From: Ruminococcus sp.
Lineage (GTDB): Bacteria > Bacillota > Clostridia > Oscillospirales > Acutalibacteraceae
DNA length: 64,000 bases
Assembly: GCA_017411385.1 (NCBI GenBank)
Contig: JAFQQF010000003.1
Coordinates: 62,001 to 126,000 of the forward strand
Direction: 5' to 3'
Below are positions 1 through 64,000 of this stretch, one piece after another. Every line of letters starts with the position of its first letter. The stretch's first letter is position 1. Both the position numbers and the translations under genes were made by a program. Below the pieces are notes generated by a model that was not told the DNA's origin, made no database searches, and was given only the letters and a program-made list of their open reading frames with translations.

Positions 1-106
1 TTATCAGCATTATACAGATTTCAAGTGTTCGGCAATGACTGTAACCCAAAACAAGATTTGGATGTATGACAGCGAAATGAATGCGATAAAGAAACTTACA
101 ATTTAA
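1..106 (+). CDS. C-terminal end of an unknown protein (partial)
   Basis: An open frame enters from the left edge and stops at the TAA at 104-106, giving about 34 residues ending in NAIKKLTI. I do not recognise it. A second frame is also open from base 1 but stops sooner, at 67-69, so the frame choice is not certain. It would be the last gene upstream of the Mor-like regulator in the mobile element. Confidence 0.35.
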   Translation, partial: YQHYTDFKCSAMTVTQNKIWMYDSEMNAIKKLTI

Positions 107-356
107 TACTATTAAATACCTAAGTGTTAAGAGCGATTACATGCTGATTTTAGTGTGTAGTCGTTCTTTCTTTTATAAAAATAAGATAAATCGTATTTTT
201 CTACAAAATGTAGAGAACAAAGAAATGCCATCTGCTACAATAAAGATAGGCAGAAAATTTGTCATATTTTGGGAATTTTACAAGGAACAAGTCACCTGTC
301 CTCAGACACTACGAAGTTCCGAATTGATGAATTATAATTAAGAAAGGAGATTTCAT
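107..356. other. AT-rich intergenic region with a small dyad
   Basis: No convincing gene here. A 66-codon frame at 141-341 has no ribosome binding site and a composition like noncoding DNA. The inverted repeat TCTACA (200-205) / TGTAGA (209-214), with a 3-base centre, is the only structure that stands out. It could be an operator for the downstream regulator gene, but nothing else supports that. Confidence 0.4.
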
Positions 357-650
357 ATGAGAGGTATGATAGCTATAAATACTAATAAAATCAAAGGTGA
401 GTACTTAAACGGTGCTTACAGCGAGCTTGCGGCACTGCTTGGCATAGATGCAGTTCTGAAACTCCACGGAAAATACCGAGGAACACAGCTTTTCTTTCCT
501 GTTGAGCTTTTCAGTCGGGAATTTATAGTGATGCAGATTGTTGAGGAATACAATGGTCATAACATCAAGGAACTTGCCACTAAGTATGGCTATACAGAAA
601 AATGGGTTCGTAAGATACTCAAAGACAACATAGACAAAAATTCTAACTAA
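357..650 (+). CDS. Mor-like transcription activator family protein
   Basis: A 97-residue protein. After a short N-terminal segment it has the pattern of the Mor/C transcription-activator family: a 'ELAALLG' helix near residues 22-28, a 'LFFPVELFSREF' strand-helix segment, and a C-terminal helix-turn-helix (about residues 66-90, 'IKELATKYGYTEKWVRKIL'). In phage Mu, Mor activates middle transcription; Firmicutes homologues sit on integrative elements and are mostly uncharacterised. The start is ATG 357, with AAAGGAG seven bases upstream; a second ATG three codons later is also possible. It lies 19 bases before the large collagen-like gene and may control that gene or the element's transfer genes. 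The family call is from remembered pattern, not a search. Confidence 0.6.
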   Translation: MRGMIAINTNKIKGEYLNGAYSELAALLGIDAVLKLHGKYRGTQLFFPVELFSREFIVMQIVEEYNGHNIKELATKYGYTEKWVRKILKDNIDKNSN

Positions 651-669
651 AGTTTAAGAGGTGGTTTAG

Positions 670-3600
670 GTGGAAAACAAAAACAACAAACAAAACGAGC
701 CTAAAAAGAGAATTAGCAAGAAGAATATGATAATAATCTTGTTGATTATCATTATAATTATCTTGCTTCTTTTGGGGTTAGGCTTTGGTTTATCCAATAA
801 CTTTGGGAAAGGAACTATTCCAGTATCTGCTCCAGTAACTACTATTTCTGACGGCTTGTCAGCCTATGAATTAGCAGTACAAAACGGATATGAAGGTACA
901 GTAAAGGACTGGCTTGATTCACTTTCAGGTAAATCAGCTTATGAAATAGCAGTTGAAAACGGTTACGATGGAACAGAGAATGAATGGCTTGATACGCTTA
1001 AAGCAAAATCAGGGCAGGATGGAGTAGGTATTAAGACTGCTTCCTTTTCTTCAAAAGGTGAGCTTTTAATCACTCTTTCCGATGATAGTGTAATTAATCT
1101 TGGTGTTGCAGTTGGAAGTGACGGTGCTGACGGCAAAGATGGAGCTGACGGTACTAATGGCAAAGACGGCGTAGACGGCAAAGATGGTACAAACGGAACT
1201 GATGGTAAGGATGGCACGAATGGTACCAACGGCAAGGATGGAAAAGATGGTACCGATGGTGTGAGTATTTCTTCTGCAAGCATTAATGATGACGGACAAT
1301 TAGTGATCAGTTTTTCTGATGGTAAGAGTGTCAATTTGGATAAAGTTGTTGGTATGAATGGTATCGACGGAATAAGTGTAATCAAATCCGAAATTAACGA
1401 GAACGGAGAATTAGTACTTACATATTCCAATAATCAGGTTGCCAATCTCGGCGTTGTAATTGGAGCTAATGGAAAAGACGGTATTGACGGTAAAGATGGT
1501 ACCGATGGTTCAGATGGAGCTAACGGCATAGATGGTGTTGATGGTATTGATGGCATAAGCATCACAAAGAGCGAAGTTAATTCATCGGGAGAATTAGTTA
1601 TTACATATTCTGATGGAACAACCGATAATTTAGGTGTGATTATTGGCGTTGATGGTAAAGATGGCACTGACGGAATGGATGGCGAAGATGGTCAGGATGG
1701 TGCTGATGGCGTTAGCGTAATTAATGCTGAAATTAATTCTAAGGGTGAGTTAGTCCTCACATACTCCAATAATGAAACTGCTAATCTCGGCGTAGTTATA
1801 GGTGCAAACGGCAAAGATGGTGCAGATGGTAAGGACGGAGTTAATGGTAAAGATGGAACAGACGGTACCAACGGTATTAATGGTACTGACGGAAAAGACG
1901 GCATTGATGGTAAAGATGGAATCAGTGTAGTCAAATCTGAAATCAACCCATCTGGCGAACTTATATTAACATACTCCAATGGAAATATCGACAATTTGGG
2001 ATTGGTAGTTGGTACCAACGGAAAAGACGGCACTAACGGTTCAGATGGTAAGGATGGTACTAACGGCATAAATGGTAAAGATGGTGTAGACGGCGTTGGC
2101 ATCAAAACTATCGTAATCAATGAAAATGATGAACTTGAAATCTCTCTTTCAAATGGAACACAGTTAAACCTTGGCTGTATCAAAGGTTCTGACGGTAAAG
2201 ATGGCGTTAATGGAAAAGATGGCGTAGATGGTAAAGACGGCATTGACGGTGTTAATGGTACAGATGGCAAGGATGGTAAAGACGGTATCGGAATAACCAA
2301 GACAGAAATCAACACTGACGGAGAGCTTATTATTACATATTCAGATGATACTACTAAAAATCTCGGAATTGTTGTTGGTGCTAATGGTACTAACGGCGTT
2401 GATGGTGAAGATGGTGTAGGTATCACAAAAATTGAAATCAATGACAATGGAGAACTTGTAATCAATTATTCTGATGATACATCTTCTGTTCTTGGCGTGA
2501 TTGTTGGTAAAGACGGAACTAATGGTATTGACGGAACTGACGGCAAAGATGGAGTCGGTGTTGCAAAGACAGAAATAAATGATAATGGCGAGCTTATAAT
2601 CACCTACTCCAACGAAACATCTGTTAATCTTGGTGCTGTTGTAGGTCTTAACGGAAAAGATGGTACCGATGGAATAGACGGTATTGATGGCGTAGATGGT
2701 ACGGATGGTATAGGAATCACAAAGACTGAAATTAACGAAAACGGTGAACTTGTGATTTCTTATTCTGACAATACAACATCTAATCTTGGCATAATCGTAG
2801 GTAAAGATGGTGCTGACGGTAAAGATGGAATTGATGGAACAAATGGTGTTAATGGTAATGATGGTAAAGATGGCATCGGTGTTGCCAAAACCGAAATCAA
2901 TGATAAAGGCGAACTTGTCATTACTTACTCAAACAACACTTCGGTTACTCTTGGTACGGTTGTCGGTCTTAACGGCAAAGACGGTATTGATGGTGATGAT
3001 GGTATAGATGGCTCTGATGGAATAGGAATTGCCAAAACTGAAATTAATGATAAAGGTGAATTAGTAATAACCTATTCTGACAATACTACATCCAACCTTG
3101 GTATAATCATAGGTAAAGATGGTGCTGACGGTAAAAATGGAAATGATGGAAAAGACGGCATTAATGGTAAAGATGGACAAGACGGAAAAGATGGTATTGA
3201 CGGTATAAACGGACAGGATGGAATAGGAATATCAAATGTTTCTATAAACACCAACGGCGAATTAGTTCTTACATTCTCTGACAATTCGTCAATTAACCTT
3301 GGTTGTATTGTTGGCAAGGATGGAACAGACGGAACTGATGGAAAAGATGGCACTAATGGCAAAGATGGAGAAAATGGAAAAGATGGTCTTGACGGCAAGG
3401 ATGGTACTGATGGCATAGGTATCATAAAAACCGAAATTAATGACAATGGCGAATTGGTAATTACATATTCCGATAACACTACCGAGAATCTTGGTATAGT
3501 AGTTGGCTCAAACGGTGCCGACGGAGTTAATGGTACAAACGGAGAGAATGGCGTAGATGGTGCTAACGGTAAAGATGGCATTGGTATAATCAAATCTGAA

Positions 3601-5934
3601 ATCAATGCAAATGGTGAACTTGTTATTACCTATTCTGATAACACCACAGATAACCTCGGTTTAGTAGTTGGTGCTGATGGAAAAGACGGTGTTGACGGCA
3701 TTAACGGAACAGATGGTAAGGATGGAATTAACGGAGCTGATGGCAAAGACGGCAAGGATGGCACAGGAATAGAAACAGTCAACATATCAGAAAATGGAAT
3801 TTTAACTGTTTTACTTACCAACGGAACTTCTTTGAATCTTGGTAACATTAAAGGTGTTGACGGCGTCGGTGTTACATCATCTGTGATAAACACCGATGGA
3901 GAATTGGTGCTTACTTATTCAAACGGCAACAGTACTAACTTAGGTAGAGTTGTTGGCAAAGATGGTGTAAATGGTACTGACGGTAAAGATGGTACAAATG
4001 GTAAAGACGGAGCTGACGGAAAGAACGGTACTGATGGTATTGGTATTGATAATGTAACAATATCTGACGAAGGAATTCTTACGGTAGTACTCACTAACGG
4101 AATAAGCCTTAATCTTGGCAGCATCAAAGGTGTTGATGGTAAAGACGGAACAAGTATTACTTCTGCAATTATCAACGAGTCAGGAGAATTCGTATTAAGC
4201 TATTCTGACGGTAAGTCAACAAATCTCGGAAAAATTGTGGGTGCTGACGGCTCAGACGGTGTCGGTATAAGCAATGTACTAATTTCAACTGATGGAGTAT
4301 TAACAGTTGAGCTTACAAACGGCACATGCATTAACCTTGGCAACATAAAAGGCACTAATGGCATTGATGGCAAGGATGGCATAAGTGTTACATCCGCTCT
4401 TATCAATAATTCAGGAGAACTTGTACTAACCTACTCTGATGGTAATTCCACAAACCTTGGCAAAGTTGTAGGTGCTGATGGCAAAGACGGAGAGAATGGA
4501 ACAAATGGTACCAATGGCACAAACGGCAAAGACGGTGTTGGTATTGATACTGTAACATTATCTGATAGCGGAGAGCTTTCCGTTAAGTTAAGTAACGGCG
4601 TTACTTTGGAACTCGGAAATATTCAAGGTGCTGACGGCGTTAGCGTTACATCATCAACAATTAACTCAAATGGTGAATTGGTACTTTCGTATTCCAATGG
4701 TGAAAGTACAATTGTTGGAAAAGTAGTAGGTAACGACGGTGAAGACGGTACAGATGGTGTAGGTATTGAAACTATTACTCTTTCTGCAGAAGGTAATTTA
4801 ACAGTAACTCTTACTAACTCTCAAACTTTAAACCTTGGTAATGTTAAGGGCAACAAAGGTGATAAGGGAGATAAAGGTGACAAGGGCGATACTGGCGTTG
4901 GTATTTCAGATATGAGAATTGTAAACGGAGAGCTTGTTGTTACCTATACCAATGGTGAAACTGATAATTTGGGAACAGTATATTTTAATACTGATGTAAC
5001 AGCTTTAGAATTGTTCCCGCTACCAGATGGAACATATGGTGTTAAAGCTGGAAATGTCGATTATCTCGAGGAGTTAACTATTCCATCAACATATAATGGC
5101 AAACCTATCACACAAATTCTTGACTATGGTTTCGCAGAGAATACTAATCTTAAAAAGATAAATCTTCCAGATACTCTTGAGGTGATTGGTGAATATGCTT
5201 TTAATAAATGTACAAAGCTGGAAACTATTAATATTACTGCAACGAGTGTTGAAGATTATGCTTTTTCTAATTGTAATAGTCTGAAAGATGTAACTGTTTC
5301 AAATCATGTCAACAAATTAGGAGCATATACATTTAGTGATAGTGTAGCTTTAGAAAAAATATCATTTGAGAATGATAGTCAGTTAGAGAACATAGGAAAA
5401 TATGCATTTCGAAATACTATAATAGAAAAAATGTCAATCCCATCAAGTGTAGTAACTCTTGAAGATAGAGCTTTTAATGGTTGTTATTCTTTAACCGATA
5501 TTTCTTTTGAAGATAATAGTAAACTTGAAACAATTGGCGATTATTGTTTCCAAGGCGGAAAATTCCATACAATTACAATTCCTGCATCTGTAAAAACAAT
5601 TGGGTATCAAGCTTTTTATAATTCAAGTCTGAAAACTGTAGAGTTTGAAAGCGGAAGTGAACTTGAAGCAATTGATTATGCAGCTTTTTCAGGAACGCAC
5701 ATTGAAACTATAAAGATTCCTGCTAAAATAAAAAGTATTGGTGTAAGAGCTTTTCAAAACTGTTCCGCGTTGTCAGAAGTTGAATTTGAAAATACAGATG
5801 CAAATTGGAATCTTATTGCTTATGGATCTACAACGGTTTCAAAAACAATAACTGCTTCGGAAATAGCAACACCATCTACTGCGGCAACATATTTAAAAAC
5901 AACCTACAATTACTATCGTTGGGAACAAAGCTAA
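670..5934 (+). CDS. Giant membrane-anchored collagen-like protein with C-terminal leucine-rich repeats
   Basis: 1,754 residues from a GTG start, with an AGAGGTGG ribosome site just upstream. A lysine-rich N-terminus leads into one hydrophobic helix (residues about 19-42), so the rest should lie outside the cell. Next come two copies of a 'YE(L/I)AV-NGY-GT---WL' motif (residues about 65-115) seen in other Firmicutes collagen-like proteins. Most of the length alternates Gly-X-Y stretches of the GKDGTDG kind with a roughly 28-residue beta-type module ('GELVITYS' core, ending 'NLG--VG'); I count 26 modules. The last Gly-X-Y block is GDKGDKGDKGD. From about residue 1,470 BspA-like leucine-rich repeats follow ('IGEYAF', 'LETI', 'IPSSV'), ending in a 'YNYYRWEQS' tail. 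No LPXTG motif is present. A surface adhesin or fibre is likely. A terminator follows at once. Confidence 0.8.
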   Translation: MENKNNKQNEPKKRISKKNMIIILLIIIIIILLLLGLGFGLSNNFGKGTIPVSAPVTTISDGLSAYELAVQNGYEGTVKDWLDSLSGKSAYEIAVENGYDGTENEWLDTLKAKSGQDGVGIKTASFSSKGELLITLSDDSVINLGVAVGSDGADGKDGADGTNGKDGVDGKDGTNGTDGKDGTNGTNGKDGKDGTDGVSISSASINDDGQLVISFSDGKSVNLDKVVGMNGIDGISVIKSEINENGELVLTYSNNQVANLGVVIGANGKDGIDGKDGTDGSDGANGIDGVDGIDGISITKSEVNSSGELVITYSDGTTDNLGVIIGVDGKDGTDGMDGEDGQDGADGVSVINAEINSKGELVLTYSNNETANLGVVIGANGKDGADGKDGVNGKDGTDGTNGINGTDGKDGIDGKDGISVVKSEINPSGELILTYSNGNIDNLGLVVGTNGKDGTNGSDGKDGTNGINGKDGVDGVGIKTIVINENDELEISLSNGTQLNLGCIKGSDGKDGVNGKDGVDGKDGIDGVNGTDGKDGKDGIGITKTEINTDGELIITYSDDTTKNLGIVVGANGTNGVDGEDGVGITKIEINDNGELVINYSDDTSSVLGVIVGKDGTNGIDGTDGKDGVGVAKTEINDNGELIITYSNETSVNLGAVVGLNGKDGTDGIDGIDGVDGTDGIGITKTEINENGELVISYSDNTTSNLGIIVGKDGADGKDGIDGTNGVNGNDGKDGIGVAKTEINDKGELVITYSNNTSVTLGTVVGLNGKDGIDGDDGIDGSDGIGIAKTEINDKGELVITYSDNTTSNLGIIIGKDGADGKNGNDGKDGINGKDGQDGKDGIDGINGQDGIGISNVSINTNGELVLTFSDNSSINLGCIVGKDGTDGTDGKDGTNGKDGENGKDGLDGKDGTDGIGIIKTEINDNGELVITYSDNTTENLGIVVGSNGADGVNGTNGENGVDGANGKDGIGIIKSEINANGELVITYSDNTTDNLGLVVGADGKDGVDGINGTDGKDGINGADGKDGKDGTGIETVNISENGILTVLLTNGTSLNLGNIKGVDGVGVTSSVINTDGELVLTYSNGNSTNLGRVVGKDGVNGTDGKDGTNGKDGADGKNGTDGIGIDNVTISDEGILTVVLTNGISLNLGSIKGVDGKDGTSITSAIINESGEFVLSYSDGKSTNLGKIVGADGSDGVGISNVLISTDGVLTVELTNGTCINLGNIKGTNGIDGKDGISVTSALINNSGELVLTYSDGNSTNLGKVVGADGKDGENGTNGTNGTNGKDGVGIDTVTLSDSGELSVKLSNGVTLELGNIQGADGVSVTSSTINSNGELVLSYSNGESTIVGKVVGNDGEDGTDGVGIETITLSAEGNLTVTLTNSQTLNLGNVKGNKGDKGDKGDKGDTGVGISDMRIVNGELVVTYTNGETDNLGTVYFNTDVTALELFPLPDGTYGVKAGNVDYLEELTIPSTYNGKPITQILDYGFAENTNLKKINLPDTLEVIGEYAFNKCTKLETINITATSVEDYAFSNCNSLKDVTVSNHVNKLGAYTFSDSVALEKISFENDSQLENIGKYAFRNTIIEKMSIPSSVVTLEDRAFNGCYSLTDISFEDNSKLETIGDYCFQGGKFHTITIPASVKTIGYQAFYNSSLKTVEFESGSELEAIDYAAFSGTHIETIKIPAKIKSIGVRAFQNCSALSEVEFENTDANWNLIAYGSTTVSKTITASEIATPSTAATYLKTTYNYYRWEQS
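970..5000 (+). repeat. Coding tandem repeat array: 26 modules separated by Gly-X-Y collagen-like stretches
   Basis: Within the giant surface gene, codons for Gly-Lys/Thr-Asp triplets (GGTAAAGATGG-like DNA) recur in blocks of varied length, and each block is followed by an 80-90 base segment encoding the GELV(L/I)TYS module. Two module subtypes can be told apart: the 'KTEIN--GELVITYSDNTT' form dominates the first two thirds, while an 'ET/DNV-IS--GILTV-LTNG--LNLG-IKG' form alternates with it in the last third. The copies differ at silent sites, so this is an old, diverged array, though still long enough to recombine. Confidence 0.8.
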
Positions 5935-5946
5935 ATACATTGTTTT

Positions 5947-5985
5947 GCACCTATCATTCGCAAATGAATGATAGGTGCTTTTTTA
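5947..5985 (+). terminator. Rho-independent terminator after the collagen-like gene
   Basis: Perfect 13-base arms GCACCTATCATTC (5947-5959) and GAATGATAGGTGC (5966-5978) with a 6-base loop, followed by TTTTTT. It lies 13 bases after the TAA. Confidence 0.9.
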
Positions 5986-5998
5986 ATAGAGAAAGAAG

Positions 5999-6280
5999 GT
6001 GATTTATATACGGTGTGTAAGTTCAAATTTGGCTAATCGTGTTCCAGAAGAAACTCAACTTATGATGTGGTATATGGTTGAAATTATGGATGAGGACAAA
6101 GATTGGTTACAGATATTTAGTCTTACTGTCAAAAACGGAGTACAGCATATCAAACATCATCAGGAAGAACCTGAATTTCGAGAGGAGTGTGTATTGCTTA
6201 CAAATAATCCAGTAGAAGAAAAAGTTTATATTATTTTAGAGCCAGGATTATCAACAATGATACTGGCAGAAGATTATTAA
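5999..6280 (+). CDS. DUF960-like small protein
   Basis: 93 residues if read from GTG 5999. The pattern 'RVPEETQLMMWYMVEIM', 'DWLQIFSL', 'IKHHQEEPEF' and the ending 'TMILAEDY' matches what I remember of the DUF960 family, small proteins of unknown function frequent on plasmids, phages and conjugative elements of Firmicutes. The start is odd: GTG 5999 lies inside the Shine-Dalgarno-like AAGAAGGTGA (5994-6003), and the codon at proper spacing (6008) is ATA. The true N-terminus is therefore uncertain, and an unusual initiation codon is possible. It precedes a chain of four overlapping small genes. Confidence 0.6.
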   Translation: MIYIRCVSSNLANRVPEETQLMMWYMVEIMDEDKDWLQIFSLTVKNGVQHIKHHQEEPEFREECVLLTNNPVEEKVYIILEPGLSTMILAEDY

Positions 6281-6287
6281 TGAAAGG

Positions 6288-6380
6288 ATGATTATTATCA
6301 AATATTTTATGATTGGATTTTTCGGAACTTTAGCAGTATTGTGCTTGCTTAATAGAACTAAAAAGGAGGCGAAAGAATGA
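6288..6380 (+). CDS. Small hydrophobic protein, 30 residues or fewer
   Basis: A short frame from ATG 6288 (30 residues) or ATG 6309 (23 residues, starting MIGFFGTLAVLCLL) to TGA 6378-6380. It is one hydrophobic helix followed by a charged tail NRTKKEAKE, as in small membrane proteins. Its stop overlaps the next start in an ATGA arrangement, which supports translation. GAAAGGATGA just upstream is a good ribosome site but overlaps the first ATG, so the exact start is unclear. Function unknown. Confidence 0.45.
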   Translation: MIIIKYFMIGFFGTLAVLCLLNRTKKEAKE

Positions 6381-6493
6381 TTATGGCTTTAACTGTTTCA
6401 ACAGTATCAGTAACTTGCCTTTTGGAAGGAGCTATGTGTGCAATTACGCTATTCTGCACAGGTAAAAAACCTAATAAGAGGTTACTGAAATGA
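6377..6493 (+). CDS. Small hydrophobic protein, 38 residues
   Basis: ATG 6377 follows a strong AAGGAGG site seven bases upstream and overlaps the previous stop by four bases. The 38-residue product begins MIMALTVSTVSVTCLL, is hydrophobic for about 28 residues and ends with basic KKPNKRLLK. Its TGA (6491-6493) overlaps the ATG of the next gene (6490). The two ATGA-type overlaps suggest translational coupling in a four-gene chain. Function unknown; a single-pass membrane peptide is the simplest reading. Confidence 0.55.
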   Translation: MIMALTVSTVSVTCLLEGAMCAITLFCTGKKPNKRLLK

Positions 6494-6834
6494 TAAAGAT
6501 AACCTGTAAAAATGATTTATCTTTGGTTATTGATGCTTGTATTAAAAAGCACATTGAAAATCAACTGAATTATCTACTTAATACATATATAGAAGAATGC
6601 TCCGAAGGTTCTATTGAATCCATCGGAGCAATTTTTTATGTAGAAAACTCATCTGATTTTGATGGTTATACTCAGTTTGGATTATCGTCCCCTATAAATG
6701 AAGAAAGATTTGAGTATATTGAACAAATAGCAGGTGATTATTACAGAGGGCTTATAGTTTTAAATAATGAAAAAGTTATTGAACTTATAGGTAAAAATGA
6801 TGTTTTCGCTTCATTATTGAAAGGAGATTTTTGA
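6490..6834 (+). CDS. Hypothetical protein, 114 residues
   Basis: I do not recognise a family. The product is acidic and soluble: an N-terminal helical segment ('IKKHIENQLNYLLNTYIEEC') followed by a mixed alpha/beta region with 'GAIFYVENSSDFDGY' and 'RGLIVLNNEKVIELIG'. The start is ATG 6490 after AAGAGG. It is coupled to the upstream membrane peptide by a four-base overlap and to the next gene by adjacent stop and start codons. Composition is AT-rich like the rest of the element. Confidence 0.6.
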   Translation: MIKITCKNDLSLVIDACIKKHIENQLNYLLNTYIEECSEGSIESIGAIFYVENSSDFDGYTQFGLSSPINEERFEYIEQIAGDYYRGLIVLNNEKVIELIGKNDVFASLLKGDF

Positions 6835-7443
6835 TTGAAAAATTGTAAATCTATCGTAGAAACCGAGATTATAACGTCAGACGACGGGTTACATACATAT
6901 GAACTGATAAAAAGATTAGTGGGTTGCGAGGGTGAGTGCGGATATCTAATTTCACTTTACCCTACACGAACAGCGGAAAATATTTTCTCTAACGACTCCA
7001 CCCTCAACCACCTTGTTTCTCACATGCAGGAGTTAGGATTTAGCGAGCTTCATATTGTTAATCTGTTTTCAAAAGCTGTAGCAAGTCAGCGAGGATTAAC
7101 TGTTGATGAAGAAAATATGCAGTACATTGAAAAACTAATGAGCAGTAAAGAGTTTGCAAATTCAAAATTTGTTATAGCTTGGGGAAATTCAATGCAGAAT
7201 TCTCAAGCTGTTTCAGATTCCAAAGTGCGTATTTTCAATATTTTTTTGAAGCATTGTTCCAAAGGTAAGCTCTACCAGATTACAACTATGGATAGAAATA
7301 TTGAACCTACTCCTGCTCCCCATCCTCTATTTCTCGGAATTCGTGCAAGTAGTTCTGTTTGGGGGTTGCAGGAATTCAAAATCAAAAAGCCAAGTCAAGC
7401 CATCATTGGTAAAACTAAATCAAATAGCACAAAAGCCAAATAA
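6835..7443 (+). CDS. DUF1643-like protein
   Basis: 202 residues from a TTG start at 6835 that directly follows the previous TGA; AAAGGAG lies nine bases upstream. The segment 'LYPTRTAENIFSNDSTLNHL' followed by 'GFSELHIVNLFSKAVASQRGL' and 'SKFVIAWGNS' corresponds to the DUF1643 layout (an NPS-A---DPT- loop, then a V-NL-- strand, then a W-G motif). Proteins of this family are found mostly on phages and plasmids, and their role is unknown. The last 25 residues are lysine/serine-rich and probably unstructured. Medium confidence in the family, low in any function. Confidence 0.55.
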   Translation: MKNCKSIVETEIITSDDGLHTYELIKRLVGCEGECGYLISLYPTRTAENIFSNDSTLNHLVSHMQELGFSELHIVNLFSKAVASQRGLTVDEENMQYIEKLMSSKEFANSKFVIAWGNSMQNSQAVSDSKVRIFNIFLKHCSKGKLYQITTMDRNIEPTPAPHPLFLGIRASSSVWGLQEFKIKKPSQAIIGKTKSNSTKAK

Positions 7444-7577
7444 AGCATAACCCAAAGTTTCTTGTTCAGCTCACTCAAAAGAATTCTACAAATTGTAAAA
7501 CTCTATTCTAAAACTAAAGTGTATACTATAAACAGCATCAATCATTGATGTAAAAAAATTTGAAAGGAGATTTTATA
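7444..7577. other. Short AT-rich spacer with a minor dyad
   Basis: 134 bases without a gene. It contains CATCAAT-C-ATTGATG (about 7541-7555) before the AAAGGAGA ribosome site of the next gene. TATACT near 7525 could be a -10 element, but no well-spaced -35 is present. Nothing more can be supported. Confidence 0.35.
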
Positions 7578-8033
7578 ATGAATCTCAAAGTTGAAAAAAT
7601 TAAAATGTTGGACTATTTTGGAGGTGCTTCTGAGTTTTTAATGCTTTGTGCAAACCACGTAGCATATCAAGAAGAAAAAGACACTAAAACGCCTATGAAA
7701 ATCGACTGTATTACATCCGAAGGATTAACTACGGGTATAGTTCGTTCAATGTGTGTATTCGAAAATAAGAATTGCATTGATATTATTATCCACGGTGAAC
7801 GTTGCTGTATTGAGCTGTCAGATGAAATCTATGAAAGCTTAGTAGAACTTCAGCATAATATGCTTGAATCTGAAAGCGAATACAGCAAAGACGATATTTT
7901 ATCATTCAAATTTATCAACGGCAAAATGTTCTTTGTACATGTTGAAGAAGGAATGGCACTTGAACTTAAACCCATTGATTATAAAAAGTTTGAGGAAGCT
8001 TTACCCTTATTTGAAAAACTGATGGAAGACTAA
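7578..8033 (+). CDS. Hypothetical protein, paralogue of the gene at 9909
   Basis: 151 residues, start ATG 7578 with AAAGGAGA seven bases upstream; an upstream in-frame TTG at 7560 would place the ribosome site inside the gene. It shares its layout with the product of 9909-10379: 'YFGG' near the N-terminus, a 'ID(V/I)II--ER' strand, an 'ELS(D/N)E' segment, a 'VE-G-A--(L/M)K-IDY-K(Y/F)' stretch near the end and a closing helix. No catalytic motif is visible. The two paralogues flank the primase-helicase gene, so a shared role in replication or maintenance of the element is possible but not shown. Confidence 0.6.
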   Translation: MNLKVEKIKMLDYFGGASEFLMLCANHVAYQEEKDTKTPMKIDCITSEGLTTGIVRSMCVFENKNCIDIIIHGERCCIELSDEIYESLVELQHNMLESESEYSKDDILSFKFINGKMFFVHVEEGMALELKPIDYKKFEEALPLFEKLMED

Positions 8034-8060
8034 AAAGAAATAAAAACCACAGATGAAAAG

Positions 8061-8102
8061 CCGACAACATTCTCTTGATAGAGAGTGTTGTCGGTATTTT
8101 TG
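8061..8102 (+). terminator. Rho-independent terminator
   Basis: Stem CCGACAACA-TTCTC (8061-8074) with GAGAG-TGTTGTCGG (8081-8094), loop TTGATA, followed by a T-rich TATTTTTG. It ends the transcript of the small-gene block. Confidence 0.85.
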
Positions 8103-8440
8103 TTTCGTTCGATTATTTTTTGATGAATATTTGGAAAATCTTACATAATGATATAATTGAGATTTGTCGAATTATCAAATATGAAAATCTAACTGTGTAA
8201 CATTAAGTAAATATTTGATGATTTTGAGCATATATTAGTAGTAAGGAAATTTCTTACAATTCCAAATAGCGGATTTATATTACAACGTTGGGGTCTGCTA
8301 TTTGTTTTATATATACCTTGGGTGGTCAGGGTGGTAAGTGTTTTGAAAAATAAAGCGTTTGATTTCGTTTTCTCCTTCGTGTTTTTATTTTCACACCCCA
8401 CCTTTACCACCTGACAAAAATGGTGTTTAAGGAGGCTATA
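8103..8440. promoter_or_regulatory. Gene-free region with a cluster of dyads before the primase-helicase (candidate origin or control region)
   Basis: 338 bases without a credible gene. Three nested structures are visible: GTAAG (8241-8245) / CTTAC (8253-8257); CAAATAGCGGA (8263-8273) pairing, with one G-U pair, to TCTGCTATTTG (8294-8304); and the G-rich GTCAGGGTGGTAA (8325-8337) against TTACCACCTGAC (8404-8415), equal except for one base. A weak promoter, TTGGAA (8131) and TATAAT (8152) with a 15-base spacer, lies upstream. D5/P4-type primase-helicases often act at an origin close to their own gene, so this is a reasonable place for one; that is inference. Confidence 0.45.
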
Positions 8441-9838
8441 ATGGAATCTCATATAGTAGAAATTAAAATTAGAGACTATATCAAATCTGATTTTCAGGAA
8501 GTTTCAAAAGATGCAACATCAGAAGAAAAAGAACTGTATTTGAAAAGAATTGGCTTTGAGCAACATCCCAAAGGCGGCTATGAATTTTACTGTAATACTT
8601 TTGCTAGATTCTTTCTGAAAAATACTGATGTGGTATCGCTATCTAATGAAGAAGAACTCGCTTTGTATAATCAGAAAAAAGGAGTGTATGAACTAAAGTG
8701 TGAACAAAAGCTTGGAAAGATTATTAAATTTATGATGAATCAGGTGCTTGATTTATGGATACCCAGTCATGAACAGTTAGCCTTGAAAGCGATTCGCAGG
8801 GATGTGAGTCGGATTGCTACTGCTTTCAATAATGGTGAGTACATCAACTTGCAAGACGGTATATTAAACCTTGATGACTTTGAACTATATGAACACTCCC
8901 CAGAATTTTTAAGTACTGTACAGTTACCATTCAAATATAACGATAGAATGTATACTCCTGTGTTTGATAAATATATTGCTGATATAGTTTGTGGTAATTA
9001 TGAACTAGAACATGTACTACAGGAATTGCTTGGGTATTGTTTATGTACCAGCACTGTAGCTGAGAAAGCATTTTTCTTAGTAGGCGGAGGCTGTAACGGA
9101 AAAAGCGTCTTTGCAAAGCTGATTCAAATGCTAGTGGGCGAGGGTAATTATTCTAATACGAGTTTGTCAGCACTAAGCGGAACTTTTGGGTTGGCTCAGC
9201 TCATAAATTCCAATGTTAATATTTCGGCAGAAAACTCAAGCGGAAAGGTCAACTCAGAAATTTTCAAGGCAGTTGTAAGCGGTGATACTTGTGAAGTTAA
9301 TCGCAAATATAAGGATGCTTTGAGTGTAAAGTTACACACTAAATTGGTGCTTCTTTTCAACACTTTGCCTGAATGTGATGATTTATCATACGGCTTCTTT
9401 AGAAAAATACTTATAATTCCATTTAATAAAACTATTACAAAAGAAAACATAGATGTAGAACTGATTGATAAACTTGAGCATGAATTGTCTGGCATTTTTC
9501 ATTGGGCACTAAAAGGTTTACAGCGACTTAGAAAGAATAATTTTGTGTTTTCTCAATGTGCAGCATGTAAGAGAGAACTTGATAAATACAAAAGGTCACT
9601 TAATCCTGTCGCTGAATACATTGTATTCAACCTTAATCTCAAAAGCGAAAACTCTATGAAAAGAAGCGATATTTACAAAGCTTATACCAAGTATTGTTAT
9701 GACAATTCTGTTGAGGTTTTACAATGTCAGAAGTTTTGGAAACTATACAAGGCGTATTATATCGATAGAGGTATTCCCTTTGTAACATGCAAAATTAAAG
9801 GTTATGAATATGTACGAGGCGTCGAATTCGCCAAATAA
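8441..9838 (+). CDS. Phage/plasmid primase-helicase (D5/P4 type, SF3 ATPase)
   Basis: 465 residues from ATG 8441, five bases after AAGGAGG. The N-terminal third resembles the D5_N segment (a region around 'ELLGYCL', residues about 195-201). The ATPase core has the Walker A motif GGGCNGKS (about residues 216-223), a 'NISAENSSGKVNSEIFKAVVSGD' region, and a motif C Asn in 'LFNTLPECDD' followed by 'GFFRKILIIPF', all typical of superfamily 3 helicases of P4/D5 type. The C-terminus has a winged-helix-like segment ('KRSDIYKAYTKYCYDN'). The usual toprim/primase domain of the longest family members is absent, so it may act as a helicase only. It probably unwinds the element's origin. Confidence 0.85.
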   Translation: MESHIVEIKIRDYIKSDFQEVSKDATSEEKELYLKRIGFEQHPKGGYEFYCNTFARFFLKNTDVVSLSNEEELALYNQKKGVYELKCEQKLGKIIKFMMNQVLDLWIPSHEQLALKAIRRDVSRIATAFNNGEYINLQDGILNLDDFELYEHSPEFLSTVQLPFKYNDRMYTPVFDKYIADIVCGNYELEHVLQELLGYCLCTSTVAEKAFFLVGGGCNGKSVFAKLIQMLVGEGNYSNTSLSALSGTFGLAQLINSNVNISAENSSGKVNSEIFKAVVSGDTCEVNRKYKDALSVKLHTKLVLLFNTLPECDDLSYGFFRKILIIPFNKTITKENIDVELIDKLEHELSGIFHWALKGLQRLRKNNFVFSQCAACKRELDKYKRSLNPVAEYIVFNLNLKSENSMKRSDIYKAYTKYCYDNSVEVLQCQKFWKLYKAYYIDRGIPFVTCKIKGYEYVRGVEFAK

Positions 9839-9842
9839 AAAT

Positions 9843-9873
9843 CACCCTTCTGCCAATTTAGGGTGGAAGGGTG
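9843..9873. repeat. Inverted repeat between primase-helicase and following gene
   Basis: CACCCTTC (9843-9850) and GAAGGGTG (9866-9873) with a 15-base loop, starting five bases after the primase stop. No T-run follows, so this is not a clear terminator. Its GGGTGG content resembles the dyad upstream of the same gene. Confidence 0.5.
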
Positions 9874-9908
9874 TGAACAAAACAAAAACTAAAAGGAGTA
9901 ATTTTAAT

Positions 9909-10379
9909 ATGAACGAATTTTCAAAAAATCAATTAATTAAGTTTGAGTACTTCGGTGGAATGGAAAATCTAATTGGCTTATATAAGAGCTATCGTAAATT
10001 TATGAAAGAAAAATTATGTATGTTTAATACCGAAAAAAATAATTATGGTAAATTAACAGATGTCACAATGGACGGAACATCGTTAGCTGTTATCATCACA
10101 GCAACTATGAGCGATAATTTGTGTTATGTTGATGTTATTATCAACGAAGAAAGATATTTACTTAAACTTTCCAATGAGGAATTAAAGAGTGTTTTGACAG
10201 GCTTGGTAGAGCCCATAGATGATGTTGACGAAGCCCTGAAATTGCTTTTCGGTCAACCGTATTTTATGTCTGTTGAAAATGGTTTTGCTAAAAACATGAA
10301 AATTATTGATTACGATAAATACAAAGAAGTACTCGAACTAATACCCGAATTTATCCAAAATAATAAGGAGGTACAATAA
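9909..10379 (+). CDS. Hypothetical protein, paralogue of the gene at 7578
   Basis: 156 residues from ATG 9909, after AAAAGGAG with normal spacing; the longer in-frame extension to 9804 overlaps the primase and is not needed. It shares 'YFGGMENL', 'YVDVIINEERYLLKLSNEEL' and 'FMSVENGFAKNMKIIDYDKY' with its paralogue. The C-terminal helix is acidic. No known domain was recognised. Its stop is two bases before the next start, so the two are co-transcribed. Confidence 0.6.
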   Translation: MNEFSKNQLIKFEYFGGMENLIGLYKSYRKFMKEKLCMFNTEKNNYGKLTDVTMDGTSLAVIITATMSDNLCYVDVIINEERYLLKLSNEELKSVLTGLVEPIDDVDEALKLLFGQPYFMSVENGFAKNMKIIDYDKYKEVLELIPEFIQNNKEVQ

Positions 10380-10381
10380 TT

Positions 10382-11212
10382 ATGCCTATACCAAAGAGAA
10401 AAGAAGGTATAAATACAAATCCTTCAACCAGACCTGATTTATGTGATGAGGATTTAGATTTAAGCATACTGGATGAACTTGACGAAAGTAATGAACTAAG
10501 CTCAATTGTAAATGACACCAACAAAGATGATGATAGTGCTGATGTAAGTACTCAAACAGTAACTGAAACAAATGTATCTGTAAATGCTGAAATGGAAGAA
10601 AATAAGATTGATGAAAGTGTCCCAGAAAAAAGCGAGCCTAACGAACCACAACCTGTTACCAAACCGCAAAGTAGCAATAATGTATATAATTTTTGCGGTT
10701 ATAGAATCACCTCGTTAACAGAAAAAGATGCTGAGATTGTAAGAAGGTATAGATTCAACGAGGAAAACATCAGTAATTATTGTTTGGCTAAAAATACATT
10801 TTTTGACTATATTCAAGGTAATGGTGAGGATTTTGTATTCAAAAAAGAGTGGGGATTTCCATATAGCGGAAGCTACATCGGCTACATTATGAATTGTTCG
10901 CCGAGCATGAAACATTGTGGCGAATATTATATTGCGTTTCTAGCTGATAATTACGATGTTTGTTTATTCAAGTTTACTACAACATTCAGAGATGCAGTTT
11001 ATAATGGTGTTCAACGTGATTTGGGTTTGACGAGTACTATTTTCAGACAAGCAGATTATTCTTGTTTAAAAGGATATTTAGTTCTGATATCGGTAGATAA
11101 TATTACTCTTGAAAGCGGAAATGTATTTTCAAAAATTACTGAGTTCAAAATCGTAGATGAAAGAATGACAGAAGTCATCGAAAAACTAATTGATGATATG
11201 TCAAGACAGTAA
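10382..11212 (+). CDS. Hypothetical protein with acidic disordered N-terminus
   Basis: 276 residues, ATG 10382 after AAGGAGGT. Residues about 1-100 are rich in Asp, Glu, Asn, Ser and Thr and likely unstructured. A folded domain follows from about residue 104 ('YNFCGYRITSLTEKDAEIVRRYRF') with several Cys and aromatic residues and 'GEYYIAFLADNYDVCLFKFTTTF'. I do not recognise the fold. Placement between the primase cluster and the integrase suggests an element-maintenance role, with no direct evidence. Confidence 0.6.
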   Translation: MPIPKRKEGINTNPSTRPDLCDEDLDLSILDELDESNELSSIVNDTNKDDDSADVSTQTVTETNVSVNAEMEENKIDESVPEKSEPNEPQPVTKPQSSNNVYNFCGYRITSLTEKDAEIVRRYRFNEENISNYCLAKNTFFDYIQGNGEDFVFKKEWGFPYSGSYIGYIMNCSPSMKHCGEYYIAFLADNYDVCLFKFTTTFRDAVYNGVQRDLGLTSTIFRQADYSCLKGYLVLISVDNITLESGNVFSKITEFKIVDERMTEVIEKLIDDMSRQ

Positions 11213-11218
11213 AATTCA

Positions 11219-11239
11219 GGGGCAGGGTTTCTCTGCCCC
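11219..11239 (+). promoter_or_regulatory. GC-rich hairpin ahead of the integrase
   Basis: GGGGCAG (11219-11225) and CTGCCCC (11233-11239) with a 7-base loop, six bases after the upstream stop. No T-run follows. It could be a weak terminator or an RNA structure limiting integrase expression. Confidence 0.45.
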
Positions 11240-11288
11240 GATATGCTATAAAGCAATAAATAATGATATATTATTCTCTAGAAAGGAG

Positions 11289-12476
11289 ATGGTAGCTATA
11301 TCCAGTATCAGAAAAGTGAAGAATAAAACTGGTACCCACTATCAAGTGAGTTATGAACTTCCTCGTTATATTGATGGCAAACGAAGAAGAACTACAAAAA
11401 CTTTTCCAGATGGAACAACCTTGGCAGAAGTAAAGAGATTCTTAGCTGAAAAGGAATTGGAATATTCAAGAGGTTCATCGCTAAGCCACGATTACAATTT
11501 AACCTTCGGAGAGTTTGCCGATGTGTATTTTTCTACCTATACGCAATTTCTTAGCCCTACAACACTCAAAGGCTACAAGTCGGCATATTACAACTCGAAG
11601 CCCTATGGCTTGCAAAATTACTTTAGAGATGCGAGATTACGCAAAATTTCACCAAGAAATATTCAGGAATATATTAATTTTCTCTGTTCCCACGTAAGTC
11701 CTAAATCAACAAAAAATTACTTAATGCTTCTTAATGTTATTTTTGCTCTTGCAGTTCAGGAAAATATCATTCAAAGAGAAGCCAATCCTATGTTATACAA
11801 AATTCAAAAACCTCGTCAACACAAGAAACCTGTCGAAGCATACAATTTGGATGAATTCAACTTGATGTTAAAACTTGCTGATGAAGATGAAAATCCTGAT
11901 ATAAAACTTATAATATATCTTGGATTGCTGTCAGGTATCAGACGTGGAGAGATGGCAGGATTACAATGGTCTGACGTGAATTTTGATGAGGGTTATATTT
12001 ACATCTCTAAAAGTCGTGTGGTAGTTGAGAAAGAGGAATATATAAAAGAGCCTAAAACAGAATCAGGTATCCGTAAAATCTTCATTCCAGAAAAACTATT
12101 AAATGTACTTAAAGAATACAAACACAGATACTTGTTGAATAAGCTTAAATACGGCAAAGATTTTATTGACAGCAATTATGTTATCAGTAAAGAAAATGGT
12201 GAGGCTTTTAGTCCGAGTGGAATATCAAATAACTATCAGCGATTTATGAAAAGGCATAAAGATAAGATTCGTTACCTGAAATTTCACGGACTCAGACATA
12301 CCTACGCAAGTGTACTGATTGAAAATGGAGAGAACCCCAAGACCGTACAGCACAACCTCGGTCATGCAGATGTAGCTTTGACCTTGCAAATCTACTCGCA
12401 TTCATACGAATCTGCACAACGTAATGCCGCTAAGAAACTTGATGAAACCATTAATTTAACTTCAAAAACAGGATAA
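11289..12476 (+). CDS. int: Tyrosine recombinase (integrase) of the element
   Basis: 395 residues. An N-terminal AP2-like/arm-binding segment ('VKNKTGTHYQVSYEL'), a SAM-like core-binding domain ('TFGEFADVYFS', residues about 68-170), and a C-terminal catalytic domain with the five expected residues: Arg in 'SGIRRGEM', Lys in the beta region, His and Arg in 'HGLRHTYAS', His in 'LGHAD' and the nucleophile Tyr in 'LQIYSHSY'. Integrases of this kind insert elements at tRNA 3' ends. It is the last gene before tRNA-Leu, whose 3' end faces it. ATG 11289 abuts the AAAGGAG site with no spacing, so translation may begin slightly downstream (GTA, GCT or ATA codons, none standard); the start is uncertain. 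Confidence 0.9.
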   Translation: MVAISSIRKVKNKTGTHYQVSYELPRYIDGKRRRTTKTFPDGTTLAEVKRFLAEKELEYSRGSSLSHDYNLTFGEFADVYFSTYTQFLSPTTLKGYKSAYYNSKPYGLQNYFRDARLRKISPRNIQEYINFLCSHVSPKSTKNYLMLLNVIFALAVQENIIQREANPMLYKIQKPRQHKKPVEAYNLDEFNLMLKLADEDENPDIKLIIYLGLLSGIRRGEMAGLQWSDVNFDEGYIYISKSRVVVEKEEYIKEPKTESGIRKIFIPEKLLNVLKEYKHRYLLNKLKYGKDFIDSNYVISKENGEAFSPSGISNNYQRFMKRHKDKIRYLKFHGLRHTYASVLIENGENPKTVQHNLGHADVALTLQIYSHSYESAQRNAAKKLDETINLTSKTG

Positions 12477-12664
12477 TCATTATTTTTACGGCAATTTATT
12501 CCCATATATCATATAAACACGCTGAAATGCAGTAGTAATGGGAGGTTCGGGGATTCTAGATAGTTCCCGAAAGTACCCGTTTTATTCCCAAATGGCGAAT
12601 AATCGTTTGAACAGGGAAGTACTGGCGAAAAGCTGAAAGTGAATAAAACGGAACATACAAAAAC
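12477..12664. other. Element right end with repeats near the integrase (candidate integrase arm sites)
   Basis: Gene-free. TTTATTCCCA occurs twice as a direct repeat (12495-12504 and 12581-12590). An inverted repeat joins CCGTTTTATTC (12577-12587) and GAATAAAACGG (12641-12651); a smaller one joins TTCGGGGA and TTCCCGAA near 12546-12570. Repeats between an integrase and a tRNA are where arm-type integrase sites usually lie. The assignment is inference. Confidence 0.45.
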
Positions 12665-12706
12665 ACCGCAACCTCAGATGAATACTGAAGTTGCGGTTGT
12701 TTTTTG
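12665..12706 (+). terminator. Rho-independent terminator
   Basis: ACCGCAAC (12665-12672) pairs with GTTGCGGT (12690-12697), with additional CTCAG/CTGA pairing inside, followed by a run of T residues. It probably ends integrase transcription. Confidence 0.8.
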
Positions 12707-12734
12707 CCTTGGTAAGTCCTGCTGAAAAAGAAAA

Positions 12735-12762
12735 AAGCTATCAACCGAAGTTGATAGCTTTT
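12735..12762 (-). terminator. Terminator of the tRNA-Leu gene
   Basis: Read on the minus strand, AAAAGCTATCAAC and GTTGATAGCTTTT form a stem with a 4-base loop, followed by T residues. It lies immediately downstream of the tRNA 3' end. Confidence 0.8.
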
Positions 12763-12846
12763 GGTGCGAGTGACGGGACTTGAACCCGTACGCGTTGCCA
12801 CACACGCCCCTCAAACGTGCCTGTCTGCCTATTCCAGCACACTCGC
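12762..12846 (-). tRNA. tRNA-Leu (anticodon GAG), likely integration site
   Basis: Minus strand, 85 bases. The 7-bp acceptor stem is GCGAGTG/CACTCGC, the D arm has CTG/CAG, and the anticodon stem CACGT/GCGTG encloses the loop TTGAGGG with anticodon GAG, reading CTC and CTT codons. A long variable arm (GTGTGGCAACGC) marks a class II tRNA, and GGGTTCAAGTCCC is the T arm. The CCA end is encoded. The 3' end points toward the integrase, the usual arrangement for tyrosine-recombinase elements. Confidence 0.95.
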
Positions 12847-12868
12847 ATCTTTTTTCAAGTGCTCCGCT

Positions 12869-12897
12869 ATTATAACATTTGAGAATCGGTTTGTCAA
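12869..12897 (-). promoter_or_regulatory. Promoter of tRNA-Leu
   Basis: On the minus strand a consensus TTGACA (12897-12892), a 17-base spacer and TATAAT (12874-12869), about 22 bases upstream of the tRNA. Confidence 0.85.
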
Positions 12898-13073
12898 CCT
12901 TATTTTTTGATTTTTTTGTATATTTTTTGCAAGTCTTTTAAAAAGTGGCATTATATCTGAGTTTCCTAAGATTTCTTATTTCGTTTTTTTGCGTAGAGCG
13001 ATTACGGTTTTGAATGTTATTCATTGCTGTCTTGTGTTTTTTTAAAATATAATAATTTTTATTGATTTATGTA

Positions 13074-13102
13074 TTGACATCAACGAGTTAAAGTGATAAA
13101 AT
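13074..13102 (+). promoter_or_regulatory. Promoter of the aromatic amino acid operon
   Basis: TTGACA (13074-13079), 17-base spacer, TAAAAT (13097-13102). Transcription would start near 13109, giving a leader of about 215 bases before aroF. Confidence 0.85.
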
Positions 13103-13133
13103 GTACTCAAATTTTTACAGGAGACCATAAGTT

Positions 13134-13193
13134 ATGAGCAGAAACTACTTTGCAGCATATTACTTTTACTTTTACTTTTTTAGCCTTGCCTAA
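13134..13193 (+). CDS. Tyr/Phe-rich leader peptide of the aromatic operon
   Basis: A 19-codon frame, MSRNYFAAYYFYFYFFSLA, from ATG 13134 to TAA 13191-13193, with an AGGAGA site nine bases upstream. Ten of 19 codons are Tyr (5) or Phe (5), eight of them packed into codons 9-16 without another residue between them. This is the layout of ribosome-mediated attenuation leaders such as pheA and trp in enterobacteria. Low charged tRNA-Tyr or tRNA-Phe would stall the ribosome here. The peptide itself probably has no function after translation. Confidence 0.9.
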   Translation: MSRNYFAAYYFYFYFFSLA

Positions 13194-13288
13194 ATAGTAG
13201 AAGTGATTTGAGCTGCAAATTTTCTGGAAATGACTTTTTCGGATACCGATAATGTCACCGCAGTGAACAATCACTGCGGTGTTTTTTA
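13149..13288 (+). promoter_or_regulatory. Transcription attenuator with three mutually exclusive hairpins
   Basis: Segment 1, TTTGCAGC (13149-13156, inside the leader peptide), can pair with GCTGCAAA (13212-13219). Segment 2, GTGATTTGAGCTGC (13203-13216), can pair through GTGATT/AATCAC and CTGC/GCAG with segment 3 (13260-13274). Segment 3 also forms the 5' and loop part of the terminator (13256-13281). A ribosome stalled on the Tyr/Phe codons would cover segment 1, free segment 2 to pair with 3, and block the terminator; a ribosome finishing the peptide would allow termination. The pairings are read directly; the mechanism is by analogy. Confidence 0.85.
13256..13288 (+). terminator. Attenuator terminator ahead of aroF
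   Basis: Perfect 11-bp stem CACCGCAGTGA (13256-13266) / TCACTGCGGTG (13271-13281), 4-base loop, then TTTTTT. Confidence 0.92.
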
Positions 13289-13325
13289 TTTTATCCGCGG
13301 CCTTTCTAAATGGAGGTATTTTATA

Positions 13326-14330
13326 ATGATTGCAGTACTTAAAAACGGAGTGGAAAAGCTTCAGCAGGAAAACCTTATTAACTGGCTTGAGGGTATGGGT
13401 CTTAAGGTTCACATTTCTGAGGGTGAGTATCACACAGTACTGGGACTTATTGGTGACACCAGCAGAGTGGATATGGACTTGCTTGAAGGTCTTGAGATTG
13501 TTGAGTCTGTTCGCCGTATCAGTGAGCCCTACAAGAAGGCTAACCGCAAGTTCTTTGACGACGATACAGTTGTTGATGTTTCGGGTGTGAAGATTGGCAA
13601 AGGTCATTTTGCTATGATTGCAGGTCCTTGCTCCATTGAAAGTGAAGAACAGATTATTTTGGTTGCACAGAAGGTTAAGGCAGCAGGTGCGAACATTTTG
13701 CGAGGCGGTGCTTTCAAGCCCCGTACCTCACCCTATGATTTCCAAGGTCTGAAGGCTGATGGCATTGAGCTGCTGCTGAAAGCAAAGGAGGTTACCGGTC
13801 TTCCTATTGTGAGTGAGATTATGAATGCAAACCACCTGCCTTTGTTTGAAGGTGTTGATATGATTCAGGTTGGTGCACGTAATATGCAGAACTTTGAGCT
13901 TCTCAAGGAGCTGGGCAAGACTAACAAACCCATACTTTTAAAACGTGGTCTTGCAAATACCTTAAAAGAGCTTCTGATGAGCGCTGAGTACATTATGGCA
14001 GGCGGCAACGAGAATGTTATCCTTTGTGAGCGTGGTATCCGTACCTTTGAAACCTACACCAGAAACACCTTGGATATTTCCGCTGTGCCTTCACTCAAGG
14101 AGATGACTCATCTGCCTGTGATTATCGACCCCTCACATGCCTGCGGTCATTCCCGTATGGTGCCCTCCTTGGCTTATGCGGCAACAGCCTGCGGTGCAGA
14201 CGGACTTATTATTGAGGTTCACAATGACCCCAAGAACGCAATGTGTGACGGTGCACAGTCCTTGACCTTTGAGCAGTACGAGGCTGTTACAAAGAAGGTT
14301 GCGGATATTCGCAAGGTAATTTCTGAGTAA
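13326..14330 (+). CDS. aroF: 3-deoxy-D-arabino-heptulosonate 7-phosphate synthase (type I-beta)
   Basis: 334 residues, ATG 13326 with GGAGG nine bases upstream. It condenses phosphoenolpyruvate and erythrose 4-phosphate, the first step of the shikimate pathway. Residues about 1-70 form the ferredoxin-like N-terminal domain found in Thermotoga-type enzymes, where Tyr or Phe inhibits. The TIM-barrel core shows 'AGPCSIESEEQI', 'RGGAFKPRTSPYDFQG', 'EIMNANHLPLF', 'QVGARNMQNF', 'LLKRGLANT' and 'IIDPSHACGH', which include the phosphate- and metal-binding residues (Cys, His, Glu, Asp). It is the first structural gene behind the Tyr/Phe attenuator, so both transcription and activity are likely set by the end products. 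Confidence 0.95.
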   Translation: MIAVLKNGVEKLQQENLINWLEGMGLKVHISEGEYHTVLGLIGDTSRVDMDLLEGLEIVESVRRISEPYKKANRKFFDDDTVVDVSGVKIGKGHFAMIAGPCSIESEEQIILVAQKVKAAGANILRGGAFKPRTSPYDFQGLKADGIELLLKAKEVTGLPIVSEIMNANHLPLFEGVDMIQVGARNMQNFELLKELGKTNKPILLKRGLANTLKELLMSAEYIMAGGNENVILCERGIRTFETYTRNTLDISAVPSLKEMTHLPVIIDPSHACGHSRMVPSLAYAATACGADGLIIEVHNDPKNAMCDGAQSLTFEQYEAVTKKVADIRKVISE

Positions 14331-14364
14331 TTCTATATGATTTAACATTTCGGGAGTGAATACA

Positions 14365-15198
14365 ATGCATACAATCGGTATTGTGGGATTAGGGCTTATC
14401 GGAGCTTCGATGGCGAAGAGTGCAAAGAAAAAAGCTAAAGTTCGAGTGCTTGGCTATGACATTGACAGAAGTGTTACTGGCTACGCTCAGCTTTCGGGAA
14501 TAATTGATGCAGAGCTGACTGCAGAAAATATAAGTGAATGTGATACTGTCTTTGTATGCTTGTATCCTTCGGATTGTGTTGATTATGTAAGGAAGAACGC
14601 TTCGCTTTTTGCAAAGAACTCGTTGATAATAGATTGTGCAGGTGTTAAACGTAGTGTTTGTGCTCCTTGTTTTGAGGAAGCTTCAAAAAACGGATTTCAC
14701 TTTGTTGGCGGACACCCTATGGCAGGTACACAGCACAGCGGAATTAAGAACTCCAAAGACACAATGTTTCATAATGCTTGCTTTGTTCTTGTGCCTCGGC
14801 ACGCTGAGGATGTGGAGGTTGTTGCAAGGGCAAGGGAAGCGGTTATAGAGGTTGGCTTCTCAAGGGTTTCCGTTATGAGTGATGAGCGTCACGATGAGCT
14901 TATTGCCTATACCTCACAGCTTGCCCACGTGGTGTCAAACGCTTATGTAAAAAGTCCTTGTGCTAAGGCTCACAAGGGTATTTCTGCAGGAAGCTACAAG
15001 GATTTGACCCGCGTTGCTTACCTTAACGAGAATATGTGGACAGAGCTTTTTATGGACAACAGGGATAACCTGTTAAGAGAGATTAACGGACTGATTGAAA
15101 ATCTTTCAGAATATGCAGAAGCTCTTGAAAATGGCAACAGTGAAAAACTCAGAGAACTTCTCTTGGATGGTAAGAATGCAAAACAGGAGGCAGACTGA
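14365..15198 (+). CDS. tyrA: Prephenate dehydrogenase
   Basis: 277 residues, ATG 14365 eight bases after CGGGAG; a GTG nine bases earlier overlaps that site and is less likely. The enzyme oxidatively decarboxylates prephenate to 4-hydroxyphenylpyruvate, the Tyr branch. The N-terminal Rossmann fold has 'GIVGLGLIGAS' and the Asp after strand 2 ('LGYDIDRS') expected for NAD+. The 'GGHPMAGTQHSG' segment carries the catalytic His, and the C-terminal helical domain contains 'TSQLAHVVSNAY' and the Arg-bearing 'FKDLTR'-like 'SYKDLTRVA'. No ACT domain is present, so regulation by Tyr is probably at the attenuator. The stop overlaps aroB by one base. Confidence 0.93.
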   Translation: MHTIGIVGLGLIGASMAKSAKKKAKVRVLGYDIDRSVTGYAQLSGIIDAELTAENISECDTVFVCLYPSDCVDYVRKNASLFAKNSLIIDCAGVKRSVCAPCFEEASKNGFHFVGGHPMAGTQHSGIKNSKDTMFHNACFVLVPRHAEDVEVVARAREAVIEVGFSRVSVMSDERHDELIAYTSQLAHVVSNAYVKSPCAKAHKGISAGSYKDLTRVAYLNENMWTELFMDNRDNLLREINGLIENLSEYAEALENGNSEKLRELLLDGKNAKQEAD

Positions 15199-16256
15199 TG
15201 AGAAAGGTTAGTATCGACCTGCACAAAGGTTATACGGTTTATATAGAAAAAGGGATTATAGACAACTGTGCGGAGTATATAAAGGATATCTGCAAGGGCA
15301 GACGTGCTGTGATAATCTCAGACTCAAATGTTGCCCCTTTATATTCAGACAGAGTTATAAAGAGTCTTGAATCGAAAGGCTTTGAGGCGTTTCTTTTTAC
15401 AGTCAAGGCAGGGGAGGAGTCCAAATCTCCCGAAAACCTTATAAAAGCTGCTGACTTCTGCTTGCAGTCGGGGCTTACAAGAGCAGACGTGATTGTAGCT
15501 TTGGGCGGCGGTGTGATTACTGATATGGCAGGACTTTGCGCGGCTCTTTATCAACGCGGTGTTGCTGTGTGTCAGATTCCAACGTCATTGCTTGCAATGG
15601 TGGATTCCTCTGTGGGCGGCAAGACCGCTGTGAATTTGAGTAAAGGCAAGAATATGTTCGGTGCTTTTTATCAGCCCTCTGTGGTGCTTTGTGACAGCAC
15701 AGTACTTTCTACTTTGCCCCAGTGTGAGTTTGCAAACGGTATGGCAGAGGTGATAAAATACGCTGTACTAAAAGCAGGCAGAACAAAAGAAATTCTTGAA
15801 AATGAAAATATAGAAGAAAACCTTGACGAACTCATAGAAGAGTGTGTTAAAATAAAGAAAGAATATGTTTGTGAGGATGAGTTCGACACAGGTGCACGTC
15901 AGTTTTTGAATTTAGGTCACACAGTAGGCCATGCTATTGAACGACTGAGTGACTTTGAGGTTTCGCACGGCAACGCTGTGGCACAGGGAATGTGTGTTGT
16001 TGCAAGAGCTTGTGCAAAAGAAGGTATGTGTGAAGCATCTGTAGCAAAAGAAATTGAAAAGCTTTGCAAAAAGTTTTCGCTCCCTACTGTTGTCACTATG
16101 GATAGCGAAGCGCTTTTTGAAGCTTCTCTTTCTGACAAAAAACGAATGGCAGAAGAAATCACTCTGGTGCTTGTACGTTCCTTTGGAGATTGCTTCCTTT
16201 ACAAAACAAAGATGGAGTATTTTAGGAATATTATAAACAAGGGATTGGAAGATTAA
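15198..16256 (+). CDS. aroB: 3-dehydroquinate synthase
   Basis: 352 residues, ATG 15198 inside a TGATG overlap with tyrA, after AGGAGG. It converts DAHP to 3-dehydroquinate with NAD+ and a divalent metal. Visible signatures: 'GEESKS' near residue 75, 'VIVALGGGVITDMAGLCAALYQRG' (NAD-binding glycine loop), 'PTSLLAMVDSSVGGKTAVN', 'NGMAEVIKYAVL' with a metal-binding Glu, and 'LNLGHTVGHAIE' plus 'SHGNAVAQGM' with metal-binding His residues. Length is normal for the family. Confidence 0.95.
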   Translation: MRKVSIDLHKGYTVYIEKGIIDNCAEYIKDICKGRRAVIISDSNVAPLYSDRVIKSLESKGFEAFLFTVKAGEESKSPENLIKAADFCLQSGLTRADVIVALGGGVITDMAGLCAALYQRGVAVCQIPTSLLAMVDSSVGGKTAVNLSKGKNMFGAFYQPSVVLCDSTVLSTLPQCEFANGMAEVIKYAVLKAGRTKEILENENIEENLDELIEECVKIKKEYVCEDEFDTGARQFLNLGHTVGHAIERLSDFEVSHGNAVAQGMCVVARACAKEGMCEASVAKEIEKLCKKFSLPTVVTMDSEALFEASLSDKKRMAEEITLVLVRSFGDCFLYKTKMEYFRNIINKGLED

Positions 16257-16258
16257 AT

Positions 16259-17509
16259 ATGAAAGTTACGGTTTATCCCGAAAAGCTGAAGGGTGAGATA
16301 AGGGCTATCCCCTCAAAATCAATGGCTCACAGACTGCTTATATGTGCGGCTATGTCTGAGGGGATAACAAGAGTGAGATGCAATGCTTCCTCTGAGGATA
16401 TTGATGCTACTGTCAACTGTCTTAAAGCAATGGGCAGTAACATAGTCAGAATCGGTAATACATATTTAGTGCCAAGGGTGACTGTTCACGCAGGGCAGAG
16501 CGTTGAGCTTGACTGCTGTGAAAGCGGCACAACCCTTCGGTTTATGATGTGCATTGCCGCAGGACTTGGACTTTGTGTACGATTTAAAGGCTCAGACAGA
16601 CTGTTTGAACGCCCATTATCACCTCTTTGGGAGATTTTAGTTGAGCATGGCATTGTGCTTACCCGTGATAATGCAAACCGAATTATCCAGAGCGGTAGGG
16701 CATATCCGGGAGATTATTTCATCAGCGGTGATGTGAGCTCTCAGTTTATTAGCGGTCTTCTGCTTATGCTTCCGCTTTGCGGAGGCGGTAGCGTTGAGGT
16801 GACAGGGGAGTTTGAATCAAAACCCTACGTTGCCCTCACTGCCAATGCACTCAACATTGCAGACGTGAAGATAGAGAATAACGACAGAATTTACAAGGTT
16901 CACGGCAGATATGATTTGCGTGACTGTGCTGTGGAGGGCGATTGGTCAAACTCAGCTTTCTGGCTTTGTGCCTGTGCTTTAGGCAGTAGTGTTACGGTTA
17001 CGGATTTGGATTTGGACTCTCTGCAGGGTGACAAAGATATTATGCGTGTTCTTTCAGATTTTGGCATACAAGTAATTACAAGCAGAAACGAAGTGACCTG
17101 CAAGGCTAAGGCTCTTGCAGGCTGTGAAATAGATGTTCGGGATATTCCCGATTTGGTGCCTGTGCTTTCTGTTGTTGCCGCTTGTGCAAAGGGCACAACA
17201 ACCATTAAGGGAGCAGGGCGGCTCAGACTCAAAGAAAGCGATCGCCTCAAAACCGTGTCTGATATGATTAACAGCTTAGGCGGTAATGCCAAAATACATG
17301 GGGACTCACTTGTTATTGAGGGCGGAGTGCTTAAAGGCGGTGAGGTTTCTGCCTGCAATGACCATAGAATTGCAATGTCGGCAGCCATAGCGGCTACAGC
17401 TTGCGAGTCTGAGGTAGTAATAACAGGTGCAGAAGCTGTGTGCAAATCCTACCCCGATTTCTTTGAAGATATGAAATCTCTGGGTGCAAATATTCAGGTG
17501 GAGGAATAA
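16259..17509 (+). CDS. aroA: 5-enolpyruvylshikimate-3-phosphate synthase
   Basis: 416 residues, ATG 16259, two bases after aroB. It transfers the enolpyruvyl group of PEP to shikimate 3-phosphate. The Lys-Ser of 'PSKSMAHR' binds substrate, 'CCESGTTLRFM' matches the LFLGNAGTAMR loop region in the class II style, 'DVSSQFISGLL' and 'DIPDLVPVLSV' are family motifs, and 'RLRLKESDRL' carries the conserved Lys-Glu-Ser-Asp-Arg. The active-site loop reads E-S-G-T-T where class I enzymes have N-A-G-T-A, so it is unlike the plant/E. coli type in that loop; how this affects inhibitor binding cannot be told from sequence alone. Confidence 0.93.
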   Translation: MKVTVYPEKLKGEIRAIPSKSMAHRLLICAAMSEGITRVRCNASSEDIDATVNCLKAMGSNIVRIGNTYLVPRVTVHAGQSVELDCCESGTTLRFMMCIAAGLGLCVRFKGSDRLFERPLSPLWEILVEHGIVLTRDNANRIIQSGRAYPGDYFISGDVSSQFISGLLLMLPLCGGGSVEVTGEFESKPYVALTANALNIADVKIENNDRIYKVHGRYDLRDCAVEGDWSNSAFWLCACALGSSVTVTDLDLDSLQGDKDIMRVLSDFGIQVITSRNEVTCKAKALAGCEIDVRDIPDLVPVLSVVAACAKGTTTIKGAGRLRLKESDRLKTVSDMINSLGGNAKIHGDSLVIEGGVLKGGEVSACNDHRIAMSAAIAATACESEVVITGAEAVCKSYPDFFEDMKSLGANIQVEE

Positions 17510-17511
17510 TT

Positions 17512-18594
17512 ATGTCAGCTACCTTCGGAAACAAAATTAAAGTTACGCTCTTCGGTCAATCTCACGCACAGGCAATAGGTGCAATTGTTGATGGTGTGCC
17601 TGCAGGCATATTTATTGACGAGGAAAGACTCTCTGCGTTTATGGACAGACGCCGTGCCAAGGATGAGCTTGCTACGAAGCGTCAGGAGGCAGACAAGGTG
17701 CTCATAAAGTCAGGTGTTGTAAACTCAGTCACCTGCGGAGCTCCCTTGTGTCTTATGATAGAGAACAAGGACACCCGTTCGCAGGATTACAGTAATGTTG
17801 CCATGGTACCACGTCCCTCTCATTCGGATTTTGCCGCTTTTGTAAAGTATGGCGGTAATAATGACATCCGCGGCGGAGGCCAGTTTTCGGGCAGACTTAC
17901 GGCGGCTATGTGTGCCGCAGGCTTTATCTGCCTTGAAATCCTCAGGGCAAGGGGAATAGAGATTGTATCCCACGTAAGCAGAATCGGAGCGGTTTCCGAT
18001 GAAAAACTTAATCAACTCAAAGCTGATGATGCGGTTAACAAGAAGCTTCTTGCTTCCTCTTTTCCCGTAATCAGCGAGGTTGCAAAGGACAAAATGCGTG
18101 AAGAAGTTCTCAGAGCGAAGTCAGAGGGCGACTCTGTAGGTGGTGAGATTGAGTGTGCAGTTTACAATCTCCCTGCAGGCTTGGGAAGCGATTTCTTTGG
18201 CTCTCTTGAAAGCCTTATTGCCTCGGCTGTGTTTTCGGTACCTGCTGTAAAGGGGATAGAGTTCGGTGCAGGCTTTGAGTTCGCTCAGATGTGGGGAAGT
18301 GTTGCAAACGACAGCTTTATTCTTGATGAAAATGCTCAGGTTGTGACAGACAGTAACAACTGCGGAGGTATCTTGGGAGGTATATCCTCAGGTTTACCGC
18401 TTATCTTTAAGTCAGCTTTCAAGCCTACACCCTCTATTGCAAAGGCACAGAGAAGTGTAGATTTGAAAGATAATAAAGAAACAGAGCTTATAATAAAGGG
18501 CAGACACGACCCTTGCATAGTTCCCAGAGCATGTGCGGTTATCGAAGCTGTCACAGCGATAGCTCTTGTAAATGCAGACGGATTTGTTATATAA
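17512..18594 (+). CDS. aroC: Chorismate synthase
   Basis: 360 residues, ATG 17512 two bases after aroA. It eliminates phosphate from EPSP to yield chorismate and needs reduced FMN. Motifs include 'GQSHAQAIGAIVDGVPAG' with the catalytic His, 'RRRAKDELATKRQEAD' (substrate phosphate), 'RPSHSDFAAFVKYGG' with the second His, 'RGGGQFSGRLTA' and 'NNCGGILGGISSGLPL'. In the family's usual first motif the residue after His is Gly or Ser; here 'SHAQ'. Length and other motifs are normal. Confidence 0.95.
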   Translation: MSATFGNKIKVTLFGQSHAQAIGAIVDGVPAGIFIDEERLSAFMDRRRAKDELATKRQEADKVLIKSGVVNSVTCGAPLCLMIENKDTRSQDYSNVAMVPRPSHSDFAAFVKYGGNNDIRGGGQFSGRLTAAMCAAGFICLEILRARGIEIVSHVSRIGAVSDEKLNQLKADDAVNKKLLASSFPVISEVAKDKMREEVLRAKSEGDSVGGEIECAVYNLPAGLGSDFFGSLESLIASAVFSVPAVKGIEFGAGFEFAQMWGSVANDSFILDENAQVVTDSNNCGGILGGISSGLPLIFKSAFKPTPSIAKAQRSVDLKDNKETELIIKGRHDPCIVPRACAVIEAVTAIALVNADGFVI

Positions 18595-18610
18595 AAAGGA
18601 GAGAAATATT

Positions 18611-19750
18611 ATGAGTATGGAACAGTACAGACAAGAGATAGACAAGATTGATGAGGAGCTTGTCCATCTTTTTAACAAGCGTATGGATATAATCAAGGGT
18701 GTAGCCGAGTTCAAGGCTGAGTCGGGTACTCCTCTTTATGACGGCGAGCGTGAGCGTCAGCTTATCGGCAGAGCCGCAGAACGTTCCTCTGAGGAAACCG
18801 AGCTTTACACAAGGGTGTTGTTCTCAACTCTCACAAACGTAAGCCGTGCTTATCAGAGCAGAATTATGAACAAGGACAAGAAGCTTGCAGATACCATTAC
18901 CACAGCCCTTGAAAATACCCCTCAGCTTTTCCCCGAGCGTGCAATCGTTGCTTGTCAGGGCACAGAGGGCGCCTACTCTCAGCATGCCTGTGAGAAGATT
19001 TTCAAGCTTCCTCAGATTATGTATATGGGTAGCTTTGAGGCAGTTTTCAAGGCTGTTGATTCAGGACTTTGCCGCTACGGAATTCTGCCCTTGGAGAACA
19101 GCACAGCAGGCTCTGTGAATATGGTATATGATTTAATGTCACAGTATAACTTCTATATTGTACGCAGTGTGCGTTGCAGGATTAATCACGCTCTTCTTTC
19201 CAAGGCAACCTCATTGTCACAGATAAAGGAAATCTGGTCCCACGAGCAGGCAATCGAGCAGTGCTCACAGTTCTTGGCTTCTCACAAGGAAATCAAGGTT
19301 GTGCCTTACCAGAACACTGCCGCCGCTGCAAAGGCTGTTGCAGAAAGCGGTAGAAAAGACGTTGCGGTTATCGCTTCTCCCGATTGTGCCGCACTTTACG
19401 GTCTTAATGCACTCAGACACAATATCCGAGATAACGCCTCAAATGATACAAGATTTATCTGTATATCCAAGAATCTTGAGGTTTATCCCGGTGCAGACCG
19501 CACAAGCATCAAGCTCACTCTGCCTCACAGACCCGGCTCTCTTTATCATATCCTTGCAAGATTCTTTGCATCAGGCATCAATCTTGTAAAGCTTGAAAGC
19601 CGTCCCTTGCCCGGTTCCGACTTTGAGTTTATGTTCTATTTTGACGTTTCCGAGTCTGTATATTCTCCTGTGCTTTCAACCCTTTTGTGCGAGCTTGAAG
19701 CAGAAACCGAGGACTTTGAATATATGGGTAGCTATACGGAGCTTGTGTGA
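18611..19750 (+). CDS. pheA: Bifunctional chorismate mutase / prephenate dehydratase
   Basis: 379 residues, ATG 18611 after AAAAGGAGA; an earlier in-frame start at 18572 overlaps aroC and has no ribosome site. Residues about 1-85 are an AroQ-type chorismate mutase ('YRQEIDKIDEELVHLFNKRM'). Residues about 105-285 are prephenate dehydratase ('GTEGAYSQHACEKIF', 'YGILPLENSTAGSVNMVYDL', 'NDTRFICIS' with the catalytic Thr before Arg-Phe). Residues about 295-379 are an ACT domain with 'ESRPLPG', the Phe-binding motif, so Phe feedback inhibition is likely. Together with TyrA it splits chorismate into the Phe and Tyr branches. Confidence 0.95.
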   Translation: MSMEQYRQEIDKIDEELVHLFNKRMDIIKGVAEFKAESGTPLYDGERERQLIGRAAERSSEETELYTRVLFSTLTNVSRAYQSRIMNKDKKLADTITTALENTPQLFPERAIVACQGTEGAYSQHACEKIFKLPQIMYMGSFEAVFKAVDSGLCRYGILPLENSTAGSVNMVYDLMSQYNFYIVRSVRCRINHALLSKATSLSQIKEIWSHEQAIEQCSQFLASHKEIKVVPYQNTAAAAKAVAESGRKDVAVIASPDCAALYGLNALRHNIRDNASNDTRFICISKNLEVYPGADRTSIKLTLPHRPGSLYHILARFFASGINLVKLESRPLPGSDFEFMFYFDVSESVYSPVLSTLLCELEAETEDFEYMGSYTELV

Positions 19751-21012
19751 TTCTTATGGATTACATAAAGGGATACTCGGATAAAAAATACGGACTTTTG
19801 GGCGAGCATCTTTCTCACAGCTTTTCTCCTCAGATTCATAAAAGTCTTGCTGATTATCAGTACGACCTTTATGAAGTGGGAAAGGAAGATTTATCAGAGT
19901 GGGTAAAGAGTAACGACCTTGCAGGCTTCAATGTAACCATTCCTTATAAGCAGGAAATTATGAAGTACTGCGACAGGCTCTCAGAGCTTGCACTGCTTAT
20001 AGGTGCCGTAAATACAGTAGTAAGGTTGCCTGACGGTACTTTGTATGGTGACAACACAGATTACTACGGCTTTGAGTATATGCTCTCCTTACTTTCTTTG
20101 GATGTTAAGGACAAAAAAGCTTTGGTGCTGGGCTCAGGCGGAGCCTCCAAAACCGTGCAGGCGGTGCTCAAAAATTTAGGAGCACAGGTTATAGTTGTAA
20201 GCCGCGAGGGCGAGAATAACTACTCAAATATTAATTTGCATAAGGACACTTTTTTGATTGTTAACACAACCCCTGTGGGAATGTACCCTGACACAGGCAA
20301 AAGTTTAGTGAACCTTTCGGATTTTCCTGAGTGCTGTGGAGTGTGCGATGTGATTTATAATCCTGCAAAAACAGACTTGCTTTTACAGGCGGAGGCATTG
20401 GGCATACCCTTTATAAACGGACTTTCAATGCTTGTGGCACAGGCAAAGAGAGCGGCAGAGGTGTTTACAGGTGCAATGCTTTCTGACAATGTTACAGAGA
20501 AAATCCGTGCTCAGGTTGAAGCTCAGACTCTTAATGTGATTTTGGTGGGAATGCCCGGATGCGGTAAATCCACAGTAGGCAGATTAGTTGCAGAAAAGCT
20601 TTCTCGTTCGTTTTTTGATGCAGACGAAGAAATAAAAAATGCTACAGGCAGAACACCCTCTGAGATTATCACAGAGGATGGCGAGCGTGCCTTCCGCTTG
20701 GTAGAAACTCAGGTGCTCAAAAAGCTTTGCAAGGAAAGTGGAGCGGTTATCGCCACAGGTGGCGGAGCGGTGACTGTTGAAGATAATTATAAAATTATCC
20801 GTCAGAATTCTGTTGCTATATTCCTCGAAAGAAATATAAACATTCTTTCCAAGGAGGACAGACCTTTGTCCTCGGACCTTGTAGCAATGTATAAAAAGCG
20901 TTTGCCTATGTATCAAAGGTTTTCGCACAAAACGGTTGACGGGAATTCTGATGCAACGGATGTAGCAGAAAGAGTAATTAATACTTTTTCGGAGGTGCAC
21001 AATGAAAATTAA
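19747..21012 (+). CDS. aroE-aroK: Shikimate dehydrogenase - shikimate kinase fusion
   Basis: 421 residues reading from GTG 19747, which overlaps the pheA stop as GTGA and sits five bases after GGAG; ATG 19756 is the alternative. Residues about 10-262 are shikimate dehydrogenase (3-dehydroshikimate to shikimate, NADPH): 'HLSHSFSPQIH', 'FNVTIPYKQEI' with catalytic Lys, 'GAVNTV', 'DNTDYYGF', and 'LGSGGASKTV' for the cofactor. Residues about 265-421 are shikimate kinase: 'GMPGCGKST' Walker A, 'DADEEI', 'FRLVETQVL' and 'ATGGGAV' for shikimate. So steps 4 and 5 lie on one chain, passing shikimate from one domain to the next. The linker is short. Both active sites look intact. Confidence 0.93.
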   Translation: MILMDYIKGYSDKKYGLLGEHLSHSFSPQIHKSLADYQYDLYEVGKEDLSEWVKSNDLAGFNVTIPYKQEIMKYCDRLSELALLIGAVNTVVRLPDGTLYGDNTDYYGFEYMLSLLSLDVKDKKALVLGSGGASKTVQAVLKNLGAQVIVVSREGENNYSNINLHKDTFLIVNTTPVGMYPDTGKSLVNLSDFPECCGVCDVIYNPAKTDLLLQAEALGIPFINGLSMLVAQAKRAAEVFTGAMLSDNVTEKIRAQVEAQTLNVILVGMPGCGKSTVGRLVAEKLSRSFFDADEEIKNATGRTPSEIITEDGERAFRLVETQVLKKLCKESGAVIATGGGAVTVEDNYKIIRQNSVAIFLERNINILSKEDRPLSSDLVAMYKKRLPMYQRFSHKTVDGNSDATDVAERVINTFSEVHNEN

Positions 21013-21436
21013 ATTTATCAACGGACCAAACCTGAATATGCTTGGTATCCGCGAGCCTGATATTTATGGCAAACAGACCTATGCGGATTTAGTAGCTTTT
21101 GTACGTGATGTATGTACCTCTAATAACGTTGATTGTGATGTGTTTCAGAGCAATTATGAGGGGGACATTGTCACAGAGATTCAGAATTGCTTAGGCGATT
21201 TTGATGCTATCGTAATCAATCCTGCGGCATATACCCACACAAGTGTGGCAATTCTTGATGCGCTCAAGGCGGTGGCACTTCCTACAGTTGAGGTGCATCT
21301 GTCAGAGGTAAACGAGAGAGAAGAGTTCAGGCATTTTTCCTATGTTTCACTTTATGCGCAGAAGGTAATTACAGGCAAAGGCTTTGAGGGCTACAAAGAA
21401 GCTGTTCAATACCTTTGTAATGAAAATAAATTTTGA
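21002..21436 (+). CDS. aroQ: 3-dehydroquinate dehydratase, type II
   Basis: 144 residues, ATG 21002 overlapping the fusion gene by 11 bases. It dehydrates 3-dehydroquinate. Type II signatures: 'INGPNLNMLGIREPDIYG' with the flexible-loop Arg and the catalytic Tyr, 'QSNYEGDIV', 'INPAAYTHTSVAI' and 'EVHLSEVNEREEFRHFS'. Last gene of the operon, placed out of pathway order. Confidence 0.95.
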   Translation: MKIKFINGPNLNMLGIREPDIYGKQTYADLVAFVRDVCTSNNVDCDVFQSNYEGDIVTEIQNCLGDFDAIVINPAAYTHTSVAILDALKAVALPTVEVHLSEVNEREEFRHFSYVSLYAQKVITGKGFEGYKEAVQYLCNENKF

Positions 21437-21439
21437 CTT

Positions 21440-21476
21440 AAAGCGGTTTGTACCAATGGTGCAGACCGCTTTGTTA
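21440..21476 (+). terminator. Probable terminator of the aromatic operon
   Basis: AAAGCGGT (21440-21447) pairs with ACCGCTTT (21465-21472), with further pairing inside; the downstream sequence GTTAACTTTGTTT is only moderately T-rich. Confidence 0.6.
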
Positions 21477-21494
21477 ACTTTGTTTGAACTTTTC

Positions 21495-21532
21495 TAGCCT
21501 TCCTTGACTTTGGATAACTATAAGGCTAAAAT
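21495..21532 (+). promoter_or_regulatory. htpG promoter overlapped by an inverted repeat
   Basis: TTGACT (21504-21509), 17-base spacer, TAAAAT (21527-21532). TAGCCTT (21495-21501) and AAGGCTA (21522-21528) form a perfect 7-base inverted repeat that brackets the -35 and enters the -10, as an operator would. It is neither a CIRCE element nor a good CtsR box. Confidence 0.6.
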
Positions 21533-21577
21533 AGTAGTGTTGTTTTAGAAAATATTTACATTTGAGGAGATATAAAT

Positions 21578-23476
21578 ATGCATAAAAAACAGTTTAAAAC
21601 CGAATCCAAAAAAATGCTGGATATGATGATTAACTCGGTTTACACCAACAAGGAAATCTTTTTAAGAGAGCTTATTTCAAACGCTTCTGATGCTATCGAC
21701 AAGCGTTATTTCCGTTCACTTACAGATTCATCTGTGGGACTTGCCCGTGAGGATTACTGCATCACCATTACTGCTGACAAAGAGGCACGTACCATTACAG
21801 TAGCTGACAACGGTTGCGGTATGACAGACAAGGATTTGGAGCAGAACTTGGGCACCATTGCACACTCTGACTCAGGTGAGTTTAAATCTGACAATAACGA
21901 CGATAATATCAGCATCATCGGTCAATTTGGCGTAGGCTTCTACTCTGCTTTTATGGTGTCATCAAGGATTGTTGTTACTACCCGTGCATTGGATTCTCAG
22001 GTTGCATACCGTTGGGAATCCGAGGGAGTGGATGGTTACACCATCACAGAAGCTGATAAAGAAGCAATAGGTACAGAGATTGTGATGTACCTCAAAGAGG
22101 ATGCAGAAAACGAAACCTACTCTGAGTTTTTGGATGCATATCGAATTCAGGAGCTCATCAAAAAATACTCTGATTATATCCGTTATCCCATCCGAATGGA
22201 TGTAGAAACCTCAAGACCTTTGGAAAAAGCAGAGGGGGAAGAGGGTACACCTCAGTATGAAACAGTAGTGGAAAACCGCACCTTAAACAGTATGGTGCCC
22301 ATCTGGCATCGAAAGGCATCTGATGTTTCCGATGAGGAATATGCAGAGTTTTATAAGGCTCATTTTTATGACACACAGGCACCCTTGCGTACAATTCACA
22401 CCCGTATGGAGGGTAGTGTTGAGTACGAAATGCTTCTCTTTGTGCCCCAAAACGCTCCATATGACTACTATTCCAAGGACTACGTAAAGGGCATTCAGCT
22501 TTATAGTGACGGCGTAATGATTATGGAGAAGTGCTCAGACCTGCTCCCTGATTACTTTAACTTTGTCCGCGGCGTTGTGGACAGCTCAGACCTTACTCTG
22601 AATATTTCCCGAGAAACCCTCCAGCAGAATTATCAGGTAAAGACCATCGCAAAGAGTATCGAAAAGAAGATTAAATCCGAACTTCTTAAAATGCAGAAGG
22701 AGGACAGAGAAAAGTACGAAATCTTCTTCAAAGCTTTTGGTGCTCAGCTTAAATACGGAGTTTACAGCGACTATGGTATCCATAAGGATGTTTTGCAGGA
22801 TTTGCTTGTCTTCCGCACAACAGCCTGCGACAGATATGTAACTCTCAAAGAGTATGTTGACTCAATGCCCGAGAGCCAGAAGTCGATTTACTATGCTTTT
22901 GCAGATACTCCTGAGCTTGCTTCTCAGCTTCCCCGTACACAGGCTGTAGTGGAGAAGGGCTTTGACGTGCTCCTGCTTTCTGATGATATCGACGAGTTTG
23001 CTCTGGGTGCTATCAATATTTATTCCGATAAAACCTTCAAGAACGTAACCTCTGGCGACCTTGACCTGAGCACAGACGAGGAGAAGGATGCTGTTAAGAA
23101 GGCAAACGAAGAAAATGCCGAGATGCTTACAGCTATGAGCGATGCACTTGAAGGCAAAGTAAAAGCTGTGCGTTTTTCTAACTCTCTTGGTGAGCATCCC
23201 GTAAGCCTTTCAAGCGAAGGCTACATCTCTGCAGAAATGGCACGAATTCTCAGCAAAATGCCGGGTAACGAAATGTTTGCCAATGCAGAAATGGCACTGG
23301 AAATCAATATTAGCCACAAGCTTTCTGAAACACTTAAAAAGCTTTTTGCTGAGGATAAGGAGAAGCTTTCGCTCTATGCAAAGATTCTTTATGCGCAGGC
23401 ACGTCAGATAAGCGGACTTGAAATTGAAAATCCCGTGGAGCTTTCAAATATGATTTGCGAGCTGATGACTGAATAA
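21578..23476 (+). CDS. htpG: Hsp90-family molecular chaperone HtpG
   Basis: 632 residues, ATG 21578 after GAGGAGAT. A cytoplasmic ATP-driven homodimeric chaperone. The N-terminal GHKL ATPase domain shows 'NKEIFLRELISNASDAIDK', 'DNGCGMT', 'LGTIAHSDSGEF' and 'IGQFGVGFYSAFM'. The middle domain contains 'RGVVDSSDLTLNISRETLQQ' with the catalytic-loop Arg, and a C-terminal dimerisation domain ends 'MICELMTE'. Length is typical. It stands alone between two terminators, with its own promoter and possible operator. Confidence 0.95.
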   Translation: MHKKQFKTESKKMLDMMINSVYTNKEIFLRELISNASDAIDKRYFRSLTDSSVGLAREDYCITITADKEARTITVADNGCGMTDKDLEQNLGTIAHSDSGEFKSDNNDDNISIIGQFGVGFYSAFMVSSRIVVTTRALDSQVAYRWESEGVDGYTITEADKEAIGTEIVMYLKEDAENETYSEFLDAYRIQELIKKYSDYIRYPIRMDVETSRPLEKAEGEEGTPQYETVVENRTLNSMVPIWHRKASDVSDEEYAEFYKAHFYDTQAPLRTIHTRMEGSVEYEMLLFVPQNAPYDYYSKDYVKGIQLYSDGVMIMEKCSDLLPDYFNFVRGVVDSSDLTLNISRETLQQNYQVKTIAKSIEKKIKSELLKMQKEDREKYEIFFKAFGAQLKYGVYSDYGIHKDVLQDLLVFRTTACDRYVTLKEYVDSMPESQKSIYYAFADTPELASQLPRTQAVVEKGFDVLLLSDDIDEFALGAINIYSDKTFKNVTSGDLDLSTDEEKDAVKKANEENAEMLTAMSDALEGKVKAVRFSNSLGEHPVSLSSEGYISAEMARILSKMPGNEMFANAEMALEINISHKLSETLKKLFAEDKEKLSLYAKILYAQARQISGLEIENPVELSNMICELMTE

Positions 23477-23527
23477 TTTTAAGAAAATCGAAGAAATCCG
23501 AAGAAAATTAAAGAAAACACAAGAATA

Positions 23528-23566
23528 CTCCGCCAAAGACAGGTTGCTTTGGCGGAGTTTGACTTT
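23528..23566 (+). terminator. Terminator of htpG, running into the ctsR operator
   Basis: Perfect 11-bp stem CTCCGCCAAAG (23528-23538) / CTTTGGCGGAG (23547-23557), 8-base loop, followed by TTTGACTTT. The T-rich tail is at the same time the first CtsR-like half-site of the next promoter. Confidence 0.85.
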
Positions 23567-23628
23567 CTCTGACTTTGACTTTTACTGACCAAAGGTGTAG
23601 TATTTAATCAAGGTCAGGAAAAGTCGAA
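23558..23628 (+). promoter_or_regulatory. ctsR operon promoter with CtsR-like operators
   Basis: Promoter: TTGACT (23575-23580), 17-base spacer, TAGTAT (23598-23603). Direct heptad repeats with 3-base spacers, matching the reverse of the CtsR box (GGTCAAA-NAN-GGTCAAA), occur in tandem: TTTGACTTTCTCTGACT (23558-23574) and TTTGACTTTTACTGACC (23574-23590). A weaker forward copy, GGTCAGGAAAAGTCGAA, lies at 23612-23628 downstream of the -10. Bound CtsR would cover the -35 and the start region, giving autoregulation released by heat. Confidence 0.75.
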
Positions 23629-23682
23629 TTTGTTTTGATGTTAAGACCAATAAATGTAAAATACCACTTAAGAGGTGACGAT

Positions 23683-24129
23683 ATGCGACTTAGTGATATG
23701 TTGACTGAGTATATTATGGATATGCTGGAAGCAGAGGATAATGCAGAAATTAGGCGAAACGAGCTTGCAGAGCGTTTTGGCTGTGTGCCTAGCCAGATCA
23801 ACTACGTGCTCACATCTCGATTTACTCCTGAACAGGGATACATTGTTGAGAGCCGTCGCGGTGGCGGAGGATACATCCGCATAACACGAATAAGAGCGGA
23901 TAAGTCTACAGCACTTATGCATATAATTAATTCCATAGGTAATGAGCTTGATAATATTACAGCACAGATAATGATTAACAATCTCAAATCCGCGTCAATA
24001 ATAAATGATGAAGCCGCACGATTACTGCTTTCTGCAGGAGCTGAGCGTACACTCGGTGCTGTGCCGCCCTTGCTTCGGGACAAGGTGCGAGCTTCTCTTT
24101 TCAAGAATATGCTGATAACTATGATATAA
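23683..24129 (+). CDS. ctsR: Class III stress gene repressor CtsR
   Basis: 148 residues, ATG 23683 after AGAGGTGA; an upstream in-frame TTG lacks a ribosome site. The N-terminal winged helix-turn-helix ('IRRNELAERFGCVPSQINYVLTSRF') is followed by the family-specific glycine-rich wing 'ESRRGGGGYIRI', whose tetraglycine loop is the known heat sensor and minor-groove contact. The C-terminal part dimerises and is the target of McsB. It heads the operon that also encodes its regulators McsA and McsB and the unfoldase ClpC. Confidence 0.95.
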   Translation: MRLSDMLTEYIMDMLEAEDNAEIRRNELAERFGCVPSQINYVLTSRFTPEQGYIVESRRGGGGYIRITRIRADKSTALMHIINSIGNELDNITAQIMINNLKSASIINDEAARLLLSAGAERTLGAVPPLLRDKVRASLFKNMLITMI

Positions 24130-24142
24130 GGAGGAATGGTTT

Positions 24143-24652
24143 ATGAAATGTCAGAAATGTAAAGTGAAAAATGCCACAACTCAGGTAAAGAGAGTTGTAA
24201 ACGGAGAGTACGAGGAATATATGCTCTGTGCCGATTGCGCCCACGAAATGGGGTTTGACAACATATTTGATTCGTCAATGCCCGATATGTTCGGCGGTCT
24301 TATAAAGAGTCTTTTTGGAACAGCTCTTCCTGCTCGCAGTCAGGCAAGCCGTTGTCCTGTGTGTGGAAGCACCGCAGGAGATATAAGCAACACGGGTAAG
24401 GTTGGCTGTGCCGAGTGCTACAGAGTGTTTTTCTCAGAGCTTATGCCTTATATAAAAAGAATTCACGGCAACACCACCCACTGCGGTAAGTCCCCCGAAG
24501 GTCCTGCCATAGCCGAAAAGTCTGTGGCAGAGGATGCACGGGTTTCTGAGGTTGAAAGCCTTAAGGAGGAGCTTGACAAAGCAGTGCAGGAGCAGAACTT
24601 TGAATATGCCGCACAGCTTCGCGACAGAATAAAGGAATTGGAGGGTAAATAA
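24143..24652 (+). CDS. mcsA: Zinc-finger activator of protein arginine kinase, McsA
   Basis: 169 residues, ATG 24143 after AAGGAGGA. Four CxxC pairs are visible: C-Q-K-C and C-A-D-C in the first 32 residues, then 'CPVCG' and 'CAECY' near residues 70-95. The C-terminus is a UVR-type coiled coil ('EELDKAVQEQNFEYAAQLRDRI'), which binds ClpC. McsA activates McsB by binding it. Ends one base before mcsB. Confidence 0.93.
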   Translation: MKCQKCKVKNATTQVKRVVNGEYEEYMLCADCAHEMGFDNIFDSSMPDMFGGLIKSLFGTALPARSQASRCPVCGSTAGDISNTGKVGCAECYRVFFSELMPYIKRIHGNTTHCGKSPEGPAIAEKSVAEDARVSEVESLKEELDKAVQEQNFEYAAQLRDRIKELEGK

Positions 24653-24653
24653 A

Positions 24654-25634
24654 ATGAGTGAACCCGTAATTTTATCATCGAGAGTAAGACTTGCAAGAAA
24701 CTTAAGAAGCTATCCTTTTCCTTGCAGAATGAATGAAACTCAGCGTGCGGAGGTGGTAGAAACGGTGCGCAAAGCCGTTGCCACATTGCCCTATGAGCTT
24801 ATGTTTGTGAATATGGAGGATATAAGTGAGCTGGATACCATTGCTATGGTAGAGCGTCATCTTATAAGTCCCGAGTTTGCCTCCTCAGGCAAGGGTAGAG
24901 CTTTGGCTGTTACCGATGACGAAAGCATCAGCATTATGATTAATGAAGAGGACCACCTGAGAATTCAGGTTATAAAGCCGGGGCTTTCTCTTTACGAAGC
25001 TTATGAGATTGCAGATACAATAGACACAGCCTTGCAAAGAGAGCTTGACTTTGCATTCGACAAACAGCTTGGCTACTTAACAGAGTGCCCCACAAATCTG
25101 GGCACAGGTATGAGAGCCAGCGTTATGATGCATCTCTGTGCAATGGGTGAAAGCCACGCAGTATCCCGTATTGCATCAAATCTTGCAAAGCTGGGATTTG
25201 TAATCAGAGGCACATATGGTGAAGGCAGCGAGGCTTCAAGTGCCTTGTATCAGCTTAGTAATCAGGTAACCTTGGGTATATCCGAAAAAGCAGCTCTGGA
25301 AAACCTGATGAACATCTCGGGTCAGCTGGTGCAGTCAGAGCTTGCCACCCGTTCAAGGCTGATGGAAAGCATGGAGTATCAGGATAAAATAAGCAGAAGC
25401 ATGGGAATTCTTTTGACAGCAAGGCTTATTTCTCATGCAGAAGCAGTAAGGCTTCTCAGCAATGTGCGACTTGGTATCACCGAAGGACTGATTGAGGATA
25501 TCAGCTTGGATACAATCGATAAACTGATGCTTTCAATTCAGCCTGCCAGTCTTATGCGTGCACAGGGAGAAAAGCTTTCGCCTTCAGAACGTGACAAGGC
25601 AAGGGCAAAGCTCATAAGAGATACTCTGAGATAA
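24654..25634 (+). CDS. mcsB: Protein arginine kinase McsB
   Basis: 326 residues, ATG 24654. It phosphorylates arginines on damaged proteins and on CtsR, marking them for ClpC-ClpP. It has the phosphagen-kinase fold: 'SSRVRLARNL' at the N-terminus, 'DLQRELDFAFDKQLGYLTECPTNLGTGMRASV' region with nucleotide-binding Arg, and 'RGTYGEGSEA' near residue 185. Slightly shorter than the Bacillus enzyme but with the main motifs in place. Confidence 0.93.
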   Translation: MSEPVILSSRVRLARNLRSYPFPCRMNETQRAEVVETVRKAVATLPYELMFVNMEDISELDTIAMVERHLISPEFASSGKGRALAVTDDESISIMINEEDHLRIQVIKPGLSLYEAYEIADTIDTALQRELDFAFDKQLGYLTECPTNLGTGMRASVMMHLCAMGESHAVSRIASNLAKLGFVIRGTYGEGSEASSALYQLSNQVTLGISEKAALENLMNISGQLVQSELATRSRLMESMEYQDKISRSMGILLTARLISHAEAVRLLSNVRLGITEGLIEDISLDTIDKLMLSIQPASLMRAQGEKLSPSERDKARAKLIRDTLR

Positions 25635-25723
25635 CTTAATACTCAACATTTGTGGTCTTTTACTTGAAATATGCAAGGGTTATTTGGAAGGTAACCTTTT
25701 AATTGATAGAAAGGATGAAGAAT

Positions 25724-28177
25724 ATGTATCATTTCAAAGGATTCACAAAGAAAGCAAACGACGCACTTAATATTGCCATTGAAACAGCAGGCAAGCTGGG
25801 ACATACCTACATCGGCACCGAGCATCTGCTTCTGGCTTTGCACAAGGAGGGAAGCGGGGTTGCCGCTATGGTTCTCACAGAGTGCGGACTGGACTCTAAC
25901 ATTTTGGAAGATAAAATAAAGGAAACTATCGGAGTGGGAGAGCGGATTTCTCTTTCTCCCGATGATTTCACCCCAAGAACAAAGCGTGTTATGCAGACTG
26001 CGGTTCTTGCATCTGCAAAAATCGGGCATAGCTTCGTAGGCACAGAGCATTTGCTGATTGCCATTCTGTCCGAAAAGGACAGCTTTGCCGTGAGATTTCT
26101 CTATGATGCCGGTGTGAACCCTGCATCTGTTATGACTGCTTTGCAGTCAAGCTTGGGAGAAGCCAATCAGCAGGGAGGATTTGCAGGCGAAAACAAAACT
26201 TCCCAAAGCCCTGTGTCAAATCAAAAAAGTGCTCCTTCAAACTTGCTTAAATACGGCAGAGATTTGACAGAGAGTGCAAAATCGGGAGAAATTGACCCGG
26301 TTGTCGGCAGAGAAGAGGAAATTGCCAGAGTGCTTCAGATTCTTTCCAGACGCACAAAGAATAACCCTGTGCTCATAGGCGAGCCGGGCGTGGGAAAAAC
26401 TGCAGTTGCAGAAGGACTCGCACTTAAAATTGCCGAAGGACAGGTGCCTGAGTTGCTCAAGGATAAGAAGGTTATCAGCCTGAACTTAACAGGACTCATT
26501 GCAGGGACAAAGTATCGCGGAGATTTTGAGGAGCGTATCAAGGGCATTATTGATGAGCTGAAAAGCGCAAAGGATATTATTTTGTTCATTGATGAGCTTC
26601 ATACCATAGTGGGAGCAGGCTCCGCAGAAGGCTCTGCTGATGCGGCAAATATCTTAAAGCCTTCCCTTGCTAAGGGTGATTTTCAGGTGATTGGTGCTAC
26701 CACCCTTGAGGAGTATAGAAAGTACATTGAAAAGGACTCTGCTCTGGAAAGAAGATTTCAGCCCGTAAAGGTGGATGAACCATCGGCGGAGGAAGCGGTG
26801 CAGATTCTCAAAGGACTTCGTGACCGCTACGAAGCTCACCATAAGGTGAACATTACCGATGAAGCCATTGAATCGGCGGTGGAGCTTTCGTCAAGGTATA
26901 TTGCTGACCGTTATTTGCCGGATAAAGCCATCGACCTTATAGACGAAGCTGCATCAAGGGTGAGGCTTTCAAACCTTACTGAGCCTGAAAATTTAAAAAG
27001 CTTGGAGGAGCGGATTGCTCAGCTTGAGGAAGACAAGGCGGAGGCTGTAAACAGCCAAGACTTTGAGCGAGCTGCAAGACTTCGCGATGAACAGAAAAAG
27101 CTTACACAGGAGCTTGCAGAGAGTAAAAAGCAGTGGGAGGATGAAAAAAGCTCCAGCTATCCGCAGGTAGGCCGTGAGGATATAGCTCAGATTGTATCCG
27201 TTTGGTCAGGAGTCCCCGTTAAACAGCTTAATACCGAGGAGTCACAGCGACTCTTGAATCTTGAAGAAGAACTTCATAAGAGGGTTGTGGGACAATCTCA
27301 GGCGGTAATGTCTGTGGCAAAAGCCGTGAGAAGAAGTCGTTCGGGACTTAAAGACCCCAACCGCCCCATAGGTTCATTTATCTTCTCAGGTCCCACAGGT
27401 GTGGGCAAAACCGAGCTTTGTAAAGCATTGGCAGAGGTTATGTTCGGTGACGAAGGTGCAATGCTCAGGCTTGATATGAGTGAGTATATGGAGAAGCACA
27501 CGGTGGCAAAGCTCATCGGTTCGCCTCCCGGCTATGTAGGGTACGATGAGGGTGGACAGCTGACAGAAAGAGTCAGAAGAAAGCCCTATAGTGTAATTCT
27601 CTTCGACGAAATTGAAAAAGCCCACCCCGATGTGTTCAATATATTATTACAGGTGCTTGAAGATGGTAGACTTACCGATTCTCAGGGAAGAACCGTCAGC
27701 TTCAAAAACACGGTAATTATTATGACCTCCAACGTGGGCGCAAGGCTTATTACCGAGAAAAAAACTGCCCTTGGATTTACAACCTCTGATTCAAAGGAGC
27801 AGGAGAATATAAAATCGGCTGTTATGTCGGAGCTTACAAAGGCTTTTCGTCCTGAATTTCTCAATCGTGTTGATGACATAATTGTGTTTACAAAGCTCAG
27901 TTCAGATGAGATTAAAGAGATTGCCTCAATTATGCTTCGCAACCTTTCTGGGAGATTGTCTGCTTTGGGCACAGAGCTTAAGGTAACAGATGAGGCTTTG
28001 ACAGCTCTTGCAAAGGAGGGCTTTGACGATATCTACGGTGCACGCCCGTTGCGTAGAGCAATCACCTCAAAGCTTGAGGATCCTCTCTCAGAGAAGCTTT
28101 TAAGCGGTGAGCTGAAAGACACAAAGGTGATAGTTTGCGACTACAGAGATTCTGAGTTTGTTTTCACAGCAGAATAA
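25724..28177 (+). CDS. clpC: ATP-dependent Clp protease ATPase subunit ClpC
   Basis: 817 residues, ATG 25724 after AAAGGATG. A hexameric AAA+ unfoldase that feeds arginine-phosphorylated and adaptor-bound substrates to ClpP. Two N-terminal Clp repeats (about residues 3-145), first ATPase with 'GEPGVGKTA' (about 219-227), a UVR-bearing middle coiled coil ('AQLEEDKAEAVNSQDFERAARLRDE') to which McsB or adaptors dock, second ATPase with 'GPTGVGKTEL' (about 556), and a D2-small domain with 'YGARPLRRAI'. The clpP gene is not in this window. Last gene of the ctsR operon. Confidence 0.95.
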   Translation: MYHFKGFTKKANDALNIAIETAGKLGHTYIGTEHLLLALHKEGSGVAAMVLTECGLDSNILEDKIKETIGVGERISLSPDDFTPRTKRVMQTAVLASAKIGHSFVGTEHLLIAILSEKDSFAVRFLYDAGVNPASVMTALQSSLGEANQQGGFAGENKTSQSPVSNQKSAPSNLLKYGRDLTESAKSGEIDPVVGREEEIARVLQILSRRTKNNPVLIGEPGVGKTAVAEGLALKIAEGQVPELLKDKKVISLNLTGLIAGTKYRGDFEERIKGIIDELKSAKDIILFIDELHTIVGAGSAEGSADAANILKPSLAKGDFQVIGATTLEEYRKYIEKDSALERRFQPVKVDEPSAEEAVQILKGLRDRYEAHHKVNITDEAIESAVELSSRYIADRYLPDKAIDLIDEAASRVRLSNLTEPENLKSLEERIAQLEEDKAEAVNSQDFERAARLRDEQKKLTQELAESKKQWEDEKSSSYPQVGREDIAQIVSVWSGVPVKQLNTEESQRLLNLEEELHKRVVGQSQAVMSVAKAVRRSRSGLKDPNRPIGSFIFSGPTGVGKTELCKALAEVMFGDEGAMLRLDMSEYMEKHTVAKLIGSPPGYVGYDEGGQLTERVRRKPYSVILFDEIEKAHPDVFNILLQVLEDGRLTDSQGRTVSFKNTVIIMTSNVGARLITEKKTALGFTTSDSKEQENIKSAVMSELTKAFRPEFLNRVDDIIVFTKLSSDEIKEIASIMLRNLSGRLSALGTELKVTDEALTALAKEGFDDIYGARPLRRAITSKLEDPLSEKLLSGELKDTKVIVCDYRDSEFVFTAE

Positions 28178-28182
28178 TAATA

Positions 28183-28226
28183 CCGCCACCCGTCTTTTTG
28201 TTACGGGTGGCGGTTTGCTGTTTTTC
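28183..28226 (+). terminator. Terminator of the ctsR-clpC operon
   Basis: Perfect 11-bp stem CCGCCACCCGT (28183-28193) / ACGGGTGGCGG (28203-28213) followed by TTTGCTGTTTTT. Confidence 0.88.
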
Positions 28227-28327
28227 GTAAAATTTCTGTCTTTCTAAAAATACCTATTGCAAAATATGACAAAACATAGTAAAATATATTCTGTCTTTAA
28301 CCTATTAATTTTATGGAGATGTTGATT

Positions 28328-29011
28328 ATGAAAAAGATTCTGGCTTTTATTCTGGCTGTGATGTGCGTAGCTTCTCTTGCGGCTTGTAATTTTTCAGGCA
28401 AAGGCAATTATGAAATCGGCAACACAGACAGAGCAAACTACTTCTACAATACTTATAACAAATACATTGACCAGTATGGTGAGGCTGAGTATAAGGACGG
28501 CAAGCTTTCCGGTGTTGCTGTTGTAAGACTCATCGACTTTACAGGCGACGGTGTGTACGAGCTTTATATGGCTTATGCAGACGGCACAGAGGATTATGTG
28601 AACCGTCAGATGGTAGTAGGCTTTGACTATGGCTCAGCAATTCTTATCGGTGACACACCCAACGGCAAGACCACAGGTGATGAGATTAACTACAAGCACT
28701 TAACAACAAAGACTTCTGCAGATGCAGAGTATCCTTCAATCTGGCTTTATAAGGACAGCATAGACCGTGGCTACATTGCAGTAGGTGAGGATTTGTCAAA
28801 GTCTGCTGAATATATTACCTTTGTTCAGACTCGCGGCGACGAGAAAATCTATGCATTCCGCACAGAGTTTACTGAGGTTGACGGCAACGAGCCCAAGGGC
28901 GAGTTTGAGAAAATCAATGTTGTCGGTCTTACAGAGGATGAGGCAAAGGCAGTTTTCAAAGAAAACGATAAGGTTGTAAAGAGCATTAAGGCTCAGACCA
29001 AGCTTTCCTAA
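28328..29011 (+). CDS. Putative lipoprotein of unknown function
   Basis: 227 residues, ATG 28328 after TGGAGATG; an in-frame ATG at 28319 lies within the ribosome site. Residues 1-20 are a lipoprotein signal (KK, hydrophobic core, lipobox L-A-A-C with Cys 20), so the mature protein is anchored outside the membrane. The rest is soluble and acidic, with 'VRLIDFTGDGVYELYMAYADG', which looks like a calcium-binding-type or FG-GAP-like D-x-T/D-G-D-G-x-x-E-L loop found in other clostridial lipoproteins. No enzyme motif. Single gene between terminators. Confidence 0.7.
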   Translation: MKKILAFILAVMCVASLAACNFSGKGNYEIGNTDRANYFYNTYNKYIDQYGEAEYKDGKLSGVAVVRLIDFTGDGVYELYMAYADGTEDYVNRQMVVGFDYGSAILIGDTPNGKTTGDEINYKHLTTKTSADAEYPSIWLYKDSIDRGYIAVGEDLSKSAEYITFVQTRGDEKIYAFRTEFTEVDGNEPKGEFEKINVVGLTEDEAKAVFKENDKVVKSIKAQTKLS

Positions 29012-29024
29012 TTGAATACACAAT

Positions 29025-29066
29025 AAAAAAAGTCCGTGAACTACGTAAAGTTCACGGACTTTTTGT
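29025..29066. terminator. Bidirectional terminator between lipoprotein gene and his operon
   Basis: AAAAAGTCCGTGAACT (about 29027-29042) pairs with AGTTCACGGACTTTTT (29049-29064). A-run and T-run on opposite sides let it act for both converging transcripts. Confidence 0.9.
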
Positions 29067-29073
29067 TTGTCCT

Positions 29074-29877
29074 TTATATTTCTGCAAATTCGATTTTTCC
29101 TTTTGAAAGATATGCTATCCTTTCAAATCCGCATTCTTTTGCAAGGGCTAAGGCTTCTTCAAAGCCATAGTCAAGATATCTTTTATCGTGACAATCTGAG
29201 TTTATAATAACGTCGCCGCCACAGGTGTGTATTAGCTTGAGCAATCGCTTTGAGGGGTAGGGTGTCGTGCGTAAACCCCTTGCCATTGCACCTGTGTTAA
29301 TCTCAAAGAGAGCACCTGTGGAGCAAAGCTCTTGTACTGCCTCCTCAGAGGCTTTTTTGTATACTTCACTGTCAGGATTGAAGATGCTTACCTGTTCACA
29401 GAATTTTTCAATCAAATCCAGATGCCCGATGATGTCAGCACCCGTATTGTTAACAACGTCTGAAACAGTACGGAAATATTCCTTTGCAAAACTGTCGCTG
29501 TCACCTTGAAAGTGTTCGTTTATGGCATCAATTACAATCTGAGCCTTGTCGTCAACAGCTATAAGCTTGTCGCCGACTTTTACACAGTGCACGGAGCCTA
29601 TGACAAAGTCAAAGCCTTCTTCCTTTTCGCTGTAATAATCCTGCTCAATACCGCACAGAATTTCGATTTTATCCTTGTACTTTTCCTTAAGCTCAGATAT
29701 GGTTTTTCTGTATTCTTTTGTATCGGGCATAAGACACCAGTCCTCACCGCTTAAAGGGCTGTGAGCAGAAAATCCGAGGACTTTAAAGCCTTTTTCGATG
29801 GCTTCAAGCACAAGCTCTTCGGCGGTGTCCTTGCCGTCACAAAGGACCGTGTGAGTATGGTAGTTACACTTTATCAT
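29074..29877 (-). CDS. hisK: Histidinol-phosphatase, PHP type
   Basis: 267 residues. It removes phosphate from histidinol phosphate, step 8 of the pathway. PHP metal-binding motifs are visible: '[11 protein letters not shown]' at the N-terminus, 'GFSAHSPL', 'GIEQDYY', 'GSVHCV', 'GHLDLIEKF', and 'INSDCHD' near the C-terminus. This is the Bacillus/Lactococcus-type enzyme, matching the mono-functional HisB upstream. It overlaps hisIE by four bases and is the last gene of the operon. Confidence 0.9.
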
Positions 29878-30521
29878 ACCATTTTTTCCTGCTTAACCTT
29901 GTGGTCAATAACGTGACGGGATGCAAGCTCGTTTCTGATGTCGTCAACAGTAATGCCCATCTCAACCATAAGCACCATTACGTGGTAAGCAAGGTCTGCA
30001 ATTTCGTATACGGTTTCAGCCTTGTCGCCAGCCTTGCCGCCGATGATTACCTCGGTGCATTCCTCGCCAACCTTCTTGAGGATTTTATCAATACCTTTCT
30101 CAAAGAGATAGGTGGTGTATGAACCCTCAGGCAGGTTTTCTTTTCTGCCTTTGAGAAGTGCATACAAACCTTCAAGTGAGAAGCCCTCACTCTCTTCGCC
30201 TTCAAAGAGAAGCTTTGTAAAGCAGGAGTCTGTGCCTGTGTGGCAGGCAGGGCCATCCTTGCGTACTTTTACAACCAGAGCATCATTATCACAGTCAGCC
30301 GTGATAGAAACGATGTGCTGATAGTTACCGCTGGTTTCACCTTTGAGCCAAAGCTCCTGACGGGAGCGGCTGAAAAAGCAGGTTAGTTCCTTGTCCATAG
30401 AAATCTGCAGACTCTCCTTGTTCATATATGCAAGAGTCAGAACCTTACCTGTGTCAGCATCGGTTACAATAGCAGGGATAAGTCCCTTTTCGTCAAATTT
30501 AAGTGTTTCAATATCTATCAT
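29874..30521 (-). CDS. hisIE: Phosphoribosyl-AMP cyclohydrolase / phosphoribosyl-ATP pyrophosphatase
   Basis: 215 residues, a fusion for steps 2 and 3. HisI domain, about residues 1-115: '[12 protein letters not shown]', '[18 protein letters not shown]', '[11 protein letters not shown]' and the zinc-binding '[12 protein letters not shown]'. HisE domain, about 120-215: '[18 protein letters not shown]' and '[13 protein letters not shown]' with metal-binding Glu and Asp. Two bases separate it from hisF. Confidence 0.95.
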
Positions 30522-30523
30522 TT

Positions 30524-31282
30524 TTATAACCTCACGTTAATATTATTCTCTTTAAGAACTTTTTTGAGATGTGGAATCTCGACTTCGCCAAAATGGAAGA
30601 TAGAAGCCGCAAGACCTGCATCAACCTTGGGAAGAGTGTGGAAAAGCTCTACAAAGTCATCTATACAGCCTGCACCGCCTGAGGCGATAACAGGAACATT
30701 TACAGCTTCAGAAACAGCTCTGAGCATTTCCAAATCAAATCCGCCTTTAACGCCGTCTGTGTCAATGGAGTTGAGAACAACCTCGCCTGCACCGCGGTCA
30801 ACACAGGACTTAATCCAGCTTACAGCTTCCATCCCTGTGTTTTCTCTGCCGCCCTTTGCGAACACTCTGAATACTCCGTCAACGCGTTTAACATCTGCAG
30901 AAATAACAACACACTGGTCGCCGTATTTCTGAGCCGCTTGAGTTATAAGCTCAGGATTGCGGATTGCACCTGAGTTAACACTTACCTTGTCAGCACCGCA
31001 TTTGAGTACTCTGTCAAAGTCCTCGAGTGTGTTGATGCCACCGCCTACTGTCAGAGGGATGAAGATTGTGCGTGCTACCTCACAAAGTATGTCTGTAAAA
31101 AGCTCTCTGCCCTCGGCAGACGCTGTAATATCGTAGAATACAAGCTCGTCGGCTCCATTGTCCGAGTAGTACTTGCCAAGCTCTACGGGAGAGGAAACGT
31201 CGGAAAGTCCCTCAAAGTTTACACCCTTTACAACACGTCCGTTTCTTACGTCAAGACAGGGGATAATTCTCTTTGTAATCAC
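30524..31282 (-). CDS. hisF: Imidazole glycerol phosphate synthase, cyclase subunit
   Basis: 252 residues. A (beta/alpha)8 barrel that closes the imidazole ring using ammonia from HisH. It has '[21 protein letters not shown]' with the catalytic Asp 11 equivalent, 'LTVGGGI', '[10 protein letters not shown]', '[15 protein letters not shown]' with the second catalytic Asp, and 'IASGGAG'. It overlaps hisA by four bases. Confidence 0.96.
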
Positions 31283-31992
31283 TGTGCCACCTCGATTGCT
31301 TCTTTCAAGTCAATAGCACCTATGTAGTATGCCTTGCCGATAATGGCACCGTAAAGTCCCATTTGTGTAAGTTCCTTTATGTCGCTTATGTCAGACACAC
31401 CGCCTGAGGCCACAAGGTCAATATTGTAGTTTGCTGAAAGCTCTTTGTAAAGTTCGTTGTTACTGCCCTGCATAGCTCCGTCACGGGAAATATCTGTGCA
31501 GATAACAGTTTTGACACCCAAACTTTCCATTTTGCTGAGAAAGTCCCGAGCTGAAAGTGCTGACTTTTCTGTCCAGCCCTTAATAGCCACAAAGCCGTCT
31601 TTAAGGTCAACACCGACTGCAACCTTGTCGCCAAAGAGTGAGAGTGCTTCTTTCAGAAACTCTTCGTTTTCCACAGCGGCTGTGCCTAAGATTATTCTGT
31701 CAACACCGCTTTCGATGTATGCTTTTGCTGTGTCTATAGTGCGGATTCCGCCGCCAACCTCTGTGAAAAGCTCGGTTTCCTCCACAATCTTTCTGATTGT
31801 TTCAAGGTTGCCGGGATAGCCGTTTTTGGCACCCTCTAAGTCAACCAGATGCAGATGTGTAGCACCTGCGTCTTCAAACTTTTTGGCAACCTCCAAGGGG
31901 TTGTCGCTGTAAACGGTCATCTGGTTGTAGTCGCCCTTGAAAAGGCGTACAGCCTTGCCGTCGTATAAATCAATAGCCGGAAAAATTTTCAT
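31279..31992 (-). CDS. hisA: ProFAR isomerase
   Basis: 237 residues from the ATG at 31992, preceded by GAGGG; the longer frame to 32094 runs into hisH. It isomerises ProFAR to PRFAR. 'IFPAIDLYDGKAVRLFKGDY' carries the N-terminal catalytic Asp, 'EVGGGIRT', 'ILGTAAVEN', 'VICTDISRDGAMQGSN' the second catalytic Asp, and 'VASGGVSD' binds phosphate. Confidence 0.95.
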   Translation of the reverse strand: MKIFPAIDLYDGKAVRLFKGDYNQMTVYSDNPLEVAKKFEDAGATHLHLVDLEGAKNGYPGNLETIRKIVEETELFTEVGGGIRTIDTAKAYIESGVDRIILGTAAVENEEFLKEALSLFGDKVAVGVDLKDGFVAIKGWTEKSALSARDFLSKMESLGVKTVICTDISRDGAMQGSNNELYKELSANYNIDLVASGGVSDISDIKELTQMGLYGAIIGKAYYIGAIDLKEAIEVAQ

Positions 31993-32018
31993 AATACCCT
32001 CGCCTAAATGGTAGTTTC

Positions 32019-32636
32019 TTATTTGCAGATTTCGCTGAAAGCACGGAGAATCTTCATACCCACAGCACCGCTTTTTTCGGGGTGGAACTGACAACCCATC
32101 ACGTTACCCTTTGCAACTGCCGCGGTAAGCTCTTTGCCGTATTCTGTGGTAGCAATAAGGGAGTCATCGCAGTCCTGTGCATAGTAGGAGTGAACAAAGT
32201 AAACGCAGTCACCCTCGTTTACATCTTTGAGAAGGGGAGAGACCGCACCTGTTTTGTGCAGAGCATTCCATCCGATGTGAGGAATTTTAAGCTCTTTGGG
32301 AATAGAGTCAAGCATAGGAACAACCTGTCCTTTTAAGAGGGCAAGACCCTCATGCTCGCCATATTCAAAGCTTTTTTCAAAAAGAAGCTGCATTCCAAGG
32401 CAGATGCCCATAAGCGGCGTACCCTTTTCTGCTTGCTCCTTTACAAATTCATCCAGAGCGGTTTCTCTGAGCTTTGCGATAGCATCTGCAAATGCGCCGA
32501 CACCCGGCAGTATAAGTCCCGAAGCCTTCTTAAGTTCTTCTTTGTCACCTGATACAAATACCTCTTCGCCTATAGCTTCAAAGGAAGATTTGAGCGAAAA
32601 AAGGTTTCCTACGCCGTAATCAATAATACCAATCAT
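32019..32636 (-). CDS. hisH: Imidazole glycerol phosphate synthase, glutaminase subunit
   Basis: 205 residues from ATG 32636, which overlaps the hisB stop as TGATG; GGGAG lies seven bases upstream. A class I glutamine amidotransferase: nucleophile Cys in 'MGICLGMQLLF', oxyanion 'LPGVGAF', and His/Glu in 'CQFHPEKSG'. It supplies ammonia to HisF. Confidence 0.95.
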   Translation of the reverse strand: MIGIIDYGVGNLFSLKSSFEAIGEEVFVSGDKEELKKASGLILPGVGAFADAIAKLRETALDEFVKEQAEKGTPLMGICLGMQLLFEKSFEYGEHEGLALLKGQVVPMLDSIPKELKIPHIGWNALHKTGAVSPLLKDVNEGDCVYFVHSYYAQDCDDSLIATTEYGKELTAAVAKGNVMGCQFHPEKSGAVGMKILRAFSEICK

Positions 32637-33223
32637 CACAGTACTCCCTTTGTTGAAGGAATGGCACCTGCAAGAGCTGGGTCAATGGCAACAGCGGCTT
32701 TGAGTGTGCGTGCCAAGGATTTGAACACACCCTCAGCGATGTGGTGGGAGTTAGCACCTGCAAGCTTTCTTACATGCAGGCTCATAGGGCAGTTCCTTAC
32801 AAAGGCAAGAAGGAATTCTTCTACAAGCTCTGTGTCAAAGCTGCCGATTTTTTCTGTAGGGAAGCTTACATCATAGCAAAGACAAGCTCTGCCTGAAATA
32901 TCAGCGGCAGTAAGAATAAGTGCCTCATCCATAGGAAGCATCATACTGCCGTATCTTGTAATGCCTCTTTTGTCTGAGAGTGCTTCCTCAAAAGCCTTGC
33001 CAAGGCAAATGCCGATATCCTCTGCGGAGTGGTGGTCGTCAACCTCAATATCACCCTTGCAGTTAATGGTAAGGTCAAATCTTGAGTGAGAAGCAAAGAG
33101 TGTCAGCATGTGGTCAAGAAATCCCACACCTGTGTTGATTTCTGATTTGCCTTCTCCGTCAAGGTTTAAGGCTAAGTGAATATCTGTTTCCGCGGTTTTG
33201 CGGTTAATAACACTTGTTCTCAT
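32636..33223 (-). CDS. hisB: Imidazoleglycerol-phosphate dehydratase
   Basis: 195 residues, dehydratase domain only (no phosphatase domain as in E. coli). Metal-binding motifs 'GFLDHMLTLFASHS' and 'VDDHHSAEDIGI' and the matching 'ANSHHIAEGVFKSLAR' are visible. AAAGGAG precedes the ATG. The missing phosphatase is supplied by hisK. Confidence 0.96.
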   Translation of the reverse strand: MRTSVINRKTAETDIHLALNLDGEGKSEINTGVGFLDHMLTLFASHSRFDLTINCKGDIEVDDHHSAEDIGICLGKAFEEALSDKRGITRYGSMMLPMDEALILTAADISGRACLCYDVSFPTEKIGSFDTELVEEFLLAFVRNCPMSLHVRKLAGANSHHIAEGVFKSLARTLKAAVAIDPALAGAIPSTKGVL

Positions 33224-34284
33224 TGGTTTTCTCCTTTCAGAATTTCACATAATGCCAAGAGCATCTTATCCATCTGCTCCTTTGTGCCGATGGTGATTCT
33301 GTTAAAATCTTTTATTTTATCTGTGCTAAAATGTCTTACAAGTATATGCCTTGCTTTAAGCTCAAGGTAGAGCTTTTCACCGTCATAGCTTTTGTGTCTG
33401 GCAAAAAGGAAGTTAGCCTTTGAGGGGAGTACCTCAAATCCTAAGCTTTCGAGCTTTTCTTTTGTGTATTCCCGAACTTTTATAATTTCCTGACACTTCT
33501 CCTTGTAATAATCCTCAGCATCCACAGTCGCCTCGCCCAAAGTTGCGGTAAGACGGTTAATGTTGTAGGGGTTAGTGGAATACTTGATTTTTTCCAAATC
33601 AGAGATTATTCCTTTTGAAGCAATGGCATAGCCGAGTCTTGCTCCTGCCATACAGCGGGATTTGGAGAAGGTGCGTACTACCAGCAGGTTGTCGTATTTT
33701 TCGCAAAGGGGATAAGCACTTTCGCCGCCGAAGTCCACATAAGCCTCATCAATCAGAACCACGGAGTCGGGATTTGACTTGATAATCTCTTCAATCTCCC
33801 GAAGGGGTCTTGCGTTTCCTGTGGGAGCGTTGGGGTTTGCAATAACAATAAGCTTGTTTTTGCTCAGATAATCCTTGTAATTAACGGTGAAGTCATCCTG
33901 CAAAGGGATAGCTTCATATTCAATCTGATGAAGCTCAGCAAAAACTGAGTAGAAGCCGTATGTAATCTCGGGGAATACAGCACCCTTATGGCCATAAGCC
34001 ATAAAAGCAAAGTTCAGTATATCATCAGAGCCGTTGGAAAGGTAGATGTTTTCACTCTTTACCCCATAAAGGTTCGCAAGCTTTGCCTTGAGAACAGACA
34101 TTGTGGGGTCGGAATAGAGCCTTAAGTTTTCTATATCCTGTCTTTTCAGCACATTAAGAACTTCATTAGCAGGAGGAAAAGGCGACTCGTTTGTGTTGAG
34201 TTTTATGTATTCTGTGTCTTTTGGCTGTTCACCGGGGGTGTATTCCTCAAGAGCCTGATAGTTTTCTTTTAAGTATCTGCTCAT
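33220..34284 (-). CDS. hisC: Histidinol-phosphate aminotransferase
   Basis: 354 residues, PLP fold type I. 'LNTNESPFPP', 'LSNGSDDIL', 'ANPNAPTG', 'VLIDEAYVDFG', and 'TFSKSRCMAGARLGYA', in which the Lys of SKS binds PLP. GAGGA precedes the ATG at normal spacing. HisC enzymes often also accept aromatic keto acids, and no dedicated aromatic aminotransferase lies in the aro operon here. Confidence 0.94.
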   Translation of the reverse strand: MSRYLKENYQALEEYTPGEQPKDTEYIKLNTNESPFPPANEVLNVLKRQDIENLRLYSDPTMSVLKAKLANLYGVKSENIYLSNGSDDILNFAFMAYGHKGAVFPEITYGFYSVFAELHQIEYEAIPLQDDFTVNYKDYLSKNKLIVIANPNAPTGNARPLREIEEIIKSNPDSVVLIDEAYVDFGGESAYPLCEKYDNLLVVRTFSKSRCMAGARLGYAIASKGIISDLEKIKYSTNPYNINRLTATLGEATVDAEDYYKEKCQEIIKVREYTKEKLESLGFEVLPSKANFLFARHKSYDGEKLYLELKARHILVRHFSTDKIKDFNRITIGTKEQMDKMLLALCEILKGENQ

Positions 34285-34286
34285 TT

Positions 34287-35561
34287 TTAGTCCTCGGTTC
34301 TGATGGTAACGCTTCTTGCGTGAGCGGTGAGTCCTTCTTTTTCTGCAAAGAAGGCAACCTCATCTGCAATTTTATCAAGAGCGGATTTTGTGTAGTAGGT
34401 GTACTGTGTTTTCTTTACAAAGTCATCAACAGAAAGAGGGCTTGAAAATCTTGCAGTACCGCTTGTGGGCAGGGTGTGGTTAGGACCTGCGTAGTAATCA
34501 CCCAGAGCCTCGGGGCAGTTTCTGCCCATAAATATTGAGCCTGCGTTGTCGATAGCATCAAGGTAATCAAAGGGGTTGTCAACCAGAAGCTCCAAGTGTT
34601 CTGGTGCAATCTCGTTGGAAATTGCAATAACATCCCGAAGATTTTCTGCAATGATAATCTTTCCGTTATTGTCGATAGACTCTCTTGCAATCTCTGAACG
34701 AGAGAGCATGGGAATCTGACGCTCAAGCTCATCGGACACAGCCTTTGCCAAATCTTCGCTGTCGGTTACAAGCACAGCAGAAGCCATTTTGTCGTGCTCA
34801 GCCTGAGAGAGCAGGTCTGCCGCCGCGTGAGCAGGATTTGTGTTTTTGTCAGCAATAACAAGGATTTCGCTGGGACCTGCAATCATATCAATGGATACAA
34901 GTCCGAAAACCTGTCTTTTTGCCTCTGCAACAAAAGCGTTGCCGGGGCCTACAATCTTGTCAACCTTGGGGATGCTCTCTGTGCCGTAGGCAAGAGCTGC
35001 AACAGCCTGAGCACCGCCAACCTTGAAAATTCTGTCAATGCCTGCAATTTTTGCTGCCGCAAGGATAACAGGATTAATCTTGCCGTTCTTTGAAGGAGGG
35101 GTTACCATAACGATTTCCTTGCAACCTGCAATCTTTGCAGGGATGCTGTCCATAAGAACGGTGGAGGGGTAAGCAGCGGTGCCGCCGGGCACATAAAGAC
35201 CAACCTTTTCGATAGGTGTAATCTTCTGACCTGTCACAACACCTTCTTTATCGTTGATGATAAAGCTTGTGCGTACCTGCTTACTATGGAAGCTTCTGAT
35301 GTTTTCTGCGGCGTTTCTGAGTATGTCGAGGAATTTAGGCTCAACGGATTCAAAAGCCTCATCAATTTCAGACTGTGTAACCTCAAGAGTGTCAAGGTCT
35401 GCACCGTCAAATTTAAGGTCGTATTCAAACACAGCCTTGTCGCCGTTTGCACGTACATTTGCAATAATGTCGGTAACAATGGCGGTAACGTCTATTTTTT
35501 GTTCCTGACGTGCAAAAATCTCATCTTTGGAGATTTCGCCGTATTTCATTATTTTAATCAT
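34287..35561 (-). CDS. hisD: Histidinol dehydrogenase
   Basis: 424 residues. It oxidises histidinol to histidine in two NAD+-dependent steps with Zn2+. Motifs: 'VGLYVPGGTAAYPS', 'GGAQAVAALAYGTESI', 'DKIVGPGNAFVAEAKR', 'IDMIAGPSEILVIAD', 'DLLSQAEHDKMA' (zinc and catalytic His), 'NEIAPEHLEL', and 'GPNHTLPTSGTARFSSPLS'. The start lies four bases inside hisG. Confidence 0.95.
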   Translation of the reverse strand: MIKIMKYGEISKDEIFARQEQKIDVTAIVTDIIANVRANGDKAVFEYDLKFDGADLDTLEVTQSEIDEAFESVEPKFLDILRNAAENIRSFHSKQVRTSFIINDKEGVVTGQKITPIEKVGLYVPGGTAAYPSTVLMDSIPAKIAGCKEIVMVTPPSKNGKINPVILAAAKIAGIDRIFKVGGAQAVAALAYGTESIPKVDKIVGPGNAFVAEAKRQVFGLVSIDMIAGPSEILVIADKNTNPAHAAADLLSQAEHDKMASAVLVTDSEDLAKAVSDELERQIPMLSRSEIARESIDNNGKIIIAENLRDVIAISNEIAPEHLELLVDNPFDYLDAIDNAGSIFMGRNCPEALGDYYAGPNHTLPTSGTARFSSPLSVDDFVKKTQYTYYTKSALDKIADEVAFFAEKEGLTAHARSVTIRTED

Positions 35562-36196
35562 TTGCGTTTCCTCACCTGTTCTTCAAGACCCTGACGTATA
35601 GCCAGAATCTCTGCATTCTTGAATTTGTAGCCTGACTTGTTTGCGATGAGTCTGGCACTTATTGGAACAATAGTGTCCACAACCTCCAAGTCATTTTCCT
35701 TGAGTGTTGTTCCTGTTTCTACAATGTCAACTATTACATCGGAAAGACCGAGGATGGGTGCAATCTCGATGGAGCCGTTGAGCTTGATAATGTCGATGTC
35801 ACGGCATTTTTCGTTGTAGAAGGTTTCTGCAATGTTGGGGAACTTTGTTGCAACTCTGAGCGTTCTGCCTTTTGGGTCGCGGAAATCCTTTTTAGCGGCC
35901 ACTGCCATACGGCATTTGCCCATATCCATATCAAGTAGCTCGTACACATCCGGTTCGTATTCAAGGAGAATATCCTTGCCTGCAACTCCGATGTCAGCGG
36001 CACCTCTTTCAACATAAATTGCTACGTCAGAGGGTTTAACCCAGAAGTAGCGCACACCCTTTTCGGGGTTTTCAAAAATCAGCTTGCGGTTTGTTTCCTC
36101 AATGGAGGGACATTCAAAGCCTGCTTCCTTGAAGTAGTTGTAAACCTTTTCTCCCAGTCTGCCCTTGGGCAGAGCAACATTAACCATTGTCTTCAA
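35558..36196 (-). CDS. hisG: ATP phosphoribosyltransferase, short form
   Basis: 212 residues, the short HisG lacking the C-terminal His-binding domain, so it needs HisZ. 'VNVALPKGRLGEKVYNYF' at the N-terminus, 'AAKKDFRDPKG' and 'DVIVDIVETGTTLKENDLE' (PRPP-binding) are visible. A TTG start at 36196 has AAAGGAGGG nine bases upstream; the ATG three codons later is too far from that site. It overlaps the 3' end of hisZ. Confidence 0.94.
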   Translation of the reverse strand: MKTMVNVALPKGRLGEKVYNYFKEAGFECPSIEETNRKLIFENPEKGVRYFWVKPSDVAIYVERGAADIGVAGKDILLEYEPDVYELLDMDMGKCRMAVAAKKDFRDPKGRTLRVATKFPNIAETFYNEKCRDIDIIKLNGSIEIAPILGLSDVIVDIVETGTTLKENDLEVVDTIVPISARLIANKSGYKFKNAEILAIRQGLEEQVRKRK

Positions 36197-37301
36197 GTGT
36201 CAGTCCCTCCTTTGTAAGCTTCATAACCTTTCGGCAGCTTATGCTTTTTGGTTTCTTTGTGCACACAAGCACGGAGCCTTCCTTTGAAAGCTCATCCACA
36301 GCCTTCGTAAGCTCCAAAGGCGCTGTGTCCTCAGAATAAAGCAGTACTGTGTCTATGTCGTAATCATTTCCGTCAAAATCCAACTGCTCCAGAAGGTCAA
36401 GGTAAAGTGCAAAGCCAATGGCACCGCTTGTTCTTCCCATTTTTTTCAGAAGCTTGTCGTACTGACCGCCTGAGAGAATGCTTGTGGGGATACCCTGAAT
36501 GTAGCCCTTGAAAACCACACCCGAGTAGTATTTCATATCATTACCAACGGAGAAATCAAGGGTAACGTGTGAAGAATAACCGCTGTGCTCAATTATACTG
36601 CACAGAGTGCTCAGCTCTTCAAAAGCTTCTTTTTCTTTGTCTTTGTCAAGTAAGGGTGCAACTGCAGAAAGCACAGTTTTTACATCAGCACAGTTTTCAA
36701 CAAGGGCACAGAGCTTTTTTGTGTTGGCTTTGTCAACGCCTTCTTCTTTGCAAATGGCATAAAGCTCATGAGCGTTTTTCTGATGCAGACATGCGTGAGC
36801 CTTAGCCTTGCCGTCGTGAGAAAGTCCGCTGCTGTCTAAAATTGCGGCAACAAGTCCCATGTGGGAAATATCCAGCACATAGCTGTCTGAGATAAGTGCA
36901 AGGCTCTTTACAGCCAGAAGCACAACCTCAGCAATATCGTAGCTGTGCAAATCACCGATGCATTCAAGTCCTGCCTGCATAATTTCCTTGAAGCTGTGAG
37001 TGCCCTTGGAAACTCTGTAAACGTTTTCATTGTAGTAAACCTTCTGCACGGTGTTTTTCTTATCTATGGAATTCTTGATGATAGAAAGGGTAACGTCGGG
37101 CTTAAGTGCCATAAGTCTGCCGTTTCTGTCTGTAAAGGTGATAACCTCGTCGGATACAAGGAAGTCCTTGTTTTTTACGTAAAGGTCGTATTCTTCAAAG
37201 CGACTCATCTTAAACTGTGAGTAGCCGTATTTGCTGTAAAGACTTCTGAGGGTGAAGATTGCACGCTCGTCGTTCTTTATGATTCTTTCGTTACTGAGCA
37301 T
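36180..37301 (-). CDS. hisZ: ATP phosphoribosyltransferase regulatory subunit
   Basis: 373 residues, a HisRS-like protein without tRNA-ligase function that joins HisG in a hetero-octamer and senses histidine. Class II synthetase-like motifs: 'KYGYSQFKMSRFEEYDLY', 'RLMALKPDVTLSIIK' (motif 2-like with Arg), 'YYNENVYRV', 'QAGLECIG', and 'YYSGVVFKGYI' with 'ILSGGQYDKL'. The presence of HisZ explains the short HisG. Confidence 0.92.
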   Translation of the reverse strand: MLSNERIIKNDERAIFTLRSLYSKYGYSQFKMSRFEEYDLYVKNKDFLVSDEVITFTDRNGRLMALKPDVTLSIIKNSIDKKNTVQKVYYNENVYRVSKGTHSFKEIMQAGLECIGDLHSYDIAEVVLLAVKSLALISDSYVLDISHMGLVAAILDSSGLSHDGKAKAHACLHQKNAHELYAICKEEGVDKANTKKLCALVENCADVKTVLSAVAPLLDKDKEKEAFEELSTLCSIIEHSGYSSHVTLDFSVGNDMKYYSGVVFKGYIQGIPTSILSGGQYDKLLKKMGRTSGAIGFALYLDLLEQLDFDGNDYDIDTVLLYSEDTAPLELTKAVDELSKEGSVLVCTKKPKSISCRKVMKLTKEGLTLEDNG

Positions 37302-37599
37302 CGGGGATGTTTCCTTTCAATTTAAGTCTTTCAATAGCTGTGCGGTAGCCGCCCGAGCCGTAGTTAAGACATTTGTTTACTCTGCAGATTGTTGCTGTGC
37401 TGACACTTGTTTTTGTGTTGACCTCTTGATAATTCTGACCAGCATGAAGGAGTCTTGCAACCTGAAATCTCTGGGCGATTTCCTTAATCTCCTTAATGGT
37501 GCAGGCATCCTCAAAGAACATATAGCACTCATCAATGTTTTGAAGCGAGAGTATAGCCTCAAAGAGAGCGTCAATCTCAGGACTCTGGAACTTACTCAT
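37291..37599 (-). CDS. yerC: YerC/TrpR-family repressor, probable histidine operon regulator
   Basis: 102 residues, ATG after AAAGGAATG. All-helical TrpR-like protein; the helix-turn-helix is 'RFQVARLLHAGQNYQEVNTKTSVSTATICRVNKCLNYG' in outline, and it starts 'MSKFQSPEIDALFEAILSLQ' as in YerC/YecD proteins. Comparative studies assign this family (also called HisR) to his gene control in Firmicutes. It is the first gene of the his operon and overlaps hisZ by 11 bases. The dyad at 37632-37656 just upstream is its likely operator, giving autoregulation. Confidence 0.85.
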   Translation of the reverse strand: MSKFQSPEIDALFEAILSLQNIDECYMFFEDACTIKEIKEIAQRFQVARLLHAGQNYQEVNTKTSVSTATICRVNKCLNYGSGGYRTAIERLKLKGNIPDAQ

Positions 37600-37631
37600 A
37601 AAAACATTCCTTTCTGTGTGAATCTTGCAGG

Positions 37632-37656
37632 AGTATATAATATATGGTTATATACT
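37632..37656 (-). promoter_or_regulatory. Perfect dyad at the head of the his operon (candidate YerC/HisR operator)
   Basis: AGTATATAA (37632-37640), 7-base centre, TTATATACT (37648-37656). It lies 13-37 bases downstream of the predicted transcription start and 33 bases before the yerC start codon. Confidence 0.65.
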
Positions 37657-37675
37657 ATCTAATAATATGCTTGCC

Positions 37676-37704
37676 ATTTTACCACTATATCACGCTAAAG
37701 TCAA
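37676..37704 (-). promoter_or_regulatory. Promoter of the his operon
   Basis: Minus strand: TTGACT (37704-37699), 17-base spacer, TAAAAT (37681-37676). Start expected near 37669. Confidence 0.75.
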
Positions 37705-37792
37705 GGCTTAAAATCTACTTTTACGAAACTTGTATTCTATATAGATACTTCAAAAGAAACTATAGCAAAATATGTTGATATTACACAAAAGA

Positions 37793-37860
37793 CCTGAGGG
37801 GTTTATACACATTTGCTTGTGTGCAGAGTGCATAATTCCTCAGGCTTTACTTTGTGCAAT
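37793..37860 (-). terminator. Possible terminator region of sfsA
   Basis: CCTGAGG (about 37792-37798) and CCTCAGG (about 37839-37845) form an inverted repeat around a smaller ACACA/TGTGT stem. Its T-run is poor on either strand. It lies just past the sfsA stop on the minus strand. Confidence 0.35.
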
Positions 37861-37866
37861 ATATAC

Positions 37867-38562
37867 TTACAAAATCACAGGGATTTCTTCGTCGAGTTCA
37901 ATGGAATCGGGTGTAACAATACTGTCGTATGCAAGAATTCTAACCCCGGATTTGTGTGCTTTTCTCAGAGCATCGCCAAAGGCTTTGTGGGTTTCATCAT
38001 TGGGCGAAATATGGGTAATCCCCTTCATTTGCACCACGAATAATATGTAAGCCTTAAAGCCCTCCTTGGTGCAGTTGATAAGCTCTACTATGTGCTTTAC
38101 CCCACGCTCTGTAGGAGCATCGGGGAAGAGGGCAACTGAGTTTACTTCCTGAGTAACTCCCTTGACTTCCAGAAAAATTTTGTCCTCTCCGTCTTCGATG
38201 TAAAAATCAAACCTCGAGGCACCGTGCTTGACTTCTCTGCGGATTATGGCATCGGGGGAGAACAGGGTGTTTTTTCTTAGCCATTCCTCAGTGGCATCGT
38301 TTGGTACCTGAGAATCCAGATTAATAAGCAAGGTGCTTTGATTATCTCTTTCTTTTTCTGCTGCTATCAGATCGTATTTTGTTTTCCTTGCGGGGTTGTC
38401 GGATGCAGAAAGATATACCGTGCAGTTGGGTGTCAAAAGCTCTTTGCATCTTCCTGTGTTTTTTACGTGAACAACTTCTTCTATACCTTCAATTTCCACT
38501 ATTGCGATAAAACGATTTGGCCTTTCTTTGAAGGTTGCTTTTATGGTTTTTGTGTATCTCAT
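37867..38562 (-). CDS. sfsA: SfsA family DNA/RNA nuclease-like protein
   Basis: 231 residues from ATG 38562; upstream in-frame codons reach 38664 but cross the promoter. Named for sugar fermentation stimulation in E. coli, it has a nucleic-acid-binding N-terminal OB fold ('FKERPNRFIAIVEIEG', 'VHVKNTGRCKELL') and a C-terminal nuclease-like domain ('RREVKHGASRFDFYIEDGEDKIFLEVKGVT' with Asp, Glu and Lys of a PD-(D/E)xK site). Its real substrate is unclear. Single gene with its own promoter. Confidence 0.92.
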   Translation of the reverse strand: MRYTKTIKATFKERPNRFIAIVEIEGIEEVVHVKNTGRCKELLTPNCTVYLSASDNPARKTKYDLIAAEKERDNQSTLLINLDSQVPNDATEEWLRKNTLFSPDAIIRREVKHGASRFDFYIEDGEDKIFLEVKGVTQEVNSVALFPDAPTERGVKHIVELINCTKEGFKAYILFVVQMKGITHISPNDETHKAFGDALRKAHKSGVRILAYDSIVTPDSIELDEEIPVIL

Positions 38563-38655
38563 AGTGTCTGAGCACCGCCTTTGCATGGTGTGATTGTAAA
38601 CACCTGTAAAATAATAGGAATCAAGGAAAAAAACAGGTATGATTTCTCTGGAGTG

Positions 38656-38684
38656 ATTATACACTATTGTCTAAAATAAATCAA
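38656..38684 (-). promoter_or_regulatory. Promoter of sfsA
   Basis: Minus strand: TTGATT (38684-38679), 17-base spacer, TATAAT (38661-38656). Confidence 0.65.
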
Positions 38685-38718
38685 CGAATAAGTGGATATT
38701 TTATGCGTTGCTCCTAAG

Positions 38719-38736
38719 TTGTTAAAAATTTGACAA
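38719..38736 (+). promoter_or_regulatory. Rex operator upstream of the succinate operon
   Basis: TTGTTAA-AAAT-TTGACAA, 18 bases, differs from the Rex consensus TTGTTAA-N4-TTAACAA at one position. Rex is the NADH/NAD+ sensing repressor of fermentation genes in Gram-positive bacteria. The site lies 17 bases upstream of the -35 of the mdh promoter. The rex gene itself is not in the window. Confidence 0.7.
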
Positions 38737-38752
38737 AATACACTTACTTCTA

Positions 38753-38781
38753 TTGCACCGCACAGTATATTATGTTATAAT
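38753..38781 (+). promoter_or_regulatory. Promoter of the mdh-fum-hdr-flx-frd operon
   Basis: TTGCAC (38753-38758), 17-base spacer, consensus TATAAT (38776-38781). The leader of about 100 bases contains two hairpins: GGTAGGT (38798-38804) / ACCTGCC (38809-38815), and TAAGGG (38829-38834) / CCCTTA (38842-38847). Confidence 0.8.
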
Positions 38782-38887
38782 AATCACAATTACGAATGGT
38801 AGGTAAAGACCTGCCTGAGGATGAAAATTAAGGGGAGATATCCCTTATCGGACAGTAAAATAATCCAAATTATAAAGGAGAACAATT

Positions 38888-39832
38888 ATGAACAAGATTA
38901 CAGTTATCGGAGCAGGTAATGTAGGAGCAACCCTTGCATACACATTTACAGTAGCAGGTCTTTGCTCAGAAATAGTCCTCATCGATATAAACCACGAGCG
39001 TGCATTGGGTGAGGCTCTTGATATCCGTCAGGGTACACCCTTCTGTCATTCCTGCTCGGTTTATGCGGGTAGCTATCAGGATGCGGCAGGCTCTGATATT
39101 GTAGTTCTCACATCTGGTGTGGGCAGAGCTCCCGGTCAGTCAAGACTTGACCTTGCACAGACAAACATCGAGATTACCAAGAGCATTATTCCCGAGATTA
39201 CACGCTATGCTCCCGATGCAATCTATGTTATCGTAAGCAACCCCGTTGACGTGCTCACATATGCTTTCTGCAAAGCATCCGGTCTTCCTCAGGAGAGAGT
39301 AATCGGTTCAGGTACAATCCTCGATACTTCCAGACTCAGAGCAAGACTTTCCGAGTATTATTTCCTCAATCAGCGTAACGTTCACGCTTATGTTCTGGGT
39401 GAGCACGGCAACTCCAGCTTTGTTCCTTGGTCTTTGTGTAATATTTCAAATGTTCCCATTGAGGAATACCGCAAGAGTGTTCAGCGTACAGACGTTGTTT
39501 ATCCCGAGCTCAACTACGATGAGGTTGAGGACTATGTTAAGAAATCTGGCGGAGAGGTTATCAGCCGCAAGGGTGCAACCTTCTATGCTGTTTCTGTTTC
39601 TGTGTGCCACCTGTGCAGATGCATCTTAAGCGGTGTTGATACAACTCTGACAGTTTCCACAATGCTCAATGGTGAGTATGGTATCAGCGACGTTTGCTTA
39701 AGCCTTCTCAACGTTGTAGGCAATAACGGTGCACACAGTAAGGTTCTTCTGCCACTCACTGACGATGAGGTGCTGAAGCTTCGTGCAAGTGCAGATACAT
39801 TAAAGGAAGTAATCAAAAGCGTTAATATTTGA
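38888..39832 (+). CDS. mdh: LDH-family dehydrogenase, probable malate dehydrogenase
   Basis: 314 residues, ATG 38888 after AAAGGAG. NAD-dependent 2-hydroxyacid dehydrogenase: '[14 protein letters not shown]', Asp after strand 2 ('[10 protein letters not shown]') for NAD+, 'SNPVDVLTY', '[15 protein letters not shown]' and the catalytic His in 'LGEHGNSS'. Overall it is closest to bacterial L-lactate dehydrogenases. But in the substrate-specificity loop '[14 protein letters not shown]', Arg 80 stands where LDH has Gln (position 102 in classical numbering); Arg there selects oxaloacetate over pyruvate. With fumarase next in the operon, malate dehydrogenase activity (oxaloacetate to malate, consuming NADH) is the better call. 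Lactate dehydrogenase is the alternative. Confidence 0.75.
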
Positions 39833-39873
39833 TAGTTAAGATTAATAAAGAAATAACGAAGGGACGGATACAA

Positions 39874-41250
39874 ATGGAATATCGTATAGAACATGACTCA
39901 ATGGGCGAGGTTAAGGTGCCTGCAGACAAGCTTTGGGCAGCACAGACTCAGCGTTCAAGCCAGAATTTTCCCATTGGTGTAGGAATAGAAACAATGCCCC
40001 GTGAGATTACTCACGCTTTCGGTATACTCAAAAAAGCCGCAGCCATTGCAAACGCACAATTGAAACCCGAGAAGATGACAGAAGCAAAGCTTTCTGCCAT
40101 TACACAGGCTTGTGACGAGGTAATAGAGGGCAAGCTAAACGAAAACTTCCCCTTGGTTGTGTGGCAGACAGGCTCGGGCACACAGTCCAATATGAATGTC
40201 AACGAGGTAGTGGCAAACCGCGGAAACCTTATTGCAGGCGAAAAGCTCCTCCATCCCAACGACGACATCAATATGAGCCAGTCCTCCAACGATACATTCC
40301 CCACAGCGATGCACATTGCTGCTGTGTTTATGATTGAAGACAAGCTTATTCCTGCCGCAGAAACTCTCATTAAGACATTTATCCGTCTTGAAGAGGAAAA
40401 TGAAGGCATCGTTAAGAGCGGTCGTACACATCTTCAGGATGCAACTCCCATTAAATTCAGTCAGGAGATAAGCGGATGGCGTTCAAGCCTTGAGCGTGAC
40501 GTTGAGATGCTCCGTCTTGCTGTAAAGCCCCTTTACGAGCTTGCTCTGGGCGGTACAGCAGTAGGTACAGGTCTTAACACCCCCAAGGGCTTTGCAGAGC
40601 TTGTAGCTCAGACTGTGGCTGATTTGACAGGTAAGCCCTTTATCACAGCTTCCAATAAGTTCCACGCACTTACCTCCAAGGATGAGCTTGTATTTGCACA
40701 TGGCGCAATTAAGGCTCTTGCCTGCGATATGATGAAGATTGCAAACGATGTTCGCTGGCTTGCAAGCGGTCCCCGTGACGGTCTTGGTGAGATTTTTATT
40801 CCCGAGAACGAGCCCGGCTCCTCAATTATGCCCGGTAAGGTTAACCCCACTCAGTGTGAGGCGGTAACCATGGTTGCTGTTCAGGTTATGGGCAACGACG
40901 TAGCTGTAGGTATGGCGGCTTCTCAGGGTAACTTTGAGCTTAACGTTTTTATGCCCGTATGTATCTACAATTTTCTCCAGTCAGGCAGACTCCTTTCTGA
41001 GGCAATTGTTTCCTTTAACAACAACTGTGCAGTAGGCATCACCGCTAACCGCGAGAAAATGCACCACAACCTGCACAATTCTCTTATGCTGGTTACTGCC
41101 CTCAATCCCTATATCGGATACGAGAATGCAGCAAAAACAGCAAAAAAAGCATATAAAGACAACATCTCTCTCAAAGAAGCTTGTGTTGAGCTTGGCTTCC
41201 TTACAGCTGAGAGATTTGACGAGGTATTCCATCCCGAAGAGATGGTATAA
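39874..41250 (+). CDS. fumC: Fumarate hydratase, class II
   Basis: 458 residues from ATG 39874; an upstream in-frame GTG lies at the mdh stop. Interconverts malate and fumarate. Family motifs: '[17 protein letters not shown]', '[18 protein letters not shown]', '[13 protein letters not shown]' (catalytic His), '[12 protein letters not shown]' and the signature '[16 protein letters not shown]' with the catalytic Ser loop. This class is oxygen-stable and iron-free. Here it links mdh with the downstream fumarate reductase-like gene in the reductive direction. Confidence 0.95.
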
Positions 41251-41262
41251 GGAGTGTATACA

Positions 41263-42057
41263 ATGAAGGTAAGTTATTTTCCCGGATGTACCCTCAAAAC
41301 CAAGGCTAAAGACCTTGATATGTACGCTCACAAGTGTGCAGAGGCTTTGGGTGTAAGTCTGGAAGAAATAGACAACTGGCAGTGTTGCGGTGGTGTGTTC
41401 AATACCGCAAGGAACGAGGTTGCCAATAAGCTTTCCTCTGTCCGTGCTTTGAAATTTGCAAAGTCTAAGGAACAGCCTTTGGTATCTGTTTGCTCTGCCT
41501 GTCACAATGTATTGAAGCAGACAAACCATGCAATGCAGACAGACTCTGCTTTTGCAAGCAAGGTTAACCTCTATATGGCGGAGGAAACCAACTACGACGG
41601 AAGCACAGAGGTTTACCACTATCTTGAGATGCTTCGCGATTTGGTAGGCTTTGATGCAATAAAAGAAAAGGTTGTTAACCCCTTAAAGGGCAAAAGAATA
41701 GCTGCATATTACGGATGCCTCCTACTCAGACCCAATTCAGTAATGCAGATGGACGACCCTGAGAATCCTCAGATTTTCGAGGATTTAATCCGTGCGTTGG
41801 GGGCAGAGCCTGTAATCTATGCAATGCGTAACGAGTGTTGCGGCGGTTACGTTACAATGGAAAACCCCGAGTTTGCGTCTAAAAAGAGCAAGGCTATCAC
41901 AGATAACGCATCTTCCTTCGGTGCAGATATGATTGTAACAGCCTGTCCTCTTTGTAAATATAACCTTGAGAAAAACGGCAATTCCATTCCTGTTGTATAC
42001 TTCACAGAGCTTCTGGCAGAGGCTCTCGGCGTAAAGGAGGATGCTCAGAATGCATAA
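41263..42057 (+). CDS. hdrB: HdrB-like heterodisulfide reductase subunit (CCG domains)
   Basis: 264 residues from ATG 41263, eight bases after AAGGAG; the GTG at 41254 overlaps that site. Two cysteine-rich CCG domains: 'FPGCTL' with 'NWQCCGGVF' and 'CSACHNVL', then 'YYGCLLLR' with 'NECCGGYV' and 'CPLCKYNL'. In methanogens these bind two noncubane [4Fe-4S] clusters that cleave the CoM-S-S-CoB disulfide. Bacteria lack those thiols, so the acceptor must differ. It is the first of eight redox genes in the operon. Confidence 0.9.
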   Translation: MKVSYFPGCTLKTKAKDLDMYAHKCAEALGVSLEEIDNWQCCGGVFNTARNEVANKLSSVRALKFAKSKEQPLVSVCSACHNVLKQTNHAMQTDSAFASKVNLYMAEETNYDGSTEVYHYLEMLRDLVGFDAIKEKVVNPLKGKRIAAYYGCLLLRPNSVMQMDDPENPQIFEDLIRALGAEPVIYAMRNECCGGYVTMENPEFASKKSKAITDNASSFGADMIVTACPLCKYNLEKNGNSIPVVYFTELLAEALGVKEDAQNA

Positions 42058-42442
42058 GGATAACACAAAGCTTACAGAAGAGATAATCCGCGCAAGCGGT
42101 GTGAATCCAAAGAAATGTATGAAGTGCGGTAAGTGTTCGGCTACCTGTCCTGCTTATGATGAGATGGAGTATCATCCCCATCAGTTTGTATATATGGTAG
42201 AGTCAGGAGATATTGAGCCTCTGATGAATTCAAAGTCACTTTATATGTGCCTGAGCTGTTTTGCTTGTATAGACAGATGCCCCCGCGGTGTTGAGCCTGC
42301 AAAGCTTGTAGAAGCAGTAAGACTTTCTGTAATCCGTCAGCAGGGCAAGAATCATATGACAGCAGACGATGTTCCTGCAAAGCTTTCAGAGGACCTTCCT
42401 CAGCAGGCAATCGTCAGCGCATTCAGAAAATACACTAAGTAA
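42050..42442 (+). CDS. hdrC: HdrC-like iron-sulfur subunit
   Basis: 130 residues from ATG 42050, seven bases after AAGGAGG and overlapping hdrB by eight bases. Two [4Fe-4S] motifs: 'CMKCGKCSATCP' and 'CLSCFACIDRCPRGVEP'. It relays electrons between HdrA and HdrB. Length matches bacterial HdrC. Confidence 0.9.
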   Translation: MHKDNTKLTEEIIRASGVNPKKCMKCGKCSATCPAYDEMEYHPHQFVYMVESGDIEPLMNSKSLYMCLSCFACIDRCPRGVEPAKLVEAVRLSVIRQQGKNHMTADDVPAKLSEDLPQQAIVSAFRKYTK

Positions 42443-42455
42443 GGAGGAAAATACA

Positions 42456-44450
42456 ATGCAGAGAATTGGCGTATTCGTATGCTGGTGCGGAAGCAACATT
42501 GCTGGTACAGTTGATGTTCACGCAGTAGCAGAGGCTCTCAAAAACGAGCCCGGTGTTGTTTTTTCCACCGACTATCAGTATATGTGCTCTCAGGCAGGAC
42601 AGGACATAATCAAGAACGCTGTAAAGGAGCATAACCTTACAGGCATCGTTGTCTGTTCCTGTTCACCCCGTATGCACGAGGCTACATTCCGCAAGACAGC
42701 GGCAGCCGCTGGTCTTAACCCTTATATGGTTGAGATTGCCAATATCCGTGAGCAGTGCTCTTGGGTACATAAGAATATGCAGACAGGCACAGAAAAGGCA
42801 ATCATCCTCGGTAAAGCAGCTGTTGCTAAGGTTAATCTCAACACACCCCTTACTCCCGGTGAGTCCCCTGTAACAAAACGTGCTCTGGTTATCGGCGGTG
42901 GTATCGCAGGTATCCAGACTGCTCTTGATATTGCCGATGCAGGCTTCCCTGTAGACATTGTAGAAGCAAAGCCTACAATCGGCGGTAAGATGGCTCAGCT
43001 TGACAAAACTTTCCCAACCCTTGACTGTGCCGCTTGTATCCTCACGCCTAAGATGGTTGACGTTGCTCAGAATGAGAACATCCGCATCTTCTCCTACAGC
43101 GAAGTACAGGAGATTAAAGGCTTCGTTGGTAATTTTGACGTTACTATCAAGAAGAAGGCACGCTTTGTCAAGGAAGAAATCTGCACAGGCTGTGGTGCTT
43201 GCGTAGAAAAATGTCCTATGAAGAAAATCCCCAACGAGTTTAATCTTGGTATGGACAACCGCCGCGCAATTTACATTCCTTTTGCACAGGCTGTTCCCAA
43301 GGTTGCTACCATCGACCCCAATGCTTGTAATATGCTGAAAAACGGCAAATGCGGTGTGTGCTCCAAGGTTTGTACCGCAGGTGCTATTGACTATACACAG
43401 AAGGACGAGATTATCTCGGAAAAATACGGTGCGGTTGTAGTTGCAACAGGCTTCAATCCTATCAGTATGGATAAGTTTGACGAGTTTGCATACAACCAGT
43501 CTAAGGATGTTATCACATCTCTTGAGTTTGAGCGTCTGACAAATGCCGCAGGCCCTACTGCCGGCAAGCTTCTCCGTCCTTCTGATTTAGAGCATCCTCA
43601 CACTATCGTCTTTGTTCAGTGCGTTGGTTCCCGTTGTGCCGCTTGTGCTGAAAAAGGCAAGGAGTATTGCTCCAAAATTTGCTGTATGTATACAGCAAAG
43701 CACGCAATGCTTGTTCGTGATAAATACCCCGACACAGAGGTTTATGTGTTCTACATTGACGTTCGTACCCCCGGCAAGAACTTTGACGAGTTCTACCGCC
43801 GTGCAGTAGAGGAATACGGTGTTAAATATATAAAGGGAATGGTAGGCAAGGTTACTCCCGAGGGTAACAAGCTCAAGGTTCAGGCTTCTGACCTTATCGC
43901 TAACAAACAGCTTCACATTGATGCTGATTTGGTTGTTCTTGCCGCCGCTATCGAGCCTGATAAGTCAGCACGTTCGCTTGCCACAATGCTTACAGCAAGT
44001 ATGGATACCAACGACTTCTTCACCGAGGCTCATCCAAAGCTTCGACCCGTAGAAAGCCCCACAGCTGGCGTGTTCCTTTCCGGTGCTTGTCAGGGACCTA
44101 AAGATATTCCCGAAACCGTATCACAGGCTTCTGCCGCTGCTTCCAAGGTTATCGGACTGCTTTGCAAGGATAAGCTCACAGGCAACCCCTGTATTGCAAG
44201 TGCAAATGAGCTTATGTGTAACGGTTGCTCAACTTGTGCAAATGTATGCCCCTATGGTGCAATTACTTATGAAGATAAAGAATTTATGATGCCCGACAGA
44301 ACCAAGGCTCTTCGCCGTGTTGCACAGGTTAACCCTGCAGTTTGTCAGGGTTGCGGTGCTTGTACCGTTGCTTGTATGTCAGGTGCTATGGATTTACGTG
44401 GATTTATGGGCTCACAGATTATTGCGGAGGTGGATGCAATATGCAAGTAA
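42456..44450 (+). CDS. hdrA: HdrA-like FAD and iron-sulfur subunit (candidate bifurcation site)
   Basis: 664 residues from ATG 42456 after AAGGAGG; the longer frame to 42369 overlaps hdrC. The N-terminal domain has 'CWCGSNIAGTVD' and 'VVCSCSPRMHEATFRK'. An FAD-binding domain follows with 'VIGGGIAGIQTALDIADAGF' (about residues 147-166) and 'GGKMAQLDKTFPTLDCAACILTPKM'. A first ferredoxin-type motif is 'CTGCGACVEKCP', with a further Cys group around 'CGVCSKVC'. The C-terminal ferredoxin domain has 'CNGCSTCANVCP' and 'CQGCGACTVACM'. In methanogens HdrA's FAD bifurcates electrons to ferredoxin and the disulfide. Full length, so bifurcation is plausible here. Confidence 0.92.
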   Translation: MQRIGVFVCWCGSNIAGTVDVHAVAEALKNEPGVVFSTDYQYMCSQAGQDIIKNAVKEHNLTGIVVCSCSPRMHEATFRKTAAAAGLNPYMVEIANIREQCSWVHKNMQTGTEKAIILGKAAVAKVNLNTPLTPGESPVTKRALVIGGGIAGIQTALDIADAGFPVDIVEAKPTIGGKMAQLDKTFPTLDCAACILTPKMVDVAQNENIRIFSYSEVQEIKGFVGNFDVTIKKKARFVKEEICTGCGACVEKCPMKKIPNEFNLGMDNRRAIYIPFAQAVPKVATIDPNACNMLKNGKCGVCSKVCTAGAIDYTQKDEIISEKYGAVVVATGFNPISMDKFDEFAYNQSKDVITSLEFERLTNAAGPTAGKLLRPSDLEHPHTIVFVQCVGSRCAACAEKGKEYCSKICCMYTAKHAMLVRDKYPDTEVYVFYIDVRTPGKNFDEFYRRAVEEYGVKYIKGMVGKVTPEGNKLKVQASDLIANKQLHIDADLVVLAAAIEPDKSARSLATMLTASMDTNDFFTEAHPKLRPVESPTAGVFLSGACQGPKDIPETVSQASAAASKVIGLLCKDKLTGNPCIASANELMCNGCSTCANVCPYGAITYEDKEFMMPDRTKALRRVAQVNPAVCQGCGACTVACMSGAMDLRGFMGSQIIAEVDAICK

Positions 44451-44875
44451 ACGAATATAAGCCCTTGATTGTGGCATTCTGCTGTAACTGGTGTTCCTAT
44501 GCAGGCGCAGACCTTGCAGGTAATAACAGACTCAATTACCCTGCAGATGTTAAGATTATCCGCGTTCCTTGTTCCTGCCGTGTTAATCCTATGTTTATCC
44601 TGCGTGCATTTCAGCGTGGTGCAGACGGCGTAATCATTTGCGGTTGTCATCCCGGCGACTGCCACTATACATCAGGTAACTATTACACCAGACGTCGTAT
44701 GGCTCTGTTGTTCTCAATGCTTGACTACCTGGGTATCGAGCGTGAGCGTACCCGTCTTGAGTGGGTATCCGCTGCAGAGGGTGCAAAGTTTGCTGCTACT
44801 ATGAATGATTTTGCTGAGAAGGTTGCAGCTCTCGGCGAAAACAAGAGATTGGAGGATCTGCGATGCAAAAAATAA
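44441..44875 (+). CDS. flxD: MvhD/FlxD-like [2Fe-2S] electron transfer subunit
   Basis: 144 residues from ATG 44441, after GCGGAGGTGG, overlapping hdrA by ten bases. The five conserved Cys of the methyl-viologen-reducing hydrogenase delta family are present: 'FCCNWCSYAGAD', 'VPCSCRVNP', 'GCHPGDCHY'. In hydrogenase-Hdr complexes this subunit passes electrons from the electron input module to HdrA. Here the input module is the NAD-binding protein encoded downstream, as in FlxABCD-HdrABC. It overlaps the next gene by 13 bases. Confidence 0.88.
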   Translation: MQVNEYKPLIVAFCCNWCSYAGADLAGNNRLNYPADVKIIRVPCSCRVNPMFILRAFQRGADGVIICGCHPGDCHYTSGNYYTRRRMALLFSMLDYLGIERERTRLEWVSAAEGAKFAATMNDFAEKVAALGENKRLEDLRCKK

Positions 44876-45858
44876 CACGTGACACACTTGTGAGCAAAGC
44901 GGTTTCTCTGCTTGAAAACGGCACTGTTGACGCAGTCCTCGGCTGGGGCAAGGGTGAGTTTGCTTATGACGTAACTCCAACAGTCTTTGAAACTGCCGAC
45001 GAAATCCGCGAAAACTTTGTTTGGAACGATTTTTGCGGTGCCAACTTCTCCAAGTACTTAGTATCAAAAACAAGAAAACTCGAGGGTAAAATACTTGTGT
45101 TCCTCAAGCCCTGCGATACTTACAGCTTTAACCAGCTTCTCACAGAGCATCGTTTTGACAGAGAAAAAGTTTACGTTGTTGGTGTTCCCTGCGAGGGAAT
45201 GGCTGACATTTCTAAGGTTAAGGCAATTACAGGCGACGGTATCTCTGCTATTGATTTTACCGATAACGGTCTTGTTATTACAACTCTTTATGATGATGAG
45301 CCCAAGACCGTAGCATATGAAGATATTCTTGCCGAGCGCTGTGTAAACTGCAAGAGCAAGAAGCACGTTGCATACGATGAGCTTTTGGGCGAAACAGGCG
45401 AGGTTCTTGAATCAGCCCGTTTTGACGAGGTGGCAAAGATTGAAGCACTTACTCCCGATGAGCGTTTTGCTTTCTGGCAGGGTGAGCTTTCACGCTGTAT
45501 CCGTTGCAACGCTTGCCGTGACGTATGTCCTGCATGCACCTGCGAAAAGTGTGTGTTTGATAATCCCAACTCAGGAGCTGAGAACAAAGCTCCTGCAAAC
45601 TCATTTGAGGAGCAGATGTTCCACATTATCCGCGCATTCCACGTAGCAGGCAGATGTACTGACTGCGGTGAGTGCTCCAGAGTTTGTCCTCAGAACATTC
45701 CTCTGCATCTTCTCAACCGTAAGTTTATCCGCGATATTGATAACTTCTACGGTGAGTATCAGGCAGGTGCCGAGGTAGGCACACGTGCACCCCTAGTAGA
45801 TTACAACCTCGACGATTTAGAGGCTTCCGATGTGTTTGAGAGGAGGGACTCTGAGTAA
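44863..45858 (+). CDS. Iron-sulfur protein of the Flx module (FlxC-like)
   Basis: 331 residues from ATG 44863. The N-terminal 150 residues carry a domain with 'LVFLKPCDTYSFNQLLTE' and 'VVGVPCEGM', similar to the F420 hydrogenase beta-type family. A Cys group 'CVNCKSKKH' follows, then two [4Fe-4S] motifs, 'CIRCNACRDVCPACTCEKC' and 'CTDCGECSRVCP'. Proteins of this layout accompany HdrABC and an NADH-oxidising subunit in anaerobic bacteria. Role: electron relay in the cytoplasm. The assignment to FlxC rather than FlxB is by position and length only. Its stop overlaps the next start by one base. Confidence 0.75.
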   Translation: MQKITRDTLVSKAVSLLENGTVDAVLGWGKGEFAYDVTPTVFETADEIRENFVWNDFCGANFSKYLVSKTRKLEGKILVFLKPCDTYSFNQLLTEHRFDREKVYVVGVPCEGMADISKVKAITGDGISAIDFTDNGLVITTLYDDEPKTVAYEDILAERCVNCKSKKHVAYDELLGETGEVLESARFDEVAKIEALTPDERFAFWQGELSRCIRCNACRDVCPACTCEKCVFDNPNSGAENKAPANSFEEQMFHIIRAFHVAGRCTDCGECSRVCPQNIPLHLLNRKFIRDIDNFYGEYQAGAEVGTRAPLVDYNLDDLEASDVFERRDSE

Positions 45859-46883
45859 TGCGTAAATGTTCTTTAAGCGTTCTTCCTGCTCTTTTTGCAG
45901 AGATTGCAAAATCTAATACTCTCTATATCCCTGCTTCTGACAATGCAGGGGGAGCTAAATTTACAAAGTGGGAGGAAGGTATTCAGTACCTTGACACTCT
46001 CAATACAGTAAAAAGCCCCAAGGATTTCTTCTTTCCTCATACCGAGGATTTGATGGAGTTCAAGGTTACAGGCAAGAATATTGAGCTTTTCGATATCAGA
46101 GAAGAGTCCGAGGATTTTGTTGTTTTCGGTGTTCGTGCTTGTGATGTTAAGAGCTTTGATATTTTAGACAGAGTTTTCCTTTCCGACCCTGTGGACAGCT
46201 ACTATGCATCACGCCGTGAGCACGGTGTGATTATCTCCCTTGCCTGCACACGACCTGCTGAAACCTGTTTCTGCACAACCTTCGGCATTGACCCTGCAAC
46301 ACCTGCAGGCGATATTTCCGCTTGGAAGACAGAGGATGCACTTTACCTACAGGCAAACACACAGAAGGGTGAGGCACTCCTTTCAAGTGTTGAGGCTTTA
46401 ACCGAAGAATGTGACTCAACCGATGTAGAAGCACAGCAGGAGAAAACACGCAAGATTATGCAGAAGCTTCCGCTTGCTAATCTTACAACCGACTCTTTTG
46501 GCGGCGGTAAGACTCTGGAGCTTTTCGACTCACCCAAGTGGGATGAACTTTCAGAAGCTTGTCTTGGTTGCGGTACCTGTACCTTTGTTTGTCCCACCTG
46601 TCAGTGCTACGATATAAAGGATTTCAACACAGGAAACGGTGTAATTCGTTACCGTTGCTGGGACTCCTGTATGTTTTCTGAGTTTACAAAGATGGCACAC
46701 GGCAACTCACGTCTTACTCAGCTTGAGCGTTTCCGTCAGAGATTTATGCACAAGCTTGTGTATTATCCCGAGAATAACGACGGACTCTTTAGCTGTGTAG
46801 GCTGCGGCAGATGCCTTTCTAAGTGTCCCATCTCTATGAATATTGTAAAAGTAATGAAAGCTTTAGGAGGGGAGAAGAAATGA
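45858..46883 (+). CDS. Iron-sulfur protein of the Flx module (FlxB / AsrA / HydB-like)
   Basis: 341 residues from ATG 45858. N-terminal region with 'FFFPHTEDLMEF' and 'FGVRACDVKSFDILDRVF', C-terminal [4Fe-4S] dicluster with 'CLGCGTCTFVCPTCQCYD' and 'CVGCGRCLSKCPISMNI'. These are the marks of the beta subunit of sulfhydrogenases and of anaerobic sulfite reductase subunit A. Such subunits partner with the FAD/NAD-binding gamma subunit encoded next, with which it shares a four-base ATGA overlap. Probably electron relay from NADH toward HdrA. Confidence 0.8.
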   Translation: MRKCSLSVLPALFAEIAKSNTLYIPASDNAGGAKFTKWEEGIQYLDTLNTVKSPKDFFFPHTEDLMEFKVTGKNIELFDIREESEDFVVFGVRACDVKSFDILDRVFLSDPVDSYYASRREHGVIISLACTRPAETCFCTTFGIDPATPAGDISAWKTEDALYLQANTQKGEALLSSVEALTEECDSTDVEAQQEKTRKIMQKLPLANLTTDSFGGGKTLELFDSPKWDELSEACLGCGTCTFVCPTCQCYDIKDFNTGNGVIRYRCWDSCMFSEFTKMAHGNSRLTQLERFRQRFMHKLVYYPENNDGLFSCVGCGRCLSKCPISMNIVKVMKALGGEKK

Positions 46884-47713
46884 ATACAAGAGAAGAAACC
46901 CTGATTCCCGTTGTGGGTGTGATTACCGATGTACGCATTGACACTCCCGACGTAAAGACTTTCCGCGTTGTAACTCCCGATGGCAAAAAGGCTTTTGAGC
47001 ATAAGCCCGGTCAGTGTGCAATGCTTTCAATCCCCGGTGTAGGCGAGGCAATGTTCTCCATTACATCTTCTCCTACAAACACCGAGTTTATGGAGTTTTC
47101 CATTAAGAAGTGCGGTTGTGTAACCGATTGGCTCCATCAGGCAGAGGTTGGTCAGCAGCTCACAATCCGCGGACCTTATGGCAGACCTTTTCCTGTAGAT
47201 ACTGAGTTTAAGGGCAAGGATTTGCTCTTTATCGCAGGCGGTATCGGTCTTGCACCTCTTCGTTCAGTAATTAACTATTGCCGTCACTACCGTGATGAAT
47301 ACGGCAAGATTGATATTGTTTACGGCTCACGCAGTATGGATGACCTTGTGGATTACAAGGAAATTGTAGAGGAGTGGACAAAGGACAAAAACGTAGATGT
47401 TCACCTGACAATCGACCGTGAGCAGGAAGGCTGGGACGGACACGTTGGCTTTGTTCCCAATTACGTTAAGGAGCTTGGGTTTGATACCAACAAGACCGCT
47501 ATTATCTGCGGACCTCCCATTATGATTAAGTTTACTCTGCAGGCGATGGTTGAGCTTGGCTTCAATAAGGAGCAGGTTTATACCACAATGGAGCTTCGAA
47601 TGAAGTGCGGTGTAGGCAAGTGCGGCAGATGTAACATCGGCTCCAAGTATGTGTGCAAAGACGGTCCCGTGTTCCGTTGTGATGAGCTGGACGAACTGCC
47701 CGACGAGTATTGA
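46880..47713 (+). CDS. flxA: FAD/NAD(P)-binding subunit (FlxA / AsrB / HydG-like)
   Basis: 278 residues from ATG 46880 after AGGAGGGGAG. A ferredoxin-NADP+ reductase-type fold: FAD domain with 'KPGQCAMLSI' and 'AMFSITSSP', 'TIRGPYGRPFP', then the nucleotide domain with 'LLFIAGGIGLAPLRSVI', 'YGSRSMDDLVDYKE', 'AIICGPPIMIKFT'. The C-terminus binds a [2Fe-2S] cluster through 'MKCGVGKCGRCNIG' plus a later Cys ('YVCKDGPVF'), as in PyrK and AsrB. It is the likely NADH entry point of the complex. Confidence 0.88.
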   Translation: MNTREETLIPVVGVITDVRIDTPDVKTFRVVTPDGKKAFEHKPGQCAMLSIPGVGEAMFSITSSPTNTEFMEFSIKKCGCVTDWLHQAEVGQQLTIRGPYGRPFPVDTEFKGKDLLFIAGGIGLAPLRSVINYCRHYRDEYGKIDIVYGSRSMDDLVDYKEIVEEWTKDKNVDVHLTIDREQEGWDGHVGFVPNYVKELGFDTNKTAIICGPPIMIKFTLQAMVELGFNKEQVYTTMELRMKCGVGKCGRCNIGSKYVCKDGPVFRCDELDELPDEY

Positions 47714-47727
47714 TAGGAGGTAACAAC

Positions 47728-48402
47728 ATGGAAAATATGGTAAACGTTTTTCTGTTCGGAAAGAAATATCAGGTTCCCGATAACCTAACCATTATGCGTG
47801 CTATGGAGTACGCAGGCTACGAGCTTGTACGCGGTTGCGGTTGCAGAAACGGCTTCTGCGGTGCCTGTGCCACTATTTACAGAATTGCTGGTGACAGAGA
47901 GCTTAAGGCTTGCCTTGCTTGTCAGACAAAGGTAGAAGACAATATGTATGTTGCAACTTTGCCCTTCTTCCCTTTGGTAAAGCAGGTTTATGATATTGAA
48001 ACAGTAAATACCACAGAGCAGGTTATGATGCAGCTCTATCCGGAGATTTACGCTTGTGTAGGCTGTAACGCCTGTACTAAGGCTTGCACTCAGGGACTCA
48101 ACGTTATGCAGTACATAGCATACGCTCAGCGCGGTGATTTCGAGGCTTGTGCCGAGGAGTCCTTCGATTGTGTAATGTGCGGTGTTTGCTCATCCCGTTG
48201 CCCTGCAGGCATCTCTCATCCTCAGGTTGCAATGCTTGCAAGACGCATCAACGGTAAGTACTTGGCTCCCAAATGTGGCCACCTTGAAGACAGAGTTCAG
48301 GAAATCAAAGACGGCACTTTCACAGAGCTTATTGAGGCTTTAATGCAAAAGCCTGTTGAGGAAATGAAAGAGCTTTACAATACACGTGAGATTGAGAAAT
48401 AA
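47728..48402 (+). CDS. Iron-sulfur subunit with [2Fe-2S] and two [4Fe-4S] motifs (fumarate reductase B-like)
   Basis: 224 residues from ATG 47728, after AGGAGG. N-terminal ferredoxin fold with the [2Fe-2S] pattern 'GCGCRNGFCGAC' and a later 'ACLACQT', then 'CVGCNACTKACTQGL' and 'CVMCGVCSSRCPAGI'. Compared with classical SdhB/FrdB it has the same order of clusters, but the last site is a full four-Cys motif rather than a [3Fe-4S] motif, and no membrane-anchor genes follow. It lies 14 bases before the flavoprotein and probably connects it to the Hdr/Flx proteins. Confidence 0.78.
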   Translation: MENMVNVFLFGKKYQVPDNLTIMRAMEYAGYELVRGCGCRNGFCGACATIYRIAGDRELKACLACQTKVEDNMYVATLPFFPLVKQVYDIETVNTTEQVMMQLYPEIYACVGCNACTKACTQGLNVMQYIAYAQRGDFEACAEESFDCVMCGVCSSRCPAGISHPQVAMLARRINGKYLAPKCGHLEDRVQEIKDGTFTELIEALMQKPVEEMKELYNTREIEK

Positions 48403-48416
48403 GGAGGGCAAGGCTA

Positions 48417-50012
48417 ATGTATGCAGAACAGTTTCAGAAATCTTTAAAAGCTGTAGAAGAGGCAAGAGAAGCTAACATTGCCCTCGAACCAAAGCGTATG
48501 ACAGCACAGCAGAAGGAAGACCTTCTGGCAGAATTTCACCCTGATTACAGAAAAGATGAGTTCACAGAGCTCAAAATAGGTCCTAATAAGGGTGATAAGG
48601 TTCCTCACGAGCTTGCCGAAACCCTGCAGGCACACGCAAGAATCAGCGCAGAGGATGTAAACCTTGAAAACCCTCAGTATGATGTTGACGTGCTTATCAT
48701 CGGCGGCGGCGGTGCAGGTGCATCAGCCGCAATCGAAGCAAGTGATGCAGGTGCAAACGTTATGATTGTCACAAAGCTTCGCATAGGCGATGCCAACACA
48801 ATGATGGCAGAGGGCGGTATTCAGGCGGCAGACAAGCCCAACGATTCCCCTGCAATCCACTTTGTTGATGCTTTTGGCGGCGGTCACTTTGCCGCAAAGC
48901 GTGAGCTTCTCAGAAAGCTTGTATGCGATGCTCCCGAGGCTATAAAGTGGCTCAATGAGCTTGGTGTTGAGTTTGATAAGGATGCAGAGGGTAATATGAT
49001 TACCACTCATGGCGGCGGCACATCCAGAAAACGTATGCATGCCGCAAAGGATTACTCAGGCGCTGAGATTATGCGTACGCTTCGCGACGAGGTTCTTAAC
49101 CGTCAGATTCCCGTTGTTGATTTTACTGCAGCTGTGGAGCTTATCCTTGATGAAAACGGCAAGTGCGCAGGCGCAGTACTTATGAATATGGAAACCAAGG
49201 AGCTTATGGTAGCTCGTGCCAAGACTGTCATCATCGCAACAGGCGGTGCAGGCAGAATGCACTATCAGGGTTTCCCCACATCTAACCACTACGGAGCAAC
49301 CGCAGACGGTCTTGTGCTTGGTTACCGAGTAGGTGCAAAGCTTCTTTATGCAGAAACTCTTCAGTATCATCCTACAGGGGCTGCTTTCCCTGAGCAGATT
49401 TTCGGAGCGTTAGTTACCGAGAAGGTTCGTTCTCTTGGTGCAAAGCTAGTAAATGCAAATGGTGAAGTATTTATGCATCCTCTCGAAACCCGCGACGTTG
49501 CGGCAGCTTCCATTATCCGCGAGTGTAACGCACGCTCAAACGGTATAGAAACAGGTTCAGGTCTTGGCGTGTGGCTTGATACTCCTATGATTGAAAAAAT
49601 CGGCGGCGAGGGTACTATTATGAAGAGAATCCCCGCTATGTGGAGAATGTTCGATAAGTATGGTATTGATATCCGTAAGGAGCCCATTCTTGTTTATCCC
49701 ACACTTCATTATCAGAACGGCGGACTTGATATTAAGGAAGACGGCGAAACAACAAACATCGAGAACCTTTTCGTTGCAGGTGAGGCAGTTGGCGGTATCC
49801 ACGGCAGAAACCGTCTTATGGGTAACTCTCTCCTCGATATAATTGTATTCGGCAGAAGTGCAGGTAAAAATGCAGCTCAGAAAGCTAAGAATACACAAGT
49901 TGGAACTATGACACTTTCCCACATTGCTAAGTTTGAGCAGGAGATTGAGGATGCAGGTATCGTAACAGATACAGTATCTCCCAAGCTTCTCCCAAGTTAT
50001 GCAAGAAAGTAA
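48417..50012 (+). CDS. frdA: Soluble fumarate reductase / succinate dehydrogenase-like flavoprotein
   Basis: 531 residues from ATG 48417. After an 80-residue N-terminal extension, the FAD-binding fold starts at 'VLIIGGGGAGASAAIEA' (about residues 92-108). Catalytic residues of the fumarate reductase family are all in place: His in 'YHPTG', Arg in 'ETRDVAAASI', His in 'YPTLHYQNGG', and Arg in 'HGRNRLMGNSLLD'. 'HGGGTSRKRMHA' sits at the flavin. The C-terminus is shorter than in quinone-linked enzymes and no membrane anchor is encoded. It most likely reduces fumarate to succinate in the cytoplasm with electrons from the co-encoded iron-sulfur proteins. Another enoate or an aspartate oxidase-type reaction is less likely given fumC and mdh in the operon. 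Confidence 0.85.
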   Translation: MYAEQFQKSLKAVEEAREANIALEPKRMTAQQKEDLLAEFHPDYRKDEFTELKIGPNKGDKVPHELAETLQAHARISAEDVNLENPQYDVDVLIIGGGGAGASAAIEASDAGANVMIVTKLRIGDANTMMAEGGIQAADKPNDSPAIHFVDAFGGGHFAAKRELLRKLVCDAPEAIKWLNELGVEFDKDAEGNMITTHGGGTSRKRMHAAKDYSGAEIMRTLRDEVLNRQIPVVDFTAAVELILDENGKCAGAVLMNMETKELMVARAKTVIIATGGAGRMHYQGFPTSNHYGATADGLVLGYRVGAKLLYAETLQYHPTGAAFPEQIFGALVTEKVRSLGAKLVNANGEVFMHPLETRDVAAASIIRECNARSNGIETGSGLGVWLDTPMIEKIGGEGTIMKRIPAMWRMFDKYGIDIRKEPILVYPTLHYQNGGLDIKEDGETTNIENLFVAGEAVGGIHGRNRLMGNSLLDIIVFGRSAGKNAAQKAKNTQVGTMTLSHIAKFEQEIEDAGIVTDTVSPKLLPSYARK

Positions 50013-50039
50013 GTTTTCGTAAGGAAGGGGTATAGAAAA

Positions 50040-51299
50040 ATGGAACTTTTTGGCGGTGTAATTCCCATTACGGGTGTTTCCTTCTTCCTGTTCTGCGTGT
50101 TTTCCATCCTTTTTGTTGGATACGCTTTGGGAAGAATTACAATCAAGGGTGTTTCCCTTGGTGATGCAGGAGTATTTATTATAGCATTGCTTTTTGGTGC
50201 ACTTTTTTGTTCACCTGTAGCAACAGATTTGTTCACAATTCAGCCGATTGAATTTGACAATAACTGGCTCAGTGTTATTGAGAGCTTCGGACTCATTCTG
50301 TTTGTAACAAGTGTCGGATTTATTGCCGGTCCTAAGTTCTTTGCTAATATGAAAAAGAACTTCAAATCCTATGTGCTCTTAGGTCTTATAATTATTCTTG
50401 CAGGCGGACTCAGTGCTCTTGGTTGTATTATGCTGGGTGAACACGTGATTGGTTACGGTGCTGACACAATCAAGGATATCGACGGCTTTGTTGCTATGAT
50501 TGTAGGTCTTTTATCCGGTTCGCTTACATCAACTCCTGCATTCTCTGCGGCAAAGGCGACTGTTGCTCCCGAGTACGAAAGCCTCGTGTCCGTTGGCCAC
50601 GGTATTGCATACATATTCGGTGTTGTCGGTGTTGTTCTCTTTGTTCAGCTTATTCCTAAGCTTTCAAAGGCAGATATGGAAGCAGAGCGTGCAAAGATTG
50701 CAGTTAAGCAGAACGAGTCAAAGACAAAAAAGGCTATGAAGCTTCTTCACCTCGACCATATGGGTGTTTGCGTGTTCTCACTTGCCGCAATCCTTGGCAC
50801 AGTGTTCGGAAAAATCAAGATTCCTATGAGCTCTCAGGGACTTGACGGCACTTGCTTCTCACTCACAACCACAGGCGGCTGCCTCCTTGTTTCTCTGATA
50901 CTCGGCCACTTTGGCAGAGTAGGTAAGGTTAGCCTTATGCCTCAGGAAAGTACGCTTAAGCTCTTCCGCGAGCTTGGTTTGGTACTCTTCCTTGTAGGTG
51001 CAGGTATCCCGGGCGGAGCCGACTTTGTTGCTAACTTTAACGGTATGTACTTTGTATACGGCATCATCATGACAATCATTCCTATGATTATCGGTTTCAT
51101 CTTTGCAAAGTATGTGCTCAAGCTTCCTTTGCTCAACAACTTAGGCTCAATCACAGGCGGTATGACATCTACTCCTGCACTTGGCACACTTATCTCTACA
51201 GCAGGCACAGAGGATGTAGCAGCAGCCTATGCGGCCACATATCCCATAGCCCTCATTGCAGTTGTACTGGTTTCCCAGTTCCTTGTGCTGATGTTCTGA
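50040..51299 (+). CDS. AspT/YidE-family membrane carrier, probable succinate or dicarboxylate exporter
   Basis: 419 residues from ATG 50040. About ten to eleven membrane helices in two similar halves; the repeated 'GLLSGSLTSTPAFSAA' and 'GSITGGMTSTPALGTL' are the paired G-S/T-TPA motifs of the AspT (aspartate:alanine exchanger) family. A cytoplasmic loop of about 45 residues lies in the middle; the TrkA-C domains of longer members are missing. An AspT-family member of Corynebacterium exports succinate. As the last gene of an operon whose enzymes make succinate, this carrier probably exports it or exchanges it for another dicarboxylate. Confidence 0.85.
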   Translation: MELFGGVIPITGVSFFLFCVFSILFVGYALGRITIKGVSLGDAGVFIIALLFGALFCSPVATDLFTIQPIEFDNNWLSVIESFGLILFVTSVGFIAGPKFFANMKKNFKSYVLLGLIIILAGGLSALGCIMLGEHVIGYGADTIKDIDGFVAMIVGLLSGSLTSTPAFSAAKATVAPEYESLVSVGHGIAYIFGVVGVVLFVQLIPKLSKADMEAERAKIAVKQNESKTKKAMKLLHLDHMGVCVFSLAAILGTVFGKIKIPMSSQGLDGTCFSLTTTGGCLLVSLILGHFGRVGKVSLMPQESTLKLFRELGLVLFLVGAGIPGGADFVANFNGMYFVYGIIMTIIPMIIGFIFAKYVLKLPLLNNLGSITGGMTSTPALGTLISTAGTEDVAAAYAATYPIALIAVVLVSQFLVLMF

Positions 51300-51316
51300 T
51301 AAAAGCAAAAATATAA

Positions 51317-51353
51317 GCGACCTCATCGTTTTTTTGATGAGGTCGTTTTTTTT
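51317..51353 (+). terminator. Terminator of the succinate operon
   Basis: CGACCTCATC (51318-51327) / GATGAGGTCG (51336-51345) with a T-rich loop, followed by eight T residues. A clear end for the 12.4-kb transcript. Confidence 0.92.
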
Positions 51354-51412
51354 AAAATCTACTTTGATAGTAGGGGTGTATGCAAAGATAATAAGTTTGA
51401 AGTGAAAATATA

Positions 51413-51453
51413 TTGACAACTTTATATCAATGTTGTACTATTGTTATAGTACA
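51413..51453 (+). promoter_or_regulatory. Promoter with overlapping YtrA-type operator
   Basis: TTGACA (51413-51418), 17-base spacer, TACTAT (51436-51441). The perfect dyad TGTACTAT (51434-51441)-TGTT-ATAGTACA (51446-51453) includes the -10. YtrA-family GntR regulators bind dyads of the GTACTA/TAGTAC type, and the next gene encodes one. Confidence 0.85.
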
Positions 51454-51489
51454 GTAATACAATATATGTATTCTGAAAGGAGGCATTTT

Positions 51490-51849
51490 ATGGCGTGGAG
51501 TTTTGACAAACACACTCCTGTGTATTTGCAGATTGCAGAGCGAATCCGCAACAACATTATACGCGGAGTATATCCGCCAAATTCTCAGATTCCCTCAGTT
51601 CGTCAACTTGCCCTTCTGGCAGCAGTTAATCCCAATACCGTTCAGCACGCCTTGACTGCTTTAGAGTTAGAAGGAATTATATATTCCGAAAGTACAACAG
51701 GAAGATTCGTCACAGATAACGAGGAACTTATTAATTCTGCACGTGTTCAGGCGGCACATAAATTGGTGTCACAGTTTATGAAAAGTGCACAGGAGCTATC
51801 TATTTCAAAAGATGAATTAATAACTATGATAAAGGAGGAGAATGAATGA
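51490..51849 (+). CDS. GntR-family repressor, YtrA subfamily
   Basis: 119 residues from ATG 51490, after AAAGGAGG; the longer frame to 51430 would include the operator. The N-terminal winged helix is 'PVYLQIAERIRNNIIRGVYPPNSQIPSVRQLALLAAVNPNTVQHALTALE' in outline, followed by only about 45 residues, the short dimerising tail of the YtrA type. It probably represses its own operon through the dyad over the -10. Such operons respond to cell-wall antibiotics in Bacillus; the inducer here is unknown. It overlaps the ATPase gene by four bases. Confidence 0.92.
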   Translation: MAWSFDKHTPVYLQIAERIRNNIIRGVYPPNSQIPSVRQLALLAAVNPNTVQHALTALELEGIIYSESTTGRFVTDNEELINSARVQAAHKLVSQFMKSAQELSISKDELITMIKEENE

Positions 51850-52559
51850 GCATACTTGAATGTAAGAATCTTACCAAGGCATACAAACGCGGCAAAAATG
51901 TTCTTGACAATATGAATCTTGAGATTCCTGAAGGAAAGATTATAGGACTTTTAGGTCCCAACGGCTGCGGTAAATCTACATTGATTAAATTGATTGCAGG
52001 ACTCCTTGTGCCCAACAAGGGGGAAATTCTCGTTGACGGCAAACGAGTAGGAGAAAACACAAAAGCAGTTGTTTCCTATCTGCCCGAGCGTACATATTTC
52101 AGCAATCAGATGAAGGTTGATGAGCTTATCAAATACTTCTCAGAGTTTTATGCGGACTTTGATAAAGAAACAGCCAGCAAACTTATGACCGACTTGGGTA
52201 TTGACACTAAATCAAGGCTCAAAACCCTCTCAAAAGGAACCAAAGAAAAGGTACAGCTTATACTGGTTATGTCACGCAGAGCAAAGCTCTATCTTCTTGA
52301 CGAGCCCATAGCTGGAGTTGACCCAGCTGCGAGAGAATACATTCTCAGTACTATTGTAGGTAACTATAACCCTGATTCCACAATCATAATCACAACCCAT
52401 CTCATTGCAGATGTTGAGCAGGTGCTTGATGATTTTATGTTCATAACCTACAGCGGAAAAATCCTCAAATCAGGCTCAGCAGAAGAAGCCAGAATGAAAA
52501 ATAATTGTTCACTTGATGAACTTTTCCGGGAGGTGTTCAGATGTTCGCAAAACTTCTGA
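51846..52559 (+). CDS. ABC transporter ATP-binding protein
   Basis: 237 residues. Walker A 'GPNGCGKST' (about residues 37-45), Q-loop region, signature 'LSKGTKEKVQL' (a variant of LSGGQ usual in YtrB-like and drug-export ATPases), Walker B 'LYLLDEPIAGVD', and H-loop 'TTHLIAD'. It pairs with the permease that overlaps it by 19 bases. Confidence 0.93.
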   Translation: MSILECKNLTKAYKRGKNVLDNMNLEIPEGKIIGLLGPNGCGKSTLIKLIAGLLVPNKGEILVDGKRVGENTKAVVSYLPERTYFSNQMKVDELIKYFSEFYADFDKETASKLMTDLGIDTKSRLKTLSKGTKEKVQLILVMSRRAKLYLLDEPIAGVDPAAREYILSTIVGNYNPDSTIIITTHLIADVEQVLDDFMFITYSGKILKSGSAEEARMKNNCSLDELFREVFRCSQNF

Positions 52560-53416
52560 AGCACGACGTAAAAGCCGTGTTCAAATACTGGTGGCTGGGT
52601 GCAGGCATATCCATTATAGTAGCTATCTTTGGCGGATTCTGTATGAAGATAGCGAATGTAGATTATACAAAATATGAAATTTTGCCAACCTTGGGTATGA
52701 TAGGTGTAGTGTTAACCCGTATCGGGCTTTATCTGTTTCCGTTATTTACCACAATTCTGGTAGTTGTCCGTTATTATAAGCATTTCTTCACTGACGAGGG
52801 TTATCTCACCTTTACTCTACCTGTCAAAAAGAATTTGCTTCTTGATTCAAAAATTGCTACATCTTTTATATTTTCTTTTATGTCATCAGTTTTAAGTTAT
52901 CTGAATTTATTTCTGATAATGCTTATCGGTAATCCTGAAATTATCGGTACTGATGAAATGGCTTATGAATTCAGCACTTTTGGTTGGCTTCTTACTATGG
53001 GAATTTTTGGTGTTGATTCTTTTGCTGATTTTCTTGATTCAACCTCATCTTTTGCAGTTCCATATATTATTCTTTTAGTGTTGATAGCTGTAGCGGCCGT
53101 AATTGTTCAGACACTCTTTATCTATGCCTGCATAACCCTTGCATCTTCAATAGTCAAAAAGCACAAGGTGCTCACAGCAGTAGGACTCTACTACGGAGCA
53201 AGTAGTGTTGTAACCTTTCTGCTTCTGGTATTTATGATTTTGGGAGTGTTTTCTACTTATAATACAACGGAGATTACAGAAGGTTTAAGTGAGGTTGAAT
53301 CCTTTTGGTTTACACTTTTGATGTTTGTTGGTGTATTAGGTGTGCTTTTGGCAGTGATAAGTGCACTATATCTGCTTCTGACCTATCTTCTAGATAAGAA
53401 ACTCAATCTAGAGTAA
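52541..53416 (+). CDS. ABC transporter permease (ABC-2 like)
   Basis: 291 residues, about six membrane helices: two near residues 17-75, two near 105-155, then about 170-215 and 235-285. 'EGYLTFTLPVKKNLLLDSKI' between helices is typical of clostridial ABC-2 permeases in such operons. It starts inside the ATPase gene, showing tight coupling. Substrate unknown. Confidence 0.85.
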   Translation: MFAKLLKHDVKAVFKYWWLGAGISIIVAIFGGFCMKIANVDYTKYEILPTLGMIGVVLTRIGLYLFPLFTTILVVVRYYKHFFTDEGYLTFTLPVKKNLLLDSKIATSFIFSFMSSVLSYLNLFLIMLIGNPEIIGTDEMAYEFSTFGWLLTMGIFGVDSFADFLDSTSSFAVPYIILLVLIAVAAVIVQTLFIYACITLASSIVKKHKVLTAVGLYYGASSVVTFLLLVFMILGVFSTYNTTEITEGLSEVESFWFTLLMFVGVLGVLLAVISALYLLLTYLLDKKLNLE

Positions 53417-53428
53417 GGAGGTTGTGTT

Positions 53429-54427
53429 ATGAAGAAATTTATATCAGTTACTATTACACTTATAATTCTGTGTGTGTTTTTTTTAGTTGGTGCACCTTAT
53501 GTTTTTGCAGATAAGTTTTCAGATTGGCAAATGGCTCCTGACGGGGAGTATCTTAAACATGAGGGCAAAAAATACTATCCTGTAAAAGAATCTGCTAGTT
53601 TTGATTTTGACTATTCAAAATACAACCACGATGCCAATAATAGTGATTATGCCACTGTGCGATTATATTTTGATGATAAAACTATGGAGAAATATTATCG
53701 CTACTCTAACGTTCTTATTCCTACAGGCGTAGATTGTCCATGTGTGCAGGTCAGATTTAGTAGTGATTATAGTACAACCTTTTATGTATATGCGGAGAAA
53801 TCTGAACTGAAAAAGTATGAGGACCTGGCAAGGGGAATCGGTAGTTCTTACTCTGTGAAAACCTGGGAGTATTACAGCTCTTCTTTTGAAATAAGTGCGG
53901 AAGATTTTGATGAATGGCTATCCGGTGAAACTGTAACAACGAAGTTAATCCATCTGAACAAGTATAAAAAAACCGAACTATATGCTGTAGACGGAACAGG
54001 ACTGGTAAATATTGAAAGCGGAATGATTTACATAGACGCAGATACTGAAGATGTATATTTGCTGAGGTATAATGATTCAGAGGAAACAGCATATTTAGCA
54101 AATGGCATTGTTAATGACCATATAAATACAGAAGTTACATTGTATAAACTTGAGGACGAAGAACTTTATCAGGATTTTATTACATATTACAATACTGAGC
54201 CTAAAGATGATTTGGAGTGGATTGAGCCTGAAAAATCTGATATAACCTTCCTGAAGGTCTTCTGTGTTTTCCTATTTGGCGTGTTGCCCATGCTTCTCAC
54301 AGCATTCTCTATAGTAATGCTCTGTGTTATCAAAGATAAAAAATATTATCGTGCATATATTATGATGCTTATAGGTTCGGTTTTAGTTCTTATCGTCTGC
54401 ATATCATTAATTATACTATTTTTATAA
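53429..54427 (+). CDS. Membrane-anchored extracytoplasmic protein of unknown function
   Basis: 332 residues, ATG 53429 after AAGGAGG. An N-terminal hydrophobic segment (residues 4-27) is followed by about 240 polar residues rich in Tyr, Asp, Glu and Ser, and two C-terminal helices (about 272-300 and 307-331). The large domain probably lies outside the cell. No family was recognised. It is co-transcribed with the GntR/ABC genes and may be a sensor or accessory of the exporter. Confidence 0.7.
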   Translation: MKKFISVTITLIILCVFFLVGAPYVFADKFSDWQMAPDGEYLKHEGKKYYPVKESASFDFDYSKYNHDANNSDYATVRLYFDDKTMEKYYRYSNVLIPTGVDCPCVQVRFSSDYSTTFYVYAEKSELKKYEDLARGIGSSYSVKTWEYYSSSFEISAEDFDEWLSGETVTTKLIHLNKYKKTELYAVDGTGLVNIESGMIYIDADTEDVYLLRYNDSEETAYLANGIVNDHINTEVTLYKLEDEELYQDFITYYNTEPKDDLEWIEPEKSDITFLKVFCVFLFGVLPMLLTAFSIVMLCVIKDKKYYRAYIMMLIGSVLVLIVCISLIILFL

Positions 54428-54464
54428 TTTGTAATTGTATGATTAAGTATTCCATACTAATTAA

Positions 54465-54505
54465 AACAGCCATCCGCATAAAACGGATGGCTGTTGCTGT
54501 TGTAT
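54465..54505. terminator. Convergent terminator
   Basis: AACAGCCATCCG (54465-54476) / CGGATGGCTGTT (54484-54495), 7-base loop. It lies between two converging genes; the T-runs are modest on both strands. Confidence 0.75.
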
Positions 54506-54507
54506 AT

Positions 54508-57123
54508 TTACTTTTCGGGTTTGATAAGTCCTATTGTTTTGCACAGCTCCATAATAATTGTGGGAGTCAGCACAAGTCCCAAGGAAATCATATACAGCTC
54601 CCAAGGCAGATATATAAGACCGAATGCAATCTGCACAGGAGTGAAGAGTACCAGAAGTACAAGTGCCAAGGATGCAAGCACCGCAAGGTTTAAGTTCTTG
54701 TTTGTAAAGAATCCAATCTTAAAGAGTGAGCGGTCTGAACGCACGTTAAAGGACTGGAGAATCTGAGAAAGGGAGAGAGTCATAAATGCCATTGTCTGAC
54801 CGCCTGCATCTGTACCTGTCCATGCAGAGCCGAGGAAATATGCAACAAGTGTCAAAAGACCGAACATAATGCCCTGCAGAATAATTCTCACGCCTAAGCC
54901 GTTCGCAAAGATTCCTTCATTCTTGGGCTTGGGCTTTCTGGTCATTACGTCCTTTTCAACAGGCTCCATACCAAGGGCAATAGCAGGCAGGGAGTCGGTC
55001 ACAAGGTTAATCCACAGAAGCTGCATTGAGAGCAGGGGAGATTTGTGCCATAAAAGCATTGCCACAAAGACTGCAACGACCTCGCCGATGTTAGTACCAA
55101 GCAGGAAGGATACAACCTTCTTAATGTTTGCGTAGATACCTCTGCCTTCTTTGACTGCTTCAACAATGGTAGCGAAGTTGTCGTCGGTGAGTGTCATGTC
55201 AGCTGCACCCTTTGCAACGTCTGTGCCTGTGATACCCATAGCACAGCCGATGTCAGCAGCTTTTAAGGCAGGTGCATCGTTTACACCATCGCCTGTCATT
55301 GATACAACCTGACCTTTTCTCTGCCAAGCTTTTACAATACGAATTTTGTTCTCAGGGGATACTCGTGCATAAACCGAGATTTTCTCAACCTGTTCGTCAA
55401 GCTCTCTGTCTGTCATGCTGTCAAGCTCAGCACCTGTAATTGCAAGGTCGCCTTCAAGGAAAATTCCAAGTTCTTTTGCAATGGCAGTTGCTGTAACCAC
55501 GTGGTCGCCTGTAATCATAACTGGCTTTATACCTGCCTGTCTGCAGGTAGCAACAGCCACCTTGGCTTCTTCTCTCGGGGGGTCAATCATGCCCACAAGG
55601 CCCATAAAGGTAAGCTCGTTTTCAAGGCTTTCAGAGGTTAATTCCTCGGGAATGCTGTCAATAACCTTGTAGCCGATTGCAAGCACTCTCAGAGCGTTTT
55701 CGCTCATTTCTTCTGTGAAGCGTTTGGCAGCTTCAAGGTCGCCCTTTATGCAACGCTCTGCCATCATGTCAAATGCGCCCTTGACGATAACAACGTACTT
55801 GCCGTCAATTTCGTTTATAGTGCTCATAAGCTTTCTGTCGGAGTCAAAGGGAATACCGCCCAGTCGGGGATAGGCAAAGTTCAGCTCATCCTTTGGCATA
55901 CCGCTCTTGTGTGCGGCATAAACAATGGCTGTTTCCGTAGGGTCGCCGATGTGCTGTTCCTTGCCGTCAGTAAATACCACCGAGCCGTCACAGCACAATG
56001 TGCCGTACATAAGAAGCTTCTTTATGTCGTCAGCGTTATTGTCACTAATGTTAACAGGAGCATCGGCTTGGTCAATATAAGCTTTTGTCAGAGTCATTCT
56101 GTTCTGTGTGAGAGTACCTGTTTTATCAGAGCAGATAATGGAAGCACTGCCTAAGGTTTCAACAGCAGGAAGACGTCTGATAAGAGCGTTTCTTTTTACC
56201 ATCCTCTGTACGCCGATAGACAGCACAATGGTTACAATTGCAGGCAGACCCTCAGGGATTGCAGAAACCGCAAGGGATACCGCGGTCATAAAAATTTCAA
56301 GCACGGGGATTTGGTTGATAACACCAACAATAAAGATAATCGCACAAGCACCGAGTGCTACAAAACCTAAGTATTTGCCAAGGCTTGCAAGCTTTTTCTG
56401 CAAAGGTGTCTGTGTGTCACCTTCGTTTGAAAGCAGATTTGCAATCTTGCCCATCTCTGTGTCCATACCTGTAGCAGTTACAACCGCCAAGGCTGTACCA
56501 TAGGTAACACTACATCCTGAGAATACCATATTTGAGCGGTCACCCAAGGGTGCTTTTTCTTCAATAACGGCATTTGCATCTTTTTCAGATGGAACAGACT
56601 CACCTGTCAGAGCTGACTCCTCACACTTAAGGCTTGTGCTCTCAATAAGCCTTGCGTCAGCAGGGATAAAGTCGCCTGCTTCAAGCTTAATGATATCACC
56701 GGGTACAAGCATGGCGGCGTCAATAATCTTTTCCTCGCCGTTTCTTATAACCCTTGCGTGAGGTGCCGACATATTCTGCAGAGCATCCAAGGCTTTTTCC
56801 GCCTTGCTTTCCTGCACAACACCCATTATTGCGTTGAGAATTACAATCAGAACAATGAGAGCAGGCTCAAACAGCTCACCCCAGTTTTTCTCAACACAAA
56901 CAACAACAAAGGATACTATAGCCGCTGCAATGAGAATAAGAATCATTACATCCTTGAACTGGTCCATAAACCTCTGCAGGGTTGTTTTCTTTTTCTTTTC
57001 TTTTAGTTTGTTTGCTCCGTATTTTGCAGTTCTTTCTTCTATTTGTTTGTTGTTAAGACCTTTTGAAGGCTCAACGCCGAAATTTGAAAGAACAGCACTC
57101 TTTTCTTCGTGATGAAACAGCAA
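54508..57123 (-). CDS. Calcium-type P-type ATPase (P2A)
   Basis: 871 residues from a TTG at 57123, seven bases after GGGAGG; the frame continues upstream without a ribosome site. Cation export driven by ATP. N-terminal cation-ATPase domain ('FGVEPSKGLNNKQIEERTAKYGANKL'), actuator 'LTGESVPSEKD', phosphorylation site 'DKTGTLTQN', 'KGAFDMMAERC' for ATP, hinge 'TGDGVNDAPALKAADIG'. In helix 4 'AIPEGLPAIV' has the Ca-binding Glu of PEGL, and in helix 6 'WINLVTDSLPAIALG' has Asn, Thr and Asp; these match SERCA-like bacterial Ca2+-ATPases. Ca2+ is likely, Mn2+ possible. Confidence 0.9.
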   Translation of the reverse strand: MLFHHEEKSAVLSNFGVEPSKGLNNKQIEERTAKYGANKLKEKKKKTTLQRFMDQFKDVMILILIAAAIVSFVVVCVEKNWGELFEPALIVLIVILNAIMGVVQESKAEKALDALQNMSAPHARVIRNGEEKIIDAAMLVPGDIIKLEAGDFIPADARLIESTSLKCEESALTGESVPSEKDANAVIEEKAPLGDRSNMVFSGCSVTYGTALAVVTATGMDTEMGKIANLLSNEGDTQTPLQKKLASLGKYLGFVALGACAIIFIVGVINQIPVLEIFMTAVSLAVSAIPEGLPAIVTIVLSIGVQRMVKRNALIRRLPAVETLGSASIICSDKTGTLTQNRMTLTKAYIDQADAPVNISDNNADDIKKLLMYGTLCCDGSVVFTDGKEQHIGDPTETAIVYAAHKSGMPKDELNFAYPRLGGIPFDSDRKLMSTINEIDGKYVVIVKGAFDMMAERCIKGDLEAAKRFTEEMSENALRVLAIGYKVIDSIPEELTSESLENELTFMGLVGMIDPPREEAKVAVATCRQAGIKPVMITGDHVVTATAIAKELGIFLEGDLAITGAELDSMTDRELDEQVEKISVYARVSPENKIRIVKAWQRKGQVVSMTGDGVNDAPALKAADIGCAMGITGTDVAKGAADMTLTDDNFATIVEAVKEGRGIYANIKKVVSFLLGTNIGEVVAVFVAMLLWHKSPLLSMQLLWINLVTDSLPAIALGMEPVEKDVMTRKPKPKNEGIFANGLGVRIILQGIMFGLLTLVAYFLGSAWTGTDAGGQTMAFMTLSLSQILQSFNVRSDRSLFKIGFFTNKNLNLAVLASLALVLLVLFTPVQIAFGLIYLPWELYMISLGLVLTPTIIMELCKTIGLIKPEK

Positions 57124-57157
57124 AACAATACCTCCCTGTTTAATAATGTACTTACTT

Positions 57158-57185
57158 ATTATACCAAATAAATATATTCTTTCAA
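57158..57185 (-). promoter_or_regulatory. Promoter of the P-type ATPase gene
   Basis: Minus strand: TTGAAA (57185-57180), 16-base spacer, TATAAT (57163-57158). Confidence 0.6.
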
Positions 57186-57245
57186 TCAATTTTATATTAA
57201 GTCATTGTAAAAATTAAAAAATAAGATGTAATTGAATGATATTTA

Positions 57246-57254
57246 TGCTATAAT
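57246..57254 (+). promoter_or_regulatory. Extended -10 promoter of the HAD gene
   Basis: TATGC directly before TATAAT (57249-57254) gives an extended -10; the -35 is poor. Confidence 0.5.
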
Positions 57255-57286
57255 ACAAGCTGAATTGTGTTAATGAGGAGTATACT

Positions 57287-57991
57287 ATGGATATAAAGGT
57301 TGTATTATTCGATTTAGACGGCACACTTCTGCCAATGGACCAAGAGGTGTTTGTCAAAACATATTTCGGACTTTTAGCAAAGCGTATGGCACAGTTTGGA
57401 TATGAACCTGAGAAGCTTATAAAAACCATCTGGCAGGGGACAAAGGCTATGATGAAAAATGACGGTTCACGGCTTAACGAAGAGGTCTTCTGGAATGTGC
57501 TTGTAAGCGTATATGGCAAGGAATGTCTTGACAGTCAGCCTGTGTTTGACGAGTTTTATCATAATGAATTCATAGGTGTTAAGGATATATGCGGTTTCAA
57601 TCCTCTTGCAAATGAAGCTGTTGAGCGGATAAAGCAGGCAGGCTACAGAGTAGCACTTGCCACCCAGCCTATATTCCCACGTATCGCCACCGAAAACAGA
57701 GTGGAATGGGCAGGACTTCAGATGTCCGATTTTGAGCTTGTCACCACATACGAGAACATCGGCTTTACTAAGCCTGTGCCTGAATACTATATGGAGGTTT
57801 GCTCACGACTTGGGGTTACCCCATCAGAGTGTCTTATGGTAGGCAATGATGTAGACGATGATATGGTAACAGAGCAATTAGGTATGCAGACCTTCCTCGT
57901 AACAGACTGCCTTATCAATAACAGTGGCAAGGATATTTCCCGTTATCCGAAGGGGACGCTAAGCGACCTTATGAAAATCCTTAATGTGTAA
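57287..57991 (+). CDS. HAD-superfamily hydrolase
   Basis: 234 residues, ATG 57287 after TGAGGAG. Motif I 'LFDLDGTL' with the nucleophile Asp, motif II around 'VALATQP' (Thr), motif III/IV 'KPVPEYY' Lys and 'VGNDVDDDM' acidic pair. The helical cap between residues about 15 and 90 marks a C1 type phosphatase. Substrate cannot be told. Single gene. Confidence 0.85.
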   Translation: MDIKVVLFDLDGTLLPMDQEVFVKTYFGLLAKRMAQFGYEPEKLIKTIWQGTKAMMKNDGSRLNEEVFWNVLVSVYGKECLDSQPVFDEFYHNEFIGVKDICGFNPLANEAVERIKQAGYRVALATQPIFPRIATENRVEWAGLQMSDFELVTTYENIGFTKPVPEYYMEVCSRLGVTPSECLMVGNDVDDDMVTEQLGMQTFLVTDCLINNSGKDISRYPKGTLSDLMKILNV

Positions 57992-58058
57992 AAAACAAAA
58001 AGCTGTTTTGTTTTTGACTGAATTATTATTGTTCGGAGTCCTGTCGATGCAAAGATGA

Positions 58059-59753
58059 TTAATCTTTTAACCACTTCATTGCGAAGTTTAACTCGTAATC
58101 TTGCTGTTTAGAAGCATAAATAGTTTCAACTGCGTTTAAGTCTAAAGGTATTTCAACCTCTAATGGTATACGGGATACTCTGCTTGTATCGGTGTCTATC
58201 TTGGGAGTTCCGTCTGGATCTGTGCAATAGTAAACTGGATAAGTAATTGCAAAATACCCTTGTGCAAGATAACTTGTACCGCCAATTGATTGATACGAAC
58301 AATTTGAAGGGGTAAGTCCCATCAAGGTTACATTTGGTAGAGATGACAGCATATCAGCTAAACCGTCTCCCGAACTGATGGTGTTCTGATTTACTAGAAC
58401 TACTGTAGGTAAATCTGCCCACTTGCCGTTTCCTTTTATATGCAATTTAGCTGCGTTGCTGTTGTCTTTGCTGTAGTCGTAGCTGTATACAGAATCCTCC
58501 TTAGAAAAGAGAGAAGCAACCGCCGCAGATACCTCAGGATGACCGCCTGTGTTGTTGCGGATATCTATAATAAGCTCAGTCATTCCCTGTGATTTGAGTT
58601 CCTCAAGAATTTTGTTTGTCTGAGTTTCTATAAAAGGCGCATGTCCTGTAAATACAGCATATATAACCTGAAAGGTTTTCAGGCTTTCTGAGTTTATCTG
58701 TAGGTATCCACAGGTGTCAGATATCATCTTATAGGAGAAATTTTCATTGTCTGCAGATATATTACAGAACTTGGAATATGCTTCTGTATATCGTGTCATA
58801 TAGTCGCCGATTCGGTTTAATGTAACTGTTTTTTCTTCTCCTGAGTCAGTAATGAAAGTTACCTGTGCAGTATCTCCGCCTTTACCTGCTAACAGCATAG
58901 TTCTTGTCGGTTCCTCGTTTTCTGCAACAGGAGGCTTTATAGGTAAGTCAAACGATAGCTTTGCTTCATTTATAGGAACTCCGTTCCACTTTGTGACTTT
59001 GGTTCCTGTGTGAATACCTGATAGCTCAGCTTCGCTGTCAGGCTCGATTTGTACGGCAACCACATCACCAATGTCTGTTGTAATCAAGGATAATCCGTAG
59101 TCGTTACCTAATAAAATGTTGTTGACGTTTGTTGCGATTTCGGAGTTGGCAGGAACTAAACTTATATGCCCGTCGTAAAAACGATTGCAGTAATCATTAA
59201 GCACAATACCGAGAGCGGTTGTATCAGAGCTCTTCTCAGCTTCTTGAACACGCGGCACAAATTCCTCAATAAGTGCATCGTAGTCAATCCCCTTCCAATC
59301 AGAGAGGGGATATTCTCTTTCCATTGCTCTGACAGTAGATATAAAGCTGTCAGTCCAACTGCTGTATGTATAGCAATGTAAATTTGAAGGCAACATGGCA
59401 CCTGCAGGAATATATACATAACTGACTAATGAGCATATGATAATAACGCAAACAGAAATCCGATAAAGAATTTTTTTGTTGCAGAAAATTTGCCAAACTG
59501 CTATAAGTATGGCGACTATATACATAGTGGCAAAGTAACTGAGTGCGATTATCTCTTGTTTTCCAAAGTTAAAAACAATTGAGTGAACAATACAAGCGAT
59601 AAGTGGCACAAAGCAGAGAACTCTCCATATAAGAGTTTTCCTGTTGTTCTTTTTAAGCAGAGCGTGATATATAGTCAAGAATAATACAAACAATACAATT
59701 AACCCTGACAGTATAGCTGTGGGTGTTGAAAGTGAATCTATAATGTAGATCAT
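58059..59753 (-). CDS. Membrane-bound S41-family peptidase
   Basis: 564 residues from ATG 59753, seven bases after AGGGGG; the ATG two codons earlier is too close to that site. Four to five N-terminal helices (about residues 10-130) anchor it. Outside follows a helical region, a PDZ-like segment ('AVQIEPDSEAELSGIHTGTKV', about 240-290) and an S41 catalytic domain: 'ELIIDIRNNTGGHPEV' and 'VVLVNQNTISSGDGLADML', where the second Ser of T-I-S-S-G is the probable nucleophile. C-terminal processing peptidases have this plan, but the several-helix anchor is unusual for them. Cell-envelope protein processing is likely. Confidence 0.82.
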   Translation of the reverse strand: MIYIIDSLSTPTAILSGLIVLFVLFLTIYHALLKKNNRKTLIWRVLCFVPLIACIVHSIVFNFGKQEIIALSYFATMYIVAILIAVWQIFCNKKILYRISVCVIIICSLVSYVYIPAGAMLPSNLHCYTYSSWTDSFISTVRAMEREYPLSDWKGIDYDALIEEFVPRVQEAEKSSDTTALGIVLNDYCNRFYDGHISLVPANSEIATNVNNILLGNDYGLSLITTDIGDVVAVQIEPDSEAELSGIHTGTKVTKWNGVPINEAKLSFDLPIKPPVAENEEPTRTMLLAGKGGDTAQVTFITDSGEEKTVTLNRIGDYMTRYTEAYSKFCNISADNENFSYKMISDTCGYLQINSESLKTFQVIYAVFTGHAPFIETQTNKILEELKSQGMTELIIDIRNNTGGHPEVSAAVASLFSKEDSVYSYDYSKDNSNAAKLHIKGNGKWADLPTVVLVNQNTISSGDGLADMLSSLPNVTLMGLTPSNCSYQSIGGTSYLAQGYFAITYPVYYCTDPDGTPKIDTDTSRVSRIPLEVEIPLDLNAVETIYASKQQDYELNFAMKWLKD

Positions 59754-59783
59754 TGCCATACCCCCTTGTAATTTTACGATAAA

Positions 59784-59812
59784 ATTATACCACCAATAGT
59801 GGTAGTTGTAAA
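59784..59812 (-). promoter_or_regulatory. Promoter of the S41 peptidase with a dyad in the spacer
   Basis: Minus strand: TTTACA (59812-59807), 17-base spacer, TATAAT (59789-59784). Perfect dyad TACCAC (59788-59793)-CAATA-GTGGTA (59799-59804) fills the spacer and enters the -10, so a repressor is likely; it fits no operator I know. Confidence 0.65.
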
Positions 59813-59917
59813 TTTGAATAATTGTTTATTAGACAGTGTGTTGTAATTGTGGGAGATATTTGCAGATAAGTATACCTCATTATCATTGAGAAATAATATG
59901 ATTGAGGTGATTTTACA

Positions 59918-60193
59918 ATGGCCAAAAAGGGAATGAAACGCATTGACCGAACCTACACAAAAGAGCGGAACACTTCTGAGTCTGTGCCTGAGATTGAGGG
60001 CAATGCGAAACACGCAAAAGCCAAGGTCAGACCTATAATTGCAGGAACTTATGCACCTTCACAGAAGGTGTGGCACAGTGTTCCTCATGCTCAAGAAAAG
60101 CCTATTGCGTCTGTATACAGCACTATAGATACCGACCTTGCCCGTGATAATCTGGAAAATGATATTACTGCTGCTGATTTGCAGGATATGTAA
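59918..60193 (+). CDS. Hypothetical protein, 91 residues
   Basis: ATG 59918 follows GAGGTGA with good spacing and a terminator follows the stop, so the gene is probably real. The product is charged, starts MAKKGMKRIDRTYTKERNT, has no membrane helix and few hydrophobic residues, and ends 'NDITAADLQDM'. The N-terminal half is basic, the C-terminal half acidic, and much may be unstructured. No family was recognised. A dyad CCTCA/TGAGG flanks the region 59875-59907 upstream. Confidence 0.6.
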   Translation: MAKKGMKRIDRTYTKERNTSESVPEIEGNAKHAKAKVRPIIAGTYAPSQKVWHSVPHAQEKPIASVYSTIDTDLARDNLENDITAADLQDM

Positions 60194-60198
60194 AATGA

Positions 60199-60232
60199 AA
60201 ACGCCAACTGATTTTTTCAGCTGGCGTTTGAC
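60199..60232. terminator. Convergent terminator
   Basis: AAACGCCAACTGA (60199-60211) / TCAGCTGGCGTTT (60217-60229) with one bulge and a T-rich loop. Confidence 0.8.
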
Positions 60233-60236
60233 TTTA

Positions 60237-61616
60237 TTAGGTTTCGCCGTTGTCGGACTCTGAGTCTGAACTTATGATAGTGTCATCTGACTTTGCATTA
60301 ACTGACATCTCAGGTTCTGTGTCTGGTTCGGCACTTGTATCAGTCAGAAGTTCTGTTTTTATTTCATCCGTGGCAATCACATCTTCACTAAGCTTGGAGT
60401 AAATGAATTTCTGCTTTGTGTAAAGACTTGCCTTGCCTGAAAGCAGGAAGCTTATAATGGCAGAAAGTGCAAAGAAAATCATACCCTCTGAGCCGAACAG
60501 CTCAATGCAGATTATCATAGTTGCAAGAGGACAGTTTGTAACTCCGCAGAACAAAGCCGCAATGCCTAATGCCGCACCAAACCCCGGATCAAGTCCAAGA
60601 AGTATTGCCAGCGACCCGCCTAAGGTGCCGCCAATGAACATAGTAGGAACAATCTCTCCGCCTTTGTAGCCTGCGCCGACGGTTATGGCGGTGAAAAGAA
60701 TTTTCAGGGCAAAAGCCTCAAAGCGTACCTCACCGTGAGTGAAGATATGATGAATAATATTAACTCCGCCGCCGTTGTAGTCCATACTGCCAACCGCCAT
60801 AGTCAGCAGGAGAATTATCGTACCTCCAACGGCAATTCGCAGGAATTCGTTTTTAAAGAACCTTCTGAACAGCTTTTCAGAAGTGTGCAGGGCAAGGCAG
60901 AACAGAATGCTGACGAGAGCACAAACAATGGCAACCACAATGACCTTCCACATTATGCCAAGCTGCATTTCGGGAACACTTTGTAAGGGAAAGCTTTCGG
61001 GAGTAACACCAAGGGTGGTGGAAATCCAGAAAGCAGTAATGCTTGCAATGATACAAGGGAAGAATGCCGCTGAGCATACACGCCCTACGCTTACAACCTC
61101 TAATGCAAAAACGCAAGCACCCAAAGGGGTACCGAAGAGTGCCGAGAACACGGCACCCATACCGCACATAGTCAGCACGTGCCTTGATTTTTCGTTAAGG
61201 TGCAGAAGTCTGCACAGCATAGAAGAAATACTTCCGCCTAATTGCAACGCCGCACCTTCTCTGCCGGCTGAGCCGCCGAAAAGGTGAGTAATAACCGAGC
61301 CAATGAAGATAGCAGGGAAGAGAAGAGCAGGCACGGTTTTTTCTGTGCGTATACTTTCAAGTACGCGGTTAGTGCCCACGTCAGATACCCTGCACAGCTT
61401 GTATATAGCAACTGACAACATACCTCCCAGAGGAAGTAACGCAACCAGCCAGTAGTTATCGCTTCTCAAGTCTGTCACAAAGCTCAAAGCTTTTGAGAAC
61501 AAAAAACCTACAGGACCGCACAATGCACCCACAAAGCTTCCTAGTAAAAGCCATTTCAGAAAGGTGAGAGTATAGTCCTTCATATTGATTAATACAGATT
61601 TTGTTTTATCCCACAT
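60237..61616 (-). CDS. ClC-family anion channel/antiporter
   Basis: 459 residues from ATG 61616; a GTG at 61625 is possible. Ten or more membrane helices, then an acidic tail of about 60 residues rich in Ser, Asp and Glu. ClC motifs: 'GGSAGREGAALQLGG' with the gating Glu of GREG, and 'GAGYKGGEIVPTMFIGGTLGG' for the later anion site. At the first anion motif the chain reads 'DVGTNRVLESI' instead of GSGIP. That variant and 'G-KGGE--P--FIG' recall the fluoride-selective CLC-F branch; a chloride or nitrate transporter is equally possible. Single gene. Confidence 0.87.
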   Translation of the reverse strand: MWDKTKSVLINMKDYTLTFLKWLLLGSFVGALCGPVGFLFSKALSFVTDLRSDNYWLVALLPLGGMLSVAIYKLCRVSDVGTNRVLESIRTEKTVPALLFPAIFIGSVITHLFGGSAGREGAALQLGGSISSMLCRLLHLNEKSRHVLTMCGMGAVFSALFGTPLGACVFALEVVSVGRVCSAAFFPCIIASITAFWISTTLGVTPESFPLQSVPEMQLGIMWKVIVVAIVCALVSILFCLALHTSEKLFRRFFKNEFLRIAVGGTIILLLTMAVGSMDYNGGGVNIIHHIFTHGEVRFEAFALKILFTAITVGAGYKGGEIVPTMFIGGTLGGSLAILLGLDPGFGAALGIAALFCGVTNCPLATMIICIELFGSEGMIFFALSAIISFLLSGKASLYTKQKFIYSKLSEDVIATDEIKTELLTDTSAEPDTEPEMSVNAKSDDTIISSDSESDNGET

Positions 61617-61646
61617 ATTTCTCACTTCTTTTTCAAATTCCGACTG

Positions 61647-61676
61647 ATTATACCACGAAAGCCTAGTTTATGTAAA
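61647..61676 (-). promoter_or_regulatory. Promoter of the ClC gene
   Basis: Minus strand: TTTACA (61676-61671), 18-base spacer, TATAAT (61652-61647). Confidence 0.65.
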
Positions 61677-61696
61677 GGCTATATTAAATAATATGC

Positions 61697-61725
61697 TTGT
61701 TGAAAAAGTTAGTTTGTGCTAAAAT
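61697..61725 (+). promoter_or_regulatory. Promoter of the thioesterase gene
   Basis: TTGTTG (61697-61702), 17-base spacer, TAAAAT (61720-61725). Confidence 0.55.
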
Positions 61726-61753
61726 GTATAAAGAATTTACAGGAGGTATTATT

Positions 61754-62482
61754 ATGGAAAACATATTGATAAAAACCTATACTGTTCCCATAAGTGCTTG
61801 CGATAATAATGGTGTTTTCAGTATTGCAGGTATTTTTGATTTATTTATGGATATGGCTACTGAGCACGCTGCCTTTTTAAACCTTGGTATGGATGACTTG
61901 TCACAGAAGGATTGCTTCTGGGTTGCCGCAAAGTCAAGGGTGCAGTTCTCAAAAAGGCCCAAAATGCTGGAGGAGGTCACCGTTTCTACTTGGCCGGAAA
62001 AACCCGGTAATATCCGTTATAACAGATACTACACCATAGCCTCGGGTGATGATATAATCGTAAAGGGAAAAACCGAGTGGACAATTCTTGATAAGCACAC
62101 AGGCAGACCTAAAAAGTCTGCAGAGGTTTATCCTTCTGACCTTGAGCATAGGGAAGAGGTTGTGTGTGAAGAGCCTTTTGCAAGAATAAATACAGATTTT
62201 TCAGATGCCGAGGAAATTTTGAAATACAAAGTTACATCCCGTGATATTGATGTAGCTCAGCATATGAATAATGTGGCATACATAAGAGCCGTGCTCAGTG
62301 CGTTTTCCTGCAAAGAGCTGGAGAATATGAGCATAAGTGAATTAGAGATTGCTTACAGAGCTCAGTGCTATGAGGGTGAGAGTATCTCAATCCGCAGACG
62401 CCGCGTAGAAAATGTATTAGAAATCGGAGTTCTGAAGGAAGACGGCAAAACTGCCACTACCCTCAGACTGACAGTTGAATGA
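61754..62482 (+). CDS. Acyl-ACP thioesterase
   Basis: 242 residues from ATG 61754, seven bases after AGGAGG. It hydrolyses acyl-ACP to end fatty acid synthesis or recover fatty acids. Two hot-dog folds: the first with 'LFMDMATEHAAFLNLG' and 'VAAKSRVQFSKRPKMLEEVTVSTWP', the second with 'SRDIDVAQHMNNVAYIRAV'. In plant enzymes the D-x-N-x-H triad of this second motif is catalytic; here Asp and His remain but the Asn position reads Ala, so the mechanism may lean on other residues. C-terminal 'RAQCYEGESI' is as expected. Confidence 0.88.
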   Translation: MENILIKTYTVPISACDNNGVFSIAGIFDLFMDMATEHAAFLNLGMDDLSQKDCFWVAAKSRVQFSKRPKMLEEVTVSTWPEKPGNIRYNRYYTIASGDDIIVKGKTEWTILDKHTGRPKKSAEVYPSDLEHREEVVCEEPFARINTDFSDAEEILKYKVTSRDIDVAQHMNNVAYIRAVLSAFSCKELENMSISELEIAYRAQCYEGESISIRRRRVENVLEIGVLKEDGKTATTLRLTVE

Positions 62483-62486
62483 CATA

Positions 62487-62523
62487 TAAAAAAGGAACTC
62501 TTTTAAAAAGAGTTCCTTTTTGC
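62487..62523. terminator. Bidirectional terminator
   Basis: AAAAGGAACTCTTT and AAGAGTTCCTTTT form a nearly perfect hairpin between two converging genes, with A-run and T-run on opposite sides. Confidence 0.88.
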
Positions 62524-62534
62524 ATCTATATTTA

Positions 62535-63017
62535 TTATGCTCTTTTGTTACCACAACCTGAACAGAACAAATCGCCATCTCTGAACTTCTTGCCGCATTT
62601 TGTGCAGAAAGCACACAGCTCGGGTTCAGTATCTTCCTGAACAGCGGTTGCATCAACTACTTTTTCAGCAGGTACTTCTTCTACAGCTGCGGCAACATCC
62701 TCAGCCTCAGCAGTAACAGCCTCTGTGGTTGCTTCAACAGCGGTAACTTCAGCTTTAGGTGCTGTAGCAGGGCTTACACCCTCGTTATCAATCTGAGCTG
62801 TGTGTGCGTAAGTGACGTTACCTGTCTGCTGTCCGTCAATAGCGTAGCTTTCGTTGTGTCGGTTGGGTGTGTTGCACTTGGGGCAATACACAAATCCGTC
62901 TGCAAACCAAGGACGGAATCCGAGAATTTCATCTGTGTACTTAAAAACTGTTTTGCATTCTCTGCATTCCTGACGGTAAGTAAGTCCGCTGTGCCATTGA
63001 GCTCTCTGGTATCCCAT
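62535..63017 (-). CDS. Protein with N- and C-terminal zinc ribbons
   Basis: 160 residues from ATG 63017, seven bases after AAAGGATG. N-terminal zinc ribbon: 'CRECKTVFKYTDEILGF' with 'YCPKCNTPN'. A middle stretch of about 65 residues is made mostly of Ala, Glu, Val and Thr and looks like a flexible linker. C-terminal zinc ribbon: 'FCTKCGKKFRDGDLFCSGCG'. Such proteins may bind nucleic acids or proteins; no specific role can be given. Single gene. Confidence 0.75.
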   Translation of the reverse strand: MGYQRAQWHSGLTYRQECRECKTVFKYTDEILGFRPWFADGFVYCPKCNTPNRHNESYAIDGQQTGNVTYAHTAQIDNEGVSPATAPKAEVTAVEATTEAVTAEAEDVAAAVEEVPAEKVVDATAVQEDTEPELCAFCTKCGKKFRDGDLFCSGCGNKRA

Positions 63018-63170
63018 ATTATAACATCCTTTCGGTTTCATACATTACTTTCATAATAGCGTAATTTGTTGTATTAGTCAAGGAAATTTCACGATAAATG
63101 AGCGTGAGTGTTTAATTTTGTTATTTTGTGTGTTATACTGTAAAGTAAAGAATCGATGGAGGTGAAAGCT

Positions 63171-64000
63171 ATGCCAAAGAAAGCGTATCTGGAAATTACA
63201 AACCTCTGCAATCTTTCTTGCAGTTTTTGTCACGGCACCAAAAGAGAATCAAGGTTTATTTCTGTTGAGGAATTTAAAACAGCGGCGCAAAGGCTCAGGT
63301 GCTTTGCCGATTATTTGTATTTTCATCTTTTGGGCGAACCCTTGCTTCACCCCGATTTGAGTGAGTTGTTTCAAATTTCGGGTGAGCTTGGATTCAAGGT
63401 TAACATTACAACCAACGGCACCTTACTCCGTGAAAAATCACAGGTGCTTTTGAATGCTTCCGCGCTTCATAAGGTAAGCATTTCACTTCACTGCTACGAG
63501 GTCAACTCCTTAGGTGTTAGTCTGGAAGAATACCTTGATATGTGCTTTGATTTTTGCATACAGGCAAAGCAAAAGGGCATAGTGTGCGTAATGCGTCTTT
63601 GGAACAAGGGTGGATATGATACCCTTAATAATGAGATTCTACTGAGAATGCACTCACGTTTTCAAGAGAAATGGAAAAAACTGTATTCAGGCTATAAATT
63701 GGAGGAATACGTTTTCCTTGAGTGGGGTGAGCTTTTTGATTGGCCCGATATAGAAGCTGAGGATTTCGGCTCAGACCATTCCTGCTATGGTTTGCGTGAC
63801 CAAGTCGGAGTGCTCTGTGACGGCTCGGTGGTGCCTTGTTGCCTTGACAGCGAGGGTACAATAACTCTTGGCAATATATTCGAGTCACCGCTTGAAGAAA
63901 TCCTTGAAGGACAAAGAGCACAAGAACTCAAAAAATCCTTTCAGACAAGAAATGTTCAGGAGCCTTTGTGCCGTCGTTGCGGATACGCCGCAAAATTCAG
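63171..64000 (+). CDS. Radical SAM protein with SPASM-like C-terminus (partial)
   Basis: 276 codons from ATG 63171, seven bases after GGAGGTG, open to the window edge. The radical SAM cluster motif 'CNLSCSFC' (CX3CX2C) starts at residue 13, with 'LLGEPLLHPDL' as the GE motif and 'ITTNGTLL' as the later strand. After residue about 215 comes 'CDGSVVPCCLDSEGTITLGNIFE' and then 'CRRCGYAAKF', which look like the auxiliary cluster-binding SPASM domain used by peptide- and protein-modifying enzymes. No precursor peptide is visible beside it in the window, and substrate is unknown. Confidence 0.85.
   Translation, partial: MPKKAYLEITNLCNLSCSFCHGTKRESRFISVEEFKTAAQRLRCFADYLYFHLLGEPLLHPDLSELFQISGELGFKVNITTNGTLLREKSQVLLNASALHKVSISLHCYEVNSLGVSLEEYLDMCFDFCIQAKQKGIVCVMRLWNKGGYDTLNNEILLRMHSRFQEKWKKLYSGYKLEEYVFLEWGELFDWPDIEAEDFGSDHSCYGLRDQVGVLCDGSVVPCCLDSEGTITLGNIFESPLEEILEGQRAQELKKSFQTRNVQEPLCRRCGYAAKF

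Follow-up and report, generated by a model that had tools for sequence, protein, structure and literature searches.

The DNA analysed here, referred to in the following as the window, is a stretch of 64,000 nt from Ruminococcus sp. (GCA_017411385.1, JAFQQF010000003.1, positions 62,001-126,000, forward strand). It carries a compact operon of 12 genes on the + strand (38888-51299) in the order mdh-fumC-hdrBCA-flxDCBA-frdBA-aspT-like, followed by a terminator-like hairpin. Gene starts are start codons chosen within the listed open reading frames. The first gene, mdh (38888..39832), encodes a protein of the LDH/MDH family that was assigned to the malate-dehydrogenase type by the Arg at its specificity position, and fumC (39874..41250) encodes the class II fumarase FumC (TIGR00979, 706.6 bits, cut-off 664.75). 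Then come hdrB (41263..42057; two CCG motifs, two stretches of PF02754), hdrC (42041..42442; two [4Fe-4S] motifs, family profile matches) and hdrA (42456..44450), encoding the flavoprotein at which bifurcation would be expected (full-length match to the HdrA of 5odc, E 1.4e-203). The Flx part consists of flxD (44441..44875; MvhD-like, PF02662 187.6 bits, cut-off 22.3), flxC (44863..45858; an iron-sulfur protein with Fer4_8, named by position), flxB (45858..46883; an AsrA- or sulfhydrogenase beta-like iron-sulfur protein, PF17179 103.5 bits, ShyB 191.8 bits and thus below cut-off) and flxA (46880..47713; an FAD/NAD-binding subunit with NAD_binding_1, FAD_binding_6 and DHODB_Fe-S_bind). The last genes are frdB (47728..48402), frdA (48417..50012) and a gene for an AspT/SucE-family carrier (50040..51299). 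The genes named in the first-pass annotation were all recovered with open reading frames and Pfam/NCBIfam profiles, in its order and on the + strand, and its description of the operon as gap-free is fair, because no gap exceeds 41 nt and neighbouring genes overlap at five junctions.

Signals for transcription flank these genes. Downstream, an intrinsic-terminator-like hairpin of 14 pairs with a T run (51315..51348, + strand) is the longest stem of a hairpin scan that overall returned 12 sites, no excess over the 12.5 in shuffles. Upstream, the candidate Rex-type operator TTGTTAAAAATTTGACAA (38719..38736) agrees at 13 of 14 positions with the Clostridiaceae Rex consensus as given in PMC8457756 and PMC9600882, a score reached twice when the 300 nt upstream were shuffled 5000 times. 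The start coordinate chosen in the first-pass annotation, 38719, coincides with the first base of this site. The extended -10-like element TGTTATAAT (38773..38781, + strand) was picked out by eye, is absent among the sites listed by the scan and is a possible operon promoter. The source genome encodes a Rex-type N-terminal domain. To describe relatives, we used 80 named loci, the best of at least 590 (L060-L139). A strong Rex site occurs in only 10 of the 51 of these in which hdrB and 300 nt upstream of it were found; the controls for this count were 135 stretches at fixed downstream offsets, not matched for intergenic position. As judged from these sites, it is probable that the operon is under the control of Rex, a sensor of NADH/NAD+, both in the window and in a part of the relatives.

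FrdA was identified by profiles, alignments and a predicted structure. H318, T334, E335, R338, H431 and R466 are invariant in 18/18 sequences (window included) and were aligned to E. coli SdhA, and we take these to be the catalytic residues, by analogy with fumarate reductase/SdhA; the first-pass annotation had credited the flavoprotein with all catalytic residues. The predicted structure (pLDDT 75.5) has the fold of complex II and flavocytochrome c3, with 1kf6_A as best match (TM-score 0.64 by query length). The protein has an N-terminal extension of about 86 residues, the FAD-linking His is replaced by Asn127, invariant in 18/18, and the Succ_DH_flav_C domain was not matched in a profile search at E up to 1e-6. 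A classical complex II was rejected on account of this Asn and the unmatched C-terminal domain. The best NCBIfam match is TfrA, 347.8 bits against a cut-off of 718; the SdhA model of 8-methylmenaquinol:fumarate reductase gave 231.2 bits (cut-off 1100). NadB was likewise rejected as the identity of FrdA, given 275 bits against the nadB cut-off of 452.75 and a separate NadB-like gene elsewhere in the genome, located by eye between NadA-like and NadC-like reading frames. A Glu common to three aligned NadB-like sequences, presumably functionally relevant in NadB, is Gly in FrdA.

In the case of FrdB, profile and alignment agree with the [2Fe-2S]/[4Fe-4S] protein described earlier: one [2Fe-2S] and two four-Cys [4Fe-4S] motifs were found, with 12 ligand Cys invariant in 18/18. 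PF02754, the CCG domain, was not found in FrdB in a Pfam profile search. Its AlphaFold model is poor (pLDDT 62.2), and the SdhB model of 8-methylmenaquinol:fumarate reductase gave 20.6 bits (cut-off 600). As first described, there is no membrane anchor gene within the operon.

The remaining core subunits show the features of FlxABCD-HdrABC, namely an MvhD/FlxD subunit, a two-CCG HdrB, the HdrA architecture, an NAD/FAD-binding FlxA and iron-sulfur FlxB and FlxC, the last two both named by position. The match of HdrA to 5odc_A covers its full length, with FAD domain and ferredoxin-type inserts. Against NCBIfam HdrA2 it scores 780.5 bits (cut-off 1100), the last part of that model being matched by the separate FlxD. 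In HdrB, the Cys of both CCG motifs are invariant in 17/17 sequences. Its NCBIfam scores are both below cut-off: 152.7 against 500 for the SdhE of methylmenaquinol:fumarate reductase, which we take to be a CCG protein, and 150.2 against 345.15 for the HdrB equivalog. Because both disulfide-cleaving motifs are kept, HdrB may also act on a thiol pair.

Insight on the substrate can be gained from the genes around this core. The first gene has Arg at R80, as do 43/43 homologues (at least 45% identity and at least 250 aligned residues). We take R80 to be the LDH/MDH specificity position and Arg there to speak for the malate-dehydrogenase type. A plain LDH was rejected on this basis, notwithstanding that NCBIfam, contrary to the Arg, names the protein L-lactate dehydrogenase above cut-off; the Arg-type dehydrogenase of the first-pass annotation is thus retained. 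Directly upstream of the core, fumC precedes hdrB by 17-221 nt in 50 of the 55 named loci that are complete. In four further loci (L169-L172) a class I fumarase pair replaces fumC, and in L171 a DASS-type protein provides a different dicarboxylate carrier. The class I models were built from four of the counted loci, and Pfam confirmed those four only. No fumarase of either class was seen in 7 of 75 complete loci, a count that includes repeats because the sets L040-L059 and L060-L139 overlap (L040 = L095). In L122 and L131, GTP-PEPCK and then Rex lie directly behind the operon. The swaps of class I fumarase for fumC and of one dicarboxylate carrier for another support fumarate as the likely substrate. 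The carrier gene itself, assigned to the AspT family as before (PF06826 187.9 bits; TIGR01625 134 bits, cut-off 71.95), was found in 49 of 67 loci, and its AspT/SucE-type product probably exports succinate.

Next to gene content, the conservation of the arrangement is informative. The order was sampled with 295 genomes, of which 56 have an FrdA orthologue, 54 have HdrA and 52 have the two together; on this basis we rejected chance clustering of the operon genes. The figure of 56 derives from 58 genomes over threshold, minus two with remote matches (G175 and G087, 36-38%) that were left out uninspected. Within the order, 49 FrdA-HdrA pairs lie on one contig, 3.9-4.2 kb apart and on the same strand. 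In the class outside the order, HdrA is near FrdA in 44 of 51 FrdA genomes; here 58 genomes were reduced by three of the own order (G000, G050, G082) and four with remote matches (G319, G464, G562, G575; 37-38%). Of the latter, the two that were inspected, in G319 and G562, are NadB above the nadB cut-off, NadA adjoining one and NadC the other. The nine-gene core is conserved in genomes of many families. It is complete in 55 of the 56 named loci with at least 8.5 kb upstream, and the gene order of the core is consistent in 80/80. One cluster, in G553, is rearranged (frdBA first, then hdrBCA, flxCBA) and keeps the same partners. Ruminococcus flavefaciens FD-1 has the nine-gene core together with fumC and the carrier gene, and R. 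flavefaciens is reported to form succinate (PMC7174568). Loci L040-L139 and L169-L179 were also scanned for a reading frame that fuses Frd to Hdr parts, and none was found. In two genomes, G179 and G286 (each listed as 99% complete), frdBA is present, but searches for HdrA (E up to 1e-100) and for HdrB and FlpD (E up to 0.001) gave no match. FrdBA must therefore have another donor there, a fixed complex is not obligatory, and the Hdr/Flx-FrdBA complex may be optional. The co-occurrence check proposed at the outset, run on frdBA, did not refute the first-pass annotation: frdBA is mostly found beside hdr/flx, and the carrier gene alone is the variable member.

The rest of the source genome was searched for the wider pathway. 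A UbiA-family (quinone) gene gave no match, with 14/14 control genomes positive; RnfC is present over cut-off, and GTP-PEPCK was found, with no match for ATP-PEPCK. Altogether we consider it probable that the operon serves a cytoplasmic reductive succinate pathway under Rex control, in which NADH feeds Flx/Hdr, bifurcation supplies ferredoxin and FrdBA, Rnf uses the ferredoxin and succinate is exported. MDH would yield malate and FumC fumarate, so that the operon would hold the last steps of this pathway. In the complex that we infer, FlxA would accept hydride from NADH and pass electrons via FlxB, FlxC and FlxD to HdrA. The flavin of HdrA would split each pair, sending one electron to ferredoxin and its partner by way of HdrC and HdrB to FrdB, then to the FAD of FrdA, where fumarate would be reduced. 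The net reaction would be 2 NADH + fumarate + oxidised ferredoxin -> 2 NAD+ + succinate + reduced ferredoxin, for which arithmetic from -320, -420 and +33 mV, the last being the potential of fumarate, gives about -49 kJ/mol. The values for NADH (-320 mV) and ferredoxin (-420 mV) follow PMC5861303. Rnf would convert the reduced ferredoxin into an ion gradient, and thus a soluble enzyme without quinone would do the job of a membrane quinol:fumarate reductase. The NADH-to-Hdr/Flx-to-soluble-fumarate-reductase reading of the first-pass annotation fits the comparative evidence, and has to be loosened for the two genomes with FrdBA but no Hdr/Flx match.

PMC5861303 cautions that HdrABC homologues by themselves are no proof of bifurcation. 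The same proteins and pathway could operate with Flx/Hdr as a plain wire from NADH to FrdBA, in which case the free energy would be dissipated as heat, and gene content does not discriminate between the two readings. We regard this as unlikely, albeit the strongest of the alternatives: HdrA retains the full-length architecture of 5odc HdrA, and a plain NADH:fumarate reductase needs no HdrA, HdrB, HdrC or FlxD, all of which are kept in 55/56 named loci.

A less likely arrangement still is that a small disulfide is the substrate of HdrB, with FrdBA acting as a thiol:fumarate reductase and a diffusing thiol linking the two. The invariant CCG motifs of HdrB and the rank of TfrA as top NCBIfam match of FrdA would suit it. 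The CCG part of TfrB probably oxidises thiols, and because FrdB has no such part, a thiol site would be missing from FrdBA on its own; moreover, a small-molecule shuttle needs no nine adjoining genes. HdrB, with both non-cubane cluster motifs, and FrdB, without CCG domain, resemble the TfrB of methanogens split in two, so that a role of HdrB as a direct wire to FrdB is more probable than reduction of a free disulfide.

Confurcation in vivo, from succinate and ferredoxin to fumarate and NADH, is very improbable. The carrier could serve uptake and such bifurcating enzymes can be reversible. Against it, GTP-PEPCK, encoded in the genome and behind the operon in two relatives, and the Rex-type sites are in keeping with a reductive branch that consumes NADH, and Pseudoclostridium thermosuccinogenes (PMC7282089) and R. 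flavefaciens (PMC7174568) produce succinate. Equally improbable is that FrdA acts on another substrate such as aspartate (as NadB does), for although its FAD-binding part is similar to NadB and the carrier is of the AspT family, the nadB cut-off is missed, the NadB Glu is Gly, a separate NadB-like gene exists elsewhere in the genome, and relatives place two fumarase types and a PEPCK next to the operon.

Bifurcating fumarate reduction thus remains our preferred reading, and we tentatively extend it. Soluble, quinone-free fumarate respiration of this kind could be widespread in gut Oscillospiraceae-type Clostridia, including R. flavefaciens, and the source of a good share of their succinate, with the non-cubane clusters of HdrB serving as a wire to FrdB instead of cleaving disulfides, so that HdrB and FrdB together would amount to a split TfrB, and with FrdBA detachable from Hdr/Flx and supplied by a different donor, as would be the case in G179 and G286. 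If the proposal is true, these fermenters conserve energy from fumarate reduction without quinone or membrane enzyme, the ATP and H2 balances assigned to rumen and gut succinate producers would change, and HdrABC would be a general bifurcating core with exchangeable acceptor enzymes (for heterodisulfide, methylene-tetrahydrofolate or fumarate). Its occurrence in the cultured R. flavefaciens FD-1 makes the proposal directly testable.

Several known systems bear comparison. Desulfovibrio vulgaris FlxABCD-HdrABC, said to have been linked to ethanol metabolism in work by Ramos in 2015, has the same seven kinds of subunit, whereas the set in the window is tied by gene order to frdBA. Quinol:fumarate reductase (complex II) shares with FrdA the His/Thr/Glu/Arg active-site set and, in the predicted model, the fold; the window differs in the anchor absent from the operon, the Asn for the FAD-linking His, the two four-Cys [4Fe-4S] motifs and the unmatched C-terminal domain. 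In the case of methanogen TfrAB, FrdA scores best against TfrA, and the TfrB model is covered piece by piece by FrdB, HdrC and HdrB in turn, each scoring well short of its cut-off; this model has a CCG part that FrdB lacks. The SdhABE of 8-methylmenaquinol:fumarate reductase (PMC2680327) is a precedent for a CCG protein beside FrdAB, and HdrB scores slightly higher against SdhE than against the HdrB model; however, HdrB, FrdB and FrdA stay far below the SdhE, SdhB and SdhA cut-offs, and no UbiA gene was found in the source genome. Moorella thermoacetica MetFV-HdrABC-MvhD likewise combines HdrABC-MvhD and an NADH donor with a non-disulfide acceptor enzyme, but its acceptor is methylene-tetrahydrofolate, and the account in PMC5861303 names no FlxABC and gives the second, ferredoxin-side acceptor as unknown. 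In gammaproteobacterial clusters, tfrAB genes are interspersed with flx-hdr genes; unlike the window, these clusters belong to the reverse TCA cycle and include korABCD (PMC6315080).

The closest system is the 'succinate operon' of P. thermosuccinogenes (CDQ83_RS03365-03315), and with it the earlier belief that no such set is described falls; a CRISPRi tool has been published for this bacterium (PMC9044749). As described in PMC7282089, it comprises a fumarase, Flx-Hdr (seven tags by numbering), a two-gene fumarate reductase and a putative succinate transporter, in the same order as the window, in a pathway also using GTP-PEPCK. The window has an extra mdh at the front, and the description names no family for the transporter. 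Bifurcation was already proposed for this operon (PMC7282089, citing Koendjbiharie and van Kranenburg, Preprints 2019). Expression rose about 4-fold under CO2 limitation, significance not being reached by every subunit, and in an older study cited there H2 almost abolished succinate, which the authors read as ferredoxin coupling; a redox potential lowered by Na2S acted opposite to H2 (PMC7282089), which counts against the proposal. Biochemical proof of such an enzyme was not found in a search of the open literature. The core proposal is therefore not new, as an operon of the same composition had already been interpreted in this way in P. thermosuccinogenes. New here are the two relatives with frdBA but no Hdr/Flx found, the swaps of fumarase and carrier, the link to Rex and the breadth of the arrangement, which includes R. 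flavefaciens FD-1.

Twelve plus-strand genes were found at 38888-51299 and were named using Pfam and NCBIfam; they overlap at five places and are never more than 41 nt apart. Their products are, in order, an LDH/MDH-family dehydrogenase (mdh), a class II fumarase (FumC), HdrB, HdrC, HdrA, FlxD (MvhD), a pair of iron-sulfur proteins at the positions of FlxC and FlxB, FlxA (FAD/NAD), FrdB, FrdA and an AspT-family carrier. A terminator-like hairpin of 14 pairs lies 3' of the operon (51315-51348). The ORFs and both family databases confirm the Hdr-Flx-Frd operon observed in the first-pass annotation, and its gene list was correct. Elsewhere in the window, a 1754-aa protein with collagen-like and BspA-type leucine-rich repeats (670-5934) is probably a surface protein. 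The stretch 6835-12846, adjoining a tRNA-Leu(gag) at 12762-12846, is likely a small integrated element; it encodes DUF1643, a D5_N/DUF5906 primase-like protein (8420-9838) and a tyrosine integrase (11190-12476). On the minus strand, a YerC/YecD TrpR-related regulator (37291-37599) stands directly upstream of an ORF (36180-37301) that by eye resembles a HisZ-type regulatory subunit and is followed by a series of ORFs on that strand.

Of 295 sampled genomes of the order, 56 have an FrdA orthologue, 54 have HdrA and 52 have the two (Fisher P ~2e-50, in a test that ignores shared ancestry). These FrdA sequences are 64-87% identical to that of the window, itself excluded, and the next matches reach only 36-38%. 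On single contigs, 49 FrdA-HdrA pairs share the strand at 3.9-4.2 kb apart; three pairs are on different contigs. In the class outside the order, FrdA was found in 51 genomes (60-86% identity), all scanned for HdrA, which was close by on the same strand in 44 and on another contig in six; none was found in the remaining one, G364, a genome 75% complete with FrdA on an 11-kb contig. Named relatives number at least 590; among the 80 that ranked best, thus the nearest ones and not a random sample, core gene order was consistent in 80/80, and 55 of the 56 loci with at least 8.5 kb upstream hold all nine core genes, the exception being L095. In one genome, G553, the blocks are rearranged, with frdBA ahead of hdrBCA and flxCBA, still together. 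The check on co-occurrence proposed with the first-pass annotation was hence run and did not refute it: frdBA and hdr/flx mostly occur together. Ruminococcus flavefaciens FD-1 (L129) also carries the operon, mdh not being in the available sequence stretch; succinate formation by R. flavefaciens is mentioned in a passage of PMC7174568.

In the order sample, the nearest FrdA relatives (84-87%) belong to other families, four own-family members show 71-79%, and the remaining listed own-family members, one of the same genus, are without FrdA. This patchy distribution across families points to horizontal transfer or to loss on several occasions. Beyond the sample, the named locus L060 reaches 94% in FrdA, and L127, on a contig labelled Treponema, has the operon with a FrdA 77% like the window's, by transfer or as a mis-binned contig.

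Two genomes of the window's family, both listed as 99% complete, contain frdBA by itself: G179 (locus L040, the same place as L095) and G286 (L041), with FrdA 79 and 71% identical. In both, HdrA gave no match at 1e-100, and HdrB and FlpD none at 0.001; G286 has fumC in the same stretch as frdBA. As Hdr/Flx genes were not found in these genomes, their FrdBA must use another electron donor. FrdBA is therefore a module, a soluble fumarate reductase, and not a fixed part of an Hdr/Flx complex. Two further genomes, G202 and G253, have FrdA without an HdrA match, but in both FrdA is incomplete and sits at the end of a contig. In G142, HdrA was found on a contig of 7.3 kb and FrdA gave no match. In G096 a remote HdrA (47-49%) lies beside a different gene set (L045), with HdrA/FlxD-like genes, no frdBA, and neighbouring ORFs that by eye resemble glycolate oxidase, glycine cleavage H protein and lipoate ligase. 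Also counting against the reading, a fused Frd-Hdr ORF was sought in loci L040-L139 and L169-L179 and not found.

The neighbouring genes speak to the substrate. FumC precedes hdrB by 17-221 nt in 50/55 complete named loci; mdh precedes fumC by 16-196 nt in 37 of the 55. In a wider set of 75 complete loci, which contains some repeats, 59 have FumC, nine a class I fumarase, none both and seven neither. The two fumarase classes are not related to each other. The class I pair was Pfam-confirmed in four loci, all without FumC (L169, L170, L171, L172); in L171 a DASS-type carrier sits between frdA and the fumarase, in contrast to the AspT-type carrier of the window. Because unrelated enzymes replace each other for the same step, these swaps would make little sense if the substrate were not fumarate. 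According to a passage of PMC9527358, the AspT-type family includes the succinate exporter SucE1. Behind frdA, two loci carry GTP-PEPCK followed by Rex (L122, 11739-14288; L131, 11666-14166). GTP-PEPCK and RnfC were also found in the window's genome, which by eye has in addition a NadB-like gene of its own, flanked by NadA-like and NadC-like ORFs. The UbiA family, a proxy only for quinone synthesis, gave no match there and one in 14/14 control genomes; its absence is not certain, as the listed completeness of this genome is 93%.

At the residue level, FrdA H318, T334, E335, R338, H431 and R466 are kept in 18/18 sequences and align with E. coli SdhA. We take these to be the catalytic residues, so that the set claimed earlier as complete stands. 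An invariant Asn127 replaces the FAD-linking His, and FAD should thus be bound non-covalently, as in NadB and flavocytochrome c3. Pfam listed no complex II C-terminal domain in FrdA, and an N-terminal extension of ~86 residues contains invariant positions. In a search of solved structures with an AlphaFold model of FrdA (pLDDT 75.5), E. coli fumarate reductase 1kf6 ranked first, at a TM-score of 0.64 by query length. FrdB has motifs for one [2Fe-2S] and two four-Cys [4Fe-4S] clusters, with 12 ligand Cys invariant in 18/18, and Pfam found no CCG domain in it; HdrB keeps both CCG motifs in 17/17. HdrA aligns along its whole length with its counterpart in the solved methanogen complex 5odc (E 1.4e-203). 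The first gene product has Arg, in 43/43 homologues compared, at the position that separates malate from lactate dehydrogenases, although NCBIfam labels it L-lactate dehydrogenase above cut-off.

Judged from the sequences, the most likely path is one in which electrons from NADH would enter at FlxA, pass through FlxBCD to HdrA and be split at its flavin, one going to ferredoxin and one via HdrC and HdrB to FrdB and FrdA. The summed reaction is ~-49 kJ/mol at standard potentials (NADH -320, Fd -420, fumarate +33 mV), so bifurcating coupling would be affordable. The NADH and ferredoxin values are from a passage of PMC5861303. The bifurcating succinate pathway read earlier is plausible and partly supported; the electron path is a proposal.

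Regulation probably involves the redox regulator family Rex. A Rex-type operator-like site, TTGTTAAAAATTTGACAA (38719-38736), scores 13/14 against the Clostridiaceae consensus given in passages of PMC8457756 and PMC9600882, a score reached by 2/5000 shuffles of the 300-nt upstream region. The box lies ~40 nt upstream of a -10 read by eye. Sites of at least 12/14 occur in 10/51 named loci with usable upstream region (0.49 expected from shuffles) and in 0/135 control stretches; a strong site was not seen in the other 41/51, hence it is not universal. A Rex gene is near the operon downstream in L083, L094, L122 and L131, and upstream in R. flavefaciens FD-1; in the window's genome a Rex-type domain is encoded elsewhere.

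The first-pass annotation knew of no described complex with this gene set, which overstated its novelty: passages of PMC7282089 already describe an operon of this kind in Pseudoclostridium thermosuccinogenes and propose bifurcation for it. They also report effects of H2 and Na2S on succinate that point in opposite directions, which counts against the reading. Absent from those passages are the breadth in gut Clostridia, the occurrence of the operon in R. flavefaciens FD-1, the exchanges of fumarase and of carrier, the connection to Rex and stand-alone frdBA. A search of the open literature found neither a purification nor an assay of a complex of this kind. The proposed enzyme system is well supported, widespread and directly testable in cultured organisms.

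Regarding known systems, the TfrB model of methanogens is matched in consecutive stretches, all below its cut-off of 385, by FrdB (positions 19-99, 39.6 bits), HdrC (132-220, 27.7 bits) and HdrB (262-487, 56.5 bits), with FlxC weakly matching the middle part too. This suggests that the three make up a TfrB in separate pieces, in which HdrB belongs to the wire. Among NCBIfam models, HdrB scores highest with SdhE of 8-methylmenaquinol:fumarate reductase (152.7 bits, below cut-off), marginally over the HdrB model (150.2 bits); SdhE too is a protein adjoining FrdAB. In sulfur bacteria, a flx-hdr complex with korABCD and tfrAB is suggested in a passage of PMC6315080. Finally, Moorella MetFV-HdrABC-MvhD, whose second acceptor is given as unknown in the passages of PMC5861303, offers a precedent in which HdrABC supplies electrons to something other than a disulfide.
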